Source: Aureimonas altamirensis
GTDB lineage: Bacteria > Pseudomonadota > Alphaproteobacteria > Rhizobiales > Rhizobiaceae
Length of the DNA: 64,000 nucleotides
Assembly: GCF_023702225.1 (NCBI RefSeq)
Contig: NZ_JAMQCO010000002.1
Location: 62,001 to 126,000, forward strand
Reading direction: 5' to 3'
In this document: in pieces, positions 1-64,000 of the stretch
Numbering within the stretch: the stretch's first letter is position 1
Layout: each line of letters starts with the position of its first letter
Notes under the pieces: model-generated
What the model was told of the DNA's origin: nothing
Seen by the model: only the letters and a program-made list of their open reading frames with translations
The model's database searches: none
Position numbers and translations under genes: made by a program

Positions 1-840
1 ATCGTGCCGCTGATCCAGACGCTATGGCTGGCGCTCGAGCGGACGACCCCCGATGGCGCCAGTTTCGTCGGGCTGGCGAACTTCCGGGTCCTGTTCGGCG
101 ATCCGCGCTGGTCGGCGGGCTTCTGGAACGCCCTCGGCAACAACGTCTATTTCTTCCTGATGCACATGCTGATCCAGAACCCGATCGGCATCGCCCTCGC
201 CGCGCTGATGTCGGTGCCGCGCCTGCGCGGTGTCGCCTTCTATCGGACAGCCATCTTTCTGCCGACGATCCTGTCCTTCGTCATCGTCGGTTTCATCTGG
301 AAGCTCATCCTGTCTCCGCTGTGGGGCATCGCGCCCGACCTGTTGAGCGCCGTCGGCATGCGGTTCCTGTTCGCCCCCTATCTCGGGCAGGAAGCCTATG
401 CGCTGACGACCGTGTCGCTTGTTTCGGTCTGGCAGAACATCGGCATCCCGATGATGCTGATCTACGCGGCGCTGCTGACCATACCCAACGAAATCATCGA
501 AGCGGCCGAGTGCGACGGCGTTACCGGGCTCTCCCAGTTCTTCCGGATCAAGCTGCCATTGATCCTGCCGGCCATCGGCCTCGTTTCGATCCTGACATTC
601 GTCGGCAATTTCAATGCTTTCGACCTGATCTATTCCATGCAGGGCGCGCTCGGCGGGCCGAACGGGTCCACCGACATTCTCGGCACCCTTCTCTACCGCA
701 CATTCTTCGGCTTCCAGCTCCAGCAGGGAGACCGCAACATGGGCGCGGCCATCGCCACCGCCATGTTCCTCATCATCCTCGCCGGCGTGTCGCTGTACCT
801 TTTCGTCATCCAGCGGCGGATGCGCCGCTATCAGCTCTAG
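1..840 (+). CDS. Sugar ABC transporter permease, MalF type (5' end outside window)
   Basis: Inner-membrane permease subunit of a carbohydrate ABC importer. The reading frame is open from the first base, so the true start lies upstream; an internal GTG at 4 is not convincing as a start. The visible 279 residues hold about six hydrophobic segments and the cytoplasmic EAA-type loop (EIIEAAECDGVTGLSQFF, about residue 165), which docks on the ATPase. It ends in RRMRRYQL, typical of MalF-type subunits. The MalG-type partner follows after 10 bases and the ATPase lies at 2792. The binding-protein gene is not seen and should lie upstream of the window. Substrate unknown. Confidence 0.9.
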   Translation: MVPLIQTLWLALERTTPDGASFVGLANFRVLFGDPRWSAGFWNALGNNVYFFLMHMLIQNPIGIALAALMSVPRLRGVAFYRTAIFLPTILSFVIVGFIWKLILSPLWGIAPDLLSAVGMRFLFAPYLGQEAYALTTVSLVSVWQNIGIPMMLIYAALLTIPNEIIEAAECDGVTGLSQFFRIKLPLILPAIGLVSILTFVGNFNAFDLIYSMQGALGGPNGSTDILGTLLYRTFFGFQLQQGDRNMGAAIATAMFLIILAGVSLYLFVIQRRMRRYQL

Positions 841-850
841 GGAGGCGTCG

Positions 851-1687
851 ATGTCCAAGGCACCGCGCGCCTTTCGCATGGGCTTCGTGCATCTGGCGCT
901 GATACTGTACACGCTCGTCGCCGTCACCCCCGTGGCGATCGTCGTGATGAACTCGTTCAAGACCCGGCGGGGCATCTTCAACGAACCGCTGCTGCCGCCC
1001 TCGCTTGAAACGGCCAGCCTGGCCGGCTACCGCATGGTCGCCTCGCAGGGCAACTTCCTGCTTTATTTCCAGAACAGCATGATCGTCACCGTGACGTCGC
1101 TTTTCCTCGTGCTGCTGTTCGGCGCCATGGCGGCCTTCGCGCTGTCGGAATATCGCTTCCGGTTCAACAGCCTTCTCGGACTTTTCCTCGCCCTCGGCAT
1201 CATGATCCCGATCCGCCTCGGCACCGTCGCGATCCTGCAGATGATGGTTGCGACCGGCCTGGTCAATACGCTGGCGGCACTGATCCTCGTCTACACCGCG
1301 CAGGGCCTTCCGCTCGCCGTTTTCATCCTTTCCGAGTTCATGCGCACGGTGTCCGACGACCTCAAGAATGCGGGTCGCGTCGACGGCCTGTCGGAGTATC
1401 GCGTCTTCTTCACGCTGGTCCTGCCCCTCGTCCGCCCGGCCATGGCGACGGTTGCGGTCTTCACCATGATCCCGATCTGGAACGATCTGTGGTTTCCGCT
1501 GATCCTGGCGCCAGGCGAATCCACCAAGACGGTCACGCTTGGCGCCCAGCTCTTCCTCGGCCAGTACGTCACCAACTGGGAGGCGGTGCTGGCGGCATTG
1601 TCGCTGGCCATTCTGCCGGTGCTCGTCCTGTACCTGATCTTCTCGCGCCAGCTCATCCGCGGAATTACCGCAGGTGCGGTGAAATGA
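851..1687 (+). CDS. Sugar ABC transporter permease, MalG type
   Basis: Second membrane subunit of the importer. It has 278 residues, an N-terminal transmembrane helix (ALILYTLVAVTPVAIVVMNSF), six predicted helices in all, and an EAA loop (DLKNAGRVDGLSEYRVFFTLVLP) at about residues 174-196. The C-terminus ITAGAVK is the usual MalG-family ending. A GGAGG ribosome binding site at 841-845 fixes the ATG at 851. The stop overlaps the first possible ATG (1684) of the next gene, so the genes are probably translationally coupled. Substrate is not deducible. Confidence 0.92.
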   Translation: MSKAPRAFRMGFVHLALILYTLVAVTPVAIVVMNSFKTRRGIFNEPLLPPSLETASLAGYRMVASQGNFLLYFQNSMIVTVTSLFLVLLFGAMAAFALSEYRFRFNSLLGLFLALGIMIPIRLGTVAILQMMVATGLVNTLAALILVYTAQGLPLAVFILSEFMRTVSDDLKNAGRVDGLSEYRVFFTLVLPLVRPAMATVAVFTMIPIWNDLWFPLILAPGESTKTVTLGAQLFLGQYVTNWEAVLAALSLAILPVLVLYLIFSRQLIRGITAGAVK

Positions 1688-1707
1688 TGGAAAGGACTGC
1701 AGGGACA

Positions 1708-2760
1708 ATGAGCCGACCGCTTCGTGTCTTCGTCGCCGGCCTCGGCCAGATGGGCCGCTCGCACGCGCTGGCCTACCATCGCGATCCGGGCTTTACGATC
1801 GTCGGCCTGTACAACCGGTCCGACATCGCGCTGCCGGACGAGCTTGCCGCCTATCCCCGGATGACCGATTTCGGGGCCGGGCTTGCCATGGCGCCCGACA
1901 TCGTCTCCATCAATACCTATACCGACAGCCACGCCGAACTTGCCATCGCGGCCATGGAGCGCGGCGCGCATGTGTTCGTGGAAAAGCCGCTGGCCGCGAC
2001 GGTGGAAGACGCACGGCGCGTGGTTGACGTCGCGCGCCGGACGGGCCGCAAGCTCGTCGTCGGTTATATCCTGCGGCACCACCCGTCCTGGCAACTCTTC
2101 ATCGAGAAGGCGCGCGAACTCGGCCCGCCCTACGTGTTCCGCCTCAACCTGAACCAGCAATCCTGCGGGGCGGCGTGGGACATCCACAAGCGGCTCATGC
2201 AAACGACGTCGCCCCTTGTCGATTGCGGCGTGCATTATGTGGACGTGATGTGCCAGATCACCGATGCACCGCCGGTCGAGGTGCGCGGCATGGGTGTGCG
2301 CCTTTCGGGCGAAATCGATGCCGCCCAGGTCAATTACGGGCATCTTCAGGTTCTGTTCGCGGACGGTTCCGTCGGCTGGTACGAGGCCGGTTGGGGCCCG
2401 ATGATGTCGGAGACGGCGTTTTTCGTGAAAGACGTCATGAGTCCCGGCGGCTCTGCCTCGATCGTGCTGGATGAAGGCGCATCCTCTTCCGATATCGACA
2501 CCCATACGCGAACGGCGAAGATCCGCGTCCATCGGGCGGCCCTCGGCCCGGATGGTGGTTTCGCGCGTGCCGACGAATGGCACTCCACCGCGGACGAGCC
2601 CGACCATCAGGCGCTGTGCGAGCGCGAGCAGGCATTCCTGTTACGCGCCATACGGGACGATATCGACCTGTTCCGCCATAACGAGGATGCCGTCCGCTCG
2701 CTCGAGATCGTCCTGGGAGCGGATACCAGCATGCGGGAAGGCCGCATCGTCAAGCTATGA
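1708..2760 (+). CDS. Gfo/Idh/MocA family NAD(P)-dependent oxidoreductase
   Basis: Predicted cytosolic sugar or inositol-type dehydrogenase of 350 residues. An N-terminal Rossmann fold shows GLGQMGRSHALAY (dinucleotide binding), and the family motif EKPLAAT follows at about residue 92. The C-terminal half is the GFO/IDH alpha/beta domain with catalytic-region residues around VDCGVHYVDV. An alternative ATG at 1684 would overlap the upstream stop (ATGA); I prefer 1708 because the encoded protein then begins just before the first beta strand. Its place between permease and ATPase genes suggests that it oxidises the imported sugar or polyol. Confidence 0.88.
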   Translation: MSRPLRVFVAGLGQMGRSHALAYHRDPGFTIVGLYNRSDIALPDELAAYPRMTDFGAGLAMAPDIVSINTYTDSHAELAIAAMERGAHVFVEKPLAATVEDARRVVDVARRTGRKLVVGYILRHHPSWQLFIEKARELGPPYVFRLNLNQQSCGAAWDIHKRLMQTTSPLVDCGVHYVDVMCQITDAPPVEVRGMGVRLSGEIDAAQVNYGHLQVLFADGSVGWYEAGWGPMMSETAFFVKDVMSPGGSASIVLDEGASSSDIDTHTRTAKIRVHRAALGPDGGFARADEWHSTADEPDHQALCEREQAFLLRAIRDDIDLFRHNEDAVRSLEIVLGADTSMREGRIVKL

Positions 2761-2791
2761 CTTGCCCCGATACGCGCACGGAGACTGCCCG

Positions 2792-3820
2792 GTGACGACA
2801 TCGCTCGAGTTGAAAGCCATTGCCAAATCCTTCGGCGCGACCGACGTCCTCAAGGGCATCGACCTTCAGGTCCAGGAAGGCGAGTTCGTGGTCTTCGTCG
2901 GTCCCTCCGGTTGCGGCAAATCCACCCTCCTGCGCATCATCGCGGGGCTGGAAACGCAGACCTCCGGGCATGTGGAAATCGCGGGCCGCGTGATGGATGG
3001 CGTCGAGCCGGCCAAACGCGGCATCGCCATGGTATTCCAGTCCTATGCGCTGTATCCGCACCTGACGGTCTCCGGCAACATGGAGCTTGCGCTCAAGCAG
3101 GAGGGGGTGGACAAGGCCGAGCGCGCGCGGCGCGTCGCCGAGGCTGCCGCGATGCTGGAGCTGACGCCCCTCCTGACGCGCCGCCCCGCCGAACTGTCGG
3201 GCGGGCAGCGGCAACGCGTCGCCATCGGCCGCGCCATCGTGCGCAACCCGACCCTGTTCCTCTTCGACGAGCCGCTGTCCAACCTCGACGCGGCCCTGCG
3301 GGTGAATACGCGGCTGGAGATCGCACGGCTGCATCGAGCCCTGGGGGCTACGATGGTCTACGTGACGCACGATCAGGTCGAAGCGATGACACTTGCCGAC
3401 AAGATCGTCGTTCTCAATGCCGGACGGGTGGAACAGGTCGGCCGCCCGATAGACCTGTACAACCGCCCCGATACGCTGTTCGTCGCCGGCTTCATCGGCT
3501 CGCCGCGCATGAACTTCCTCGGCGGGCGGCATGCCGAGATTCTCGGCGCCGAACGGATCGGCGTGCGCCCCGAGCATCTGGAGGTCGTCGCCGAAGGCGG
3601 CCAATGGCGCGGCTTCATACGCCACGCGGAGCATCTCGGGTCCGACACCTATCTCTATGTCGCCATTTCCGACACCGAGGAACTGACGGTACGGCTGCCG
3701 GAAGAAAGTCCGCTCGAGGCCGGCCGAACCATCGGCCTGCGGCCCCGGCCGGGGCGTGTCCACCGTTTCGACGCGGGCGGAAGGACCATTCGGGACGATC
3801 AGCCCGTGGCGCCGGGGTAA
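2792..3820 (+). CDS. ABC transporter ATP-binding protein, UgpC/MalK type
   Basis: ATPase of the sugar importer, 342 residues, predicted GTG start. Walker A GPSGCGKST (about residues 38-46), Q-loop VFQSYALYPHLT, signature LSGGQRQR, Walker B LFLFDEPLSNLD and the switch His in VTHDQ are all present. The C-terminal TOBE-like regulatory domain is slightly short for the family (usually 350-370). The start codon lies 31 bases after the oxidoreductase stop. An in-frame upstream extension exists but overlaps the oxidoreductase gene and has no family similarity, so it is rejected. Confidence 0.92.
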   Translation: MTTSLELKAIAKSFGATDVLKGIDLQVQEGEFVVFVGPSGCGKSTLLRIIAGLETQTSGHVEIAGRVMDGVEPAKRGIAMVFQSYALYPHLTVSGNMELALKQEGVDKAERARRVAEAAAMLELTPLLTRRPAELSGGQRQRVAIGRAIVRNPTLFLFDEPLSNLDAALRVNTRLEIARLHRALGATMVYVTHDQVEAMTLADKIVVLNAGRVEQVGRPIDLYNRPDTLFVAGFIGSPRMNFLGGRHAEILGAERIGVRPEHLEVVAEGGQWRGFIRHAEHLGSDTYLYVAISDTEELTVRLPEESPLEAGRTIGLRPRPGRVHRFDAGGRTIRDDQPVAPG

Positions 3821-3956
3821 AGGGCACGCGCCGCCATGATGGCGCGATGGTTCCCATCCGCCCAGGCCACCAGCGATCTCATCGGCACGAGAAAGGACCG
3901 GCCCAAGCCGCTTCAATAGAGACCAGATCCTAAATTCATACCAAGGAGACGACGAG

Positions 3957-4568
3957 ATGGCAAAAGTTGCGCTGATAGGGGCATCCGGAAATGCCGGTTC
4001 CCGGATACTGAAGGAGCTGTCGGATCGCGGACACGCCGTCACGGCCATTGCGCGCCATCCGGAAAAGATAGCGGAATTGCCGCAGGTGACCGCCGTCAGG
4101 GGCGATGTCTACGACAAGGATGGGCTTGCGGCGCTGATTGCCGGTCATGACGCGGTCATAAGCTCTGTCCATTTCACGGCGAGCGACCCCGGCACGCTGA
4201 TCGAGGCCGTGCGCCAGTCCGGTGTCCGCCGGTATCTGATCGTCGGTGGCGCCGGCAGCCTGGAGGTCGCGCCTGGTCGCCGCGTCATAGACCTGCCGGA
4301 CTTCCCGGAGGCGTACAAGGCCGAGGCCGGCAAGGGAGCCGAGTTCCTCGACCTCGTCCGCAAGGCCGACGACCTCGAATGGACGTTCATCTCGCCATCC
4401 GCGGAGTTCGTGCCGGGCGAAAGAACGGGCACGTTCCGCCTTGGCAAGGATACGCTGTTGTCGAACGAGGCGGGCTCACGCATCTCCTTCGAGGACTTCG
4501 CCATTGCGCTGGTCGACGAGCTCGAAACGCCGCACCACATCCGCGCCCGGTTCACGGTCGGCTATTGA
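3957..4568 (+). CDS. NAD(P)-binding oxidoreductase, NmrA/YwnB-like atypical SDR
   Basis: A protein of 203 residues with an N-terminal dinucleotide motif GASGNAGSRIL (residues 7-17). The order of strands (RGDVYD near residue 50, then DAVISSVHF) matches atypical short-chain dehydrogenases with a NAD(P)H-binding domain. The classical YxxxK catalytic pair is not evident, as is common in this group, so it may be a redox sensor or a reductase of unknown substrate. A strong AAGGAG site (3943-3948) precedes the ATG. The 3' end overlaps the convergent MFS gene by 17 bases. No link to the upstream sugar operon is evident. Confidence 0.85.
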   Translation: MAKVALIGASGNAGSRILKELSDRGHAVTAIARHPEKIAELPQVTAVRGDVYDKDGLAALIAGHDAVISSVHFTASDPGTLIEAVRQSGVRRYLIVGGAGSLEVAPGRRVIDLPDFPEAYKAEAGKGAEFLDLVRKADDLEWTFISPSAEFVPGERTGTFRLGKDTLLSNEAGSRISFEDFAIALVDELETPHHIRARFTVGY

Positions 4569-5679
4569 CGGGAATGGCGGAGGCGGCCATCGCCAGCGCG
4601 GCCCCGCCGAGGGCCGGGCCGCTTCCGGCCAGATCGTAGACCATGCCGAACAACGGCGCGCCCGCTGTCTGGCCGAGGGCCAGCACGAGAAACGGATAGC
4701 CGAGCCCCAGCGCCGGGCGATCGCCCAGCAGTGCGATACCCCATAGCAGAAAAGCGCCGCTGGACACGATATAGGCAAGGCCGAATACCGCCATCGCCGC
4801 GAAGGCAAGCGCCGGGTCGGCGCCGGCAAGCGCAAGCAGGCCGAGTGCCAGCGCCATCGCACTCACGGAAATGCGGTGGACGAGGCCGACGCCGAAGCGA
4901 TCCGTCAAGAGGCCGGTTGCAACGGCGCCGGTTCCGGCCACGCCGAGCACGATCCATGCCAGTGCGATTGCGCTGTCGTCGAAGGTCAGCTCCTGCCGCA
5001 GGATGGTTGCGCCGAAGGTCCAGACGGCTGTCGAGCCCGCTCCCATCAGGAAGGCGGCGATCGTCAGGCCGGCAATTCCAGGTTGCCTCGCAAGCGCCAG
5101 AGGCAGTGCCGTGGCGGCGGTTGCGACCCTGCCCGCCGGAATGGCGAACCACAGCCATATCGTGACGACCAGGCCGGCGGCGGCGAAGGCGGCGTAAAGC
5201 TGCCGCCAGCCGATGGCAAGCGACAGAACGGCGATACCGGAAAGGACGATGCCCGCCGCCGTGCCGGAGTTGATGGCGCCGTTGGCCTTGGCCTGCGCTC
5301 CGGGCGCGAAGGCGCGCGCCACAGCGGCGGCCATCGGCGGCGAGGTCAGCCCCGTGCTGAGACCGGCAAGCGCGATCGCGAGGCCCATCGTAACGGCTGA
5401 CGAAGCCATTGCGGCAAGGGCGAGACCGCCCGTCGCGACGCCGGCGGCCAGAATTGCGTTGGTACGCTCTGCGTACTGTGCTCCATAGGTGGACGCGAAG
5501 ACGATGCCGACGCAGTAGGCCGCAAAGGCTCCGCCGCCGATCCATCCGGCTGCGGTTGCGCTGAGGCTGAGCTCTGCGCTGATGTCGGGCAGCAGCAATC
5601 CGAAGGCGAAGCGCGCCAGCCCGTAGGTCAGCGCGGTCAGGCAGAAGCCGGCGGCGACGAGGTTGAGATGCCCCCTCAC
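4552..5679 (-). CDS. MFS transporter
   Basis: Predicted 12-helix major facilitator superfamily carrier, 375 residues. It is rich in Ala/Gly/Leu membrane segments and has short cytoplasmic loops; the N-terminal half has the arrangement LARFAFGLLLPDI followed by GGGAFAAYCVGI, as in YbfB/NepI-like drug or metabolite exporters. Its start overlaps the stop of the TetR gene by 4 bases, so it is the second gene of a tetR-mfs operon and is probably the regulated efflux pump. Substrate unknown. Confidence 0.88.
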   Translation of the reverse strand: MRGHLNLVAAGFCLTALTYGLARFAFGLLLPDISAELSLSATAAGWIGGGAFAAYCVGIVFASTYGAQYAERTNAILAAGVATGGLALAAMASSAVTMGLAIALAGLSTGLTSPPMAAAVARAFAPGAQAKANGAINSGTAAGIVLSGIAVLSLAIGWRQLYAAFAAAGLVVTIWLWFAIPAGRVATAATALPLALARQPGIAGLTIAAFLMGAGSTAVWTFGATILRQELTFDDSAIALAWIVLGVAGTGAVATGLLTDRFGVGLVHRISVSAMALALGLLALAGADPALAFAAMAVFGLAYIVSSGAFLLWGIALLGDRPALGLGYPFLVLALGQTAGAPLFGMVYDLAGSGPALGGAALAMAASAIPVNSRP

Positions 5680-6224
5680 CGCGATTGCTCCCGCACCGAC
5701 CGGATCAAGGCGTCGGCCGCGCGTCTTGCCTCTTCAATGCAGCCGAGGCCGGCAATGGGAGCCGCTGCGGTAGCGCCTTCGAAGAGAATCCAGACCTGCC
5801 GCGTCAAGGCCGAATTTGGCTTCCCGAGCGCACCGGCCACCCGCTCCGCGACCTCTTCTTCGAATTCTGCCTTCTGACGCGCCACGAGGTCCACGATCGC
5901 AGCATTGGCCTGCTCGTATTCGGCGCGGGCGCGCAGGAGCATGCAGCCTCGCGGCCCATGCTCGCTCATCCAGTTCTCCAGCGTGTCGAACAATGCCGCG
6001 ACAGGGTCGCCCGCAGCACGTCCGGCTGCCAGCCGCGCCATGAAGGCTCGATGCCGATGGTCGAGAACGGCCAGCACCAGCCCGTCGCGGGAGCCGAAAT
6101 GCTTGTAGAGGGTCCGAGTGGATGCGCCCGATGGCGCAAGGAATGCGTCCACGCCCGTCGCCCGGAAGCCGTTGCCGTCGAAGACGGCTTCCGCACCGGT
6201 GATGATATCTCTGTGCTTGTTCAT
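5676..6224 (-). CDS. TetR family transcriptional regulator
   Basis: Repressor of 182 residues. The N-terminal helix-turn-helix (ITGAEAVFDGNGFRATGVD then TLYKHFGSRDGLV, residues 9-50) is characteristic of TetR proteins, and the C-terminal half would be the ligand-binding domain. It starts 8 bases from a near-perfect 24-base palindrome (6232-6255), the likely autoregulatory operator. The downstream MFS gene overlaps it by 4 bases, the classic local-repressor/efflux arrangement. No strong ribosome binding site precedes the ATG, so the transcript may have a very short leader. Confidence 0.92.
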   Translation of the reverse strand: MNKHRDIITGAEAVFDGNGFRATGVDAFLAPSGASTRTLYKHFGSRDGLVLAVLDHRHRAFMARLAAGRAAGDPVAALFDTLENWMSEHGPRGCMLLRARAEYEQANAAIVDLVARQKAEFEEEVAERVAGALGKPNSALTRQVWILFEGATAAAPIAGLGCIEEARRAADALIRSVREQSR

Positions 6225-6231
6225 CGCCGCT

Positions 6232-6255
6232 CATGTAAAGCGATCGTTTTACATG
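6232..6255. promoter_or_regulatory. Palindromic operator of the TetR-MFS operon
   Basis: Arms CATGTAAA (6232-6239) and TTTACATG (6248-6255) are exact inverted repeats, and the central CGATCG is itself symmetric, so 22 of 24 positions are symmetric. The site lies 8 bases upstream of the tetR start. A possible reverse-strand promoter has a -35 TTGACA at 6259-6254 and a weak -10 TACATG at 6237-6232 with a 16-base spacer. TetR bound here would cover the spacer and -10. The symmetry is seen directly; the binding role is inferred. Confidence 0.7.
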
Positions 6256-6346
6256 TCAAACGCAAAAGATCGTTGGACGCGCGAAGGGTGCGGGCCGGCT
6301 TTCACGCTTACTGATTGGGCTGGTCTAGTTTTTATGCAATCAGCGG

Positions 6347-6376
6347 TTGACAACGCATTGCATGACGCAGCATGAT
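6347..6376 (+). promoter_or_regulatory. Candidate sigma-70 promoter of the first FadR-type regulator operon
   Basis: TTGACA at 6347-6352 is followed after 18 bases by CATGAT at 6371-6376, a four-of-six match to the -10 consensus. The -10 runs into the 28-base palindrome at 6374-6401, so a bound repressor would block polymerase. Predicted by eye only. Confidence 0.4.
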
Positions 6377-6401
6377 CGAACCAATTCAAATTGGTTCGAT
6401 C
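6374..6401. promoter_or_regulatory. Perfect 28-base inverted repeat, likely GntR/FadR operator
   Basis: Left arm GATCGAACCAATT (6374-6386), a 2-base spacer CA, and right arm AATTGGTTCGATC (6389-6401), exactly complementary over 13 bases. It lies directly upstream of the GntR-type gene start at 6406. Its core AACCAATT/AATTGGTT recurs in front of the second FadR-type regulator at 19335-19353. Autoregulation and control of the peptide importer operon are inferred. Confidence 0.75.
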
Positions 6402-6405
6402 CATT

Positions 6406-7161
6406 ATGAGCGTTTCCCCTCCCGACAATTCGACGATCGCGCTGGAGCGAATCCGCGACCTTCTGTCGAAGCTTGCCGGGAGCGACGAGACCAGGTTGCC
6501 CACCGAACGCGCCTTGTCCGAACAGCTCGACGTCAGCCGCGGCGCCGTCCGGCGCGCGCTGGAGGTGCTCGAGGCCGAAGGCGTCGTTTGGCGGCGTCAG
6601 GGTTCCGGCACCTATGCCGGCGGTCGTCCGGCGCGAACGGTTCCCGGCGCGAAGACGGACCCGCTGGTGGCGACGACGGACTTTACGGAGATCATGGAAG
6701 TCCGGCTGCGGATAGAGCCGCCGCTGGCGCAACTGGCTGCGTTGCGCGCCCTGCCGGAAGAGATCGCCGCCATGCGCGAGCATCTGGAACGGATCAACGG
6801 CAACGACGATGCCGACGCCCGGGAATTGTGGGATGGCGCGCTGCATCGCCAGATCGCGGCCAGCGCCCGCAACAGGCTGTTTCTGACGCTCTTCGATATC
6901 GTCAACCGCATCCGGCAGGACGACAGTTGGCGCACGGTCCGCGAAAAGGCGCGCAAGATCGCCCGATCGCGCGAGACCACGCGCGGCCAGCACGAGGCGA
7001 TCATCGACGCCATCGAGGCGCGCGACCCGGCGCGCGCCGGAGAGGCCATGCGCGAGCATCTGCTTCTCATCCAGGAAATCCTGATCCGCCAGACATCGCT
7101 TCTGCCGGCCGAGCAGGCCGGCTCCACCCCCGACCCGAAGGAAATGACGTCATGCGATTGA
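6406..7161 (+). CDS. GntR family regulator, FadR subfamily (FCD domain)
   Basis: Regulator of 251 residues with a winged helix-turn-helix (LPTERALSEQLDVSRGAVRRALEVLE region, about residues 25-55; wing GVVWRRQGSGTYAG) and an all-helical FCD ligand-binding domain (VRLRIEPPLAQLAALRA, LHRQIAASARNRLF, QHEAIIDAIEARDP). A TTG at 6391 could extend it by five residues into the operator, so ATG 6406 is preferred. Its 3' end overlaps the peptide-binding protein gene by 10 bases. It is therefore the first gene of a sensor-plus-importer operon and probably responds to the imported compound or a breakdown product. Confidence 0.92.
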   Translation: MSVSPPDNSTIALERIRDLLSKLAGSDETRLPTERALSEQLDVSRGAVRRALEVLEAEGVVWRRQGSGTYAGGRPARTVPGAKTDPLVATTDFTEIMEVRLRIEPPLAQLAALRALPEEIAAMREHLERINGNDDADARELWDGALHRQIAASARNRLFLTLFDIVNRIRQDDSWRTVREKARKIARSRETTRGQHEAIIDAIEARDPARAGEAMREHLLLIQEILIRQTSLLPAEQAGSTPDPKEMTSCD

Positions 7162-8660
7162 AATGCATCAAGGCATCCCTGCTCCTGTCGGCCATGCTGT
7201 GCGGCACTGCGTCCGCCGCTACCCTGACCATCGGGCTGGGCGACGATCCGGACGTGCTGGACCCCGCGCAATCGCGCACCTACGCCGGGCGCATCGTGTA
7301 TGCCGCCTTGTGCGACAAGCTCGTGGACATCGACACCGACCTGAACATCGTGCCTCAGCTGGCAACCGACTGGAGCTGGTCCGACGATGGCAAGAGCCTC
7401 GTCATGAACCTTCGGCAGGGCGCTACCTTCCATGACGGCGAGGCTTTCGATGCGGAAGCTGTCGTCTACAACATCGAGCGCGCCAAGACGCTTCCGGAAT
7501 CGCGTCGCAAGAGCGAGTTGGCCAGCGTCACCTCGGTCGAGGCGACCGGCCCCTACCAGGTGACCTTTTCCCTGTCCGCACCGGACGTTACCCTTCTGGC
7601 GCAATTGTCGGACCGGGCGGGCATGATGGTTTCGCCCGCGGCGGCCGAAAGCGCCGGCGCCGATTTCGGAGCCAACCCGGTGTGCTCCGGCCCTTACAAG
7701 TTCGTCCGGCGGGTCCAGCAGGACAGGATCGTCCTCGAGAAATTCGCCGAGCACTGGGATGCCGACGCCTTCCCCCTCGACGGGGTCACCTATTTGCCCA
7801 TACCGGACACCACGGTGCGCCTGGCCAATTTGCGCTCCGGCCAACTCGACTTGATGGAACGCGTGGCGGCCAGCGATGCGGCCGCCGTGCGGGACGACCC
7901 CGAACTCGGCAATGCGACGGTGGTGGGCCTCGGCTACCAGTCCATCTACGTCAACATCGGCAACGGACCGCGTGCCGACAATCCGCTCGGCGACGACAAG
8001 CGGCTGCGGCAGGCGTTCTCGCTGGCGATCGACCGCGAAGCGTTGAACCAGGTCGTCTACGAGGGCACGCAGATCGCCGGCAACCAGCCCTTTCCCCCAG
8101 GGTCGCGCTACTACAACGAAGACTTCCCGGTACAGCCGCGCGACATCGAGCGCGCCAAGGCGCTGATGGAGGAAGCCGGCGTCAGCTCTGTCGACGTTCA
8201 GTTGCAGGCGGCCAACGTGCCGGTGACCATGCAGCAGATGCAGGTGGTTCAGGCGATGGTGGCCGAGGCAGGATTCAACGTCTCGCTGCAGGCGACCGAG
8301 TTCACCACCCTTCTGGCGGCGCAAACCTCGGGCGACTTCCAGATGTCGCGGACAGACTGGTCCGGCCGTGTCGATCCGGATGGAAACATCCACCAGTTCG
8401 TCACCTGCCAGGGCGGCCAGAACGACGTCAAGTACTGCAACGAAGAGTTGGACCGCATCCTGAACGAGGCGCGCACCCTGCCCGATCCCGCCGCGCGCAA
8501 GGAACTGTACGACGCGGCCGTCGCCATCCTGCAGGACGACGTGCCGCTGATCTACCTCGGCAACCAGTCCTACATCTATGCCTTCGATACGGACGTCACC
8601 GGCTTTACGCCCTATCCCGACGGATTGATCCGCCTGCGCGGCGTCGACAAGGCAGACTAA
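7152..8660 (+). CDS. Peptide ABC transporter substrate-binding protein (SBP family 5)
   Basis: Periplasmic binding protein of 502 residues. It has a Sec signal peptide (MRLKCIKASLLLSAMLCGTA, cleavage near ASA-A at residue 23). Family-5 features follow: LTIGLGDDPDVLDPAQS, the LRQGATFHDGEAFDAEAV segment, and a C-terminal PLIYLGNQSYIYAF. This family binds di/oligopeptides, glutathione, nickel or opines. It is followed by DppB/DppC-like permeases, a gamma-glutamyltransferase-like enzyme and a double ATPase, which fits a glutathione or gamma-glutamyl-compound importer, though the ligand is not proven. Confidence 0.92.
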   Translation: MRLKCIKASLLLSAMLCGTASAATLTIGLGDDPDVLDPAQSRTYAGRIVYAALCDKLVDIDTDLNIVPQLATDWSWSDDGKSLVMNLRQGATFHDGEAFDAEAVVYNIERAKTLPESRRKSELASVTSVEATGPYQVTFSLSAPDVTLLAQLSDRAGMMVSPAAAESAGADFGANPVCSGPYKFVRRVQQDRIVLEKFAEHWDADAFPLDGVTYLPIPDTTVRLANLRSGQLDLMERVAASDAAAVRDDPELGNATVVGLGYQSIYVNIGNGPRADNPLGDDKRLRQAFSLAIDREALNQVVYEGTQIAGNQPFPPGSRYYNEDFPVQPRDIERAKALMEEAGVSSVDVQLQAANVPVTMQQMQVVQAMVAEAGFNVSLQATEFTTLLAAQTSGDFQMSRTDWSGRVDPDGNIHQFVTCQGGQNDVKYCNEELDRILNEARTLPDPAARKELYDAAVAILQDDVPLIYLGNQSYIYAFDTDVTGFTPYPDGLIRLRGVDKAD

Positions 8661-8731
8661 GGCTCCTCAACCGAACCGGCGCGGCGCGTCTGCGCGCCGT
8701 CGCCGGCCCATCCCGCACAAGAGGGTCGCGC

Positions 8732-9679
8732 ATGCTGGCCTATATCGGCAAACGCCTGCTCCTTGCGATACCGACGCTGCTGATCGTCTCGGTATTCGTC
8801 TTCCTGCTGCAGAAGCTTCTGCCCGGCGATCCTGTGCTGGCCCTGGCGGGCGAGGACAGGGATCCGGCCACGCTGGAGTTCCTGCGCGAGCGCTATCGCC
8901 TGAACGATCCCATCGTCTGGCAATATCTCTATTGGCTGGGTGATCTCCTGCGCGGCGACATGGGAGTGTCGCTGCGCACCAACCAGCCGGTCTCCGCGCT
9001 GATCCTGGAAAAGCTGCCGGTCACCATTCAGTTGGCCACATTCGCCATGATCCTCGCGATGCTGATCGGCATTCCGGCCGGCATCGTCGCCGCCGTCCGA
9101 AAGAATTCGGCGCTGGACGTAACCGCCAACCTGGTGGCCCTGTCCGGGCTGTCGATCCCCAATTTCTGGCTGGGGATCATGCTGATCCTGCTGGTATCGG
9201 TAAACCTCGGCTGGCTGCCCGCTTCGGGCTATGCGCCGCTGTTCACCGACCCCGTGCGAGCGCTCGAAACGATGATCATGCCGGCCTTCGTGCTGTCGAC
9301 GCCGCTGGCCGCGCAGTTGATGCGTCATACACGGTCGGCGATGCTGGGCGCGCTGAAGGCGGATTACGTACGCACGGCACGGGCCAAGGGCCTCACCCCG
9401 CGCGAAGTGGTCCTGGGGCACGGCTTCCGCAATGCGCTGCTGCCGGTCGTCACGCTGTCGGCGCTGCTGTTCGGCGATCTCCTGGCGGGCGCCGTCCTGA
9501 CGGAACAGATCTTCACCATCCCCGGCTTCGGCAAGCTGATCGTCGATTCCGTCTTCAACCGCGACTATGCGGTGGTGCAGGGCGTCGTCCTGTGCACGGC
9601 CGTGGGCTTCATCCTCATGAACCTCGTCGCGGACATTCTCTACGTTCTCCTGAACCCCCGCATGAGGGCCGCCCTATGA
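8732..9679 (+). CDS. Peptide ABC transporter permease, DppB/GsiC type
   Basis: Membrane subunit of 315 residues. It opens with the family start MLAYIGKRLLLAIPTLLIVS, has a large periplasmic loop with the LLPGDP motif, about six helices, and the cytoplasmic loop RTARAKGLTPREVVLGHGFRNALLP, the DppB EAA-like ATPase contact. The C-terminus VLLNPRMR is typical. It overlaps the next permease by 4 bases (ATGA). Confidence 0.93.
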   Translation: MLAYIGKRLLLAIPTLLIVSVFVFLLQKLLPGDPVLALAGEDRDPATLEFLRERYRLNDPIVWQYLYWLGDLLRGDMGVSLRTNQPVSALILEKLPVTIQLATFAMILAMLIGIPAGIVAAVRKNSALDVTANLVALSGLSIPNFWLGIMLILLVSVNLGWLPASGYAPLFTDPVRALETMIMPAFVLSTPLAAQLMRHTRSAMLGALKADYVRTARAKGLTPREVVLGHGFRNALLPVVTLSALLFGDLLAGAVLTEQIFTIPGFGKLIVDSVFNRDYAVVQGVVLCTAVGFILMNLVADILYVLLNPRMRAAL

Positions 9680-10548
9680 CGACCGCCCTGCAGACAGCGC
9701 CCTTGCGGCGCGATACGCCCTTCCGCCGCTCGTGGCGCAAGCTTGCCGCAAACCGCGGTGCACTGGTGGGGCTGGCCGTCGTGGCCATCTTCGCCGCCGC
9801 CGCCCTCGCGGCTCCCATATTGCCCATCGCCGACCCTTCGGCCACAAGCTGGACCGCCATACGGCAGGGGCCGTCCGCCGCGCATTGGCTCGGCACCGAC
9901 GAAATCGGCCGGGACACCTTCTCGCGATTGATCTGGGGTGCGCGCGCCTCCCTGTCCGCGGGCATCGTGTCGGTGATGATAGCCGTCGGCATCGGCGTGC
10001 CGATCGGCCTCCTGTCGGGCTATTTCGGCGGCTGGTTCGACACCATCGTCTCCCGCCTGACGGAAGCCTTCCTGGCCCTGCCCTTCCTGATCCTGGCCAT
10101 CGCGCTCGCGGCCTTTCTGGGGCCGTCGCTCACCAACGCCATGATCGCCATCGGCCTTTCGGCCGCCCCCGTCTTCGTCCGGCTGACACGCGGACAGGTG
10201 CTGGCCGTCAAGACGGAAGACTATGTCGAGGCGGCCCGCTCGGTCGGGCTGACCCATCCGCGCATCATCCGGCGCTACATCTTCCCCAATGTGCTGCCGC
10301 CCATCGTGGTGCAGGCGACGCTGACCGTCGCCGCGGCCATCATCGCCGAAGCATCCCTCTCGTTCCTCGGGCTCGGCCAGCAGCCTCCGGCTGCATCCTG
10401 GGGCTCGATGCTGAACACGGCCAAGAATTTCCTGACGCAGGCGCCGTGGATGGCGCTCTGGCCGGGCCTGGCGATCTTCGTCGTCGTCATCGCCTTCAAC
10501 CTTCTCGGCGACGGCCTTGCCGACGCACTCGACCCGCGTGAATCCTGA
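9676..10548 (+). CDS. Peptide ABC transporter permease, DppC/GsiD type
   Basis: Second peptide-permease subunit, 290 residues. A cytoplasmic N-tail (RRSWRKLAANRGALVG) leads into helix 1. The conserved segment HWLGTDEIGRDTFSRLIWGAR and the coupling loop AARSVGLTHPRIIRRYIFPNVLPP identify the DppC family, and it ends GDGLADALDPRES. Start ATG at 9676 overlaps the upstream stop. It pairs with the preceding permease and the double ATPase at 12387. Confidence 0.93.
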   Translation: MTTALQTAPLRRDTPFRRSWRKLAANRGALVGLAVVAIFAAAALAAPILPIADPSATSWTAIRQGPSAAHWLGTDEIGRDTFSRLIWGARASLSAGIVSVMIAVGIGVPIGLLSGYFGGWFDTIVSRLTEAFLALPFLILAIALAAFLGPSLTNAMIAIGLSAAPVFVRLTRGQVLAVKTEDYVEAARSVGLTHPRIIRRYIFPNVLPPIVVQATLTVAAAIIAEASLSFLGLGQQPPAASWGSMLNTAKNFLTQAPWMALWPGLAIFVVVIAFNLLGDGLADALDPRES

Positions 10549-10566
10549 CGCAGAAAGTTCAAGTCC

Positions 10567-12372
10567 ATGCTGCCACAAGTAGCCGCTCCCTTCACGACAC
10601 GCCCGGAACTTCTCGGCACGTTCGGCGCCGTCGCAACGACACACTGGATCGCCTCCGCCGTGGGCATGAGCATCCTGGAAAAAGGCGGCAACGCCTTCGA
10701 CGCCGCCGTCGCCACCGGTTTCGTGCTGCAGGTGGTGGAGCCGCATCTGAACGGTCCGGGCGGCGACCTGCCGGCCATCACATACTCCGCCGCCTCCGGC
10801 CGCACCGAGGTGCTGTGCGGCCAGGGCCCGGCGCCCGCGAACGCGACGATCGAGGCCTATCGCGCCGCAGGGCTGGAGATGATCCCCGGCAACGGCCTGC
10901 TTGCCACGGTCATTCCCGGCTCGTTCGACGCCTGGATGCTAATGCTGCGCGACCACGGCACCATGACGGTCCGGCAGGTACTGGAGCCGGCCATTCATTA
11001 TGCGGCGGAAGGGCACCCGACCCTGGCGCGCGTGTCGGCCACCATCGCCGGGCTGGCCGATTTCTTCGAGCAGGAATGGCCGTCCTCCTTCGAGACATGG
11101 CTTCCCGGGGGGCGGGCGCCCGGCCCGCAATCCCTGTTCCGCAATCCCGCCCTGGCGCAAACTTGGCAACGCATTGTCGACGAAGCGGAGGCCGCGTCGG
11201 GCCGCGAAGGCGGGATCGAGGCTGCGCGCGATGCCTTCTACCGGGGCTTCGTGGCGGAAGCGATCGAGCGGTATCTCCGCACGGCCGAGGTCATGGACGG
11301 CAGCGGCCATCGCAATCGCGCGGTCCTGACGGCTGAGGATCTTGCGGGTTGGCAGGCGAGCTGGGAGACGCCGCAGCTCTACGACTACGAGGGATGGACG
11401 ATTGCCAAGACCGGCCCATGGGGACAAGGCCCCGTGCTGCTGCAGTCCCTTGCGCTTCTGAAGGGATTCGACATCGCCGCCCTCGACCCGACGGGGGCGG
11501 ATTTCGTCCATCTCGTCACGGAAGCCATGAAGCTGGCCTATGCCGACCGGGATCTCTACTACGGCGACCCCGCCTTCGACACCATACCGATGGAGACGTT
11601 GCTGTCGGCGGACTACAACGCGGCGCGCCGCGGCCTGATCGATATGGATCGCGCCTCGCACGAGCTGAACCCCGGCAGCGTCCCCGGCTTCGAGAGCCTG
11701 CGGGAACGCACGCTCGGCATGCTCAACGAAGAGGGCATGACGGCGGGCGCCGTCTATGAGCCGACCATGGCCCATCTTTCGGAGAAGCGCGGCGATACGG
11801 TGCATATCGACGTCGTCGACCGCTGGGGAAACATGGTATCCGCAACGCCCTCCGGCGGCTGGCTGCAATCCTCTCCCGTCATTCCGGGTCTCGGCTTCTG
11901 CCTGAATTCGCGCGCGCAGATGTTCTGGCTGCGGCCCGGATTGCCCACCTCGCTGGCGCCCGGCCGACGCCCGCGCACGACGCTCAGCCCCTCCATGGCC
12001 AGCCATGGCGACGGGCGCCGCATGTCCTTCGGCACGCCCGGCGGCGATCAGCAGGACCAGTGGCAGCTCTCCTTCTTCCTGCGCGCCGTCCATCATGGCA
12101 TGGACCTGCAGGCGACGATCGATACGCCGCTCTTCCATACGACGCACTTTCCGGGTTCGTTCTTCCCGCGGACCCGCTCGCCGGGCAACCTGACCATCGA
12201 GCGCAGTTTCGGCGAAGACACGCTGCGCGATCTGGAACGGCGCGGCCATCGCATGACCGTTTCCGACCCGTGGAGCATCGGCCGCCTGACGGCGGCCCAG
12301 CGCGATCCCGATGGCCTTCTGCGCGCAGCGGCGACGCCGCGGCTGATGCAGGCCTATGCGCTCGCCCGATGA
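10567..12372 (+). CDS. Gamma-glutamyltransferase family Ntn-hydrolase, no signal peptide
   Basis: Protein of 601 residues, the size of gamma-glutamyltransferase proenzymes. The predicted autocleavage/nucleophile residue is Thr411 in GDTVHIDVVDRWGNMVS, matching the family's threonine at the start of the small subunit. Upstream NAFDAAVATGFVLQVVEPH and GPGGD match the large subunit. The substrate-binding Arg of E. coli enzyme is not obvious, so it could be a cephalosporin-acylase-like or other amide hydrolase. Unlike the E. coli periplasmic enzyme it has no signal peptide, so it should act in the cytoplasm on the compound imported by the flanking ABC genes. Its stop overlaps an ATG upstream of the ATPase start. 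Confidence 0.9.
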   Translation: MLPQVAAPFTTRPELLGTFGAVATTHWIASAVGMSILEKGGNAFDAAVATGFVLQVVEPHLNGPGGDLPAITYSAASGRTEVLCGQGPAPANATIEAYRAAGLEMIPGNGLLATVIPGSFDAWMLMLRDHGTMTVRQVLEPAIHYAAEGHPTLARVSATIAGLADFFEQEWPSSFETWLPGGRAPGPQSLFRNPALAQTWQRIVDEAEAASGREGGIEAARDAFYRGFVAEAIERYLRTAEVMDGSGHRNRAVLTAEDLAGWQASWETPQLYDYEGWTIAKTGPWGQGPVLLQSLALLKGFDIAALDPTGADFVHLVTEAMKLAYADRDLYYGDPAFDTIPMETLLSADYNAARRGLIDMDRASHELNPGSVPGFESLRERTLGMLNEEGMTAGAVYEPTMAHLSEKRGDTVHIDVVDRWGNMVSATPSGGWLQSSPVIPGLGFCLNSRAQMFWLRPGLPTSLAPGRRPRTTLSPSMASHGDGRRMSFGTPGGDQQDQWQLSFFLRAVHHGMDLQATIDTPLFHTTHFPGSFFPRTRSPGNLTIERSFGEDTLRDLERRGHRMTVSDPWSIGRLTAAQRDPDGLLRAAATPRLMQAYALAR

Positions 12373-12386
12373 AGGAGGCTTCCGCC

Positions 12387-14198
12387 ATGGCCGACACTCC
12401 GGTCCTTTCCGTACGCAACCTCGATGTCGCCTTTCCAGCCGCCGGCGGCTGGAAGACCGTGGTCAAGGACGTATCATTCGAGATCGGCCCGCGCGAAACG
12501 GTGGCGATCGTCGGTGAATCCGGCTCGGGCAAGAGCGTCACCTCGCTTGCGGTCATGCGGCTGCTGCAGTCGGGCGCCAGCCGGATCGGCGGCTCGGTCA
12601 CGATGGGCGGGCGCGATCTTCTGACGATTCCGGAACGGGCCATGCGCGACGTGCGCGGCAACGAGATCGCCATGATCTTCCAGGAGCCGATGACCAGCCT
12701 CAACCCGGTCTTCACCATCGGTCGGCAGATCGGCGAGGTTCTCGTCCGCCATCGCGGCCTGAGCCGCGCGCAGGCGCGTGCAGAGGCGATCGCGGCCATG
12801 GAAAAGGTCCGCATTCCCAATGCGGCCGCCCGGCTTTCCGCCTATCCGCACGAATTCTCCGGCGGCATGCGCCAGCGGGTCATGATCGCGATGGCTCTGG
12901 CGTCGCGTCCGAAACTCCTGATTGCCGACGAGCCGACCACGGCGCTCGACGTCACCATCCAGGGACAGATACTCGACCTCATAAAGACTCTCCAGGACGA
13001 AGAGGGCATGGCGGTGATGTTCATCACGCACGACATGGGCGTGGTGGCTGAGATCGCAGACCGTACGTTGGTGATGTATCGCGGCTCCATGGTGGAGGAA
13101 GGGTCGACCGAACGGATCTTCCAAGACGGCCGCCAGCCTTATACGCGGGCGTTGCTGGCCAGCGTGCCGCGCCTCGGCTCCATGGAGGGCCGCCCCTTGC
13201 CCCTGCCGTTTCCGGTCGCCGACATGGAAACCGGCCGGATGCGCGATGCGGATCCGGCCGCAAGCGGCGCAGCTCCGCACGGCGCGCCCGTGCTGAGCGT
13301 CAAGAACCTCGTCACGCGCTTTCCCGTCCGCAAGGGCATCTTCGGCCGCCCGGTGGGCGCGGTCCATGCGGTCGAGGATGTCAGCTTCGATCTCCTGCCC
13401 GGCGAAACGCTGGCGCTGGTGGGGGAATCGGGATGCGGAAAGTCGACGACCGGCCGGTCCATCACCCGGCTCGTCGAGCCCCTTTCCGGCAATGTGGAGC
13501 TGGACGGCTACGATGTCCGCGCGCTGCCGGAGCCGGAGTTGCGCCGCATGCGCCAGAGCGCCCAGATGATCTTCCAGGATCCGTTCGCATCGCTAAATCC
13601 GCGCATGAGCGTCGGCGAGGCGATCGCCGAGCCGTTCATCGCGCATCGCCTGGGCAGCCGCGCCGAGGCCCGCGCCATGACGGCGGACCTCCTGGCCCGC
13701 GTCGGACTGCAACCGGAGGCGGCAGACCGATACCCGCACGAGTTTTCAGGCGGGCAGCGGCAGCGGGTCGCCATCGCAAGGGCGCTGTCGTTGAAGCCGA
13801 AGCTGATCGTCGCCGACGAGGCCGTATCGGCCCTTGACGTCTCCATCAAGGTCCAGGTGTGCAACCTGCTTCTGGACCTGCAGAAGGAGTTCGGGCTCGC
13901 CTACCTGTTCATCAGCCACGACATGGCCGTGGTGGAGCGGATGAGCCACCGTGTCGCCGTCATGTATCTCGGCGAGATCGTCGAGATCGGACCAAGGCAG
14001 GCCGTCTTCGGAAACCCGCAGCACCCTTATACGAAGAAGTTGATCTCGGCGGTCCCGATCCCCGATCCGGCGCGCCGCCACCTGAAGCGCGCCATGGTGG
14101 CCGACGAATTGAAGAGCCCCGTGCGCCCGCTGGACTATCGCCCGCCCGCCAGGACGTACCGGGAAGCCTCGGCCGGGCATTTCGTGCAGGTGGCGTAA
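12387..14198 (+). CDS. Peptide ABC transporter, double ATP-binding protein (GsiA type)
   Basis: ATPase of 603 residues with two complete nucleotide-binding domains. The first has GESGSGKS (about residue 47), FSGGMRQR and [12 protein letters not shown]; the second has [21 protein letters not shown] and [12 protein letters not shown]. Each is followed by the oligopeptide-family C-terminal motif ([11 protein letters not shown] and [15 protein letters not shown]). The AAGGAGG at 12372-12378 decides for ATG 12387 rather than ATG 12369. One chain supplies both ATP sites for the permease pair. It is a close paralogue of the ATPase at 59286. Confidence 0.94.
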
Positions 14199-14204
14199 GC
14201 CCGC

Positions 14205-15014
14205 TCAGCCTTCCGCAAGGCTGGCCTGCACGATACCGCCATCGGACTTGAACCGCGAGCCGACGGGATGCCCCGCTTCGATGAAGCGAACGTCCCGGAT
14301 GGCGCCCGCCGCCTGCAGGGTGGCGACGATATGGTCCCGCTCCGGGTCCGAGTGGCGATCGACCCTGTGCGATATCTGGAAGGTCATGGATTGCAGGCCG
14401 AAGCCGAGGTCCTGCGTGCCGGCGCCCACCCAGACCTGTGCCCGGTCCGCCGATACCGCGTTCCGGCGGCTCCAGAAGGCGGCCGCCACGGCATCGAACT
14501 GCGGTTCCGCCTCCGCCGCCCAGAAGCGCACATGATGGCGCTTGCGCGGGCTGCCGCCGACATCTTCCTGGAAGCCGATGTCCTGCCTGCGTCCGAACAG
14601 GAACAGGGGGCTGAAGGGCGCGCTCGGATAGGGCCTGTCGGCGACGAAGCTGACGATCATACGCCAGCTCGTGCGCAGGGTGAGCGGATCGGCCTCGACC
14701 CAGCCGGCCCCGGCGAAGCCCGACTTCAACTGCGCGAGGGAGCCGGCGAGCACGATATTGACCGGGTCCGCGGGAATGCCGTCCCCTGCCCGCGTCACCC
14801 GTGGTATCCGGTTGCCGCGCGTCAACGTGACGGTGATCCGCAGCACCGGCGGCAGGATCACGTAGGCGGCGACGAAATAGGTGCACAGGAGAGCGATGAA
14901 CCAGGGAAGACGCCTGTCCACCCGGTCGAATACCTCTGCCACGACGAGCCAGATGGTGAGCGCCGCGATGACGGCCAGGACAAGACGCTGAAACCAGCGG
15001 ACAATAAGGCTCAT
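14205..15014 (-). CDS. LssY C-terminal domain membrane protein
   Basis: Protein of 269 residues with two N-terminal transmembrane helices (LVLAVIAALTIWLVVAEVF, then IALLCTYFVAAYVILPPVL) and a soluble LssY_C domain. The domain has its hallmarks DPVNIVLAGSLAQLKSGF, GWVEADPLTLRTSW, PLFLFGRRQDIGFQ and RKRHHVRFW. The function of LssY_C proteins is poorly known (first noted in a Legionella secretion locus). It is the last gene of the importer operon, after the fumarylacetoacetase-family gene, but may be only loosely linked to transport. Its 3' end lies 6 bases from the convergent peptide ATPase gene. Confidence 0.85.
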   Translation of the reverse strand: MSLIVRWFQRLVLAVIAALTIWLVVAEVFDRVDRRLPWFIALLCTYFVAAYVILPPVLRITVTLTRGNRIPRVTRAGDGIPADPVNIVLAGSLAQLKSGFAGAGWVEADPLTLRTSWRMIVSFVADRPYPSAPFSPLFLFGRRQDIGFQEDVGGSPRKRHHVRFWAAEAEPQFDAVAAAFWSRRNAVSADRAQVWVGAGTQDLGFGLQSMTFQISHRVDRHSDPERDHIVATLQAAGAIRDVRFIEAGHPVGSRFKSDGGIVQASLAEG

Positions 15015-15085
15015 GGCGTGACGGCATCCGGCGGTGGGCGGCCCCGTCCACCGCGCGGCGGACGGGGCCCATGGCCGACGATGCG

Positions 15086-15793
15086 TCAGGCGACGCGGGT
15101 GCGCAACTCTCCGACCCCGTCGACGTGGCCCAGCATTTCGTCGCCGCGCTCGACGGCGCCGACCCCGGCAGGAGTTCCGGCGAAGATCAGGTCGCCGGGC
15201 TGCAGCTCGAACAGCCCGGAAAGATAGGAGATCATCTCCGGCACCTTCCAGATCATCTGGTTCAGGTCTCCGCTCTGGCGCGTCTCGCCGTTGACCTTCA
15301 GCCAGATCGCGCCGGCGGTGATATCGCCGGCCTCGGCGGCAGGCACCAGCGGGGTGCATGGCGCCGACGCCTCGAAGGCCTTGCCGGTCTCCCACGGGCG
15401 GCCCATCTTCTTGGCCTCGCCCTGCAGGTCGCGGCGGGTCATGTCGAGGCCGACCGCATAGCCGAAGACATGCGACATGGCGGATTCGAGGGGGATATCC
15501 TTGCCGCCCTTGTGCAGCGCCACGACCAGCTCGATCTCGTGGTGCACGTCGCTCGTGGCAGATGGGTACGGGAAATCCCTGCCCGAAAGAACCAGCGTGT
15601 CCGGGTTCTTCTGGAAGAAGAAGGGCGGCTCGCGGTTCGGGTCATGCCCCATCTCGATCGCATGATCGGCGAAGTTGCGGCCCACGCAGTAGATGCGATG
15701 TACCGGGAACAGCTTGTCCGTGCCCGCCACGGGAAGCGTCGGTATGGGAAGCGGCGTGAAGACGTAGGCGTCGGAAGCGGTATGCACGTTCAT
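15086..15793 (-). CDS. Fumarylacetoacetate hydrolase (FAH) family protein
   Basis: Predicted metal-dependent C-C bond hydrolase of 235 residues. The family acid residues appear in HHEIELVVAL (two Glu, about residue 80) and GYAVGLDMTRRDLQ (Asp). FAAGTPAGVG-like FAGTPAGVGAVERGD near residue 205 is the usual oxyanion-loop region. The size and sequence resemble fumarylpyruvate or acylpyruvate hydrolases. The start overlaps the stop of the upstream permease by 4 bases, so it is part of the importer operon and may cleave a ring-fission product of the imported compound (inference). Confidence 0.9.
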   Translation of the reverse strand: MNVHTASDAYVFTPLPIPTLPVAGTDKLFPVHRIYCVGRNFADHAIEMGHDPNREPPFFFQKNPDTLVLSGRDFPYPSATSDVHHEIELVVALHKGGKDIPLESAMSHVFGYAVGLDMTRRDLQGEAKKMGRPWETGKAFEASAPCTPLVPAAEAGDITAGAIWLKVNGETRQSGDLNQMIWKVPEMISYLSGLFELQPGDLIFAGTPAGVGAVERGDEMLGHVDGVGELRTRVA

Positions 15794-16545
15794 GATCTTG
15801 CTCCAGCGTAGTACTCGATCCTGGACTCGAAATGTTCGACGATTGTCGACAACAGCATTGCCGCGACAAACAGTATGATGGTCAGCGCCCAGAAACTGGC
15901 CATCTCGAAATTGCGGGAGAAGCTCTCGAACAATTCGCCGTATCCGATAATGGAAACGAGAATCTGTCCGATGACCACCCCTTTGACCCCACGGATAAGG
16001 CCGATCCTGATGCCGGCCAGGATTTCCGGCAGCGCCGACAGAAGCACGATCTTCCGGAACAGTGTCCACGGACCGGCCCCGTAGCTGCGCCCCATCTCGA
16101 ACAGCGAGCGGGGAACCTGCATCACCCCGGCGCGGGCATCCAGCACGATGATCCAGACCGCGAACAGGAAGACGGTGACGACCACCGTGGTTTCCCCGAG
16201 GCCGAACAGGATCATCAGCACCGGCACCAGCGCCGACAGCGGGGCCGAGACGAACATGTTGACCCACAGCGCCATCAGCCTGTCGACCGACTTGAAAAGG
16301 CCCATCAGGATCCCGAGCGGCACGCCGACCCCGATGGCGAAAGCCATGCCGACAAGGAAGCTGCGCACGGTGATGATGGAGGCGTTCTGCCAGGACTGGC
16401 TTTGAACCAGCCGTATGCCGGCCTCCACGATGTCGCTCATTGGCGGGATGAGAAAGATGAGGTCGAGGCGGCCGACGATCTCCCACAGGAGAGCCCAGAC
16501 GATCAGGGATGCCATCATCGGAATGCGGATACCGAAAAGCGTCAT
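15790..16545 (-). CDS. ABC transporter permease, TauC/SsuC type (second of two)
   Basis: Membrane subunit of 251 residues with about six helices and the family coupling loop ALPEILAGIRIGLIRGVKGVVIGQ at about residues 170-193. It is the second permease of the operon; the other is at 17359. Systems of this type normally use one permease as a homodimer, so two different permease genes with a single ATPase gene suggest a heterodimer. Start ATG 16545 lies 5 bases beyond the ATPase stop. Confidence 0.9.
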   Translation of the reverse strand: MTLFGIRIPMMASLIVWALLWEIVGRLDLIFLIPPMSDIVEAGIRLVQSQSWQNASIITVRSFLVGMAFAIGVGVPLGILMGLFKSVDRLMALWVNMFVSAPLSALVPVLMILFGLGETTVVVTVFLFAVWIIVLDARAGVMQVPRSLFEMGRSYGAGPWTLFRKIVLLSALPEILAGIRIGLIRGVKGVVIGQILVSIIGYGELFESFSRNFEMASFWALTIILFVAAMLLSTIVEHFESRIEYYAGARS

Positions 16546-16550
16546 GGCTC

Positions 16551-17357
16551 CTACTCCGCGTAATGCCGAAGGCCGTGCCAGATTTCTTCCACCGTATCGA
16601 GATAACCGGGGTCGCGGCGGATCTCGTCGGGGTTGGCGGACCTGTCGATCTTCGGGTCGATGATACGCGACACGCGGCCGGGGCGCGGCGACAGGAGCAC
16701 GATCCTGTCCGAGACGTAGACGGCTTCCTCGATGGAGTGCGTGACGAACAGGAAGGTCTTGTTCTCGAGCGCCACGAGGCGCAACAGATCTTCCTGGAAC
16801 TTGCGCCGGTTCTGTTCGTCCACCGCCGAGAAGGGCTCGTCCAGAAGCAGCACGTCGGCGTTGACGGCGAAGGCGCGGGCGATGCCGACGCGCTGCTTCA
16901 TGCCGCCCGACAGCTCGTGCGGATATTTCTGCTCGAAGCCGCTCAGCCCCACCTCGTCGATATAGCGTTGCGCCACGCTGCATCGCTCGGCATGGCCGAC
17001 CCCGCGCAGTTCCAGCCCGAAGGCGACATTGCGCATGACCGTGGCCCAGGGCATCAGCGCGAAATCCTGGAATACGAAGGCGCGCTCCGGACCGGGCCCG
17101 GTCACGACGCGCCCGTTGACGCGCACCTGGCCCGCCGTCGCCGGCACCAGCCCGGCGATGATCTTCAGAAGGGTCGTCTTGCCGCAACCGGACGGGCCGA
17201 GAAGCGTCGTCAGCTTGCCTCGTTCGAAACCGAGGTCGATGTTGCGTAGCGCCTCGACGTCGCCATAGGTCTTGCAGATGCCGGCAACCTCGACGACGGT
17301 GTCGGCGCCGGCCTGATCCGGCTCATGGGCGCTTTGCGCCCGCACTGGGTTCGACAT
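16551..17357 (-). CDS. ABC transporter ATP-binding protein, SsuB/TauB type
   Basis: ATPase of 268 residues. Walker A GPSGCGKTT, Q-loop VFQDFALMPWATV, signature LSGGMKQRVG, Walker B VLLLDEPFSAVD and switch VTHSIEEAVYVSDR match the nitrate/sulfonate/taurine group; the Q-loop PWATV and the SIEEA segment separate it from sugar ATPases. It lacks a C-terminal regulatory domain. The gene sits between the two permease genes and starts 2 bases past the stop of the first. Confidence 0.93.
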   Translation of the reverse strand: MSNPVRAQSAHEPDQAGADTVVEVAGICKTYGDVEALRNIDLGFERGKLTTLLGPSGCGKTTLLKIIAGLVPATAGQVRVNGRVVTGPGPERAFVFQDFALMPWATVMRNVAFGLELRGVGHAERCSVAQRYIDEVGLSGFEQKYPHELSGGMKQRVGIARAFAVNADVLLLDEPFSAVDEQNRRKFQEDLLRLVALENKTFLFVTHSIEEAVYVSDRIVLLSPRPGRVSRIIDPKIDRSANPDEIRRDPGYLDTVEEIWHGLRHYAE

Positions 17358-17358
17358 A

Positions 17359-18192
17359 TCAGGCACTCCGTCTTTCGGGCCGCAGATAGCGCGTCTCGAT
17401 GCGCTGCAGGGCGACGAGGGTGAGCATCGACAGGACGATGATGGAGGCGACGGCGGCATACATATGCGCGTAATCCGCCACCGAGCGGTGATAGGTGATG
17501 AGATCGCCGATCCCCGTGGGGGTGATCAGAAGCTCTGCAAGCATGACGCCGATATAGCCGGCGGCCACGCCCAGACGAAGCCCGGCGAAGATGACGGGCG
17601 AAGCGTCCGGGATGATGATCTTGAACACGCGCTGCATGCGCGTGCCCTGGAAGGAGCGGCACATGGCCACCAGCGACGGATTGACGTGGCGCACCGCCTT
17701 GTAGGAGTTGAGCGCGATGACCGGCAGCGCCAGCATGATGACCGCCAGCGTCTTTGCCGTCAGGCCGATGCCGTAGACGAAGGTGACGAGTGGCACCAGC
17801 GCCGCCATGGGCGCCGCCTGCAACACGATGAAGACCGGCGCGAAGAACCATTCCGCCTTGGATGACAGGCCCATGAATACGCCCAGCCCGACCCCCAGCG
17901 CGGCCGAAATGGCAACGCCGAGCACCAGAGGCTGCAGCGTGACGAAGAAGGCGTAGCCGAGGCTGCCGTCGAACAGCATCTGCAGGAACGCGGCGACCGT
18001 GTCGGTGAAGGTCGGAAACGCGAAGCTGATCGGGACGAGACCGGCGATCTGCCACGCGGTGCACAGGATGGCCAGCGAGGCGACCGCCCAGAGCGTCGGA
18101 ACCCGATCGAACAACCGGGCCACGCCGCGCATCATGTCGTCGACGGTCCGGTGCACGCCCCCGGCTTCTCCTGTCTTGGTGAAGGAGGTCAT
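17359..18192 (-). CDS. ABC transporter permease, TauC/SsuC type (first of two)
   Basis: Permease of 277 residues. A roughly 35-residue cytoplasmic N-tail precedes helix 1 (TLWAVASLAILCTAWQIAGL). The coupling loop FKIIIPDASPVIFAGLRLGVAAGYIGVM, with the conserved Gly-Leu-Arg, identifies the SsuC/TauC family. It follows the binding-protein gene by 10 bases in the same direction. See 15790-16545 for the second permease. Confidence 0.9.
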   Translation of the reverse strand: MTSFTKTGEAGGVHRTVDDMMRGVARLFDRVPTLWAVASLAILCTAWQIAGLVPISFAFPTFTDTVAAFLQMLFDGSLGYAFFVTLQPLVLGVAISAALGVGLGVFMGLSSKAEWFFAPVFIVLQAAPMAALVPLVTFVYGIGLTAKTLAVIMLALPVIALNSYKAVRHVNPSLVAMCRSFQGTRMQRVFKIIIPDASPVIFAGLRLGVAAGYIGVMLAELLITPTGIGDLITYHRSVADYAHMYAAVASIIVLSMLTLVALQRIETRYLRPERRSA

Positions 18193-18202
18193 GGCATCGC
18201 CC

Positions 18203-19201
18203 TCACGAGGAACCGAGCTTGGCGAGTGCGGCGTTGAGCGGGTCGAGATCCCAGAAGTCCTCGACCTTCAGCTCGGACGGCTCGCCCGTCAGCGCGCCCG
18301 ATACGGTATAGAACTCGAAGTCGCCGCGCGCCGCCTCTTCGCCACCGCCGTTGACCGGCAAGCCGGCTTCCGCCGCACCGGTGAAATAGGGCTCGATCTC
18401 GGCGACGGTCTCGGCGCTCGCATCCGGGAGCAGGTTGTACTTCTGGCGCAGGTCCACCATGACGGCCGGATTCTCGGCCACTTCGCGCCAGGTGGTCAGG
18501 ATCGCCTCCACCAGCTTGGCGACGTCTTCCTCGTTCTCGCGCAGATAATCGGTATTGGCGAACAGCGCCTCGTCCGTGGCCGGGGCCGTGTCGAGCGGCA
18601 GGAAGATGAAGCGGTCCGGCGCCTCGCGCTCGAGGATCCGGCGGCCGGATGCATCGACGATGGTCGCCTTCACATTGCCTTGCAGCAGCGCACCGGTCCG
18701 TACTTCCGCGCCCGGTATGTAGGAGACGCGGGAGTAGCTGATGTCGTTCTGCTGGGCCGCCAGTTGCATCAGGGCTTCCGTTCCCGACCCGCGCGAATGG
18801 ACGGCCACCTCCTGCCCGTCGAGGTCTTTCCATTCCTTGTAGGTGTTGCCGTCCACCACGGGATACATCTGCAGGGTCGACAACTGCATGAAGATGCGGA
18901 TCGGTGCGCGCACCTTCTGGATCAGCGCGTAGGGCCCGCCGACGCCGATGTCGGCCTGCCCGCTCACCACCGCCTGCGCGGCGATGTCCTCGGATTTCAG
19001 GTAGGTGACGTCGATCTCCACCCCGGCCTCGCGGGCCCGCTCGATGGCGGCCATCAGGTGCAAGGTTTCGACCGTCGCGATATCGCCGAACGCGATACGC
19101 ATCGGGTCGGCCATGGCCGGCCCCGAAAGGGCGCTTGCGGATACGAGAACGGTTGCGGCCAGAGCGAGACGCCTGAGCGCCCGCAGATTGATTCCGGACA
19201 T
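18203..19201 (-). CDS. ABC transporter substrate-binding protein, SsuA/NMT1-like
   Basis: Periplasmic binding protein of 332 residues with a signal peptide (RALRRLALAATVLVSASALS, cleavage after AMA near residue 30). The mature start MRIAFGDIATVETLHLMAAIE and the segment AVVSGQADIGVGGPYALI are typical of SsuA/TauA/NMT1-like proteins that bind sulfonates, aromatic acids, nitrate or pyrimidines. GGAGGAAAT directly upstream decides for ATG 19201 over a six-codon longer start. First gene of the six-gene reverse operon, divergent from a FadR-type regulator. Ligand unknown; the operon's FAH enzyme hints at an aromatic or keto-acid substrate. Confidence 0.9.
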   Translation of the reverse strand: MSGINLRALRRLALAATVLVSASALSGPAMADPMRIAFGDIATVETLHLMAAIERAREAGVEIDVTYLKSEDIAAQAVVSGQADIGVGGPYALIQKVRAPIRIFMQLSTLQMYPVVDGNTYKEWKDLDGQEVAVHSRGSGTEALMQLAAQQNDISYSRVSYIPGAEVRTGALLQGNVKATIVDASGRRILEREAPDRFIFLPLDTAPATDEALFANTDYLRENEEDVAKLVEAILTTWREVAENPAVMVDLRQKYNLLPDASAETVAEIEPYFTGAAEAGLPVNGGGEEAARGDFEFYTVSGALTGEPSELKVEDFWDLDPLNAALAKLGSS

Positions 19202-19243
19202 GATTTCCTCCCTGGACATTCGACGCGCTCTTGTCGGCGCATT

Positions 19244-19291
19244 AATGAACCAATGATGCTATTGTTACGGCTTTGGTTAAGTCGATGTCAA
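19244..19291 (-). promoter_or_regulatory. Candidate promoter and half-operator of the TauABC-like operon
   Basis: On the reverse strand TTGACA (19291-19286) is followed by 17 bases and GTAACA (19268-19263), a modest -10. Just downstream lies one copy of the AACCAAT half-site (GAACCAAT at about 19246-19253), the same word as in the regulator's own operator at 19335. This suggests that the divergent FadR-type regulator represses the operon. Confidence 0.35.
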
Positions 19292-19302
19292 CCGAGAATG
19301 CG

Positions 19303-19331
19303 TTGACGACTGTGGATTGGTAACGTAGAGA
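19303..19331 (+). promoter_or_regulatory. Candidate promoter of the second FadR-type regulator
   Basis: TTGACG (19303-19308), a 17-base spacer, then TAGAGA (19326-19331). It lies immediately upstream of the AACCAAT/ATTGGTT inverted repeat. Predicted by eye; spacing is ideal, the -10 match is moderate. Confidence 0.4.
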
Positions 19332-19334
19332 TTG

Positions 19335-19353
19335 AACCAATATCAAATTGGTT
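19335..19353. promoter_or_regulatory. Inverted repeat AACCAAT-N5-ATTGGTT, likely GntR operator
   Basis: Arms AACCAAT (19335-19341) and ATTGGTT (19347-19353) are exact inverted repeats around ATCAA. The site ends 6 bases before the regulator's ATG at 19360. It shares its core with the 28-base palindrome at 6374-6401 but has one more central base, so the two paralogous regulators may have related but distinct specificity. Confidence 0.65.
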
Positions 19354-19359
19354 TTCAAA

Positions 19360-20043
19360 ATGTACGCTTCGCTCGATCCATCCGCAGATCACGCCGCCCT
19401 TGCCCGCATGCGCGAATACCTGCTGCATGCCGAGCTTGAGGATGGAGGTCGCCTGCCCCCCGAGCGGGATCTCGCCCTGTCGCTCGGCCTCTCCCGTGGC
19501 GCCCTGCGCAAGGCGCTGGCCGACCTGGAGGCAGAAGGCGTGTTATGGCGGCATGTGGGCAAGGGTACGTTTACCGGCGCGCGGCCCATTGACGGCGCTG
19601 CGGATGTAGCCGCCATGGCAAGCCGCACCAACCCCATCGAGATCATGGGCGCGCGCCTGTCCATCGAGCCGGAGATCGCGCGGGTGGCCGCGCTGAACGC
19701 CACGCCCGCCTCTCTGGCACGCATGCGCCAGTGCACCGAACGCATGCTCACCGCGGCGGACTGGCGGCAATATGAAAGCTGGGACAACCAGTTCCATCGG
19801 ACCGTCGCCGAGGCGACCCAGAATACGCTTCTGGTCGGGCTTTTGGATACGCTCAACGCCGTGCGCCGTCAGGTGAATTGGGGCCGGCTGCGCGCCAATC
19901 CCAAAAAGCCTCCGAGCGACCACCACAGCTTTGCCGAGCACGAGGCCATCATGGCAGCCATCCACGACCGGGATACGCAGGGCGCATCCAACGCCATGCG
20001 TGTGCATCTGCAAAGTGTCGAACGCAATCTGAGAAACGCGTGA
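19360..20043 (+). CDS. GntR family regulator, FadR subfamily (FCD domain)
   Basis: Regulator of 227 residues. Winged helix (ERDLALSLGLSRGALRKALADLEAEG, wing LWRHVGKGTFTG) and FCD domain (ARLSIEPEIARVAAL, NQFHRTVAEATQNTLL, EHEAIMAAIHDRDTQGA). A TTG at 19348 would extend into the operator, so ATG 19360 is preferred. Divergent from the TauABC-like operon and similar in layout to the regulator at 6406. The stop codon overlaps the GTG of the next glycosyltransferase gene, so that gene may be co-transcribed although functionally it belongs to the following cluster. Confidence 0.92.
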   Translation: MYASLDPSADHAALARMREYLLHAELEDGGRLPPERDLALSLGLSRGALRKALADLEAEGVLWRHVGKGTFTGARPIDGAADVAAMASRTNPIEIMGARLSIEPEIARVAALNATPASLARMRQCTERMLTAADWRQYESWDNQFHRTVAEATQNTLLVGLLDTLNAVRRQVNWGRLRANPKKPPSDHHSFAEHEAIMAAIHDRDTQGASNAMRVHLQSVERNLRNA

Positions 20044-20987
20044 CGCGTTGCCCCGTCTGCCGCGCCCGCGCCATTGCGCCGACGCGGCGCCATCTGCTCG
20101 AGGCATCCGGCGGTCTGCGGCGATTTCCGCTGGTATGCGGGTCGTGCGGCCTCATGATGCACCGGCGCGAGGCGCGCCGGCTTCACGCTGCCCTTTCGGC
20201 AGCCCTTGGTGGCCGGTTCTTCACGCCGCAGGCAGATCTGGGGCTCGATATCTTCACGCTGCGCATCGCGGCATCGCGGCTCCGGCTGCTTGCGCTGCCT
20301 TGCGGACACCGCCAGCATGACGCGCTGTCTGCGCCGCATTCGCCGCTCGGAGCCCAGGCGCGCCTCGTCCCCCTGGATACTGCCCCGCGCCTGCCTCTTT
20401 CCCTTGGCATCATGTGCCGGGCCGACAGGCTGGATGCCTGCGTGGACCGGGCGCGACAGCATCTCGAATGGGCATCGGAGGCCATCATCCTGTGCGACGG
20501 GGCCGAGCGCGGTGAAACGGGAGACGGTCGTCTGCGGATCGCCTTCCGGCCGATGAACGGAGATTTCGCAGGCCAGCGCAATGCCCTTCAGGACCTCTCC
20601 ACAAGGGCATGGGTGCTGCAACTGGACGACGACGAGAGCCTGTCGCGGGAGACGGCATCGGCGCTCCCGGCCCTAGCCCGCGCGGCCGAGGCGGCGGGTG
20701 CCGTATCCATCGGGCTCGCGCGCCGCAATCTGGTAGACGGCGTCCTGTCCGACCTGTTCCCCGATACGCAATACCGCCTGAACCGGAGGGAGGTTCGCTA
20801 TCGAGGAACGGTCCACGAGCGCCCCGACCGCCCCTGGCAACTCAGCACGATCGCCCTTCATGGCGCCATCGAGCATATCCTTGATGGTGAGCGCGTCTCG
20901 CGCCGCTCCCAGCATTACGAGAGGCTTTCTCCCGGCATGGGCCGCCTGGCCGAAGCGACCGAGCTTCTGACGCCTTACCGCCCCTGA
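20040..20987 (+). CDS. Zinc-ribbon plus GT2-like glycosyltransferase domain protein
   Basis: Protein of 315 residues. The N-terminus carries two Cys pairs (CPVC near residue 3 and CGSCG near residue 37), a probable small zinc ribbon. A long linker leads to a GT2-like region with NGDFAGQRNALQDL and WVLQLDDDESLSRE (Asp-rich DxD-like motif, about residue 200), and a C-terminal RRNLVDGVLSDLFPDTQYRLNRR. The GTG start at 20040 overlaps the regulator stop; no ATG start fits. The initial nucleotide-binding strands of GT2 enzymes are poorly matched, so sugar transfer is a tentative call. The 3' end overlaps the convergent GT4 gene by 13 bases. Confidence 0.65.
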   Translation: MTRCPVCRARAIAPTRRHLLEASGGLRRFPLVCGSCGLMMHRREARRLHAALSAALGGRFFTPQADLGLDIFTLRIAASRLRLLALPCGHRQHDALSAPHSPLGAQARLVPLDTAPRLPLSLGIMCRADRLDACVDRARQHLEWASEAIILCDGAERGETGDGRLRIAFRPMNGDFAGQRNALQDLSTRAWVLQLDDDESLSRETASALPALARAAEAAGAVSIGLARRNLVDGVLSDLFPDTQYRLNRREVRYRGTVHERPDRPWQLSTIALHGAIEHILDGERVSRRSQHYERLSPGMGRLAEATELLTPYRP

Positions 20988-22150
20988 TGCCGCCTGATGG
21001 CCGCGTCGTAAAGAGCCAGCGTCTGCCGCGCCAGGGACGCCCTCGTAAAACGCCCTGCCGCCTTCAGGGCCCGTTCCCGGTGGCGGAGACGCAATTGCGC
21101 CGAGGCGATCAGGGGGCGCAGGGCAGCGGCAATGGCGTCGGCCGACGTCTCTTCAGCAAGCACTCCGCCATCGGCTACGAAATCGCGTGCGCTGGAATCC
21201 GTCGCGCTGGCCAAAATGACCCGCCCGAAGGCAAGCGCCTCCTGATAGACCAGGCCGAAACTTTCATAGCGCGATGGCGCGGCGACGATATGCGCATGCG
21301 CATATTCTTCCATCAGGCGCGCCTGCGGCTGCCGTCCGAGTGCGGTGATCCGGGCGCGGGCGGCCGGTGACAGCGCATCCGGGAGATCGGCTCCGGAAAC
21401 GCCGAGAAGACGCACGGAAAATTCCGGGCCGGATGCGTCTTCGGCCTCTCCGGCCAGCCTCTCCACCGCCTCCATCAGTTCTGCAAAGCCCTTCCGTTCT
21501 TCCGCGCGTCCGACGAACAGGATGCGCGCAGGCCCGCCCTCGTGAAACGGCGCATCGGCTGCCATGGCTAGAAACTCCGGCGGAAGGGAAAGGCCGATCA
21601 CCGCATGCGGGACACCTGCGCCGACAGCGTAATGGCTTTCCATACCGCGAGCATGTTCGGCCGAGTTGGAGACAAGACCGCTCGAACGGTTGATCTGCCG
21701 ACGCTCCAGCCGGTCGGCCGCCGCAGCGTCGAGCGTGTCGCGCGCGCCATGCGCCGTGGCCCGGGAAAAGGCGGCGGGCGTCGATATCCGCGAAACAAGC
21801 GGCGCGTCTCCGCGGCGTCCCAAGAGGGCAGCCGGCGCGTACCAGTTCGTCGCCTCCACGATATCGAAGGGCCGTTCGCCGTGCAGCGCCGCAACCTTGC
21901 GGCGGAAGGCGATGGGCGCCGCCAGGTGGCCGACGCCGCCCCACTGTCGCAGCCGTGCCAGCGACGACCCGTCGTCCATGGCGGCTCCGACCAGCCGCAC
22001 CCCGCCCTCATGCCGGGTGCCCCGCCGGTCCAACGTCACGACGGTCACGTCGCAGCCGAACTCGGCAAGGCTTTCCGCGATCTCGCGCGCGGCAGTGGAC
22101 AATCCGCTCGGCGATGGCGGATAATCCCACGCCAGAAGGCAGCAACGCAT
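20975..22150 (-). CDS. Glycosyltransferase family 4 protein
   Basis: Retaining GT-B glycosyltransferase of 391 residues. The N-terminal domain opens CCLLAWDYPPSPSGLSTAAREIAESL, with a Gly-rich acceptor loop. The donor domain has RILFVGRAEERKGFAELMEAV (about residue 220) and the E-x7-E region SRYESFGLVYQEALAFGRVILAS (about residues 290-312). Its ATG overlaps the stop of the preceding reverse-strand GT4 gene (ATGA), so the pair is translationally coupled. Donor and acceptor are unknown; the cluster suggests assembly of a glycoconjugate. Confidence 0.88.
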   Translation of the reverse strand: MRCCLLAWDYPPSPSGLSTAAREIAESLAEFGCDVTVVTLDRRGTRHEGGVRLVGAAMDDGSSLARLRQWGGVGHLAAPIAFRRKVAALHGERPFDIVEATNWYAPAALLGRRGDAPLVSRISTPAAFSRATAHGARDTLDAAAADRLERRQINRSSGLVSNSAEHARGMESHYAVGAGVPHAVIGLSLPPEFLAMAADAPFHEGGPARILFVGRAEERKGFAELMEAVERLAGEAEDASGPEFSVRLLGVSGADLPDALSPAARARITALGRQPQARLMEEYAHAHIVAAPSRYESFGLVYQEALAFGRVILASATDSSARDFVADGGVLAEETSADAIAAALRPLIASAQLRLRHRERALKAAGRFTRASLARQTLALYDAAIRRHQGR

Positions 22151-23226
22151 CAGTTTGCCCCTCCGGCCAGAAGCGAGCGGTAGAGCGCTATATAGTCGGC
22201 GGCCATGCGCTCTGACGTGAAACGCGCCTCGAAGCACCGTCGCACGGTGTTTCGGTCCAGTTCGCGAAGACGCCCTATTGCGGAGACCGCACCGGCCTCG
22301 TCCTTGACGATGAAGCCCGAAACCCCCGGCTCCACGATCTCGGGTACGGAGCCCTTGTCCCATGCGATGACCGGCGTTCCGCAGGCCATGCTTTCGATCA
22401 TCACCAGGCCGAACGGCTCCGGCCAGTCGATCGGAAACAACAGCGCGCCGGCATCCTGCAGGAGCCGCTGCTTGCCGGCATCGTCGAGCGGGCCTTCATA
22501 GATCGCGTCGGGCCCCAGCAATGGCGCAACCTCCCGCTCGAAATACAGCGGATTGCCGACATCCACCGTGCCCGCCAGCCTGATCTTCCAGCCGGCGGCG
22601 CGTGCCGCCCTGATGGCCCTGTCGGGGCGCTTCTGGTCCGTCATCCGTCCGATGAAGGCAAGATAGCCGCCCTCCCCACGCCCGGCCGCATAGCGGTCCC
22701 GGTCGAGCCCGTGGTGGACGACGCGGGTCCGGTTGGCCGGCGGCAGCATGGCATTCTGCGCCGCGGAGATGGCGGCGACCGGAAGATCCGGGAAGGATGC
22801 GAAGAACAATTCCCGGTCGAGTTCGTCGACGCGCCAGTGGATCGTGGTCACGGAATGCCGACGCCTATCGCCCAACAGAGCAGCATGAAAAAATTCGCCG
22901 TGGCAGTGGATGATGTCGAAATCATTCAGCGCGGCCCTCAGTTCTTCCATTCGAACTGCTTCCAGAACAGCCGGAATCGATGGCGGCACGGAGCCATATT
23001 TCTTTTCCAGGCTAAGCAAACTCGGTAGTTTGCCGACCTGCGACACCGGCGCCGCACTATCCGAAGGCGCAAACAGCGTTACTTCAACTCCAGCTTGTTT
23101 GAGAGAAACGCAAAGGTCACCGATCATGCGTTCCGTGCCGCCATGATCGCGGGGCGGTACCGGAAATATTCCGGGGGCGACCTGGGCAACACGGAGTGGC
23201 GATAGGGTCTTGTGCGTGCTCGTCAT
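22150..23226 (-). CDS. Glycosyltransferase family 4 protein
   Basis: GT-B glycosyltransferase of 358 residues. It begins with the family segment LRVAQVAPGIFPVPPRDHGGTERMIGDL, and the donor site holds YLAFIGRMTDQKRPDRAIRAA and PEPFGLVMIESMACGTPVIAWDKGSVPEIV, with the E-x7-E pair. The motif set resembles GT4 enzymes acting on small or lipid acceptors. An AAGGAG directly upstream decides for ATG 23226 over an earlier ATG at 23265. Only 31 bases separate this start from the divergent sucrose-phosphate-synthase-like gene. Confidence 0.88.
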   Translation of the reverse strand: MTSTHKTLSPLRVAQVAPGIFPVPPRDHGGTERMIGDLCVSLKQAGVEVTLFAPSDSAAPVSQVGKLPSLLSLEKKYGSVPPSIPAVLEAVRMEELRAALNDFDIIHCHGEFFHAALLGDRRRHSVTTIHWRVDELDRELFFASFPDLPVAAISAAQNAMLPPANRTRVVHHGLDRDRYAAGRGEGGYLAFIGRMTDQKRPDRAIRAARAAGWKIRLAGTVDVGNPLYFEREVAPLLGPDAIYEGPLDDAGKQRLLQDAGALLFPIDWPEPFGLVMIESMACGTPVIAWDKGSVPEIVEPGVSGFIVKDEAGAVSAIGRLRELDRNTVRRCFEARFTSERMAADYIALYRSLLAGGAN

Positions 23227-23257
23227 GCGCACTCCTTGTTTGCCCGAGGGAGCGGGT

Positions 23258-25324
23258 ATGTTCATCTTGCACGTCGCACTTCAAGGGTGTCTCAAGGGGC
23301 ATGGAGTGGAATACGGGCTGACGGCGGATACGGGTGGCCATATCCGCTACCTTCTCGAACTGGTCGAAGCGTCCGCAGAGCGCCATCGGGGCCACCGGCA
23401 CGTCATCGCCACGCGTCGGTTTGCCGGTGTCGGGCCGGAATACGAGATCGCCGACGAGGTATGCCGGCCGGGCGTCCGCATCCTGCGTCTGCCGACGCGC
23501 AACCCCTTCTATGTCTCCAAGGAAGAGATGCACGAAGAGGTCGAAAGCTTCGCCGAGGGCCTGGTGGCATGGATCGAGGCAAACCGACGGCCCGACATCA
23601 TCCATGCGCACTACGCCGATGCCGGGCGGGCGGCTTCCATCGTCCGGAAACGGCTGGGCATCCCCTTTTTGTTCACCGCGCACTCCCTGGGACGGGTGAA
23701 GCAGGCTGCCTTCGAGGCGCTCGATGCGCCGCTGCCCGGCATGGCCGAGCGGATCGAGGCGGAGGAAACCGCCCTGCGCGATGCCTCCCTGCTGATCGCC
23801 TCCTCGCGCGATGAGGCCGAGGTGCAATACGCCATGTACCGGGGGTACGAACCCGGACGGATTCGCATCCTGCCGCCGGGCAGCAACCTTGCGGCCTTCC
23901 GGGATGCCGTCCCGACACCCTGCGTCGAAGCGGAGATGGCGCGCTTCCTGTCCGATCCGTCGAAGCCCTGCCTGCTCGCCATCGCCCGTCCGGTGCGGCG
24001 CAAGAACCTGTCGACGCTTGTCGAGGCCTTCGGGCGCTGCGCGGAATTGCGCAGGCGGGCCAACCTCATCATCGTGGCGGGCACCCGTACCGACCTTGCT
24101 CATTGCGATGCGGAGACCTCGGGCGTGTTGTCCGAGATCCTGCACCTGATCGACACTTACGATCTCTACGGGCAGGTGGCCTATCCCAAGCATCATGCGC
24201 CGCAGGACATACCGTCCTATTACGCCTATGCCGCAAGCCGGCGCGGCATCTTCGTGAACCCGGCGCTGAACGAGCCGTTCGGCCTGACCCTTCTGGAAGC
24301 CTCGACCGCCGGCCTGCCCATCATCGCCACGGACAGCGGTGGCCCGAACGACATCGTGGAAACCTGCGGCAACGGCATGCTGGTCGACCCGCGCGATGCG
24401 GACGGCATCGCCCGCGCCGCGCTGGCGATCCTGTCGGACGAGGCGTGCTGGCGCCGCTACGCCCGGGCCGGTTCGTCGGCCGCCGACGCCTATGACTGGA
24501 ACAGGCATGTCACGCGATATGATGGCCTTATCCGATCCATCATCCGCCCGGCCGGGCCGCATCCACGCCCCACGAGCCTGCTCGTATCCGACATAGACAA
24601 CACGCTGGTCGGCTGCGGCGATGGCCTGCTGGCCTTCCGGGACTGGCAATGTCGCCAGCCGGGCCTTGCCTTCGGCGTGGCGACAGGGCGCTCCTTCCAC
24701 AGCGCGATGGCGATCATCGAGCAGGAGGATGCACCCCGCCCGCAGGTGATGATCACCTCGGTGGGCTCCGAGATCTACCATCTGGCATCCGACGGTGTCA
24801 GCTACAGGGCGGACACCGTATGGAGGCGTAAGGTGCGTCGCGGGTGGCGGCGCGACGCGACCATCCGCGCGCTCGAAGGGATCGCAGGGCTGACTGCGCA
24901 GGCGCCGCTGGAGCAACGCCCGTTCAAGCTGTCCTATTTCTCGGACGGGCGGCCCGATACGGTGGCTGCCGTGCGGCGCCGGCTGGAGGCGGCCGGCATT
25001 TCAGCCTCCGTCGTCCACAGCCACGGACGCTATCTCGACGTGCTGCCCCATGGCGTCTCGAAGGGCTCGGCCGTGGAGTTCGTCCGCACCGGATACAGGC
25101 TTCCCGTCAATTCGGTCTATGTCGCCGGCGACAGCGGAAACGACATCGACATGCTGGGCATCATGCCCCAGTCGATCATCGTCGCCAATTATTCCGACGA
25201 CCTTGCCGGCCTGCCGGCATTGGCCCATGCCTATGTGGCGCGGGGCACGCATGCACGCGGCATCATCGAGGGCGTCGCGCATTTCCGGTCCACTGGGAGG
25301 GTCGGGTGGAAGCCAGCGTCCTGA
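23258..25324 (+). CDS. Sucrose-phosphate-synthase-like glycosyltransferase fused to HAD phosphatase domain
   Basis: Protein of 688 residues with two domains. Residues 1 to about 435 are a GT4/GT-B enzyme of the sucrose-phosphate synthase group: the N-terminal HVALQGCLKGHGVEYG and ADTGGHIRYLLELVEAS fit SPS and mannosylfructose-phosphate synthase, and the donor site reads NPALNEPFGLTLLEASTAGLP. Residues from about 440 are a HAD-IIB phosphatase domain (SDIDNTLVG with nucleophile Asp, ATGRS, and GDSGNDIDML), as in sucrose-phosphate phosphatase. It could make and dephosphorylate a disaccharide phosphate. Whether the product is sucrose, mannosylfructose or something else is not deducible. Start chosen by GAGGGAGCGGG upstream. 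Confidence 0.88.
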   Translation: MFILHVALQGCLKGHGVEYGLTADTGGHIRYLLELVEASAERHRGHRHVIATRRFAGVGPEYEIADEVCRPGVRILRLPTRNPFYVSKEEMHEEVESFAEGLVAWIEANRRPDIIHAHYADAGRAASIVRKRLGIPFLFTAHSLGRVKQAAFEALDAPLPGMAERIEAEETALRDASLLIASSRDEAEVQYAMYRGYEPGRIRILPPGSNLAAFRDAVPTPCVEAEMARFLSDPSKPCLLAIARPVRRKNLSTLVEAFGRCAELRRRANLIIVAGTRTDLAHCDAETSGVLSEILHLIDTYDLYGQVAYPKHHAPQDIPSYYAYAASRRGIFVNPALNEPFGLTLLEASTAGLPIIATDSGGPNDIVETCGNGMLVDPRDADGIARAALAILSDEACWRRYARAGSSAADAYDWNRHVTRYDGLIRSIIRPAGPHPRPTSLLVSDIDNTLVGCGDGLLAFRDWQCRQPGLAFGVATGRSFHSAMAIIEQEDAPRPQVMITSVGSEIYHLASDGVSYRADTVWRRKVRRGWRRDATIRALEGIAGLTAQAPLEQRPFKLSYFSDGRPDTVAAVRRRLEAAGISASVVHSHGRYLDVLPHGVSKGSAVEFVRTGYRLPVNSVYVAGDSGNDIDMLGIMPQSIIVANYSDDLAGLPALAHAYVARGTHARGIIEGVAHFRSTGRVGWKPAS

Positions 25325-26172
25325 CACTCGTTCGCGGCCGAGAGGCCAGCCTGGGCAACCTCATGGCCGGCCTGGCCGCGCAGACCGCGCCTGCGAAGGA
25401 GCTCGTCATCGCCTACATGCAGCCGGAGCCCTTTGCCGACCTGCCCTCTCCCGGCTGTCCGGTGCGAAACCTTTTCATATCGGGCGACCCGATGCCGCTG
25501 GCAATGGCACGGAACGCTGCGGCCCGCGCCGCGCGCAGCGAGTTGCTGATCTTCCTGGATGTGGATTGCATAGCCTCTCCTGGTCTCGTCGCCTCTTATC
25601 TTGCAGCCGCGGAACGGAGCGCCGACGGCGTCTTCCTGGGCGAAGTCCTGTATCTTCCGGAGGGCGCCGTGGATGGCGCCCTCGATTACGGAAAGCTCGA
25701 CCGCCTCGGCCATCGCCACCCCGCAAAGCCCCGCATGCCGGATGACGGGGTTCGGCACGAGCCGGATCATGGCGAGCTGTGGGGTCTTTCCTTCGCCATG
25801 CGGCGCACATGCTGGGACCGGCTCGGCGGCATGGACGAGAGCTTCGTCGGCTATGGCGGAGAGGAAACGGACTTCGCGCTGAGACTCGGGGCGGCGGGCA
25901 TACCGCTGTTCTGGACGGCCCATGCGCGGGCCTACCACCAGCATCACGCGGTCCATGTCCCGCCGCTCCAGCAGTTCGACCATATCCTGCGCAATGCCCG
26001 ATTGTTCCACGCCCGGCACGGGCGCTGGTGCATGGATTACTGGCTCGGCCAGTTCCGGGACGCCGGCTATATCGACTGGCGACCGGAAGACGGCGTCATC
26101 GGCATCCGGCGCCGTCCTACCCCTTCGGAAATCGAAGCCGCGCGCCAGCCCGGCAGCGTCCTGTACTCTTGA
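25306..26172 (+). CDS. Glycosyltransferase family 2-like protein
   Basis: GT-A glycosyltransferase of 288 residues. ASVLTLVRGREASLGNLMAGL is the first strand/helix, LLIFLDVDCIASP (about residue 80) is the DxD motif, and GGMDESFVGYGGEETDFALRL (about residue 180) is the galactosyltransferase-like acceptor region with the catalytic Glu-Glu-Thr-Asp pattern. GTG 25306 follows GGGAGG at 25295-25300 and overlaps the upstream gene by 19 bases. It belongs to the forward operon 23258-29763. Confidence 0.85.
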   Translation: MEASVLTLVRGREASLGNLMAGLAAQTAPAKELVIAYMQPEPFADLPSPGCPVRNLFISGDPMPLAMARNAAARAARSELLIFLDVDCIASPGLVASYLAAAERSADGVFLGEVLYLPEGAVDGALDYGKLDRLGHRHPAKPRMPDDGVRHEPDHGELWGLSFAMRRTCWDRLGGMDESFVGYGGEETDFALRLGAAGIPLFWTAHARAYHQHHAVHVPPLQQFDHILRNARLFHARHGRWCMDYWLGQFRDAGYIDWRPEDGVIGIRRRPTPSEIEAARQPGSVLYS

Positions 26173-26189
26173 TCACATCGGAGACCGTC

Positions 26190-27341
26190 ATGAAGCGGCC
26201 CATATCATTCTTCGTGCACCACCAGGGGCGCGGACACGCCAGCCGCACGATGGCCTTGGTGGACAGGATGGCGGCGGACCGTCCCGTTTCCGTGCTGACT
26301 GCGGGGCCGCATCTGTTCGACGGATTCTCCCGCGATATCGAAATCGTACCCCTGCCCGACATGATCGGCGCAACCGTGCCGACGCCGCGCCTCTTCGCCG
26401 AGCAGACGCCCAGCGTCATGCACTGCGTGCCCCTCGGGCTGGCGGAAATGCGGCGGACAATGCGCATCATCCTCGATCATCTCGACGCCCGCGAGGTCGG
26501 GCTTTTCGTCGTGGACGTTTCGGCCGAGATCGCCCTTCTGTCCCGCATCGCAAGCGTCCCCTGCGTGCAGATCCGCATGCATGGCAACCGCTCGGACATC
26601 GCGCATATGGGCTCCTACGAAGCCTCGGTCGGCATGCTTGCGCCCTTCGACGAACGTCTGGAGCAGGCGGACTATCCCGCCGCCCTTCGTGCGCGCACCT
26701 GCTACACGGGCGGCCTGTGCACGACCCGGGCAGACAAGCCCCAGCGCGAGGATGCCCGACGGCGCCTGGGGTTGGATCCCGACCGGGAGATCATCCTGGC
26801 GCTCACGGGCGGGGGTGGCGCCGGAACGCCCTATGCCGCGCTGACGGTCGGCGCGCGCGCCGCGCCCGACGCGCTCTGGATCGCCATCGGACCGACGCTG
26901 GAGGAAGGCCACGAAACGGACTTCGCCAATCTGGTAAAGCTCGGCTGGGTGGACAACGTGCCGGATTACCTTGCGGCCGCCGACATCGTCATCGCATCGG
27001 CCGGAGACAATACGATCCACGAGGTTGCCCGCGCATCGGGAAAGCTGATCGTCATGCCGGAATGGCGCTACTTCTCGGAGCAGCATCGCAAGGCCGACGC
27101 GCTGGTCGCCATCGGGGCGGCCGTCACCGCACCACAGTGGCCGGGAGATTTTCCGGCATGGCTGGCGCTGCTGGACGCGGCACGCCGCCTGGACGGCTCC
27201 GTGCTCGCCTCGCTGCACGATCCCGACGCCGCAGGGCGCGGCGCACGGTGGCTCGAAGCGCTGACGGATGCGCTCTGGGAGGCCGCGCCGCAGCCCGTCC
27301 CTGCTGCCGCGCCGACGCCCTTGCCGGTCCGCGCGGCATGA
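26190..27341 (+). CDS. GT-B glycosyltransferase, GT28/MurG-like
   Basis: Protein of 383 residues that begins RPISFFVHHQGRGHASRTMAL, the nucleotide-sugar glycosyltransferase opening with Gly-x-Gly-His. The C-terminal donor domain has IILALTGGGGAGTPY (about residue 200), the segment LGWVDNVPDYLAAADIVIASAGDNTIHEVA (about residues 250-279) and GKLIVMPEWRYFSEQHRKADAL. This matches UDP-sugar-dependent GT28-type enzymes. The last 4 bases overlap the acyl-CoA-dehydrogenase-like gene (ATGA). Confidence 0.8.
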   Translation: MKRPISFFVHHQGRGHASRTMALVDRMAADRPVSVLTAGPHLFDGFSRDIEIVPLPDMIGATVPTPRLFAEQTPSVMHCVPLGLAEMRRTMRIILDHLDAREVGLFVVDVSAEIALLSRIASVPCVQIRMHGNRSDIAHMGSYEASVGMLAPFDERLEQADYPAALRARTCYTGGLCTTRADKPQREDARRRLGLDPDREIILALTGGGGAGTPYAALTVGARAAPDALWIAIGPTLEEGHETDFANLVKLGWVDNVPDYLAAADIVIASAGDNTIHEVARASGKLIVMPEWRYFSEQHRKADALVAIGAAVTAPQWPGDFPAWLALLDAARRLDGSVLASLHDPDAAGRGARWLEALTDALWEAAPQPVPAAAPTPLPVRAA

Positions 27342-28453
27342 AGCCGGGGACCGCGCAGAAGAGAGCGGCTTCCACCACGCTCGCCGACACCGCACGCGCC
27401 CTGTCCGCGCGGCTATCGGCCGATCCGGACGCCACGGCCGAAAGCCTTGTCGGCATATTGGCGAAGCAAGGGCTTCTGGCGGCCGGGATCGTGCCGACCG
27501 GCTCGGGAAAAGGCGGCTTCGCCTTCCATATGCCCTGGCAGGCGCTTGCGGACATATTGGAGGGCATCGGCGCCGTGGATCTCAGCCTCGCGCGGCTGCT
27601 GGAAGGCCATGTCAACGTCCTCCAGCTCGTGCACCTCTACGGTTCCCCCACCCAGCAGGAGCATGTGGCCGATCTTGCGCTGTCCGGCGAGTTGCTGGGC
27701 ATCTGGGGCGCCGACGACGCTCCGCCGGTAACGCTCGTCTGTGAAGGCGCGATCTGGCGGATGAGCGGCGCCAAACGCTACGCGTCGGGCGTCGGGGTCG
27801 TCCATACCGCGCTGGTTCCGGTGTTTACCGGCCCGGCGCCCCTCCTGCCCCTGGTCGAGGTCCGCCAGCCCGAGCGCATGGATCTGTCCGGCTGGGACCA
27901 TGGGGGCATGGCGCGGTCGCTGTCCGGGCGCTACTCCTTCGACGGAACAAGCCTTACGGGTGACGATCTTGTCGGCAATCCGGGCGATTACCGGCGCGAG
28001 CCCCATTTCGTCGGCGGCATATGGCGATGCGCAGCGGCCCAGGTGGGGGCCATCAAGGCCATCGTCACCATCATGCGCGATACGCTGGCGGAACGGGGGC
28101 ACGATGCCCACCCGCTCCAGAAGCAGCGGCTCGGCCGCGCCGCCATTCAGGCCCGCACCGCGCGACTGTGGGTGCACGACGCGGCCGGGCGGGTGGAGGC
28201 TGCCGCCTCGTCCAAAGATGCCGAAGCGATCAGGGAGGCGACCGCCCTTGCCGCCTACGCGCGCCTCGTCACCGAAGAGGCGGGGCTGGCCGTCATCGAG
28301 ACGGCGCAAAAGGCGATCGGCCTGTCCGGCTTTCACCGCGCGCATCCGCTGTCCATCCGCGCGGCAGACCTGGCGGTCTATCTGCGGCAAGCCAACCCCG
28401 ACGCCGTCCTGCTGGAACATGCGGCCGCCGTCAGCGAAAGCCTCGACGCATGA
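27338..28453 (+). CDS. Acyl-CoA dehydrogenase family protein, divergent
   Basis: Protein of 371 residues with the helical-sheet-helical order of acyl-CoA dehydrogenases. Residues near 75-90 read GAVDLSLARLLEGHVNVLQLV, the flavin-adjacent segment is WRMSGAKRYASGVGVV (about residue 140), and the C-terminal helices include GLAVIETAQKAIGLSGFHRAHPLSIRAADL. The usual FALTEP motif is replaced by LGIWGADD, and the catalytic Glu is not obvious, so the activity may differ from beta-oxidation. It overlaps its neighbours by 4 bases on both sides, so it belongs firmly to the glycosyltransferase/PIG-L operon. Confidence 0.8.
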   Translation: MKPGTAQKRAASTTLADTARALSARLSADPDATAESLVGILAKQGLLAAGIVPTGSGKGGFAFHMPWQALADILEGIGAVDLSLARLLEGHVNVLQLVHLYGSPTQQEHVADLALSGELLGIWGADDAPPVTLVCEGAIWRMSGAKRYASGVGVVHTALVPVFTGPAPLLPLVEVRQPERMDLSGWDHGGMARSLSGRYSFDGTSLTGDDLVGNPGDYRREPHFVGGIWRCAAAQVGAIKAIVTIMRDTLAERGHDAHPLQKQRLGRAAIQARTARLWVHDAAGRVEAAASSKDAEAIREATALAAYARLVTEEAGLAVIETAQKAIGLSGFHRAHPLSIRAADLAVYLRQANPDAVLLEHAAAVSESLDA

Positions 28454-29763
28454 ACGGGCCGTTCGGCACATGGACGGACCGGGCCGAAACTGCGCCGGTG
28501 GCGGATGTCGGCCTTTTGGTGGGCGACGGCAGCCTGATGGTGATCGCCCCCCACCCGGATGACGAGTCCATCGCCTGCTCGGCCCTTCTGCTGGATGCCG
28601 CCCGGCAGAATCGGGCGCTCGTCATCGTGGCGCTGACGGATGGCGATGCCTCGCATCCGGGGTCGGTGGCGGTGCCTCCCCCGCAGTTGGCACGGATCCG
28701 CACACACGAGCAGATGGCCGCCGTGGAAGCTTTAGGCTGTTCCCACGCCCAATGGCTGCGCCTCGGCCTTCCCGATGGGGCCAGCCGCTGGCATCCGGGG
28801 CGCCTCGCCGCCGTCGACGCCCTTGCGGAAAAATGCCGCCAGCTCGGCGTCACCGCCGTCGTGGCGCCGCATCCGGACGACCCGCACCCGGACCACCACG
28901 CGGCGGCGGAACTTGCCCTGGATCTGCGGGCGGAGCTGCCGCAGCTTCGTATCCTCTTTTACGAAGTCTGGACGTGCCGTCTGGCGCGCGATGCTCCGTT
29001 CCGCCAGGACGACCTGACGCCCTTCCGCGTCGCCACGGACAGGGAAGCGAAGCGGCGCGCCATCGCCTGCCACGCCAGCCAGCTCGGGCATGTCGTTCCG
29101 GATGCCGCCAGGGGCTTTACCCTGCCGGAATGGTTCCTGGCGCTTCACGATAGCGAATTCGAGCGCCTGTCATGGCTGCACATGCCCGGCGAGGCGCCCG
29201 CCGCTTCGCATTTCGATGTCATCTACAAAAGAAGTCCGGATCCATGGGACGTACGCACGTCCCCCTACGAACTCGGAAAGCGGGATGCCGCCCGCGCGCT
29301 CCTAGGCGATGCGCGTTTCGATCATGCGCTCGAGGCCGGCTGCGGAGAGGGTTGCCTTGCCGGCGACCTGCTGCTGCACGGGCAGGCCCGGCGCGCGACG
29401 GGTATCGACCAGGCGGAGGAGATCGTCGAGCGGGCCCGCAAGTCCGCCCCGGAGGGGCTTCGCCTCGTTCGCGGGCGGCTGCCCGACGATCTTCCGGAGG
29501 GCCCCTACGATCTCGTGATCTTTTCGGAGTTGCTCTACTACCTTCCGGAAAGGGATCTTGAGCGTCTGGCCGCCCTGACACGGATGCAGATGGTGCCGGG
29601 GGCCGCAATGCTGATCGTGTCCTATCTGGGCGATACCGAAACCCCGCTCGACGCCAGGGCCGGTGCGGATTTCTTCATCGCGCTGTTCGGGCCGGAGCTC
29701 CAGCCCGTCTCGCGCCGGAGCGCGGAACGGTTCCGGATCGATCTGTTGCGATGGCGTCCCTGA
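28450..29763 (+). CDS. Bifunctional PIG-L deacetylase / SAM-dependent methyltransferase
   Basis: Protein of 437 residues. The N-terminal PIG-L (LmbE) domain has the zinc motif APHPDDES at about residues 33-40 and a second motif PHPDDPHPDHHAA near residue 138, which is typical for N-acetylglucosaminyl deacetylases such as MshB. From about residue 255 a NodS-like class I methyltransferase follows (RSPDPWDVRTSPYELGKRDA; motif I HALEAGCGEGCLAG near residue 291; YDLVIFSELLYYL). Together they could deacetylate an amino sugar and methylate the product (inference). The 3' end overlaps the convergent GT2 gene by 89 bases. Confidence 0.88.
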   Translation: MNGPFGTWTDRAETAPVADVGLLVGDGSLMVIAPHPDDESIACSALLLDAARQNRALVIVALTDGDASHPGSVAVPPPQLARIRTHEQMAAVEALGCSHAQWLRLGLPDGASRWHPGRLAAVDALAEKCRQLGVTAVVAPHPDDPHPDHHAAAELALDLRAELPQLRILFYEVWTCRLARDAPFRQDDLTPFRVATDREAKRRAIACHASQLGHVVPDAARGFTLPEWFLALHDSEFERLSWLHMPGEAPAASHFDVIYKRSPDPWDVRTSPYELGKRDAARALLGDARFDHALEAGCGEGCLAGDLLLHGQARRATGIDQAEEIVERARKSAPEGLRLVRGRLPDDLPEGPYDLVIFSELLYYLPERDLERLAALTRMQMVPGAAMLIVSYLGDTETPLDARAGADFFIALFGPELQPVSRRSAERFRIDLLRWRP

Positions 29764-30862
29764 TCGCCAGCAGACCGGGCAGATGGCGGGCAAGGTCGGA
29801 TAGGCGCAGGGGCCAACGCGCCAGGACAGGGCTCATGTCTTCGGCCGTGTGAAACGCACAGCGGCCGCCCTGCTCGGCCAGTTCGTCCAGCCTGTCGCCT
29901 TCGACGCCGACATCGGCAAGAACGGACCGGCGCGTCTCGATATCGTCGGCTGCCAGGAAGTCGCGGAGCGCGCAGTTCCGTCGCACCAGCGTTTCCGGCA
30001 CTTCCAGCAACTCGTCGACGATCGGGTCCGCCTCGGTCCGGCTGCGCTGCAATTCGTCGGCAAGGCCGCCACGCGCCCGGCCGTCTAGCCGGGGCGATGT
30101 CGCCACGCGCGCGGTATCCACATAAAGGACGCGGAGCCCCAGGCCCAGGACGCTGCGCCGCAGGGCGCGATCTTCCCCGGACGGTGGTGTCGGCAATCCG
30201 CCGACCGCACCATAGGCCCTGCCGGTGATGGCAAAATTGGCCCCGCCGATATTGCCATGATGCGGCCAGGAATTGTCACGGTCGGGAAACAGCATCTCCG
30301 CGACCTCCCGCGAGACTGCCCTGTACTCCCGCAACAGATATTCGCCGGCAGGGTCGGCCTGCGGCAGAAGCGCGGCTTCCTCGGCCAGGAAGTCGATGGC
30401 GCCGCAGACGAGGTCGCCACCCCGCGCAAAGGCTGCCCTGTACGCACCGGCCAGGCCTTTGCCCGCGATCGTATCGCCATCCGTCGACAGAAGCAGGGCC
30501 TCGGGGTTCAGGGCATGGGCGATGTCCATCGCCAGGCGGCGGGCACGCGGCGCGCTGCCCTGCCCCGAGCGCCAATCGCATCGAAGCAGCAGCCACGGGC
30601 GCGTCCAACCCTGCATGACATCCAGTGCCGCCGGCGCCGTCGCATCGCGGCAGCCGTTGGCCACCAGGACCACCCCGTCGTCATCGTCCAGCGCCTCATT
30701 CAGGGCCACGAGGCAGCGACGGATCAGGCGTTCTTCATCGCAGGCCGGTATGCAGGCGCACAGGCCGGGCTGCTTTGGCCATGCGCCGTCGATGGCCGGC
30801 GGACCCTCTATCGGGAACGCGCCCGCAACGGTTTCGACGGTCCGATGCGCTTCCTTGTCCAT
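29675..30862 (-). CDS. Glycosyltransferase family 2 protein
   Basis: GT-A glycosyltransferase of 395 residues with CACIPACDEERLIRRCLVAL at about residues 34-53 (nucleotide-sugar strand), GVVLVANGCRDAT, LLLSTDGDTIAGKG (DxD, about residue 125) and GGANFAITGRAYGAVGGLPT (about residue 200). This is typical of GT2 enzymes with a long helical C-terminal tail. It is convergent with the PIG-L/methyltransferase gene, and its last 30 codons are antisense to that gene. It probably works in the same pathway, in a separate transcription unit. Confidence 0.87.
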   Translation of the reverse strand: MDKEAHRTVETVAGAFPIEGPPAIDGAWPKQPGLCACIPACDEERLIRRCLVALNEALDDDDGVVLVANGCRDATAPAALDVMQGWTRPWLLLRCDWRSGQGSAPRARRLAMDIAHALNPEALLLSTDGDTIAGKGLAGAYRAAFARGGDLVCGAIDFLAEEAALLPQADPAGEYLLREYRAVSREVAEMLFPDRDNSWPHHGNIGGANFAITGRAYGAVGGLPTPPSGEDRALRRSVLGLGLRVLYVDTARVATSPRLDGRARGGLADELQRSRTEADPIVDELLEVPETLVRRNCALRDFLAADDIETRRSVLADVGVEGDRLDELAEQGGRCAFHTAEDMSPVLARWPLRLSDLARHLPGLLAIRDAIATDRSGTVPRSGARRAGAPARTAR

Positions 30863-30964
30863 AATCCCTTCAATTCACCGGACGCCGCCGCGTTCCGCTG
30901 GACACTGACGGAACGGATGCTTAAGAAACCTGATTTCAGTGTTCAAGTTTCCGTGTCAGTTGCG

Positions 30965-31882
30965 ATGCACGATCCTGCAAGCCCTTTTTCCCCGTCCGCT
31001 GCGTTCCTTCACAGGCGCGCGGTCCTGGCCTTTGCCGGCGCTGCCCTGTCCGGTCTAGCCCTCGCGCCTGCGGCGCGTGCACAGACTGCGCGGCGGATCG
31101 TCTCTCTGGATTACGGGCTGGCGGAAACGCTGATTACGCTTGGCCTGCCGCCGGTCGGCCTTGCCGACGTGCCGGGCTGGGCCGAATGGGTGGTGGAGCC
31201 GCCTTTGCCGGCCCGCACGGTGGATGTCGGAGCCAATCTGGATCCCAATCTGGAAGTCGTATCGGCGCTGCGGCCGGACCTGATCCTGACCAGCGACTAC
31301 ACATCGGCGGCAGAGCCGATCCTGTCCCGGATCGCACCGGTGGAGCGCATCTCGATCTATGCTCCGGGCCTCGTTCCGTTCGACGAATCCGTAACCGCAA
31401 CGCGCCGTCTGGGACGCCTGACAGGCCTGGAAGCGCGTGCCGAGGCCTTCCTTGCCGATACGCAGGCCTTCTTCGATGCAACGCGCATCGCCTGTGCGCA
31501 ATTCGCGGACACGCCACTTCTGGTTGTATCGTTGATGGATGAGCGTCATGTGCGCGTCTATGCGCCCGTCGGTCTTCTCGATTCGGTCATGAAACGGCTC
31601 GGCCTCACCAATGCCTGGCAGGCTGATGGCGGCTACTGGGGGTTCGAGACGGTCGGCATCGAGCGTCTTTCGGAGGTGGGGGACGCGCAGCTCTTGCTGA
31701 TCGAGCCGGTACAGCCGGATGCATGGACGCGCCTGTCGCAATCTCCCCTGTGGCAGGCATTGCCGGCGGTGCGCCGGCGGCAGGTACGCCGCCTGCCCTC
31801 CGTCCTGATGTTCGGCAGCCTCGTCGCGGCACGTCGCTTCGCCGGGTCGCTGCGCGTCGCACTGGAAAGCCCCGCCTCGTGA
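30965..31882 (+). CDS. Iron-siderophore ABC transporter substrate-binding protein, FhuD-like
   Basis: Periplasmic binding protein of 305 residues. A twin-Arg-like signal, HRRAVLAFAGAALSGLALAP, ends near AARAQ (about residue 40). The mature protein opens RRIVSLDYGLAETLITLGLPPVGLADV, as in FhuD-type class III binding proteins, and has the single long helix linking two lobes. Start ATG 30965 is a choice: no good ribosome binding site is seen and upstream in-frame starts exist. The stop overlaps the GTG of the permease. Hydroxamate siderophore uptake is the likely role. Confidence 0.85.
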   Translation: MHDPASPFSPSAAFLHRRAVLAFAGAALSGLALAPAARAQTARRIVSLDYGLAETLITLGLPPVGLADVPGWAEWVVEPPLPARTVDVGANLDPNLEVVSALRPDLILTSDYTSAAEPILSRIAPVERISIYAPGLVPFDESVTATRRLGRLTGLEARAEAFLADTQAFFDATRIACAQFADTPLLVVSLMDERHVRVYAPVGLLDSVMKRLGLTNAWQADGGYWGFETVGIERLSEVGDAQLLLIEPVQPDAWTRLSQSPLWQALPAVRRRQVRRLPSVLMFGSLVAARRFAGSLRVALESPAS

Positions 31883-33858
31883 AGCTGGCCATATCATCGA
31901 GTGCGCCGCGCCTTGCGCTCGGCCTTCTCGGCATCGCCGCGCTGCTGGCTGCAGCCCTGTTTGCCGGCAACGTGCAGGAGTTGTTCCGCCCGACGCAAGG
32001 CTATGACGTCGACAGGCTCGTCTTCCTGTACGCAACGCTTCCGCGCCTGGGCCTGGCGCTTCTGGCGGGGGCCGGCCTCGGCGCATCCGGCGCCATCCTG
32101 CAGATGGCCCTGCGCAATCCGCTGGCCTCGCCCACCACGGTCGGCATCGACGGGGGAGCGCGGTTGGCCATCGCCGTGGCGCTGCTGTTCATGCCGGGCC
32201 TGCTCGGCTGGGGGCGCGACATCGCCGCCCTCGCCGGCTCGCTCCTTGCCATGCTGCTCGTCCTCGTCCTGACCCGCCGGCAGGGTTTCTCGCCGGTGCC
32301 GCTGGTACTGGCCGGCCTGATGGTCAGCCTTCTGTGCGCCGCCATGTCCGGCGTGCTGCAACTGACGCACCAACGCTATCTGGAAGGTCTTTTCATCTGG
32401 GGCGCCGGGTCGTTGAGCGCGCAAGGCTGGGCGCCGGTCGGCGCACTCGGCCTGCGCCTGGCGCTGGCCTTCGCGATCCTCATGCCGCTGATGCGGCCGC
32501 TGAGGCTTATCGAACTCGGCAGCGACAGCGCGCGCGGCCTGGGGCTGAAAGTGGCGCAATGGCGCATGGCGGCAATCTTCGCCGGCATCCTTCCGGCGGC
32601 ATTGGTTACCAGCGCGGTGGGCGTGTTCGGTTTCATCGGCCTGATCGCGCCTTTGCTTGCCACCGCTTCGGGCGCGACGACACCCTTGAAGCGGCTGATC
32701 TGGTCTGCCGTCACCGGCGCCGGGCTGCTGCTCCTTACGGATCTTTGCGTTCAGTGGGCCGCGGGAGCCTATGCGGCCTTCGTACCGACAGGCGCGGTCA
32801 CCGCCATACTGGGCTCGCCATTGCTGCTCTGGCTGCTGCCACGGCTGTCCATCGGACAGCGCGTGCCGCCCGGCATGGCGGCCGGGGCGCGCCCAAACCC
32901 CGCACGCCTCGGCCTGCCTGCACTCGGGCTCGCCGTTCTGGTTTTGCTGGTGGTGACGCTTATGGTCGGGCGCGTACCCGGCGGCGCCTTCGCCGTCGCC
33001 ATGCCGGAGCAGTGGGCGGACCTTGCGCAATGGCGGATCCCGCGCACCGTCGCCGCCTTCGTCGCAGGGGCGCTTCTTGGCATCGCTGGCCTGATCCTGC
33101 AGCGCGTCAGCGGCAACGAGATGGCCAGCCCCGAAATTCTGGGCATCGGCGCCGGCGCGCTGCTGGGCATGGCGGCGATACTGCTTCTTGCGGGAGCATC
33201 CGGAGGGATCGGGGCCACCGGCGCGGGGCTTCTGGGCGGTCTGTTCACCATCCTGATCGTGCTCGGCTTCAGCAGGCGCTCCGGCTTCGCGCCGGACCGC
33301 GTTCTCCTGTCGGGTATAGCCATCACCGCACTGGCCGATGCCTTCATCGGCGTGCTTACCGCCAGCGGCGATCCACGCGGCTTCCAGCTTCTTCGCCTGG
33401 TCGGCGGATCGGCCTCGGCCGCTACATGGCCGTTGGTGCTGCAGATGGCAGGCGCGCTGGCGATCATCGCCGCCGCCACCGCCGCCTGTCTTCGCTGGCT
33501 CGCCATGCTGCCTCTCGGTCAGGCAACCAGCCTTTCCCTGGGCGTGCCGCTTCGCCCGGCCCGCCTGTCGCTTCTGGCGCTCGCCGCATTGGCAGCCGCC
33601 ATTGCCGTCCCCGTTGCCGGTACGGTCAGCTTCGTCGGGTTGATGGCGCCGCATCTGGCACTCCGGTTTGGCAAGGGGGGGCATGCGCCCGGCCCGATGC
33701 TGCTGCGCGCGGCCCTTGCGGGTGGCCTCGTCATGGTGGTCGCCGATTGGGTCGCGCGGCTCGCCGCATTTCCGTTCCAGCTACCCACGGGCCTCGTCGC
33801 CTGCCTTGTCGGCGGGCCGTTCCTTCTGGTCCTTCTACAGAAACGCAGCCGAACGTAA
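31879..33858 (+). CDS. Iron-siderophore ABC transporter permease, FhuB-like (duplicated)
   Basis: Permease of 659 residues, twice the length of a BtuC/FepD permease. Two homologous halves each contain the family motif: LGASGAILQMALRNPLASPTTVGIDGGA (first half) and LGIAGLILQRVSGNEMASPEILGIGAGA (second half). The coupling loops VFGFIGLIAPLL and VSFVGLMAPHLALR also recur. About 18-20 helices are expected. The start is GTG at 31879, overlapping the FhuD-like stop (GTGA). No FhuC-like ATPase gene follows: the next gene is a GntR regulator, so an ATPase must come from elsewhere. Confidence 0.9.
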   Translation: MKLAISSSAPRLALGLLGIAALLAAALFAGNVQELFRPTQGYDVDRLVFLYATLPRLGLALLAGAGLGASGAILQMALRNPLASPTTVGIDGGARLAIAVALLFMPGLLGWGRDIAALAGSLLAMLLVLVLTRRQGFSPVPLVLAGLMVSLLCAAMSGVLQLTHQRYLEGLFIWGAGSLSAQGWAPVGALGLRLALAFAILMPLMRPLRLIELGSDSARGLGLKVAQWRMAAIFAGILPAALVTSAVGVFGFIGLIAPLLATASGATTPLKRLIWSAVTGAGLLLLTDLCVQWAAGAYAAFVPTGAVTAILGSPLLLWLLPRLSIGQRVPPGMAAGARPNPARLGLPALGLAVLVLLVVTLMVGRVPGGAFAVAMPEQWADLAQWRIPRTVAAFVAGALLGIAGLILQRVSGNEMASPEILGIGAGALLGMAAILLLAGASGGIGATGAGLLGGLFTILIVLGFSRRSGFAPDRVLLSGIAITALADAFIGVLTASGDPRGFQLLRLVGGSASAATWPLVLQMAGALAIIAAATAACLRWLAMLPLGQATSLSLGVPLRPARLSLLALAALAAAIAVPVAGTVSFVGLMAPHLALRFGKGGHAPGPMLLRAALAGGLVMVVADWVARLAAFPFQLPTGLVACLVGGPFLLVLLQKRSRT

Positions 33859-33902
33859 CTGCTGCGTTCGCACCCGCACAAAAATCGGGCTTGCCCAGAG
33901 AA

Positions 33903-33931
33903 TTGACAGACGCCGCCAGATTGGCAAGATG
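33903..33931 (+). promoter_or_regulatory. Candidate promoter of the third FadR-type regulator operon
   Basis: TTGACA (33903-33908) is a perfect -35. The -10 is weak (CAAGAT at 33925-33930, 16-base spacer). The start point would fall next to the partly symmetric site at 33933-33957. Confidence 0.35.
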
Positions 33932-33932
33932 T

Positions 33933-33957
33933 CAGACCAATTCTATCAGTCTGGTTT
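33933..33957. promoter_or_regulatory. Imperfect inverted repeat, possible operator of the third FadR-type regulator
   Basis: CAGAC (33933-33937) and GTCTG (33949-33953) are inverted copies. The region also holds ACCAATT (33936-33942) and CTGGTTT (33951-33957), which loosely resemble the ACCAAT/ATTGGT sites at 6374 and 19335. It lies 10 bases before the regulator start. Symmetry is much weaker than in the other two sites. Confidence 0.4.
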
Positions 33958-33966
33958 CTAGCGCCG

Positions 33967-34677
33967 ATGCAGCAGGGGCTTGCCCGCCTACCGACACATG
34001 ACAGGCTGCGCGACGTCCTCGCCGCGCTGGCCGACTATGTCGACCGTGCCGGGCTGAAGGCATCGGACAAGCTGCCGGCAGAGCGGGAGTTGATGTCGGC
34101 GCTGGGCGTCGGGCGCTCTACGATCCGCGAGGCCATCCGCCAGTGGCAGGCGCTCGGCATCGTGGAGACCCGCAAGGGCAGCGGCTCCTATCTTCTGCGC
34201 ACCGTCAATGCGACCACCGTCCACATGCCGCTTTCCATCGACGGTTCGGAGTTGCGCAACGCGCTTCTCCAGACGCTGGAGGTGCGCCGCGCACTGGAAG
34301 TGGAGGCATCGGCGCTCGCTGCCCTGCGCGCCACGCCACAAGACCTGGCGGTCATGGAGGACCGGCTCGCGGAGGTGGAGCGAAAGCACATCGCGCGCGG
34401 TGGCCAGGGCGCCGGCGCGGAAGACCTTCTTTTCCACCTCTCCATCTACGACGCCGCCCACAACCCGTTGTTCGGCCAATTGCTGGAGCAGATGCGCCAG
34501 ACCTTCGAAAGCTTCTTCGCCGAACCCTTCGACAGGCCCGACTTCGCACGCCGCTCCTTTCCCTTCCACCGCGAGCTGTTCCACGCCATCGCGGCCCGCG
34601 ATCCGGAAACGGCACGCCGCAAGACAATCGCAATCCTCGACATCGTCGAGGAAGACATCAAGGACATGTCGACATGA
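33967..34677 (+). CDS. GntR family regulator, FadR subfamily (FCD domain)
   Basis: Regulator of 236 residues. The winged helix-turn-helix is DKLPAERELMSALGVGRSTI with wing IVETRKGSGSYLL (about residues 65-78). The FCD domain has LEVRRALEVEASALAALRATP, DLLFHLSIYDAAHNPLF and FPFHRELFHAIAARDPETA. The gene overlaps the PLP-enzyme gene by 4 bases and so heads a regulator-enzyme-importer operon running to about 41290. Confidence 0.92.
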   Translation: MQQGLARLPTHDRLRDVLAALADYVDRAGLKASDKLPAERELMSALGVGRSTIREAIRQWQALGIVETRKGSGSYLLRTVNATTVHMPLSIDGSELRNALLQTLEVRRALEVEASALAALRATPQDLAVMEDRLAEVERKHIARGGQGAGAEDLLFHLSIYDAAHNPLFGQLLEQMRQTFESFFAEPFDRPDFARRSFPFHRELFHAIAARDPETARRKTIAILDIVEEDIKDMST

Positions 34678-35882
34678 CCATGCAGCCGGTTTCTGCACTG
34701 GAAATCGCCCGGATCGCCGCGCACGACGCCGGCAACCCGTATGAGGCGGTGGTGCCGCCTATCGTGCAGACCTCGCTTTTCACATTCGGCTCCTACGCGG
34801 AAATGGCGGCCACCTATCGCGGCGAGAAGCGCCGCCCAACCTACACGCGCGGGCTGAACCCGACCGTCCGCCTGTTCGAGGAAAAGCTGGCGGCGATGGA
34901 AGGGGCACAGGATGCGGTGGGATTCGCCAGCGGCATGGCGGCAATCTCGTCGGCCGTCCTTGCCTTTGCACGGCCGGGCGACCGGATCCTGGCCGTGCGC
35001 CACGTCTACCCCGACGCCTATCGCCTCTTCGAGACGCTGTGCCGCGAGTGGAGCATAAGGGTGGACTATGTCGACGGACGGGACGCAGAGGCGGTGGCCG
35101 CCGCCCTGCCCGGCGCGCGGCTCTTCTACATGGAGTCGCCGACGAGTTGGGTGATGGAAACGCACGACGTGCGTGCGCTGGCGGGCCTTGCCCGGAAGGC
35201 CGGCGTCCTGAGCATGATCGACAATAGCTGGGCGACGCCGGTCTTCCAGCAGCCGCTGGCGCTGGGGGTGGACCTCGTCATCCACTCCGCCTCCAAATAT
35301 ATCGGCGGCCATTCCGACGTGGTGGCCGGAGTGGTTGCCGGTTCGTCCGCGCTGATCGGCGAGATCCGCTCCCGCACCTATCCCTATCTCGGCGGCAAGC
35401 TTTCGCCCTTCGACGCCTGGCTGCTTGTGCGCGGCCTGCGCACGCTGCCCCTGCGTATGAAGGCGCACGAGGCCGAGGCTCTGGCCGTGGCGCGCCACCT
35501 GGCCGCCCATCCCGCAGTCGTTTCCGTCCAGCATCCCGGCCTCGGCAACACGCTGCCGGAAGGGCTGACCGGCACCAGCGGCCTGTTCTCCTTCATCTTC
35601 CGCGACGACATCGACGTGCCTGCCTTCGTCGATGCGCTGAGGCTGTTCAAGCTCGGCGTATCGTGGGGCGGCCATGAAAGCCTCTGCGTGCCGGGCCAGG
35701 TCGTCCTGGAGCAGGCACAGGGCCCCAATTCCGGCAGGGCCTTCGGGATCCACCCGAAATCCATACGCCTGCATGTCGGCCTGGAGGGCGCCGACATGCT
35801 GATCGCCGAACTCGACGCCGCCATCGCCGGCGCCGCGCTTTCCCCCCAGCAAACCCCAGGTGAGAAGGAAATTCCCGCATGA
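34674..35882 (+). CDS. Cys/Met metabolism PLP-dependent enzyme (cystathionine lyase family)
   Basis: Fold-type I PLP enzyme of 402 residues. The Schiff-base lysine is Lys208 in HSASKYIGGHSD. Other family marks are PTYTRGLNPTVRLFEEKLAAMEGAQDAVGFASGMAAI (PLP-phosphate region), YMESPTSWVMETHD and IDNSWATPVFQQPLALGVD. The sequence resembles cystathionine beta-lyases and their relatives. It is translationally coupled to the FadR-type regulator (ATGA) and to the sugar binding-protein gene, an unusual partner for a sugar importer. A role in cleaving a sulfur- or amino-containing substrate is inference. ATG 34680 is an alternative start. Confidence 0.9.
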   Translation: MTMQPVSALEIARIAAHDAGNPYEAVVPPIVQTSLFTFGSYAEMAATYRGEKRRPTYTRGLNPTVRLFEEKLAAMEGAQDAVGFASGMAAISSAVLAFARPGDRILAVRHVYPDAYRLFETLCREWSIRVDYVDGRDAEAVAAALPGARLFYMESPTSWVMETHDVRALAGLARKAGVLSMIDNSWATPVFQQPLALGVDLVIHSASKYIGGHSDVVAGVVAGSSALIGEIRSRTYPYLGGKLSPFDAWLLVRGLRTLPLRMKAHEAEALAVARHLAAHPAVVSVQHPGLGNTLPEGLTGTSGLFSFIFRDDIDVPAFVDALRLFKLGVSWGGHESLCVPGQVVLEQAQGPNSGRAFGIHPKSIRLHVGLEGADMLIAELDAAIAGAALSPQQTPGEKEIPA

Positions 35883-37141
35883 TCCGAATGTTTGCCGCAG
35901 CCTCGCTGGCCACGCTTCTCCTGTCGTCCACGGCCATGGCCGATACGACGCTGAAGCTGGTGGAAGTGATAACGAGCCCCGCCCGGACCGAGACCCTGAA
36001 GGAGATCGTCGCCGAGTTCGAGGCGGAGAATCCCGGTACGACGGTGGAGATCACCTCGCTACCCTGGGGCGAGGCCTTCGAAAAACTGGCCACGATGGTT
36101 TCGGCGGGCGATACGCCTGACGTGGTCGAGATGCCGGATACCTGGGTAGCGCTCTATGCCAAGAACGGCGCGCTGGAAAGCCTGGAACCGTATCTTGAAA
36201 CATGGGAGCATACGGAAGGGCTCAACGAGCGGGCCCTGCAGTTCGGGCGGTCCATCGACGGAACGGCCTACATGCTGCCCTACGGCTTCTACATGCAGGC
36301 GCTTTTCTACAACAAGAAGCTGTTCGAGGAAGCCGGAGTCGCGGCTCCGCCCACGACGCTGGACGAGTTCATGGAGGCCTCGCGGAAGATCGCCGAGTTT
36401 CCCGGCAAATACGGCTACTGCCTGCGCGGCGGACGCGGCGGCCTGAACGACTGGACCATCTTCGCCAATGGCGTGTCCGGCGACAACGCCCTCTTCCATG
36501 AAGACGGCACCTCCACCTTCGCCGACCCTGCCAAGATCGAAGGACTGTCCTTCCTGATCGACTACTACAAGAACGGGCTCGCTCCGAAGGACGCCGTCAA
36601 CTGGGGCTTTAACGAAACCGTGGCGGGTTTCTACTCCGGCACCTGCGCGATGCTGAACCAGGATCCGGACGCGCTGATCGCCATCGACGAGCGCATGAAG
36701 CCGGAAGACTATGGCGTCGTCCCGATCCCGAAAGGTTCGGCAGGCAAGGCGTTTCCAGTCATCGGCTTTGCTGGATGGTCCATGTTCGCATCCAGTGAAA
36801 ACAAGGATATGGCTTGGAATCTTATCGCAAAGCTTGAATCTCCTGAAGGCAATATCGCGTGGAACAAGCGCACCGGCGCCTTGCCGGTGCACACCTCTGC
36901 CGAAGACGATCCCTTCTATGCGGACGACAAGTTCAAGGGCTGGTTCGACGAGCTGCGCGACGCGAACGTGGTGCCCACTTCGCTGCCGAGCCACCTCGAG
37001 GAGTTCGCCTTCTTCAAGGACAGCCTCGTGCCGACCTCGGCGCAGCGCGCCCTTCTGGGCGAGATCACGGCCGAGGAACTGGGCAAGGAATGGGCCGACT
37101 ACCTGACCCCGGCCCAGCAGAAGTTCCTCGCCGACCAGTAA
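35879..37141 (+). CDS. Sugar ABC transporter substrate-binding protein (family 1)
   Basis: Periplasmic binding protein of 420 residues. The signal peptide is MIRMFAAASLATLLLSSTAM with cleavage after AMA (residue 21). Family marks include TTLKLVEVITSPARTETLKEIVAEFEAENPG, MLPYGFYMQALFYNKKLFEEAG (about residue 135) and DVVEMPDTW. A patch from about 36740 to 36860 uses more AT-rich codons than its surroundings. It starts the importer block: two permeases and an ATPase follow. Confidence 0.93.
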   Translation: MIRMFAAASLATLLLSSTAMADTTLKLVEVITSPARTETLKEIVAEFEAENPGTTVEITSLPWGEAFEKLATMVSAGDTPDVVEMPDTWVALYAKNGALESLEPYLETWEHTEGLNERALQFGRSIDGTAYMLPYGFYMQALFYNKKLFEEAGVAAPPTTLDEFMEASRKIAEFPGKYGYCLRGGRGGLNDWTIFANGVSGDNALFHEDGTSTFADPAKIEGLSFLIDYYKNGLAPKDAVNWGFNETVAGFYSGTCAMLNQDPDALIAIDERMKPEDYGVVPIPKGSAGKAFPVIGFAGWSMFASSENKDMAWNLIAKLESPEGNIAWNKRTGALPVHTSAEDDPFYADDKFKGWFDELRDANVVPTSLPSHLEEFAFFKDSLVPTSAQRALLGEITAEELGKEWADYLTPAQQKFLADQ

Positions 37142-37159
37142 TCGCCCGACGGAGACACG

Positions 37160-38101
37160 ATGACCTCGACAACCGCCGCAAGCGCACGAACACATGGGCC
37201 CACCGGGCGCAGCCCGATGCAGAGGTTTCTGCACCGGGCCGAGCCCTACCTCTACAGTGCGCCGGCGCTGGTTCTCATCCTCGCCGTCATGCTGGTGCCC
37301 CTGGCCATCGGCATATCCTATGCCTTCCGCGATATCCGCCTGCTGAACCCGTTCGGCGGCGGATATGTGGGGCTCAAGCACTTCCAGACGCTGATGTCCG
37401 ACCGGAATTTCTGGACGGCGCTCAACAACACCGTCTTCTGGACGGCGTCCTCGGTCTTCTTCCAGTTCACGCTCGGGCTCATCCTGGCGTTGCTTCTCAA
37501 CCGCCCGTTTCGGGGCCGCGGCATCGCCCAGGCCCTGGTGTTCCTGCCATGGGCGGTGCCGACCTTCCTGTCCGGGCTCAACTGGGCGTGGATGTTCAAC
37601 CCGGTCGTCGGGCCCCTGCCGCACTGGCTGGCGGCCCTCGGCATTCTCGAAGCGCCCACCAATATCCTGGCCGACCCGGACCTTGCCATGTGGGGCCCGA
37701 TCATCGCGAACATCTGGTGGGGCATTCCCTTTTTCGCAATCACCCTGCTGGCCGCCCTGCAGGCCATACCGAAGGATATCTACGAGGCCGCATCCATCGA
37801 CGGGGCAAGCGCCTTCCGGCAGTTCACCAGCATCACCGTGCCCTTCCTGGCGCCAACCATGGCGATCACCATCCTGCTGCGCACTGTGTGGGTTGCCAAT
37901 TTCGCCGACCTGATCGTGGTGATGACCGGCGGCGGGCCGGCGGACCGGACGCAGATCGTGGCGAGCTACATCTTCACCACGGCGTTCCGGAAGCTGGATT
38001 TCGGCTATGCCTCGGCCATCTCGATGGTCCTCTTGGGCCTTCTGCTGGTCTATTCCCTCCTCATCATCGGCCTGCGGCAGGCCATGCTTTCGCGGGGTTG
38101 A
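37160..38101 (+). CDS. Sugar ABC transporter permease, MalF type
   Basis: Permease of 313 residues with a long cytoplasmic N-tail and about six helices. The EAA loop DIYEAASIDGASAFRQFTSITVPFL (about residues 209-233) is a clear MalF-type coupling motif. GGAGA at 37151-37155 is the likely ribosome binding site. It pairs with the MalG-type subunit at 38105, 3 bases downstream. Confidence 0.93.
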   Translation: MTSTTAASARTHGPTGRSPMQRFLHRAEPYLYSAPALVLILAVMLVPLAIGISYAFRDIRLLNPFGGGYVGLKHFQTLMSDRNFWTALNNTVFWTASSVFFQFTLGLILALLLNRPFRGRGIAQALVFLPWAVPTFLSGLNWAWMFNPVVGPLPHWLAALGILEAPTNILADPDLAMWGPIIANIWWGIPFFAITLLAALQAIPKDIYEAASIDGASAFRQFTSITVPFLAPTMAITILLRTVWVANFADLIVVMTGGGPADRTQIVASYIFTTAFRKLDFGYASAISMVLLGLLLVYSLLIIGLRQAMLSRG

Positions 38102-38104
38102 CGA

Positions 38105-38938
38105 ATGACGACGCGCAAGCTCGCATTGACGTTCGGGCACAGGCTGGGGCTTCTGGCCTTCATCCTGTTCGCCCTGTTCCCGCTGTTCTGGCTGCTCAAG
38201 GTGGCGGTCACACCCAACGACCTGATGTATTCGGAAGGCGTGCGGCTGTGGCCCTCCCGCATGAGCTTCGAGCATTTCGACTTCGTCCTGCGGCATTCCA
38301 GCTTTCCGCTGTTCTTCCGCAACAGCCTCATCGTATCGCTGTCCACCGCCGTCATCGTCACCGTCATCGCGGCCTTCGGGGGCTATGCCTTCTCGCGCTT
38401 CGCCTATCGCGGCAAGATGGCAATGGTGGCGTTGCTGCTGGTGACGCAGATGTTTCCGCTGGTGATGCTGATCGCGCCGATCTTCAAGATCCTGTCGCCG
38501 CTGGGCCTCACCAACTCGCTCACCGGCCTCGTCATCGTCTACTCGGCCTTCAACGTGCCCTTCGCCATCTTTTTGATGCAGAGCTTCTTCGACGGCATCC
38601 CGAAGGATCTGGAGGAAGCCGCCATGATCGACGGTGCCAGCCGCTTCCGCGCCTTCGCCCAGATCATCGTGCCGCTGACGCTGCCGGGCATGGCCGCAAC
38701 GCTGGGCTTCGTCTTCACGGCGGCCTGGAGCGAGCTCCTCTTCGCCCTGATGCTGATATCCAAGGTGGATGCCAGCACCTTTCCCGTGGGGCTCCTGTCC
38801 TTCGTGTCGAAGTTCGGCGTCGATTTCGGGCAGATGATGGCCGCTGGCGTGCTGGCGCTCATTCCGGCGGTTCTCTTCTTCCTCGTCATCCAACGCTATC
38901 TCGTGCAGGGCCTGACGGCCGGCGCGGTAAAGGGATAA
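38105..38938 (+). CDS. Sugar ABC transporter permease, MalG type
   Basis: Permease of 277 residues with the N-terminal helix LGLLAFILFALFPLFWLLKVAVTP, the coupling loop DLEEAAMIDGASRFRAFAQIIVPLTLPG (about residues 170-197) and the family C-terminus LTAGAVKG. It is followed 4 bases later by the ATPase gene. Confidence 0.93.
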   Translation: MTTRKLALTFGHRLGLLAFILFALFPLFWLLKVAVTPNDLMYSEGVRLWPSRMSFEHFDFVLRHSSFPLFFRNSLIVSLSTAVIVTVIAAFGGYAFSRFAYRGKMAMVALLLVTQMFPLVMLIAPIFKILSPLGLTNSLTGLVIVYSAFNVPFAIFLMQSFFDGIPKDLEEAAMIDGASRFRAFAQIIVPLTLPGMAATLGFVFTAAWSELLFALMLISKVDASTFPVGLLSFVSKFGVDFGQMMAAGVLALIPAVLFFLVIQRYLVQGLTAGAVKG

Positions 38939-38942
38939 CGCC

Positions 38943-40013
38943 ATGTCCACCATCGACATCCGTTCCGTGCACAAGGCGTATGGGCCGATCACCGTCCTTG
39001 AAAGCATCGACCTGTCGATCCGGTCGGGCGAGTTCATCGTACTGGTGGGCCCGTCCGGCTGTGGCAAGTCCACGCTGCTGCGCATGATCGCCGGACTGGA
39101 GGACATCAACTCCGGGGAGATCGCCATCGGCGGACAACGGGTCAACGACCTGGCGCCGAAGGACCGAAACCTTGCCATGGTGTTCCAGTCCTATGCGCTC
39201 TACCCGCATATGAGCGTTGCCAACAACATGCGTTACGCTCTGCGCCTGCGCCGCACCCCACGCGAGAAAATGGAGGCTGCCGTGCGCGGCGCAGCCGAGA
39301 CGCTGGGTTTGACCCGCTTTCTGGAGCGGCGCCCCCGCGCTTTGTCCGGCGGCCAGCGCCAGCGTGTCGCCATGGGCCGCGCCATCGTCCGCGAGCCGGC
39401 TGCCTTTCTTTTCGACGAACCCCTGTCCAACCTCGACGCCCGCCTGCGCGAGCAGATGCGGGCCGAGATCAAGAAACTCCACCAAGGCCTTGGCGCAACA
39501 TCGATCTATGTCACGCACGACCAGATCGAGGCGATGACGCTGGCCGACCGGATCGTGGCGATGGAGGCCGGCGTGATCCAGCAGATCGGGTCGCCGCTGG
39601 ACCTGTATGAGCGCCCGGCAAACCGCTTCGTCGCCGGCTTCATCGGCTCTCCTGCGATGAACTTCATCGACGGCCGTATACGGCCGGGAAGCGGCGGTCC
39701 GGTCATGGAGGGCCTGTCTTCCGGGCCGCTCCCGCTGGATCGCGATGTGCGGCCCGGCGATGTGACCATGGGAATCCGCCCGGAGCATGTTGCCATCGGC
39801 GACGCGGCTGCCGGCTCGCCGATCGTCGTGCCGGTGGAGCTCGTCGAGCCGACGGGAATGGGCACAATCATCCATTGCGATCTCGACGGAATAGCGGTCA
39901 AGGCATTTGCCAGCGGTGTCAGCCGCATCGCGCGTGGAGACCGCGTGCCCCTGTCGCTGCCCACGGACAAGCTGCATCTCTTCGATCCAGGCAGCGGCGC
40001 CAGGCTGAACTGA
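38943..40013 (+). CDS. ABC transporter ATP-binding protein, UgpC/MalK type
   Basis: ATPase of 356 residues with Walker A GPSGCGKST (about residues 37-45), Q-loop VFQSYALYPHMS, signature LSGGQRQR, Walker B FLFDEPLSNLD, switch VTHDQIEAM and a C-terminal TOBE regulatory domain (MGIRPEHV, about residue 277). It completes the importer encoded from 35879. An SDR gene follows after 8 bases. Confidence 0.94.
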   Translation: MSTIDIRSVHKAYGPITVLESIDLSIRSGEFIVLVGPSGCGKSTLLRMIAGLEDINSGEIAIGGQRVNDLAPKDRNLAMVFQSYALYPHMSVANNMRYALRLRRTPREKMEAAVRGAAETLGLTRFLERRPRALSGGQRQRVAMGRAIVREPAAFLFDEPLSNLDARLREQMRAEIKKLHQGLGATSIYVTHDQIEAMTLADRIVAMEAGVIQQIGSPLDLYERPANRFVAGFIGSPAMNFIDGRIRPGSGGPVMEGLSSGPLPLDRDVRPGDVTMGIRPEHVAIGDAAAGSPIVVPVELVEPTGMGTIIHCDLDGIAVKAFASGVSRIARGDRVPLSLPTDKLHLFDPGSGARLN

Positions 40014-40021
40014 GGTCTGCC

Positions 40022-40771
40022 ATGACGATGACGGATCGGCTCGTGGTACTGACCGGCGCCGGCGGCGGCATCGGCTCCGCTTTGGTGGAAAGGCTGGCGG
40101 GTGCCGGAGCGCGCCTCGTTCTGTCCGATCGTGCCGACGCCCGCTTCGACCCGCGGGCCATCGACGCCGCGCCCTTCGATCTTCTGGATCGCGCGGCATG
40201 CGAGGCGGCCGCGCAGCGATGCCTTGCACGCCACGGCGCGCCCGATATCGTCATCTCCAATGCCGGGTTCACGCGGGCGGAAACCCTTGCGACGACGGAT
40301 ACCGACGCATGGGATGCCGAGATGGCGATCAATCTGTCCGGTGTACGGCACTTTACCGCGCCGCTCGTTGCGGCAATGCGCCGGCGTGGGCGCGGCACGC
40401 TCGTCTTCGTGGCTTCCGTCAACGCGATCGGCCATTACGGCAATCCCGCCTATTCCGCCGCCAAGGCGGGGCTTTTGGCCTATATGCGCGCCATTGCGGT
40501 GGAAGCCGGCCCCGACGGGGTCAGGGCAAACGCGGTGTGCCCCGGCTCCGTGCGCACGCCGGCCTGGGACCACCGCTTCGAAAAATGGCCCGGCCTTGCC
40601 GCCCGCATCACGCCGCTCTACCCGCTGCGGCGCATGGTGGAACCGGGCGAAGTCGCCGATGCCGTGCTGTTTCTTGCGTCGGACGCCGCATCCGGCATCA
40701 CCGGTGCGGTCTTGCCCGTGGATGCGGGGCTGACCGCCGGCAACCCTGCCTTCGTCGATGCAATATCCTGA
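40022..40771 (+). CDS. Short-chain dehydrogenase/reductase (SDR)
   Basis: Classical SDR of 249 residues. Cofactor motif TGAGGGIGS (about residues 11-19), NAG motif (SNAGFTR), catalytic Ser in FVASVNAIG, and YSAAKAG with the Tyr/Lys pair (about residues 143-147) are all in place. The C-terminal substrate loop (VRTPAWDHRFEKWP) ends in VDAGLTAG. Placed after the sugar ATPase, it is probably a dehydrogenase for the imported compound. Confidence 0.92.
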   Translation: MTMTDRLVVLTGAGGGIGSALVERLAGAGARLVLSDRADARFDPRAIDAAPFDLLDRAACEAAAQRCLARHGAPDIVISNAGFTRAETLATTDTDAWDAEMAINLSGVRHFTAPLVAAMRRRGRGTLVFVASVNAIGHYGNPAYSAAKAGLLAYMRAIAVEAGPDGVRANAVCPGSVRTPAWDHRFEKWPGLAARITPLYPLRRMVEPGEVADAVLFLASDAASGITGAVLPVDAGLTAGNPAFVDAIS

Positions 40772-40795
40772 ATTTCTACCTTAGGAAAATTTCGT

Positions 40796-41290
40796 ATGCT
40801 GCCTACCGATAATCCCTTTCCCGAAGAAGACCAGGCCCGCCACGCCATCTGGACCATGCTGGTGCAACGCGACATAGACGCGTTCCTGTCGGCCGACTGG
40901 TCGCTGGTGGCGGGCGACTTCGTCGAAGATCGCTTCTTCGGGCTGGATGCCGACGGTTCCGGAAATCCGGATAGCTGGCGCCTGCGGTTTCCGACCCTGG
41001 CGTCCTACCGGGAAGAGTGGCTGCGGCAGGCGCGTGCCGCGCAGGATGTAGCCTATGCCGAGCCCGTCCGTGCCGCGCTCTTCAAGGCCACGAACCTGCG
41101 CGACATCGATATCGACGGCGACAAGGCCGTGGCGCACAAGAAGTTCGACGGCATCCTGCGCCGTGCGGATGGCGGGCAGGATATCCTGTCCTGGCAGACG
41201 CTGTACTTCTGCGCCCGCGTGGACGGCGCATGGAAGCTTACGGGGTTCGTCGGCTACATGCCGAACCCGCTCAGCCAGCCGCGCGGCTGA
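40796..41290 (+). CDS. SnoaL-like hypothetical protein
   Basis: Protein of 164 residues with the pattern of a NTF2/SnoaL-like cone: an N-terminal helix (ARHAIWTMLVQRDIDAFLSADWSLV) followed by strands such as AVAHKKFDGILRRADGG, ILSWQTLYFCARVDGAWKLTGFVGYM. There is no signal peptide. It closes the forward operon and may be an isomerase, dehydratase or binding protein for the pathway; no catalytic residues can be assigned. Its last 20 bases overlap the convergent threonine-synthase-like gene. Confidence 0.65.
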   Translation: MLPTDNPFPEEDQARHAIWTMLVQRDIDAFLSADWSLVAGDFVEDRFFGLDADGSGNPDSWRLRFPTLASYREEWLRQARAAQDVAYAEPVRAALFKATNLRDIDIDGDKAVAHKKFDGILRRADGGQDILSWQTLYFCARVDGAWKLTGFVGYMPNPLSQPRG

Positions 41291-42419
41291 GCTGCGCCCA
41301 GGCTGCGGTATCCTTGGACCCATGGCCGGTGACGATGCACACCACCGTATCGCCCGCGCCCAGCTTTCCGTCCGCATGAAGGCGGCGCATGGCGGCCAGC
41401 GAGGTTGCGCCCGTCGGCTCGCAGAACAGGCCCGCATGGCGCGCCAGGTCGCGCATCGCATCCAGGATTGCGGCGTCCGGCACGGCCACCGCCTCGCCGC
41501 CGCTGTCGCGGACGAGCGACAGCGTCAGGCTGCCCTCTTCCGGATACTGGGCAAGCGGATCCGATATGCCCGAGGCGACCGTCTTCGGGCTTTGCCATGG
41601 CGAAACGGCCTCCGCGCCGGCCGCATAGGCAGACGCTATCGGGGCGCATCCCGACGATTGCGCCGCCACCAGACGCGGCATCGCCCCCGCCCGGTCGGCG
41701 AACCCCTGGTGTACGCCATGCACGAGCGGGCCCGAACTCGTCGGAATGGAAACCCAGTCCGGCGCATCGCCGCCGAGCGCCAGCGCGATCTCCTGCCCCA
41801 TCAGCCGCAGCGCGTCGACGCCATAGGCGTTCAGATAGGTGGTCGTCAGGTTTGCGTAGCCGGTTTGTGCGGCCAGGGCCCGCCCCTTGTGGAATGCGTT
41901 CGAATAATCGCCGGGTACGCGGTGGAAAGTTGCTCCGTAGGCGGCGATCTGCGCCACCTTGCCATCGGGTGTCGTTTCCGGACACACGATGATCGCCGGA
42001 ATTCCGACATTGGCGGCATAGCACGCGACGGCGGCCCCGGCATTGCCGCTCGACGCACAGATGACCCCTTCGACGCCCAGGTCCAGCGCGCGGCTCATCG
42101 CGGCAGCCACCAGCCTGTCCTTGAACGAACCGGAGGGGTTGCGCGTCTCGTCCTTCAGCAGGAGCCGCCAGGCGAAGTCCGGATGCAGAAGGGCGGGACG
42201 AACCTCCCGCAGGGGCGTATCGCCCTCGCCCAGCGTGACGGCATCGGATACGAAGTCGCGCCGTTCCCAAAGGCCTGCAACCGGCAAGGCGCGCTCGACG
42301 CGCAGGATGCCACCGCATTCCGGGCAGCGATAGGTAAGCGCCGGCGGGGACAGGGCCCCGCAGGAAAGACAGCGCAACCCGGCGAGCGGCGGTATCGCGT
42401 TTCGAATTTCCGCGTCCAT
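41271..42419 (-). CDS. Threonine-synthase-like PLP-dependent enzyme
   Basis: Fold-type II PLP enzyme of 382 residues. An N-terminal zinc ribbon (CLSCGALSPP and CPECGG, about residues 17-40) precedes the PLP domain. The Schiff-base lysine is in NPSGSFKDRLV (about residue 104), and SSGNAGAAVACYAA is the phosphate or carboxylate loop. Because the operon otherwise encodes import and catabolism, it could be a beta-elimination or replacement enzyme rather than the housekeeping threonine synthase. It is the last gene of the reverse operon starting at 51571. Confidence 0.88.
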   Translation of the reverse strand: MDAEIRNAIPPLAGLRCLSCGALSPPALTYRCPECGGILRVERALPVAGLWERRDFVSDAVTLGEGDTPLREVRPALLHPDFAWRLLLKDETRNPSGSFKDRLVAAAMSRALDLGVEGVICASSGNAGAAVACYAANVGIPAIIVCPETTPDGKVAQIAAYGATFHRVPGDYSNAFHKGRALAAQTGYANLTTTYLNAYGVDALRLMGQEIALALGGDAPDWVSIPTSSGPLVHGVHQGFADRAGAMPRLVAAQSSGCAPIASAYAAGAEAVSPWQSPKTVASGISDPLAQYPEEGSLTLSLVRDSGGEAVAVPDAAILDAMRDLARHAGLFCEPTGATSLAAMRRLHADGKLGAGDTVVCIVTGHGSKDTAAWAQLSRAAG

Positions 42420-42427
42420 CGCGCGCC

Positions 42428-44053
42428 TCACGCTGCCAGGGAGCGTGTGGTGGTGGACAGACTCTGGAAGTTGTCGCGGATATAGGCGGCCGCACGCAGG
42501 GCCAGCGCCGAGATGGTCGGCGTGGGGTTCACCACGCCGCCGGTGGCCAGCACGCTGCCGTCCACGATGAAGAGGTTGGGCACCTCCCAGCTCTGGTGCC
42601 ATTTGTTGACCACGGAATGTTCTTCCTCCTTGCCCATGCGGCAGGTGCCGATCATGTGCCAGGCCGGCGTGCGGTAGACGCCGTCCTTGTCGCGGTAATC
42701 CTGCAAATGGTATTCGACGGCGCCGCATGCCTTGGCCAGGTCTTCCAGGCGATCCAGCATGTAGTTCATCATGCGCCTGTCGTTTTCACCGGGTGCGTAA
42801 TGCGTTTCGGCCGCCGGCACGCCGTCGCCGTCGGTCAAGGTGGCCGACAAGGTTACCCGGTTGTCCGGGTTTGGCAGGTCGTCGCCGATGGCGAACACCC
42901 CGATGGAATGGCCGAAATGACTACGGAACCAGTCATGGTGGCCCTTGCCCCAGGGCGCACGCGACGGGCTGAACCAGCCTGTCGCCAGCTCCCCGGCGGA
43001 CGCGGTAGACGTGATGCAGTTGAAGTTGAACCCGTTGACGAAACCGCGCGACAGGTCCGTTTCGGCGAACTGGCGGGAAATGAGGGAGGCGACATAGCCG
43101 ATCTGTCCGTCGACCGGCTCGTCCACGAACATCTCGCAGCCCACCAGCGTATGATGCAGCAGATAGCGGCCCACCTGGTCGTTCTGGTTGGCCAGATTGT
43201 CGGAGGCCAGCAGCAACCGCGGCGTGCCGATGCCATTGGCCGCGACGATGACGATTTTGGCCTTCTGGAACAGGGTGCGGTCGGTATTGCGGTCGACGTA
43301 CCATGCGCCCGTCGCGCGCCCGTCCGGCCCCTTCTCGATCTTCAAGACGCGGGCGTTGATGCGCAGTTCGCAACCTGCATCCAGCGCCTTGGGCCAGATC
43401 GACATGGAATACTTGCTCATGGAGCCGCGCGGGCAGCCGTTGCAGGTGCCGCAATTGTTGCAGGCCGGGCGTCCGTCGTAATCTTCCGAAACCGCGCCCG
43501 CCTCTACCGGCCACCAATGCCAGCCCAGCGTATCGAACCCGTTGGCAAGCCGCCCCGCCACCCTGGAGAAGGGCATGGGCCGCGTCGGGCAACGCTCGCG
43601 CGGGGGCATGGCCGGATCGCCCGGCAGGCCGGAAACGCCCACCAGCCTGTCGGCGGCCTCGTAATAGGGCGCGATATCCTCGTAGGCGATGGGCCAGTCG
43701 GGTTGCAGCCCATGCTCGGTGCCCTTGCGGAAATCGCTGGGCCGATAGCGCGGCCATATGGCCCCATAGACGTTGGTCGAGCCGCCGACGGCGTTCCACA
43801 TCAGGATCTGGGACGAGTCCGACGTGACCGGAAAATCGTCCGGATGCCGGCGCTTGTTGACGTCCGGGCTCCAGTTGGTGCGCCGCTGCCAGCTCCAGTC
43901 CGCATGAAGGTGCGGATGGTCCGCCGCCTCCACCCAGGAGCCCTGCTCCAGGCAGACGACATCCAGGCCGGCCTCGGCCAGTACCAGCGCGGCAAGAGAT
44001 CCGGTGGCGCCGGCCCCGACGATCAGCACATCGCATTCCCGCGTTTCGGTCAT
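42428..44053 (-). CDS. GMC family FAD-dependent oxidoreductase
   Basis: Flavoenzyme of 541 residues. The FAD-binding GAGATGS (about residues 12-18), the GGSTNVYGAIWPR segment (about residue 88), a Cys-rich stretch CNNCGTCNGC near residue 205, and the C-terminal WHMIGTCRMG with catalytic His and NPTPTISALALR with Asn are typical of the gluconate/fructose/sorbose dehydrogenase large subunit. It overlaps the small-subunit gene by 4 bases. A cytochrome c subunit gene, common in such trios, is absent here. Confidence 0.9.
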   Translation of the reverse strand: MTETRECDVLIVGAGATGSLAALVLAEAGLDVVCLEQGSWVEAADHPHLHADWSWQRRTNWSPDVNKRRHPDDFPVTSDSSQILMWNAVGGSTNVYGAIWPRYRPSDFRKGTEHGLQPDWPIAYEDIAPYYEAADRLVGVSGLPGDPAMPPRERCPTRPMPFSRVAGRLANGFDTLGWHWWPVEAGAVSEDYDGRPACNNCGTCNGCPRGSMSKYSMSIWPKALDAGCELRINARVLKIEKGPDGRATGAWYVDRNTDRTLFQKAKIVIVAANGIGTPRLLLASDNLANQNDQVGRYLLHHTLVGCEMFVDEPVDGQIGYVASLISRQFAETDLSRGFVNGFNFNCITSTASAGELATGWFSPSRAPWGKGHHDWFRSHFGHSIGVFAIGDDLPNPDNRVTLSATLTDGDGVPAAETHYAPGENDRRMMNYMLDRLEDLAKACGAVEYHLQDYRDKDGVYRTPAWHMIGTCRMGKEEEHSVVNKWHQSWEVPNLFIVDGSVLATGGVVNPTPTISALALRAAAYIRDNFQSLSTTTRSLAA

Positions 44054-44604
44054 CGCTCGAGCCCCCAGCGTTCCGTTCTGCTTTCGGCAAGGTCCAGCGC
44101 GGCGATATCCAGCCGCTCGACCTCGTCGGTCCTCAGGTAGTGGCCGCGCCCGTGGCGCGGCGTATCGCGGTTGTAGTCGAAGGCCGCCATCGGATAGCCG
44201 GTCACATGCGGCCGGTAGGAGTAGGGCCGCCCCGTCGCCTGGATCGCGGCAATGACGAACGGGGTCTCGTAATAGGCAAGGTATGTCGCGCTGCGCAGCG
44301 TATCGAACAGCTCCGGCTCGGCCGTCTCCAGCGCGGCGACCGCGGCCACCCGCCGTTCGCCGTTCGGGCTGGACAGACCGTCCTTGCCCCATCCAAGGCC
44401 CCTCGCCAACCGGTCGAAGGCGGCGTCGTCCCATTCCGCCATGACACGCAGCGCGACCAGGCCATGCACGCCCGCCTCCGACGCCGAGGGCCAGAAGCCG
44501 TCGCCCGGCACGAGCTCGTCCACCAGCGCCAGCACCAGCCGTGCCTTTTCGCGCGCTTCCATCGGCGTGTTCCGGCGCTCCGGCTCCAGATCCGCGGCGC
44601 TCAT
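44050..44604 (-). CDS. Gluconate 2-dehydrogenase subunit 3 family protein
   Basis: Protein of 184 residues. It has the subunit-3 pattern LVLALVDELVPGDGFWPSASEAGVHGLV (residues 22-49) and a C-terminal ATGRPYSYRPHVTGYPMAAFDYNRD. It is the small partner of GMC dehydrogenases. No clear Tat signal is visible, whereas many homologues carry one, so the location of the complex is uncertain. The start overlaps the aldehyde dehydrogenase stop by 4 bases, and the stop overlaps the GMC start by 4. Confidence 0.85.
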   Translation of the reverse strand: MSAADLEPERRNTPMEAREKARLVLALVDELVPGDGFWPSASEAGVHGLVALRVMAEWDDAAFDRLARGLGWGKDGLSSPNGERRVAAVAALETAEPELFDTLRSATYLAYYETPFVIAAIQATGRPYSYRPHVTGYPMAAFDYNRDTPRHGRGHYLRTDEVERLDIAALDLAESRTERWGLER

Positions 44605-46073
44605 GACAAATCCTTTCCGGGCAACGTCACGCTGATCATCTTCAATTCGGTCATCGCTTCCATCGTGTGCCGCCCGCCCAGCCGCCCGATACCGCTTTTC
44701 GTACCCGAACCGCCGCCGAACGGCAGGTGGATCTCCCACCAGGTACTTCCGGCATTGACGTTCACGATCCCGGCGGGAATGGCCTTCGCCATCTCCACTC
44801 CCCTGGCGATGTCTGCCGTGAAGACGCCGACCGACAGTCCGTATTCGCTGTCGAGAGCAAGCTCCAGCGCCTCGGCTTCCGTGTCGAAGGCAACCACCGG
44901 TACGACCGGGCCGAACGTCTCCTCCCGGTTGATCTTCATGTCGGGCGTCACGTCCCGTATGACGGTCGGCTCGAAGAAGAGGTCGCCGCCGAGGTCGGGG
45001 CGCGGCCTGCCGCCATGCAGAAGCTTGGCGCCGCCGGCGACCGCTTCCTCGACATGCTCCCTGACCTTGGCGGCGACCTTGGCGTTGTTCAGCGGCCCCA
45101 TGGTGGTGCCCTGGTGGGACGGATCGCCAAGCACATGCCGGGATGCATGTTCCACCAGCCTGTCGCAAAGCGGATCCACGATGGAACGGTGCGCCAGAAC
45201 GCGGCCGGTCGCGGCGCACACCTGCCCCGCATTGAAGAACGCACCGCCGGCCGCGGCGGCGGCGGCGGCGTCGAGATCGGCATCCTCGAACACCACGACG
45301 GGCCCGTTGCCGCCGAGTTCCAGCAGCATCGGCTTGCCGGCCCCACGCTCGGCAATGCGCCTGCCCGTCGCCGCGCTGCCGGTGAAGCCGATGGCCACGA
45401 CGCCTCGATGGGTCACGACAGCCTCTCCCGCAACCGCGCCTTCCCCGATCACCAGGTTTATGACTCCTGCCGGCAGGCCGGCTTCCGCGATGGCCTCCAT
45501 CAGCGCCACGGCGACGAGCGAGGTGGACGGCGCCGGAACCCATACGATGCAGTTGCCCGTCGCGATGCCCGGTGCGAGATATTCCACCGGGATGTTGACC
45601 GGGAAGTTCCATGGGGTAATCACCCCATAGACGCCACGCGGCTGACGTATGGTCATCACCAGCTTGGTCGGGTCTTCGGCCGGCAATGTCTCGCCACCCA
45701 TCTGCCTGACCAGCTCGGCGGCCAGCCGGAAGCCGTCCGCGGCCTTGCCGACTTCGCCCATGGCTTCCGCCAGCACCTTGCCCTGCTCTGCCGACAACAC
45801 GCGGGCTATCTCCTCGCGCCGGGCGTCGATCGCCGCCCCGATGGCGACGCACAACGCGGCGCGGGCAAAGACGGGCGTTGCCGCCCAGCCGGCGGATGCG
45901 CCGGATGCCGCGCGCACCGCGCCATCCACCGCCGCCGCGCCCGACTTCGGCAGGCGGGCGATTTCCTTGCCGGTAGCGGGGTTTATCGCCGGCATTGTCT
46001 CCGGCTCGGTCAGCCACTCCCCGCCGATGTAGTTGGCCGGCTCGCGCCGCACCGGAATCGATCCGTCCATCAT
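44601..46073 (-). CDS. Aldehyde dehydrogenase family protein
   Basis: NAD(P)-dependent aldehyde dehydrogenase of 490 residues. The catalytic Cys is in FFNAGQVCAATGR (about residue 285), and the general base Glu is in LLELGGNGP (about residue 252). The cofactor region reads VYGVITPWNFPVNI (about residue 145) and GFTGSAATGRRIAE. GGGGAGG directly upstream favours ATG 46073; ATG 46091, which overlaps the amidohydrolase stop, would add six residues. It may oxidise an aldehyde produced by the neighbouring GMC dehydrogenase. Confidence 0.93.
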   Translation of the reverse strand: MMDGSIPVRREPANYIGGEWLTEPETMPAINPATGKEIARLPKSGAAAVDGAVRAASGASAGWAATPVFARAALCVAIGAAIDARREEIARVLSAEQGKVLAEAMGEVGKAADGFRLAAELVRQMGGETLPAEDPTKLVMTIRQPRGVYGVITPWNFPVNIPVEYLAPGIATGNCIVWVPAPSTSLVAVALMEAIAEAGLPAGVINLVIGEGAVAGEAVVTHRGVVAIGFTGSAATGRRIAERGAGKPMLLELGGNGPVVVFEDADLDAAAAAAAGGAFFNAGQVCAATGRVLAHRSIVDPLCDRLVEHASRHVLGDPSHQGTTMGPLNNAKVAAKVREHVEEAVAGGAKLLHGGRPRPDLGGDLFFEPTVIRDVTPDMKINREETFGPVVPVVAFDTEAEALELALDSEYGLSVGVFTADIARGVEMAKAIPAGIVNVNAGSTWWEIHLPFGGGSGTKSGIGRLGGRHTMEAMTELKMISVTLPGKDLS

Positions 46074-46087
46074 CCCGTTCCTCCCCG

Positions 46088-47248
46088 TCATTCCGCCGCG
46101 GCCGCGAGCGGCTTGTCCGCCCCGCCGGCCACTTCCCGCCCCGCGATGACCAGGCCGGCGGCGAACAGCCGCTCGTTGGCCACGACGACTTCTCCGCGCA
46201 CGTCCTCCAGCGGAAAGCTTCCTTCCCGCAGTTCCAGCACCGAAGCGTCGCCCGGCGCACCAACCTTGAAACTGCCGAGTTCGGGGCGCTGCAGCGCCTT
46301 GGCTGCGTTGACGGTGGAGGCTGCGATGACCTCGTCCAGCGGAACGCCGAGGGCAAGGAACTTGGACAGCGTCGTCACCTGGTCGTAGGCCGGGCCGGTG
46401 ATACACAGCGAGTGGACGTCGGAAGAGATCGTGTCGGGCAGGAAGCCTTCCGCCACCATGGCCCTTGCCGTGCGCCATGAGAAAGAGCCCATCCCGTGCC
46501 CGATATCGAAAAGCACGCCGCGCTGGCGCGCTGCCAGGATCGCCTGCTTCACCTTGCCCCTGCCGTCGATCGGGGCGTTGGGGAACGGGCGATAGCAGTG
46601 GGTCAGCACATCGCCCTGGCGCAGCCGCGAGACGACCTCCTCATAGGATGGCGGCGGCTCGTCTATATGGGCCATCAGCGGCAGGCCCGTTTCGTCGGCC
46701 ACCTGCAGGGCGACGTCCAGCGGCTGGATGCCGGCCGGGCCCGAGGCATGCCGCCCGACGCGCACCTTGACGCCGATGATGACGTCGCGGTTCTCGTTGA
46801 TCACCTCCACCGCCTCGCGGCCGGCCAGAAGGCGGATATCATGGCTTTCGCCCAGCATGATGTTCTTGGCGAAGCCGTATATGCCGGCGAAGGAAACGTG
46901 CAGATAGACGAGGATGCGCACCTCGCTGCGTTCGATGACATGCTTGCGGAACCCGGCGAAATTGCCTGGCCCGGCGCTGCCCGTGTCCACGCAGGTGGCA
47001 ACGGCGCTGTCGCGCGCGAAGGCATCCGGATCGACGCCCAGCGATGTTCCGCCCCAATAGACATGGGTATGCAGGTCGATCAGGCCGGGCGTGACGATCA
47101 GCCCCGAGCAGTCGCGGCTTCGCGCGCCGGCAAGCCCTTCGCCGATCGCGGCCACCTTGCCGTCCGCAAAGGCCACGTCGGCCTTGCGATCGATGCCCTG
47201 GGCAGGGTCGACGACGCGCCCGTTCTTGAGGACGAGATCATAGTGCAT
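46088..47248 (-). CDS. Amidohydrolase/deacetylase family metallohydrolase
   Basis: TIM-barrel metal hydrolase of 386 residues. Metal ligands are visible: HTH in PGLIDLHTHVYWG (about residue 60), Lys in IGVKVRVGRHASG (about residue 159), His in LMAHIDEPP and LTHCYRP, and Asp in TISSDVHSLC (about residue 288). The pattern matches amidohydrolase/deacetylase proteins related to dihydroorotase and D-amino-acylases. It overlaps the ABC ATPase gene by 11 bases and so belongs to the importer operon; hydrolysis of an imported amide or N-acyl compound is plausible. Confidence 0.9.
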   Translation of the reverse strand: MHYDLVLKNGRVVDPAQGIDRKADVAFADGKVAAIGEGLAGARSRDCSGLIVTPGLIDLHTHVYWGGTSLGVDPDAFARDSAVATCVDTGSAGPGNFAGFRKHVIERSEVRILVYLHVSFAGIYGFAKNIMLGESHDIRLLAGREAVEVINENRDVIIGVKVRVGRHASGPAGIQPLDVALQVADETGLPLMAHIDEPPPSYEEVVSRLRQGDVLTHCYRPFPNAPIDGRGKVKQAILAARQRGVLFDIGHGMGSFSWRTARAMVAEGFLPDTISSDVHSLCITGPAYDQVTTLSKFLALGVPLDEVIAASTVNAAKALQRPELGSFKVGAPGDASVLELREGSFPLEDVRGEVVVANERLFAAGLVIAGREVAGGADKPLAAAAE

Positions 47249-48287
47249 GAATTCGACTTTCAGCTTGATTGAAAGGTCTTTCGATCCGCCGGCCGTCCGC
47301 AGCCGAGAAGATGCGGACCGCTTCCGGATCTGCTGCGACGGTGATCGTCTGGCCGGCTTCCAGCCCTGTCGTGTCGGTGGTCGTCGCCCGCACCACCGTG
47401 TCGCCGAACAGGATGTCCAGAAACTGGAAGGGCCCGGCCGGTTCGATCAGGATCAGCTCGCCGGTCAGGGTGAAGCCGCCGGACGGGCGGCGTACCGGCT
47501 TGAGGTCGTGCGGACGGATGCCGACCACCTCGCCCGGCGGCGCGCCGCACAAATCGCCGGGCAAAAAGTTCATCTGCGGGCTGCCGATGAAACCGGCGAC
47601 GAACTGGTTGGCCGGGCGGTTGTACACTTCCATCGGCGGCGCGAACTGCTGCAACACGCCGTCCTTCATTACCGCGATCCGGTCGGACAGCACCATGGCC
47701 TCTTCCTGGTCGTGGGTGACGAAGATGACGGTGATGCCCAGCTCCCGTTGCAGGCGCCGGATTTCCGTACGCATCCGCACTCGAAGCGAGGCATCGAGGT
47801 TGGACAGCGGCTCGTCCATCAGGAGCACGGCCGGATTGCGCACGATGGCGCGCCCGACCGCAACACGCTGGCGCTGCCCGCCCGAAAGGGCCGCCGGCTG
47901 GCGGTCCAGCAGCGGCTCGATGCCGAGCACATCGGCCGCCCAGGCCACCTGCCGGGCGATGGTGGCGTCGTCCACCCGCTGCTGCCGCAGCGGAAAGGCG
48001 ATGTTTTCCCGCACGGTCATGTGCGGATAGAGCGCGTAGTCCTGAAACACGAGGGCGATGTTGCGCTCTCGCGGGCCGAGGTCGGAAATCTCCTGTCCAT
48101 CGAACCGGATGGAGCCGTCGATCCCGCTTTCGAGCCCGGCGATGCAGAAGAGCAAGGTGGACTTGCCGCAACCCGAAGGCCCGAGGAAGGAGATGAACTC
48201 CCCATCCTCGATCGACAGGTCCAGGTCCTTCAGCACATGGGTGCGGCCGTAATGCTTGTTCAGGTGGGATATGGTGATGGAGGCCAT
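47238..48287 (-). CDS. ABC transporter ATP-binding protein, UgpC/MalK type
   Basis: ATPase of 349 residues: Walker A GPSGCGKST (about residues 36-44), [41 protein letters not shown] and a C-terminal TOBE domain. It follows the fused permease by 13 bases. With the double-size permease and the binding protein it forms the importer encoded by 47238-51571. Confidence 0.94.
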   Translation of the reverse strand: MASITISHLNKHYGRTHVLKDLDLSIEDGEFISFLGPSGCGKSTLLFCIAGLESGIDGSIRFDGQEISDLGPRERNIALVFQDYALYPHMTVRENIAFPLRQQRVDDATIARQVAWAADVLGIEPLLDRQPAALSGGQRQRVAVGRAIVRNPAVLLMDEPLSNLDASLRVRMRTEIRRLQRELGITVIFVTHDQEEAMVLSDRIAVMKDGVLQQFAPPMEVYNRPANQFVAGFIGSPQMNFLPGDLCGAPPGEVVGIRPHDLKPVRRPSGGFTLTGELILIEPAGPFQFLDILFGDTVVRATTTDTTGLEAGQTITVAADPEAVRIFSAADGRRIERPFNQAESRIHAL

Positions 48288-48300
48288 GTCTTTCGTCTCC

Positions 48301-50193
48301 TCAGCCCTTGACCGCGCCCGACAGCGCGCCCTGGACCAGATATCGCTGGAAGAAGAAGGCGACGGCCACCGGCGGCACGATCGCCAGCACGCTGGCGGCG
48401 AAGAGCGGCCCGTACTCGTAGAAGCGCGCCTGGTTGAGGAACCCGGCGATGACGACGGGGATGGTCTGCGTCTTCGGCGTGGAGGTGAGGATCATCGCGA
48501 ACAGGAACTCGTTCCACGACACGAGGAAGCAGAAGATAAGCGCCGCGATGATGCCCGGCCGGATCACCGGCACCAGGATCTTGCGGAACATGGCGAAGCG
48601 GCTGCATCCGTCTATCAAGGCCGCCCGCTCGAGGCTCTCGGGAACGTTCTCGAAAGTCGTCTTCATCATCCAGGCGGCCAGCGGCATCAGGATCGTCGAA
48701 TAGGCGATGACGAGGCCGAGATGCGTATCGATGAGGCCCAGCATGCGGAACAGCACGAAGAACGGCAGGACCAGCGTGAGCGCCGGCACCATGCGCGTCA
48801 GCAGCAGCGCCCACAGGCTGACGGAGAAAAAGCGCCGGCCGGCATGGCGTGCGAAGGCGTAGCCGGCCAGCGTTCCCAGCGCCACGTTGACGATGGCGAC
48901 GGTGACGCCGACCAGCAGGCTGTTGAGGATCGACAGGGGAACGCGCGCTGCCTGCACGCTCGTCGTGCCGCCATCCGGCCACAGCACGGCGCGATAGTTT
49001 TCCAGCGTCAGGGTGGACGGCAGCATCGAGGGCGGCGTGCGGATGAGGTCGGTTGCCGGCGACAGGCTGATGAGCAGCAGCGCCAGAACCGGCAGAAGAG
49101 ACCAGGCGAGGATCGCGGCGACACCCAGCCGGAACGTTGCAGTGCCGAGGCGCCGCGACGTCGCCGCGCTCAGCATGCGGCGCGGCGCGCCTGCAGGCAG
49201 GCGCACCATGGTGGCCTGCACCCTGCGTGCCGCGTCCGGAAGCTCGGCTTCGGCTTCCGCCCTGCGCATCGGCTTGCGGCGGCTGAAGACGGTGAAATAG
49301 AGGATCGCGAAGGCAAGGCTGAGGAAGGTCAGCACGTAGAGGATCGCGGCCCCCTCGCCGAACTTGAGAAACTGGAACGACTGCATGTAGCCGTGCCACG
49401 ACAGGGTCGTGGTGGCCGCGCCGGGCCCGCCCCTCGTCATGATGAGGATGATGTCGAAGGTCATCAGCGCGTTGATCGTGGCGATGACCATGGCGAAGAC
49501 GAGCGTCGGCTTGAGCCAGGGCAGCGTAATCGAGAAGAAGCGACGCACCGCGCCCGCCCCGTCCAGCAATGCCGCACGATGCAGGTTCGACGGCATGGAC
49601 TGCAGGCTGGACAGGAGCATGAGCGTCGTCAGCGGAGCCTGGTTCCACACCTGCGTCAGCGTCACCAGATTGAGCGCCCGCCCGCCATCGCCGAACCAGG
49701 GGCGCGCCAGCGCACCAAGCCCGATATCGTTGAGGAAGCCGTTGAGCAGGCCGAAATTACCCGCATAGACGAAAGACCAGAGTACGCCGACCGAGACCGG
49801 CGCCATCGCCCAGGGCACAAGCACGACGCTGCGCAAGAGACCGCGCCCCGGGAAGGGCTGGTTGAGCACCAGCGCCATCAGGGTGCCCAGGACCGTGGTG
49901 CCGATGACCGCCAGGACGGAAAAATACAGTGTCCGGCCCAGCGACGCCCAGAAGGCGGCGTCCTGGAAGACGCGCTCGTAATTGGCAAGGCCGACGAAGA
50001 CCCAGCGCTTGGTGATGGGGTTGGTGCTGTTGAACGACAGATACAGGCTGTAGAGCAAAGGCAGGGCCACGATCAGCGTCATCAGCACCAGCGTCGGCGC
50101 CACCGCGACATAGGCGAAAGCGGGAACGCCCTGCCCGCGGCGCTTTCGGGCGCGCGGAACGGCCGTGCCGGTCGTCTCCAGGGAAATGGTCAT
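48301..50193 (-). CDS. Fused MalF-MalG type ABC permease (single chain)
   Basis: Permease of 630 residues in which two complete permeases are joined. The MalF-type half runs to about residue 305 (EAA loop LHRAALLDGAGAVRRFFSITL, about residues 204-224) and ends RRKPMRR. A linker of about 45 residues (306-352) follows. The MalG-type half starts at about 353 (TFRLGVAAILAWSLLPVLAL), with a second EAA loop ESLERAALIDGCSRFAMFRK and the ending LSGAVKG. Related systems usually have two genes. The ORF is continuous, and GAGGAG upstream of ATG 50193 fixes the start. A lost stop codon at a former gene boundary is the likely origin. Confidence 0.88.
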   Translation of the reverse strand: MTISLETTGTAVPRARKRRGQGVPAFAYVAVAPTLVLMTLIVALPLLYSLYLSFNSTNPITKRWVFVGLANYERVFQDAAFWASLGRTLYFSVLAVIGTTVLGTLMALVLNQPFPGRGLLRSVVLVPWAMAPVSVGVLWSFVYAGNFGLLNGFLNDIGLGALARPWFGDGGRALNLVTLTQVWNQAPLTTLMLLSSLQSMPSNLHRAALLDGAGAVRRFFSITLPWLKPTLVFAMVIATINALMTFDIILIMTRGGPGAATTTLSWHGYMQSFQFLKFGEGAAILYVLTFLSLAFAILYFTVFSRRKPMRRAEAEAELPDAARRVQATMVRLPAGAPRRMLSAATSRRLGTATFRLGVAAILAWSLLPVLALLLISLSPATDLIRTPPSMLPSTLTLENYRAVLWPDGGTTSVQAARVPLSILNSLLVGVTVAIVNVALGTLAGYAFARHAGRRFFSVSLWALLLTRMVPALTLVLPFFVLFRMLGLIDTHLGLVIAYSTILMPLAAWMMKTTFENVPESLERAALIDGCSRFAMFRKILVPVIRPGIIAALIFCFLVSWNEFLFAMILTSTPKTQTIPVVIAGFLNQARFYEYGPLFAASVLAIVPPVAVAFFFQRYLVQGALSGAVKG

Positions 50194-50266
50194 CTGGCTC
50201 CTCGCGATGTCGGATTCTTCGCGGGGCGGCGCGGCAGCGCAAAGCAGCCGCACCGCATCGAAAGGC

Positions 50267-51571
50267 TCAGCCGTACTGGACCTTGAGTTCCTCCGCCTTT
50301 TCGGCCAGCGAGGAAACGAGCGCGTCGGTGGAGCTGCCGGAACGGATATATTCCTGCACCTGCTGCATCATGTACATGTCCCATTCAGGGAACCAGATCG
50401 CCTTGCCGATGGCGCGCGATGTGGCGTTGGAAAGCTGGTCGGACGCGACCTTCAGGTCTTTCCACTTCGAGAAGCTGTCGACGACCTCTGGATCTTCCAT
50501 CAGTTCGCGATAGGCGGAACCCAGGCCGAACTCGAGCGCCCAGCGCTTGGACACATGATACTGCCCGTCCTTGGCCTTGCCGCCGAAGAACTGGAGAAGG
50601 TTCCAGACACGCTCCTCGTCCACCGGGTTCGCCCCCATCAGGTAGGAGGCGGTCCAGGCCATGGTGGATCGCGTTGCGCCGGGCATAAGGGCGTTGCGGG
50701 CCTTGCCGGCGATCTTCGAAACGGCGGGGTCGTTCGCGACCTTCTGGTTATAGTCGTGCACGACCATGAATGTGTGCCGTCCGGAGGCGTAGCTGGGTAC
50801 GCCCTCGCCCGGCAGGGTCATGATGTCAGGCGTGACAAGCCCTTCGCGGTAGAAGGTCTGGTTGATCTCCAGGATCTTGCGCAGGGCCGGTTCGTCCACG
50901 AAGTTGCCCTCGGCATCGAAGACCTTGGCGCCTTCCGAGTACCAGGCGGAGAACATGTACCAGGACATGTTCGGCCATTGCTGCTGCCACATGCCATGGA
51001 ATGGCGCGTCCGATATGCCGTCGGCCTTCAACTTGCGGCTGACATCCAGAACGGCATCCCAGGTGGCCGGCACCTCGACGCCGGCCTGCGACAGATGCTC
51101 CTCATTGTAGAGGAAGGTGTTGTAGCCGGCATAATACGGCATGCCGGACAAGGGTCCGCCATTCGGCAGCGACAGGCTTTCGACGCTCACCGGATACATA
51201 CCGGCGATGATATCGTCGATGCCCGGCATGCCGCCGAGATCGCGTATCCATTCGGCGGCATGCCACCGTGCGATATAGTTTTCCTCGGCATACAGCATGT
51301 CGATGTGCTGGCCGCCGGTCAGCTTCGTCTCTGCAATGGGGTGGTAGTCGCCCGTCACCAATTCGTAGTTCACGTTCTCGTCGTAGAGAGACATGAACGT
51401 CTTGACGTTCTCGTCGACGATCTGCGGCTGGTACTGCCAGCCGACGAACGTCAGGGGCGTGGACGGTGCGGCGAAGGCCCGGCGCCCCATCATTCCCGCA
51501 GCCGCGATGCCTGCGGTACCGCGAAGCACCTGCCGTCGGGACAAGAGATATCGATCCAGCAATGTCGTCAT
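50267..51571 (-). CDS. Sugar ABC transporter substrate-binding protein (family 1)
   Basis: Periplasmic binding protein of 434 residues. The Tat-like signal SRRQVLRGTAGIAAAGMMGRR ends near AFA-AP (about residue 35). The mature sequence TFVGWQYQPQIVDENVKTFMS and PYYAGYNTFLYNEEHLSQAGV fits family 1 (sugar) binding proteins. It is the first gene of the reverse operon that ends at 41271. The preferred start is ATG 51571, preceded by a purine-rich GGGGGA; a 16-codon longer start exists. Confidence 0.9.
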   Translation of the reverse strand: MTTLLDRYLLSRRQVLRGTAGIAAAGMMGRRAFAAPSTPLTFVGWQYQPQIVDENVKTFMSLYDENVNYELVTGDYHPIAETKLTGGQHIDMLYAEENYIARWHAAEWIRDLGGMPGIDDIIAGMYPVSVESLSLPNGGPLSGMPYYAGYNTFLYNEEHLSQAGVEVPATWDAVLDVSRKLKADGISDAPFHGMWQQQWPNMSWYMFSAWYSEGAKVFDAEGNFVDEPALRKILEINQTFYREGLVTPDIMTLPGEGVPSYASGRHTFMVVHDYNQKVANDPAVSKIAGKARNALMPGATRSTMAWTASYLMGANPVDEERVWNLLQFFGGKAKDGQYHVSKRWALEFGLGSAYRELMEDPEVVDSFSKWKDLKVASDQLSNATSRAIGKAIWFPEWDMYMMQQVQEYIRSGSSTDALVSSLAEKAEELKVQYG

Positions 51572-51827
51572 GCCAGTCCCCCGTGGTTTCAAGAAGATAG
51601 AGTCGGGGCGCTCCTGCAAGGCGCCGCCCGCATTCCGTTGACCCGGCTCCCCATCTTGCGGGTGGCCGACGAATTGTCCTGCTATGGGACGAAAGCTAAT
51701 CGGAGTTTCTGGAACCTGTCTACAGGTATTTTTAGTTTTCGATCATTTTCGGCGGCGCGGGGTAAATATCGCACGGCAGCAGAGTATTTTTTGATCTAAA
51801 AAACAAAAAATGAACAGTTGCAGCGCA
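51572..51827. promoter_or_regulatory. Gene-free leader region with a palindrome and AT-rich tract
   Basis: These 256 bases lie upstream of the binding-protein gene at 51571. They hold a perfect 14-base palindrome at 51714-51727 (ACCTGT-CT-ACAGGT) and a symmetric AT-rich element at 51787-51803 (TTTTTT-GATCT-AAAAAA). Base composition falls sharply compared with the flanks. The region is the expected site of the operon promoter and of RpiR binding; no convincing -35/-10 pair was found. Confidence 0.45.
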
Positions 51828-52754
51828 TCAATCGCACAATGGCTGCGTCTTCGGCGTATCGCGCGCGTCTGCCAGTTGCTGGCGCACGCGACGCAGCTTC
51901 TCTCGCCCCGCATCCTTTCGGCGGATGGCGACGGCATAGGCCAGAACGTCGATGGCGATCAGGTAGGAGTAGCGCATGGTGGCCGGGCTCAGGATATCTT
52001 CGTCGGCCGGCATGTCGATCGGCAGCAAGGCATCGACGACGCCGGCCAGAAGGCTGTCCGGGGGCACCAGCCCGAGTGACAGCGCACCGTATTCCCGGGC
52101 AACCGACACCGTGCGCGCAAGCTCGGCATTGTCCCCCGTCAGCGAGCAACAGAAGACGAGATCCCCGCGCTCCGTCGTGGAAGCCAGCATGAACTGTAGC
52201 TGGTGGTCGGCACAGGGGATGACGCGGATGCCGAGCCGGAAGAAGCGGTTCTGGATTTCCTCGATCAGCCACGACGATACGCCGCCTCCGCCGAACGCGT
52301 AGAGCGTCGTACAGCCTGCGATCATCTCCACGGCGCGTTCGACCGCGGGCAGATCCATGCCTCGGTACATCTGGTCGATGGCGCTGTGCGCGCGCTTGGT
52401 GACGCGGTCGGCGATCTCGGCGATCCCGGCCGGCGGAGTCTGCGGCTCCAGGTAGCGCATGCCGACCCGCATCGAGCCCATGATGCGCAATTTCAGGTCC
52501 TTCAGGCCGTCGCAGCCGAGCGCGCGTGCGAAGCGGCCTATCGTGGGCGCGGAAACTCCGATCCAGACGGTCAACGCCTCTACGGGCGTTTCCACGAAGC
52601 GATGGGGTTCCGACAGGATCGCATCGGCGATCCGGCGGTTGGATTTCGAGAAACCCTCCTGCCGGTCGACGATGGAGGCGATGATATCCGTCGGCCGGGA
52701 TTTGGCATTGCCCGGCCCGGCAATGCCCGCCGCTGTTGATGTATCACCCCGCAT
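51828..52754 (-). CDS. MurR/RpiR family transcriptional regulator
   Basis: Regulator of 308 residues. The N-terminal RpiR helix-turn-helix (FSKSNRRIADAILSEPHRFVETPVEAL then VSAPTIGRFARALGCDGLKDLKLRI, about residues 35-90) is followed by a SIS sugar-phosphate-binding domain (TTLYAFGGGGVSSWLIEEIQNRFF, about residue 145; DLVFCCSLTGDNAELARTV, about residue 195). It sits directly upstream of the 10-kb reverse operon and is its likely regulator, responding to a phosphosugar or similar ligand. Start ATG 52754 is preferred over an earlier start at 52838. Confidence 0.9.
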   Translation of the reverse strand: MRGDTSTAAGIAGPGNAKSRPTDIIASIVDRQEGFSKSNRRIADAILSEPHRFVETPVEALTVWIGVSAPTIGRFARALGCDGLKDLKLRIMGSMRVGMRYLEPQTPPAGIAEIADRVTKRAHSAIDQMYRGMDLPAVERAVEMIAGCTTLYAFGGGGVSSWLIEEIQNRFFRLGIRVIPCADHQLQFMLASTTERGDLVFCCSLTGDNAELARTVSVAREYGALSLGLVPPDSLLAGVVDALLPIDMPADEDILSPATMRYSYLIAIDVLAYAVAIRRKDAGREKLRRVRQQLADARDTPKTQPLCD

Positions 52755-52841
52755 CCATGGCTCCGTCCGGGCAATGCTGTCACAGGACCGTCTTACGCGG
52801 TCATCGACAGGAGTTACAGCCCGACACGCGCGGTACAAGCC

Positions 52842-53912
52842 TCAGACGACTTTTCCGCGCGCCGGCACGTCCCACCGCTCGATGGCGCCATCTTCCAGCA
52901 GCACGTGGACGCTGTCGAACATGTTGGTGACGACGCAGGCATGGTTTGGCACGATGCGCACCCGGTCGCCGACCGAAAGCCCGACCGGCCCGTCTGAAAC
53001 GATGCGGCCATGCTCCTCCGACAACTGGTCGATGGACAGGTCCGGCCGCCCGAGCACCGCGCCATGGCCCGTCAGGCCGAGAAGGTCGGAGGTCAGTACC
53101 TTTGAACCGGCGTCGATGATGGCGCGGCCGGGTGTCGGCACCGACACGACTGTCGCTAGCACGGTCAGGGCGCAGTCGTCCAACTCGGCTACGCCCCGCG
53201 CCACCAGCGACCGATCGTTGTAGACATAGGTGCCCGGCCGGTATTCCGTCACGATGCCATCGGTCCGCGATTGCCAGATGTCGGGCGTACCGCCCGATGT
53301 GACGCGCGCGACTTCGATTCCCTCAGCCTCGATCAGGGCCTTGGCCGCTTTCAGGAATTCGGCGGCGGTGGCAGCGCCGCCGGCGGCCGGATAGGTCATC
53401 AGCCCATCGAAGACGAGGCCGGGCGCCGCGGCGATGCGCACGGCAAGATCGTGCGCCGCTTCCGGCGACGTCACGCCGCACCGCTTGCCGCCCGTATCGC
53501 ACTCCACCAGCACGCGCAGCGGCTCTGCCGCATCGGCAAATCCGGCGGACAGGCCGTCGACCACCGTTGCATTGTCGGCGACGACGGAGAGTTTCACCTT
53601 GCCCGACAGGTCTTTCAACCGCGCCACCTTGGCGGCCCCGAGGATGTTGTAGGTTATCAGCACGTCGGAGATTTCGGGATGGCCGGCCACCATCGCCTCG
53701 GCCTCCCCGACCTTCTGACAGGTTATTCCCACCGCGCCGGCCGCAATCTGCATCGCGGCGATGGCCGGCAACTTGTGCGTCTTGATATGCGGGCGCGCGA
53801 GCAGGCCCATGGCATCGGCGTGCGCCTGGAAGCGTTCGATGTTCGCTCGTACCGTCTTCAGATCCACCAGCACCGCAGGCGTTTCGATGTCGTCGATAGT
53901 GGATAGCTGCAT
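52842..53912 (-). CDS. D-threonine aldolase / D-serine dehydratase-like PLP enzyme
   Basis: Fold-type III PLP enzyme of 356 residues. The alanine-racemase-like N-terminal barrel has the lysine motif RPHIKTHKLPAIAAMQI (about residues 40-56, PLP Lys in HIKTHK). The C-terminal beta domain carries the metal-ligand pair His-x-Cys in PNHACVVTNMFD (about residue 325), characteristic of D-threonine aldolase and D-serine dehydratase. A GGAGGG 8 bases upstream decides for ATG 53912 over the longer ATG 53957. It is divergent from the RidA gene, which suits a PLP enzyme that releases enamine or imine products. Confidence 0.9.
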   Translation of the reverse strand: MQLSTIDDIETPAVLVDLKTVRANIERFQAHADAMGLLARPHIKTHKLPAIAAMQIAAGAVGITCQKVGEAEAMVAGHPEISDVLITYNILGAAKVARLKDLSGKVKLSVVADNATVVDGLSAGFADAAEPLRVLVECDTGGKRCGVTSPEAAHDLAVRIAAAPGLVFDGLMTYPAAGGAATAAEFLKAAKALIEAEGIEVARVTSGGTPDIWQSRTDGIVTEYRPGTYVYNDRSLVARGVAELDDCALTVLATVVSVPTPGRAIIDAGSKVLTSDLLGLTGHGAVLGRPDLSIDQLSEEHGRIVSDGPVGLSVGDRVRIVPNHACVVTNMFDSVHVLLEDGAIERWDVPARGKVV

Positions 53913-53996
53913 GGCGAACGCCCTCCGATGGATTTCTTCGATTGACAAGGAATGCAACGGGCCTCCTTATACGTCAATCCGAAATTGCAGACTGTT

Positions 53997-54012
53997 GTCC
54001 AATATATTGGAC
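53997..54012. promoter_or_regulatory. Perfect 16-base palindrome, likely operator of the RidA/M81/ABC operon
   Basis: GTCCAATATATTGGAC is exactly self-complementary and lies 20 bases before the RidA start, between the divergent D-threonine-aldolase-like and RidA genes. It contains GTCCAA/TTGGAC halves that reappear, in the opposite order, at 61287-61303. A regulator could control both divergent genes from here; which one is not known. Confidence 0.6.
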
Positions 54013-54031
54013 GCACATGAGGAAGCATATC

Positions 54032-54415
54032 ATGTCTTTGTCACGTTACGGCGCCGGTCAGTCCGGTGCGGGCAAGCAGCCGCTGCCATTTGCCCGCGCG
54101 GTCGAGGCGGATGGCTGGCTTTATGTTTCGGGCCAGGTCGCGATGGAGAATGGCGAGATCGTCAAGGGCGGCATCCAGGCGGAAACCCGCAAGACGATGG
54201 AGAACGTCATCGCCATCCTCGAGGAAGCCGGTTACGGGCTGGAAGACGTCGTGCGTGTGGGCGTATGGCTGGACGATCCACGCGATTTCTGGAGCTTCAA
54301 CGGCGTCTACGCCGAGTATTTCGGCGCCAATCCGCCGGCCCGGGCCTGCGTCCAATCCTCCATGATGGTGGACTGCAAGGTCGAGATCGACTGCATCGCA
54401 TATCGGAAGAAGTGA
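54032..54415 (+). CDS. RidA family protein
   Basis: Small cytosolic protein of 127 residues. RidA enzymes hydrolyse reactive enamine/imine intermediates released by PLP enzymes. WLYVSGQVAMENGEIVKGGIQAETRKTMENV and the conserved Arg in ARACVQSSMMVDCKVEID (about residue 104) match the family. GAGGAAG at 54019-54025 decides for ATG 54032 over ATG 54017. Its stop overlaps the M81 peptidase ATG. The divergent PLP enzyme is a plausible source of the intermediates. Confidence 0.9.
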   Translation: MSLSRYGAGQSGAGKQPLPFARAVEADGWLYVSGQVAMENGEIVKGGIQAETRKTMENVIAILEEAGYGLEDVVRVGVWLDDPRDFWSFNGVYAEYFGANPPARACVQSSMMVDCKVEIDCIAYRKK

Positions 54416-55896
54416 TGCGCCTCTTCACCGCCTCGCTGGCAACGGAGACAAATACGTTCTCTCCGGTCCCCACCGACCTCGACTCCTTCAAGGCGGCGTT
54501 CCATGCGGGGCCGGGCCAGCATCCCGACACACCGACCCTGTGTTCCTCGCCCGTCCCGATCCTGCGGCGGCGCGGCCGGGCGGAAGGCTTTACCGTCATC
54601 GAGGGCACATCCTGCTGGGCCGAGCCGGCGGGGCTGATCCAACGGCAGACATATGAGGGTCTGCGCGACACGATCCTTGGAGAGTTACAGGCGGCGCTGC
54701 CGGTGGACGGCGTGGTGCTGGGCCTGCATGGCGCCATGGTGGCGCAGGGCTATGACGACCCGGAGGGCGACTTCCTGTCGCGCATCCGCGCCATGGTGGG
54801 CCCGGATGTCCTGATCGCGGCGGAGTTCGATCCGCACAGCCACCTGACGCCGTTGCGCGTTGCGCAACTGGACGTCCTGGCCGCCTTTCTGGAGTTTCCG
54901 CATACGGATTTCGAGGAGCGCGGCGAACATCTCGTGGATCTTGCGCTGCGCACGCTGCGCGGCGAAATCCATCCGGTGATCTCTACCTTCGACTGCCGCA
55001 TGATTACCATCTACCCGACCAGCCGGGAGCCGATGCGCTCCTTCGTCGACAGGCTGAAGGCGCTCGAGGGCACGGACGGCATCCTGTCCATTTCCGTCAT
55101 CCACGGTTTCATGGCGGGCGATGTGCCCGAGATGGGCACGCGCATCGTGGTCGTCAGCGACGCAGACAGGCCCAAGGGCGAGCGGCTCGCCGAGACGTTG
55201 GGCCACGCGCTCTATGCCATGCGCCGCGATACGGCCATGCCGATGCTGGGCATCGACGCCGGACTGGACGCGGCGCTGGATATCCAGGGACGCGGCAGCG
55301 GCAAGCCCGTGGTGATCGCCGATGTCTGGGACAATCCGGGCGGCGGGGTGGCGGGCGACGCCACCAACATCCTGCGCCGCATCATCGAACGCGGCATCGA
55401 CGATGTCGCCGTCGCAACCATCTGGGATCCGGTCGCGGTATCCTTCTGTCATGCCGCCGGCGAAGGCGCGGAGATCGAACTGCGTTTCGGGGGCAAGTCC
55501 TCCCGCCATGGAGGCGAACCGCTGGATGCGCGCGTAACGGTGCTGAAAACCAAGACGGCGGGCTGGCAGAGCTTCCGCAACAGCCGCGTGACGCTTGGGC
55601 GCGCCGCCGTCGTGCGGATCGTCGGCACGAAGATCGACATCGTCCTCATTACCAGCCGCACGCAAACCTACGAGCCTTCGATCTTCGCCAATCTCGGGAT
55701 CGATTTCGCCTCGAAGGCCATCCTGCTGGTAAAATCGACAAACCATTTCCACGCCGGTTTCGCGCCGGTCGCTGCAGACATCGTCTACATCGCCGCGCCG
55801 ACGAGCTACCCGACGGACCCGGCGACGACGCCCTATCGCAAGGCCAGCCTCGGCCTGTGGCCGCGCGTTGCCGATCCGCTCGGCCTGGAAGGCTGA
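54415..55896 (+). CDS. M81 family metallopeptidase (MlrC-like)
   Basis: Protein of 493 residues. FTASLATETNTFSPVPTDLDSF is the family start, GLHGAMVAQGYDDPEGD (about residue 101) and EFDPHSHLT (about residue 137) contain the probable metal ligands, and the C-terminal KSTNHFHAGFAPVA is highly characteristic. M81 proteins include MlrC, which degrades linearised microcystin, but most members have unknown substrates. It is translationally coupled to RidA and followed by a peptide importer, so it probably acts on an imported peptide or D-amino-acid-containing compound. Confidence 0.9.
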   Translation: MRLFTASLATETNTFSPVPTDLDSFKAAFHAGPGQHPDTPTLCSSPVPILRRRGRAEGFTVIEGTSCWAEPAGLIQRQTYEGLRDTILGELQAALPVDGVVLGLHGAMVAQGYDDPEGDFLSRIRAMVGPDVLIAAEFDPHSHLTPLRVAQLDVLAAFLEFPHTDFEERGEHLVDLALRTLRGEIHPVISTFDCRMITIYPTSREPMRSFVDRLKALEGTDGILSISVIHGFMAGDVPEMGTRIVVVSDADRPKGERLAETLGHALYAMRRDTAMPMLGIDAGLDAALDIQGRGSGKPVVIADVWDNPGGGVAGDATNILRRIIERGIDDVAVATIWDPVAVSFCHAAGEGAEIELRFGGKSSRHGGEPLDARVTVLKTKTAGWQSFRNSRVTLGRAAVVRIVGTKIDIVLITSRTQTYEPSIFANLGIDFASKAILLVKSTNHFHAGFAPVAADIVYIAAPTSYPTDPATTPYRKASLGLWPRVADPLGLEG

Positions 55897-55934
55897 ACCA
55901 CCGAATGCCCACGAAGACCACAAGGAGCAATGCC

Positions 55935-57452
55935 ATGAAGAAAATGCTTCTCGCAGCCAGCCTCGCCGCCATGACGACCGGCGCCAGCGGCATCGCCCTC
56001 GCACAATCCTCCGGCGGCGTCCTGACCGTGGCGACGATCGGCGAGCCGCCGACGCTGGACGTCATGCAGACGCCGACCGATATCGTGCTGACCATTACCC
56101 AGCATATCTTCGAGACGCTCTACACCTATGATTCCGAATGGCAGCCGAAGCCGCTCCTTGCGGCGGACATGCCCGAAATCTCGGAAGATGGCCTGACCTA
56201 TCGCATCCCGTTGCGAGAGGGCGTGACCTTCCATGACGGAAGCCCATTCGATTCCGCCGATGTGGTGGCCTCGCTGAAGCGCTGGATGACAGTCAACTCC
56301 AAGGGCCGGCAAGTGGCGGAAGTGATCGCGGACGTCGCGCCGGATGGAGAGGATGCTGTCACCATCACGCTGAAGTCGCGTTACTCGCCGCTGCTTGCGA
56401 CGCTGTCGCAAGGCTCGCCCATCCTGCCCTCCGAGAAGCTGGGCGACCAGTTGACCGAATTCGTCGGCACCGGCCCCTACAAGCTGCAGGAGCGCCGGCC
56501 GGACCAGTATACCCAGCTCGTTCGCTTCGAGGAGTACAAGTCGCCGGAGGGCGAGCCGTCCAACTATGCCGGCCGCCGGGAGGCCATCGCCGGCGAGATC
56601 CGCTTCGTGCCCGTGCCCGACGCCAATACCCGCGTGGAAGGGTTGATCGCCGGCCAGTACGATTACGCCGACGCACTGCCGGTCAGCGCCTTCGAGCGGA
56701 TCGACGGGGGGGACAACGTCGAGCCCGTCATCTTCGAGAATGCGGGCTGGACGTCGCTCAACATGAACATGGCGGAGGGCCCCCTGACCGACAAGACGCT
56801 GCGGCAAGCGGTGCAGGTGGCGCTAAACCCCGGCGATCTGATGCTGGCGGCCTTCTCGGACGAGCGCTTCTTCAGCGTCGATGGCGCCTTCTTCCCGGAA
56901 GGCTTCTTCTGGCACACGGAAGCCGGCGTCGAGCGATACGGCGAGGGCGACCCGGAAGCCGCCGCCGCCCTGATGGAAGAAGCCGGCTATGACGGCACGC
57001 CGATCCGCATACTGACCAGCCGCCAGTACGAGTTCCATTACAAGACCGGCGAGGTCGCCAAGGCCTATCTGGAAGCCGCCGGCTTCACCGTGGACCTGCA
57101 GGTGGTGGATTGGGCAACGCTGACGACACGGCGCGCCGACAAGGGGCAGTGGGACATCTTCATCACCCACTCCAATTTCCCGGGCGACCCTTCCACGTTG
57201 AATACCATAACCGACACCTATCCCGGCTGGTACACGTCCGACGCCAAGGCGGAGGCAGTGGGCGCCTTCCTGCAGGCGACGACGAACGACGACCGCTTCG
57301 CCGCATGGGAAAAGATCCAGACCGTCATCTACGACGACGCACCGCTGGTGAAGGTCGGCAACTTCAATGCGCTCGGCGGCCTCGCCAACGGCGTCACCGG
57401 ATATCAGGCCGCCTACTGGCCGCGCTTCTGGAACGTGACGCCCAAGGGCTGA
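55935..57452 (+). CDS. Peptide ABC transporter substrate-binding protein (SBP family 5)
   Basis: Periplasmic binding protein of 505 residues with a signal peptide (MKKMLLAASLAAMTTGASGI, cleavage after ALA near residue 23). Family-5 features are LTVATIGEPPTLDVMQTP, LREGVTFHDGSPFDSADV and WDIFITHSNFPGD. AAGGAG at 55922-55927 precedes ATG 55935. It is the binding protein of the second peptide importer of the window. Confidence 0.93.
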   Translation: MKKMLLAASLAAMTTGASGIALAQSSGGVLTVATIGEPPTLDVMQTPTDIVLTITQHIFETLYTYDSEWQPKPLLAADMPEISEDGLTYRIPLREGVTFHDGSPFDSADVVASLKRWMTVNSKGRQVAEVIADVAPDGEDAVTITLKSRYSPLLATLSQGSPILPSEKLGDQLTEFVGTGPYKLQERRPDQYTQLVRFEEYKSPEGEPSNYAGRREAIAGEIRFVPVPDANTRVEGLIAGQYDYADALPVSAFERIDGGDNVEPVIFENAGWTSLNMNMAEGPLTDKTLRQAVQVALNPGDLMLAAFSDERFFSVDGAFFPEGFFWHTEAGVERYGEGDPEAAAALMEEAGYDGTPIRILTSRQYEFHYKTGEVAKAYLEAAGFTVDLQVVDWATLTTRRADKGQWDIFITHSNFPGDPSTLNTITDTYPGWYTSDAKAEAVGAFLQATTNDDRFAAWEKIQTVIYDDAPLVKVGNFNALGGLANGVTGYQAAYWPRFWNVTPKG

Positions 57453-57474
57453 ATCCGACGACTGGAGGAACGTG

Positions 57475-58425
57475 ATGTCCCGGTTGCTTTACGCGCTTTT
57501 GAAGCGCCTGGGCGGCATGCTGGTGGTGCTGGCGCTCGTCGTGACGGTGGTTTTCGTGATCGTGCGGGTGACGCCGGGCGATCCGGCGGCTGTTATGCTG
57601 GGCTCCGACGCGACGCCCGAGGATGTCGCGGCCCTGAGGGCACGGCTCGGGCTCGACGCGCCCATCCTGCAGCAGTACGGGCATTTCGTGCTCGACGTCG
57701 TGCGCGGCGATCTTGGCCAGTCGATCTTCCTCGGCCAGCCGGTCACCACCGCGCTGGCGTCGCGGGCGGAGCCGACCTTCTTCCTGACGCTGTTCTCCAT
57801 CCTGATCGCCGTTTCCATCGCCCTGCCCGTCGGCATCCTGTCGGCGGTCAGGCGCGGCACGCTGTTCGACCAGATCGTCGTCGGGCTGACCATGGTGGCC
57901 GCCAGCGTGCCCAGCTTCTGGCTGGGCCTCATTCTCATCCAGAGTTTCGCGGTCGGTCTCGGCTGGTTTCCCGCCTCAGGATACGGAGGGCCGGACACAC
58001 GCTTCCTCGACAGGCTGTGGCACCTCGTCCTGCCGGCTTTGGCTCTCGGCATCGTCAACTCGGCCCTCATCACGCGCTTCACCCGGGCCGCCATGCTGGA
58101 CGTGCTCGGAGAAGACTATGTGCGAACGGCGCGCGCCAAGGGCGCCAGCGCCGGCCGCGTCATCCTGAAGCACGCGCTGAAGAACGCGCTGATCCCGATC
58201 ATCACCGTGATCGGCCTGTCCATCGCGCTTCTGGTAGCCGGCGCGGTGGTGACGGAAACCGTCTTCGGCCTTCCAGGCATCGGCAACCTGGTCGTGCAGG
58301 CCGTCCTGCGCCGCGACTACCCCGTGATCCAGGGTGCACTGCTGGTGATCGCGGCAATCTACGTTCTCATCAACTTCGTGGTGGACATGCTCTACCTCGC
58401 CGTGGACCCGAGGGTGCGCACATGA
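57475..58425 (+). CDS. Peptide ABC transporter permease, DppB type
   Basis: Permease of 316 residues. It opens SRLLYALLKRLGGMLVVLALVVTVVF, carries the RVTPGDPAAVMLG loop and the coupling loop VRTARAKGASAGRVILKHALKNALIP (about residues 218-243), and ends in AVDPRVRT. GGAGGA (57463-57468) precedes the ATG; a GTG one codon earlier is less likely. Overlaps the next permease by 4 bases. Confidence 0.93.
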   Translation: MSRLLYALLKRLGGMLVVLALVVTVVFVIVRVTPGDPAAVMLGSDATPEDVAALRARLGLDAPILQQYGHFVLDVVRGDLGQSIFLGQPVTTALASRAEPTFFLTLFSILIAVSIALPVGILSAVRRGTLFDQIVVGLTMVAASVPSFWLGLILIQSFAVGLGWFPASGYGGPDTRFLDRLWHLVLPALALGIVNSALITRFTRAAMLDVLGEDYVRTARAKGASAGRVILKHALKNALIPIITVIGLSIALLVAGAVVTETVFGLPGIGNLVVQAVLRRDYPVIQGALLVIAAIYVLINFVVDMLYLAVDPRVRT

Positions 58426-59282
58426 CCATGCCGTCTCTCGCCTCGCCATTCGGCAAAAGCCTGCGCCGGCTCGTCGGCAACAAGGCCATCCTGATCGGCA
58501 TCGTCATCCTGACGATCGTGGTCCTGGCCGCGGTGCTGGCCCCGCTGGTGGCGCCCTACGCGCCCAACAAGCTGTCCATCGTCAACCGGTTGCAGGCGCC
58601 TTCGGCCGCTCATCTCTTCGGGACCGACGAATTCGGACGCGACATCTTTTCGCGCGCCATCCATGCGGGCCGCGTCTCGCTTCTGGTCAGCCTCGGCGTC
58701 GTGGCGATATCCACCGTGCTCGGTGTCTTCCTTGGGGTTCTGGCAGGCTACTTCCGGCGGCTCGATGCCCCCATCTCGCGGCTGCTGGATGCGATGATGT
58801 CGTTTCCCGACATCCTGCTGGCCATAGCGCTCGTCGCGGCGCTCGGCCCGTCGCTGCTCAACGTCATTCTGGCGCTCGGCATCACCTATGCGCCGCGACT
58901 TGCCCGCATCGTGCGCGGCTCGACACTGGTCCTGCGGGAGTTGCCCTATATCGACGCGGCCATCGCGCTCGGCTTGCCGACATGGCAGATCCTGCTGCGG
59001 CATGTCCTGTTGAACCTCGCGTCTCCCATCCTCGTGCAGGCGACCTTCATCTTCGCCGCCGCGATGCTGGCCGAGGCGAGCCTGTCCTTCCTTGGGGTGG
59101 GAGCGTCGTCGGATCAGCCCACATGGGGCACGATGCTGGCCTCGGGCCGCGAATACATGAACAACGCGCCGTGGCTGATGATCTTTCCCGGCCTTGCCAT
59201 CGTCTTCTCCGTCCTGTCGCTGCAACTGGTCGGCGACGGCCTGCGCGACCTCGTCGATCCGCGCCTTGCAAAAGGGGTCTGA
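58422..59282 (+). CDS. Peptide ABC transporter permease, DppC type
   Basis: Permease of 286 residues. The DppC mark HLFGTDEFGRDIFSRAIHAGR (about residues 64-84) and the coupling loop AAIALGLPTWQILLRHVLLNLASPI (about residues 180-204) are present. It ends GDGLRDLVDPRLAKGV. It follows the DppB-type gene (ATGA overlap) and precedes the double ATPase by 3 bases. Confidence 0.93.
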   Translation: MTMPSLASPFGKSLRRLVGNKAILIGIVILTIVVLAAVLAPLVAPYAPNKLSIVNRLQAPSAAHLFGTDEFGRDIFSRAIHAGRVSLLVSLGVVAISTVLGVFLGVLAGYFRRLDAPISRLLDAMMSFPDILLAIALVAALGPSLLNVILALGITYAPRLARIVRGSTLVLRELPYIDAAIALGLPTWQILLRHVLLNLASPILVQATFIFAAAMLAEASLSFLGVGASSDQPTWGTMLASGREYMNNAPWLMIFPGLAIVFSVLSLQLVGDGLRDLVDPRLAKGV

Positions 59283-59285
59283 GCC

Positions 59286-61082
59286 ATGAACGTGAAGCAG
59301 CCTGTCCTGCAGATCGAGCAACTCACGACCGCGTTCCGAACCGAAGACGGATGGCGTAACGTCATCCGCAACATCGACCTCAGCGTGGATGCCGGCGAAA
59401 CCGTCGCCATCGTCGGAGAATCCGGCTCCGGCAAAAGCGTCACGGCGCTGTCCGCCATGCGCCTGCTGCCGCCCCGGACGTCCCGGATCGAAGGTCGTAT
59501 CCGGCTGGACGGACGCGACCTTCTGGCCCTGTCGGAAAAGGAAATGAGGGCCGTTCGCGGCGGACAGATCGGCATGATCTTTCAGGAGCCGATGACCTCG
59601 CTCAACCCGGTCTTCACCATCGGAAACCAGCTCGCGGAAGCGCTGGTGCTGCATCGCGACCTGTCTTGGCGGCAGGCCGAGGCGGAAGCGCTGCGCCTGA
59701 TGGATCGGGTGCGTATACCTGAGGCCCGCGCCCGGCTTGCAGAATATCCGCACAAGTTTTCGGGCGGCATGCGCCAGCGCGTCATGATCGCGATGGCGCT
59801 TGCCTGCAGGCCCAGGCTGCTGATCGCAGACGAGCCGACGACGGCGCTGGACGTCACCATCCAGGCCGAGATCCTGCATCTGATCCGAGAACTGCAGCGC
59901 GAGGAGACCATGGCCGTCCTGTTCATCACCCACGATATGGGGGTGGTGGCCGAGGTTGCGGACAGGACGCTGGTCATGCTGCGTGGAGACATGGTGGAGA
60001 CGGGTCGGACGGAAGAGATCTTCGCGCGTCCGAGGCAGCCCTATACGAAGGCGTTGCTGGCCGCCATACCACGTCTCGGCGCAATGTCCGGCTTCGCCAA
60101 CCCCAGGCGGTTTCCGGATGTCGACGCCGCCACCGGCGCGACTTCGGAAGGCCGGGAAATGATGCCGCCCGCCGTCGCGGCGCCGGAACCGATCCTGAAA
60201 GTGTCGTCCTTGTCGACACGCTTCGAGGTCCATGCGGGCCGCGTCCACGCGGTGGAAAACGTTTCCTTCGACATCCGGCCAGGAGAGACGCTGGCCCTCG
60301 TCGGCGAATCCGGCTGCGGCAAGTCCACCACCGGCCGCACGATACTCGGCCTGACACGGGCAAGCGAAGGGCGCGTGGAAATCGACGGGCAGGATGTACT
60401 GGCGGCCGAGGGCGCGGGCTTGCGGCGCATGCGGCGTACGGCGCAGATGATCTTCCAGGACCCGTTCGCCTCGCTCAACCCGCGCATGAGCGTCGGCGCC
60501 GCCATCGCCGAGCCGATCCTGTCTCACCGGCTGATGGGAAGGGCCGAGGCGCGCCAGCGCGTATCGTCGCTTCTGGACCAGGTCGGGCTTCCGGCCTCGG
60601 TCGCCGGTCGCTATCCGCACGAATTTTCGGGCGGCCAGCGCCAGCGCATCTCCATTGCACGCGCCCTCGCCGTCTCGCCGCGGCTCATCGTGGCGGACGA
60701 GGCCGTTTCGGCGCTCGACGTCTCAGTGAAGGCGCAGGTCGCCAACCTGCTGATGGAGCTCCAGCAGGAGATGGGGCTCGCCTACCTGTTCATTTCGCAC
60801 GACATGGCGGTGGTGGAGCGGATCAGCCACCGCGTGGCCGTGATGTATCTGGGCGAGATCGTTGAGATCGGGCCGCGCCGGAGCGTCTTCGGCAATCCGG
60901 CGCACCCTTATACGCGGCGGCTGATCGACGCCGTGCCCATTCCGGACCCGGCAGCGCGCGGTAGCCTGCCGCCCAGGCTGTCTAACGAACTGAAAAGTCC
61001 GTTCCGGCCGCTCGACTACGTGCCGCCGACGCGCGTCTACGAAGAAGTCGGACCGGGGCACTACGTCCAGCGCGCCGCCTGA
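59286..61082 (+). CDS. Peptide ABC transporter, double ATP-binding protein
   Basis: ATPase of 598 residues with two nucleotide-binding domains ([21 protein letters not shown] and [33 protein letters not shown] and [12 protein letters not shown]) and two oligopeptide-family C-terminal motifs. It closely parallels the ATPase at 12387, including the tail LSNELKSPFRPLDYVPPTR, so the two operons are paralogous. It completes the second peptide importer. Confidence 0.94.
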   Translation: MNVKQPVLQIEQLTTAFRTEDGWRNVIRNIDLSVDAGETVAIVGESGSGKSVTALSAMRLLPPRTSRIEGRIRLDGRDLLALSEKEMRAVRGGQIGMIFQEPMTSLNPVFTIGNQLAEALVLHRDLSWRQAEAEALRLMDRVRIPEARARLAEYPHKFSGGMRQRVMIAMALACRPRLLIADEPTTALDVTIQAEILHLIRELQREETMAVLFITHDMGVVAEVADRTLVMLRGDMVETGRTEEIFARPRQPYTKALLAAIPRLGAMSGFANPRRFPDVDAATGATSEGREMMPPAVAAPEPILKVSSLSTRFEVHAGRVHAVENVSFDIRPGETLALVGESGCGKSTTGRTILGLTRASEGRVEIDGQDVLAAEGAGLRRMRRTAQMIFQDPFASLNPRMSVGAAIAEPILSHRLMGRAEARQRVSSLLDQVGLPASVAGRYPHEFSGGQRQRISIARALAVSPRLIVADEAVSALDVSVKAQVANLLMELQQEMGLAYLFISHDMAVVERISHRVAVMYLGEIVEIGPRRSVFGNPAHPYTRRLIDAVPIPDPAARGSLPPRLSNELKSPFRPLDYVPPTRVYEEVGPGHYVQRAA

Positions 61083-61090
61083 GATATCCG

Positions 61091-61192
61091 TCAGGCGGGC
61101 ATCATCACCGTCAGCGCGACCGCCAGGAACGACAGGCAAGCCGCCGTCAGCGTCGTCACGTAAAACACAAGCTTCTTCTGGCTCATATCCAT
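61091..61192 (-). CDS. Candidate 33-residue single-helix membrane protein
   Basis: The reverse strand reads MDMSQKKLVFYVTTLTAACL and continues to end MMPA with a TGA stop at 61093-61091. It has a short charged N-terminus and one strongly hydrophobic segment (residues 8-30), the shape of a small inner-membrane protein. A start at 61186 would give 31 residues. A possible GAAGGG lies about 10 bases upstream, not ideal. Convergent with the peptide ATPase gene, 8 bases away. Function unknown; it may not be expressed. Confidence 0.45.
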   Translation of the reverse strand: MDMSQKKLVFYVTTLTAACLSFLAVALTVMMPA

Positions 61193-61286
61193 ATCGGTCA
61201 AACCCTTCGGCAGTTTGCGATGGAAATCCGCGGCGCCTGCCGTCGCGCCGCCCCGGCCTTATAAGCCTGGGCGCCGAAAGCGCGGA

Positions 61287-61303
61287 TTGGACATTATGTC
61301 CAA
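61287..61303. promoter_or_regulatory. Inverted repeat TTGGACAT-T-ATGTCCAA
   Basis: Two exact 8-base arms around one T. It lies between the possible small-protein gene (reverse) and the CobW-family gene (forward). It shares the TTGGAC/GTCCAA words with the palindrome at 53997-54012. The binding protein is unknown; the nearby FCD-type regulator at 62715 or a metal regulator are possibilities. Confidence 0.5.
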
Positions 61304-61341
61304 CCCGCGGTTGCCGACGAACATCCCGTCACCGACTTGTC

Positions 61342-61360
61342 AATGTTACTTTATAACATT
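61342..61360. promoter_or_regulatory. Zur-like box upstream of CobW-family GTPase
   Basis: AATGTTACTTTATAACATT has exact 7-base arms (AATGTTA and TAACATT) around CTTTA. It closely resembles the alphaproteobacterial Zur motif built on TGTTATA/TATAACA. It lies 49 bases before the start of a CobW-family gene, a typical zinc-responsive target. The match is by eye. Confidence 0.65.
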
Positions 61361-61408
61361 ACAAGCCAATGTGCTTACCGTCATTTCGCGCAAGATGAGG
61401 AACCGTCC

Positions 61409-62608
61409 ATGCCACGCCTGCCTGTCACCGTTCTCTCGGGTTTCCTGGGAGCCGGCAAGACCACCCTTCTTAATCATGTCCTGGCCAATCGGGATGGAAT
61501 GCGGGTCGCCGTCATCGTCAACGACATGAGCGAGGTGAACATCGACGCCAGTCTCGTGCGCGATGGCGGGGCCAACCTGTCGCGCACCGATGAAAAGCTG
61601 GTCGAGATGACCAATGGCTGCATATGCTGCACCCTGCGCGACGATCTCCTGGCCGAGGTGCGCGACCTGGCCCGGCAGGAGCGTTTCGACTATCTCCTGA
61701 TCGAATCCACCGGCATCGCCGAGCCCCTGCCCGTCGCGGCGACGTTCGAGTTTCGGGACGAGGCGGGAGACAGCCTGTCCGATATCGCGCGGCTGGATAC
61801 GATGGTTACGGTGGTGGACGCAGCCAATCTCCTCACCGATTACGCCTCGGCCGATTTCATCCGGGAGCGGGGCGAATCCCTCGGCGAGGACGACGAACGG
61901 CGGCTTGTGGACCTGCTGGTCGAGCAGATCGAGTTCGCGGATGTGGTCGTCCTGAACAAGGTTTCGTCGGCCGATGCCGAAGAGCTCAAGGCGGCGCGCA
62001 GGATCATCCGGGCCCTGAACGCCGACGCGCAGATCGTCGAGGCCGATTTCGGCGAGGTACATCCGAAAGCCATTCTGGGCACAGGCCTTTTCGACTTCGA
62101 GAAGGCGCATGAGCATCCATTGTGGTTCCGCGAACTGAACGGCTTCGCGGACCACATGCCCGAAACCGATGAATACGGGATCCGGTCCTTCGTCTATCGC
62201 GCCCGCCGCCCCTTCGAGCCGACACGCTTCCAGGCCTTCGTCGAAAGAGCCTGGCCGGGTGTCGTGCGGGCGAAGGGCTTCTTCTGGCTGGCGACGCGTC
62301 CCGACTTCGTGGGAGAGATCAGCCAGGCCGGCGGCCTCGTACGCACGGGCAAGCGCGGTTTCTGGTGGGCGGCGGTGCCGAAGCGGCATTGGCCGGAGCA
62401 TCCCGAATGGCAAGCGATGATGAGCGGCCTCATGGATCCCGTATGGGGTGACAGGCGCCAGGAAATCGTCTTCATCGGCACCGATCCGATGGACGAAGCG
62501 GCCATCCGGGCCGAGCTGGACGCCTGTCTCGTGGCTTCCGACGGCTTCCTGCCCGAGGCCTGGAGCCGGCTGCCGGATCCGCTTCCCGCCTGGCCACGGG
62601 CTGCGTGA
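61409..62608 (+). CDS. CobW/COG0523 family GTP-binding metallochaperone
   Basis: GTPase of 399 residues. Walker [10 protein letters not shown] (about residues 10-18), the metal-binding CICC at residues 71-74 in [12 protein letters not shown], a switch region [12 protein letters not shown], guanine motif NKVS and a C-terminal CobW domain ([32 protein letters not shown]). COG0523 proteins under Zur control deliver zinc to client enzymes in zinc starvation. The Zur-like box 49 bases upstream supports this role. GAGGA at 61397-61401 precedes ATG 61409; an in-frame upstream ATG at 61343 sits in the box and is rejected. Confidence 0.92.
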
Positions 62609-62714
62609 CGCGATGGAGATGCAGGGGGTCGATCCCTTGTACGGAAACTGCGCATAGCCTGGCGTCGCGGAATATGGTCAACCTGCCCCGATGAACCGGA
62701 GGAAAGGGCTGGCC

Positions 62715-63428
62715 ATGGCCGACAGCGCAGGCATGCAGGATACGCCGACCCACAAGCGCGGGGCCGGCGTGGGCTTCGTCTACGAGACGCTGCGCAACGA
62801 GATCGTGGAGCTGAAGCTCAAACCAGGAAGCGCCATGGACGAAGTGCAGCTCTCTGCCCGTTTCGCCATGTCGCGCACGCCCATCCGCGAGGCGATGGTG
62901 CGCCTGCTCAGCGAAGGACTGCTGGTCACCTTGCCGAACCGGGCCACCATCGTGGCGCCGATCGACTTCCTGAACCTGCCGCATTTCTTCGATGCGCTGA
63001 CCTTGATGTATCGCGTTACGGCCCGGCTGGCGGCCGCCAACCACGACGCGGACGAGATGAAGGCGATCGAGGCACGCCAGGCCGACTTTGCGGCAGCGGT
63101 TGCCGGGCGCGATGCGCTGGCGATGATCGCGACCAACCGAGATTTCCATCTGGAAATCGCACGGGCCGGCGGCAACGCCTATTACACCGACCTGTTCACG
63201 CGCCTGCTCGACGAAGGCCGCCGCATCCTGCGGCTTTATTATTCCAGCTTCAACGACATGCTCCCGCGCCCCTATGTGGACGAGCACGAGGCGTTGATCG
63301 CCGCGATCGGGCGGCGCGCGGTGGACGAGGCCGACGCCCTCGCCGCGGCACACGCACGACAGATCATCGGCCATATCCAGACGGCGGTCAGCGCGGATGC
63401 GCGCATCAACGCGGAAATTTCCCTGTAA
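62715..63428 (+). CDS. GntR family regulator, FCD domain
   Basis: Regulator of 237 residues. The winged helix (VGFVYETLRNEIVELKLKPGSAMDE then FAMSRTPIREAMVRLLSEGLL, about residues 20-70) and the FCD domain (TLMYRVTARLAAANH, NRDFHLEIARAGGNAYY with a likely metal-binding His, EHEALIAAIGRRAV) are clear. It lacks the ERELA turn of the other three FadR-type proteins, so it belongs to another GntR branch. GGAGGAAAGG (62697-62706) decides for ATG 62715. It is followed by a DapA-family gene it probably regulates. Confidence 0.9.
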   Translation: MADSAGMQDTPTHKRGAGVGFVYETLRNEIVELKLKPGSAMDEVQLSARFAMSRTPIREAMVRLLSEGLLVTLPNRATIVAPIDFLNLPHFFDALTLMYRVTARLAAANHDADEMKAIEARQADFAAAVAGRDALAMIATNRDFHLEIARAGGNAYYTDLFTRLLDEGRRILRLYYSSFNDMLPRPYVDEHEALIAAIGRRAVDEADALAAAHARQIIGHIQTAVSADARINAEISL

Positions 63429-63487
63429 TCGCCGATTTTATGTCGACAAAGAAAATACAACGCCTATGATGCATCAGGATCGAGTTG

Positions 63488-64000
63488 ATGGAGAGCGTTG
63501 TGGACAATTCCGTATTCGAAGGGTGCATGCCGGCGCTGATGACGCCCTGCAGGGCCGACAGGACGCCGGATTTCGATGCGCTGGTGCGCAAGGGCCGCGA
63601 ACTCGTGGGACGGGGCATGTCGTCGGTCGTCTATTGCGGCTCGATGGGGGATTGGCCGCTGCTGACCGATGCGCAGCGCATGGAGGGCGTCGAGCGGCTG
63701 GCCGATGCGGGCATCTCGGTTGTCGCCGGAACGGGAGCCGTCAACACCGCCATTGCCGCCGCCCATGCCGCGCACGCGCAGAAGGCCAGCGCCAGGGGGT
63801 TGATGGTCATTCCGCGTGTGCTGTCGCGCGGGCCCTCGCCTGCAGCCCAGAAGGCGCATTTCAAGGCGATCCTGTCGGCCGCTTCGGACCTGCCCGCCGT
63901 CATCTACAACAGCCCCTATTACGGCTTCGCCACGAAGGCGGACCTCTTCTTCGCGTTGCGCGCGGAGCATCCCAACCTCGTCGGCTTCAAAGAATTCGGC
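63488..64000 (+). CDS. Dihydrodipicolinate synthase (DapA) family aldolase/lyase, 3' end outside window
   Basis: First 171 residues of a class I aldolase. MPALMTPCRADRTPDFDALVRKGRELVGRG is the family opening; YCGSMGDWPLLT takes the place of the usual GTTGE loop; VIYNSPYYGF holds the conserved Tyr; and GFKEFG contains the Schiff-base lysine (Lys168). GTG 63500, 7 bases after GGAG, is a good alternative start. Members with a changed loop include 2-keto-sugar and hydroxyproline-pathway enzymes, so the reaction is open. Upstream FCD-type regulator suggests an inducible catabolic gene. Confidence 0.88.
   Translation, partial: MESVVDNSVFEGCMPALMTPCRADRTPDFDALVRKGRELVGRGMSSVVYCGSMGDWPLLTDAQRMEGVERLADAGISVVAGTGAVNTAIAAAHAAHAQKASARGLMVIPRVLSRGPSPAAQKAHFKAILSAASDLPAVIYNSPYYGFATKADLFFALRAEHPNLVGFKEFG

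Follow-up and report, generated by a model that had tools for sequence, protein, structure and literature searches.

A block of nine genes in Aureimonas altamirensis is, by gene content and distribution, composed of two separable modules. Module A, as judged by its protein families, is made up of sucrose-phosphate-synthase (SPS)-like, GT28, GT2 and GT4 genes. Module B, assigned in the same way, consists of an acyl-CoA-dehydrogenase (ACAD)-like gene, a PIG-L deacetylase, a NodS-like methyltransferase and a GT2 gene. The modules adjoin in the window, which is the whole stretch of 64,000 nucleotides that was analysed, and each is found alone in other bacteria. Together they might form a pathway to a small cytosolic, probably non-reducing oligosaccharide with a modified amino sugar, a reading to which an even chance is given.

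All nine open reading frames of the block, which had been put forward as a unit in the preliminary description, were recovered (Table 1). In A. altamirensis DSM 21988 (L031), the nearest named relative found, all nine are kept with identical order and strand and with 77–94% protein identity, and they are thus real genes. One scan of genome contigs matched A. altamirensis only. The tight packing claimed for the forward genes was slightly overstated. Overlaps of 4 bases join g6 to g7 and g7 to g8, but g4 and g5 overlap by 19 bases if GTG at 25306 is the g5 start, and g5 and g6 are separated by a 17-base gap that becomes a 4-base overlap if TTG at 26169 is the g6 start. The g3 frame is open up to 23265; the start at 23226 appears more likely because AAGGAG stands just upstream, and it leaves 31 bases between the divergent g3 and g4. 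The g1/g2 and g8/g9 pairs are convergent, with overlapping 3′ ends.

Table 1. The nine genes of the block, with positions in the window
Gene	Position	Strand	Predicted product	Basis
g1	20040..20987	+	Cys4 zinc-ribbon + GT2-like protein, module A long form	weak SunS-type match, invariant residues
g2	20975..22150	-	GT4 glycosyltransferase, module A long form	PF00534 79 bits
g3	22150..23226	-	GT4 glycosyltransferase, divergent from g4	PF00534 68 bits
g4	23258..25324	+	SPS-like GT4 fused to S6PP/HAD-IIB phosphatase	S6PP 194 bits
g5	25306..26172	+	GT2, 'galactosyltransferase-related' type	PF10111 and PF02709, both above cut-off
g6	26190..27341	+	GT28/MurG-like glycosyltransferase	PF04101 (GT28 C-terminal domain) 27.5 bits, cut-off 22
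g7	27338..28453	+	ACAD-fold flavoenzyme without catalytic Glu, module B	homologue alignment, profile scores
g8	28450..29763	+	PIG-L deacetylase fused to NodS-like methyltransferase, module B	PF02585 86 bits, PF05401 31 bits
g9	29675..30862	-	GT2 glycosyltransferase, convergent with g8, module B	PF00535 22.5 bits, cut-off 23.3

Seven glycosyltransferase-like proteins had been counted. The assignment is clear for five and likely for g9, but unproven for g1, for which Pfam gives nothing at E 0.01 and NCBIfam a single weak match, to a SunS-type GT2 (E 6e-4). The Cys4 ribbon of g1 (C4, C7, C33 and C36) and a DxDE stretch are invariant across 12 homologues. A g2 homologue adjoins a g3 homologue in module A loci of the related genomes, and g3-related GT4 genes are present also in short and merged forms of the cluster.

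The description of g4 as an SPS-HAD fusion stands in part. GT4 and S6PP-type HAD phosphatase domains are present, and the phosphatase motifs DIDNT and GDSGND are kept in an alignment with 1s2o. The SPS name is nevertheless doubtful and misleading, because g4 reaches neither the synthase cut-off (TIGR02472, 432.3 bits against 576) nor that of the phosphatase (TIGR02471, 189.2 bits against 209.75), and because its acceptor loop reads DTGGH in place of glutamine. At this site 2r60 has GGQ, and the outside homologues have Gln in six of six (five DTGGQ, one DTGAQ); the GGQ glutamine presumably contacts fructose 6-phosphate in sucrose-phosphate synthase. All 33 module A proteins that were read have DTGGH, and g4 belongs to the clade that carries this motif. 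Sucrose synthesis was rejected as a name for g4 and is kept as a chemical analogy.

The protein termed acyl-CoA-dehydrogenase-like, g7, does have the ACAD fold. It scores below both Pfam ACAD families, however (19.4 bits against a gathering threshold of 22.4, and 17.2 against 22.9), and the catalytic Glu is absent from residues 340–358 in 25 of 25 homologues, the matching column being judged by sequence alignment, with no alternative base of the isovaleryl-CoA type located. The top profile scores are to DszC (4e-21) and MsuC (1e-20), ahead of dehydrogenases, with nitrososynthases at 8e-12 to 2e-10. The window protein itself stays under the NCBIfam cut-offs for SfnB (43 of 430.9 bits) and DszC (19.2 of 850 bits), and it has invariant motifs of its own, RQ near the C-terminus and E-x-H. 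On this sequence evidence the dehydrogenase name is misleading, since the dehydrogenase glutamate is missing and the DszC/MsuC profile scores are the best. The protein is probably a flavoenzyme that oxidises the product, a predicted relative of the monooxygenases. The lipid modification proposed earlier is not supported, as g7 was the sole 'lipid' gene; acyltransferase, acyl carrier and CoA ligase families have no match among the nine proteins in Pfam and NCBIfam.

Deacetylation followed by methylation, also foreseen in the preliminary description, agrees with the sequence of g8. The PIG-L half (PIG-L was formerly called LmbE) scores 85.7 bits with PF02585 (cut-off 28.2). Its zinc motifs HPDDE and HxDH are intact, with H35, D37, D38, E39, H146, D148 and H149 invariant in 22 homologues. 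The methyltransferase half scores 31.1 bits with PF05401 (cut-off 24) and 39.2 of the 300 bits set for the NodS equivalog NF041650; it also carries the sole match of the nine proteins in a PADLOC scan for phage defence, mads_2 (7e-11), and phage defence was not retained as a reading. A single fused PIG-L and methyltransferase gene is seen in 19 of 101 genomes; elsewhere the two are neighbouring separate genes, as expected of consecutive steps. A g9-like GT2 accompanies module B at 25 of 31 loci elsewhere.

In the proposed pathway, g4 would use a nucleotide sugar as donor and a phosphosugar as acceptor, and the phosphate would then be stripped by the enzyme's own phosphatase domain. The core might then be extended by g3, g2, g6, g5 and perhaps g1. 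An N-acetylated amino sugar, added by g9, would lose its acetyl group to the PIG-L half of g8, the NodS-like half would methylate at or near the freed amine, on nitrogen rather than oxygen, and g7 would oxidise the product. The substrates of all steps and their order are predicted.

None of the nine proteins is of membrane type or has a convincing membrane segment, and none matches a polymerase, flippase or export family in Pfam or NCBIfam. With these absences, a small soluble product is a better fit than a capsule; a classic capsule had already been argued against. An unlikely alternative, though one with some weight, is the decoration of a glycolipid or lipopolysaccharide core, in which the glycosyltransferases would work on a lipid acceptor at the inner membrane face and the head group would be deacetylated and methylated. 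Peripheral glycosyltransferases need no membrane segment, and g6 belongs to the GT28 family and weakly matches MurG (NCBIfam), a GT28 member that uses a lipid-linked acceptor. This reading is opposed by the nine proteins themselves, none of which matches a family of acyltransferases, lipid carrier enzymes or flippases, and by the soluble trehalose synthesis genes that adjoin module B in some other bacteria.

It is improbable that the modules represent two unrelated pathways side by side, each making its own sugar. Either module can occur alone, and g6 and g7, which lie at most 15 kb apart in 14 of 24 genomes, are unlinked in the other 10; but the unlinked genomes of this group retain both modules. 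Genes g1, g4 and g6 are found in the same 24 of 101 related genomes (g6 homologues at E < 1e-170), and g7 is present in all 24. In a 398-genome sample of the phylum, where scoring was limited to four candidates per genome and misses are possible, g7 is present in 15 of 17 genomes with g6, against a chance expectation of 1.3. Loci read by tblastn and profiles also include independent mergers of the two modules. In L049, L132 and L141, from other families, a one-strand operon of seven genes comprises GT4, GT2, GT28, g7, PIG-L, methyltransferase and GT2, and L131 is a further independent merged operon. Recurrence of the set in other genomes was the preliminary description's own test of a pathway, and the outcome is positive.

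It is very unlikely that the pathway is related to the synthesis of bacillithiol, mycothiol or Nod factors and yields a thiol of low molecular weight or a signal of the lipo-oligosaccharide kind. Proteins g2–g4 match MshA and BshA models, g8 weakly matches BshB and NodS (all NCBIfam), and deacetylation followed by N-methylation is the logic of NodB-NodS. The scores, however, are far under the curated cut-offs (BshA at most 53.1 of 273.7 bits, BshB1 58.3 of 182.5, MshA at most 117.3 of 462.5), and the three identities were rejected; the nine include no member of the cysteine ligase, NodA or NodC families, and g7 is without a counterpart in such pathways. Exopolysaccharide or capsule synthesis is just as hard to credit: the many glycosyltransferases and weak EpsD and EpsE matches (NCBIfam) stand against the absence of polymerase, flippase, exporter and membrane-type protein among the nine.

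Both chromosomes and plasmids carry the module B cassette, which occurs in Deinococcus as well as in Alpha-, Beta- and Gammaproteobacteria. A stress-related role is suggested by its neighbours in other bacteria, not by the window. Trehalose, catalase or end-joining genes, markers chosen post hoc, lie near module B at 9 of 31 loci elsewhere versus 1 of 40 controls; they are near 0 of 15 module B loci in the window genome's own family. The window holds a single match to an EcfG-type general-stress promoter, where 1.6 are expected, and it lies away from the cluster. Over 59 loci there are 30 such matches, six of them upstream of a module gene by no more than 400 bases, as raw counts without a chance estimate. 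Scans for sigma-70 sites (two, 1.3 expected) and terminators (11, 6.7 expected) were uninformative.

No paper on the cluster was found in the open PubMed Central literature, which set the scope of the search, and the passages drawn from PMC8084333, PMC9657202, PMC13130816, PMC10375965 and PMC11348943 do not describe it. An unnamed operon of Acinetobacter baumannii, ACICU_02432–02435, is listed with a glycosyltransferase, a SAM-dependent methyltransferase, LmbE and an acyl-CoA-dehydrogenase-related gene (PMC5660220, Table 2), and is under common control with otsA, otsB and a catalase (PMC5660220). Four genes with the same annotation flank blsA in Acinetobacter, according to PMC6240043. What both papers mention resembles module B, and neither gives it a function in the passages found.

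A bolder suggestion, to which little credence is given, is that module B might be a general 'deacetylate, N-methylate, N-oxidise' cassette of Proteobacteria and Deinococcus. PIG-L would bare the amine of a hexosamine that is linked to a non-reducing sugar, which would be trehalose in Acinetobacter-type loci and the SPS-like product here. The NodS-like enzyme would N-methylate the amine, and g7, a relative of the sugar nitrososynthases, would then hydroxylate it. The N-hydroxy-N-methyl amino-sugar glycoside so formed would be a redox-active solute, made when cells are under osmotic or oxidative stress. The passages found assign no product to the cassette, though it is widespread and, in Acinetobacter, seems to share its regulation with trehalose synthesis. 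Identification of the product would open the sugar pathway to direct test, explain 'acyl-CoA dehydrogenases' that have no dehydrogenase base, and correct the database names sucrose-phosphate synthase and acyl-CoA dehydrogenase.

Four known systems can be compared with the block. ACICU_02432–02435 has the same four annotated gene kinds as module B in one operon, a match by names and order only; unlike the window cluster, it is presented in the part of PMC5660220 consulted with no mention of a module A gene and with no assigned function. The bacterial fusions of SPS and sucrose-phosphatase (TIGR02472, TIGR02471; 2r60 and 1s2o as solved relatives) have domain order, a GT4 domain and an S6PP phosphatase with its motifs in common with g4, but g4 falls under both equivalog cut-offs, has DTGGH rather than GGQ, belongs to a separate clade and lies within a glycosyltransferase cluster. 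The ACAD-fold flavin monooxygenases DszC, TdsC and MsuC and the sugar nitrososynthases KijD3, the 3mxl enzyme and DnmZ share with g7 the fold and the missing dehydrogenase Glu; they differ in that identity is 16–21%, g7 has its own motifs and no known flavin reductase partner lies beside it. In the NodB-NodS step of Nod-factor synthesis the deacetylase is NodB rather than PIG-L, and the g8 locus has neither NodA nor NodC and does not reach the NodS cut-off. Common to both, however, is the pairing of deacetylation of an N-acetylated sugar with a NodS-family methyltransferase.

The gene set that the preliminary description proposed as a glycoconjugate biosynthesis cluster recurs in other genomes: the genes are co-conserved, and the observation is confirmed. 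The nine genes are g1 (zinc-ribbon/GT2-like), g2 and g3 (GT4), g4 (SPS-like GT4 with an S6PP phosphatase), g5 (GT2), g6 (GT28), g7 (acyl-CoA-dehydrogenase-like, or ACAD-like), g8 (PIG-L fused to a NodS-like methyltransferase) and g9 (GT2). In an evenly drawn phylum sample of 398 genomes, the g6 profile matches 17 at E up to 1e-15. The g7 profile matches 37 at this threshold and 30 at E up to 1e-19; the count of 30 was used, and the seven weaker matches, which may be other ACAD superfamily members, were dropped. Both genes are found in 15 of the 17 g6 genomes versus 1.3 expected (hypergeometric P 3e-17, shared ancestry ignored), spread over ten families as grouped by the search tool.

The nearest named relative found, Aureimonas altamirensis DSM 21988, has the nine genes in identical order with 77-94% protein identity. 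The comparison covered 101 genomes, the window's own plus 100 relatives. A g6 match at E <1e-170 occurs in 24 of them (36 at E up to 1e-3), and the matches to g1 (E up to 1e-8) and to g4 (E up to 1e-136) fall in that same set. Every one of the 24 carries g7 as well (E up to 1e-33), and 11 additional genomes match g7 at E up to 1e-8. The distance between g6 and g7 is at most 15 kb in 14 of the 24, the remaining ten showing separate contigs or wider spacing. One genome (G014) has a PIG-L-methyltransferase gene directly after g6, with g7 isolated on another contig; in another (G011), g6 is separated from g1-g5 and from g7-g9. Between genera, block order and orientation differ but membership is mostly retained, which argues for selection on the gene set.

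Two modules are found alone and merged. Module A (SPS-like, GT28, GT2 and GT4 genes) is present alone in plasmids of Roseomonas, Paracoccus and Sphingomonas. Module B comprises ACAD-like, PIG-L and methyltransferase genes and in most cases a GT2; it stands alone in plasmids of Sulfitobacter, Roseomonas, Deinococcus, Acinetobacter, Bradyrhizobium, Pandoraea and Komagataeibacter. A merged form, GT4-GT2-GT28-ACAD-PIG-L-methyltransferase-GT2 on a single strand, is found at loci L049, L132 and L141 (Sphingobium plasmid), with variants at L133 and L111/L112. As the merged form is without the SPS-like gene, the core common to the forms is probably GT4, two GT2, GT28, ACAD, PIG-L and methyltransferase; the window has every one of these gene types. 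At locus L131, an SPS-like gene shares one strand with genes for GT28, GT2, a methyltransferase and an ACAD.

A plasmid of Methylobacterium aquaticum (L059) and a genome of family f42 (L114) carry g1-g6 oriented as in the window, with extra GT2 and GT4 genes after them. The g6 of both is 75% identical to the window's despite the different family, and their g4 rows lie among Aureimonas rows in the g4 tree with weak to fair support; the resemblance possibly reflects horizontal transfer.

The analysis took in 31 chromosomal module B loci outside the fused-g8 group: 7 in relatives and 24 in genomes of the phylum sample, where 24 of the 30 g7 genomes gave loci (G000, the window's own genome, G040, G093 and three others are outside that set). 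By profile, PIG-L is present in 27 of the 31 and a g9-like GT2 in 25; L113, L115, L121 and L131 gave no PIG-L profile match. Two treY/glgX loci (L124, L126) carry a further PIG-L-like gene after module B, past the GT2.

Features with coordinates in the window and in compared loci
Feature	Location	Coordinates	Remarks
g1-g9	window	20040-30862	
GntR/FCD regulator	window	19348-20043	4-base overlap with g1 start; kept only in two nearest relatives (96-97%)
Iron-type periplasmic binding protein, FecCD permease	window	30842-33858	start directly beside g9
2-kb block	window	32001-34000	AT skew -0.284, the window's strongest
Whole-cluster copy	L052, Jiella pelagia plasmid	3408-13357	several genes (g2, g4, g6, g8) fragmented versus window: either real decay or sequencing errors
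Second, broken GT28 copy	G040 contig 1	1893-2462	four in-frame stops; intact GT28 elsewhere in G040
Polysaccharide pyruvyl transferase gene, another glycosyltransferase	L145, Sphingomonas parapaucimobilis plasmid	11124-12931	after module A
Module B	L057, Deinococcus wulumuqiensis plasmid	6116-9848	ACAD-like protein annotated within 790-residue fusion; TnpB gene between ACAD-like and PIG-L

The window spans bases 62001-126000 of contig 12 in genome G000, and the preliminary description placed the cluster correctly. Along the forward run g4-g8, neighbouring genes overlap by 4 bases at two junctions and by 19 bases at a third, and a 17-base gap separates the remaining pair. Pfam and NCBIfam back the glycosyltransferase identity of g2-g6 and both domains of g8 (PIG-L, NodS-family methyltransferase); g9 scores slightly below the GT2 cut-off and g7 below both ACAD cut-offs. 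A Pfam search assigned g1 to no family; four cysteines and a DxDE stretch are invariant across 12 homologues. By 19-residue hydropathy means, g1-g9 show no convincing membrane segment, the top value being 1.68 (g6) versus 2.63 for the adjoining permease. A nitrate/taurine-type ABC transporter lies upstream of the GntR/FCD regulator. No description of the cluster was found in the open PubMed Central papers searched; its parts belong to known families, and two are probably misnamed.

Gene g4 does not encode a plain sucrose-phosphate synthase. Its product falls under both NCBIfam equivalog cut-offs, and the g4 copies of the 24 relatives and nine more distant module A copies display DTGGH at the position of GGQ in the solved enzyme 2r60. 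The glutamine would contact fructose 6-phosphate. Six outside homologues from the g4 search of the 101 genomes have glutamine at this site (five DTGGQ, one DTGAQ). In the 39-row tree, the 33 module A proteins form a single group (support 99/99); two outside rows on long branches sit close to the base of that group. As the phosphatase motifs of g4 are intact, its acceptor would still likely be a phosphosugar.

The PIG-L motifs of g8 are kept in 22 homologues. PIG-L and methyltransferase are fused in 19 of the 101 genomes and separate elsewhere, mostly as adjacent genes, including in six congeneric genomes. The fusion points to successive steps acting on a single substrate, and the methyltransferase, judged solely by its NodS family relation, would carry out N-methylation.

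Stress genes are found near module B: otsA and otsB (L058, L144, L118, L127; otsA without otsB in L119), treY and glgX (L116; with malQ in L124 and L126), an HPII-like catalase (L053, L131, L132, L133, L144) and ku/ligD (L116, L133, L142). GlgX, TreY, MalQ and LigD score above the NCBIfam cut-off and the L133 catalase below it. At least one marker is present in 9 of the 31 chromosomal module B loci versus 1 of 40 control stretches (18 kb, round coordinates, g7-carrying genomes), the markers having been picked after the loci had been read; minus the three loci that supplied markers, the values are 6/28 versus 1/40 (P 0.017). Markers are also found in four of nine plasmid module B loci, and in none of 15 Aurantimonadaceae or 10 module-A-only loci.

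In a transcriptome table for A. baumannii, glycosyltransferase, SAM-methyltransferase, LmbE and ACAD-related genes appear as one operon, 31- to 62-fold down in two colistin-dependent mutants. The down-regulated genes, 33 as the paper counts them, also include otsA, otsB and a catalase (PMC5660220). In another strain, blsA stands between four genes that carry the same annotations (PMC6240043). Gene names and order suggest that these published Acinetobacter genes are module B. As the markers and the published operon concern module B elsewhere, they point to a stress role there, which for the window cluster is only a suggestion.
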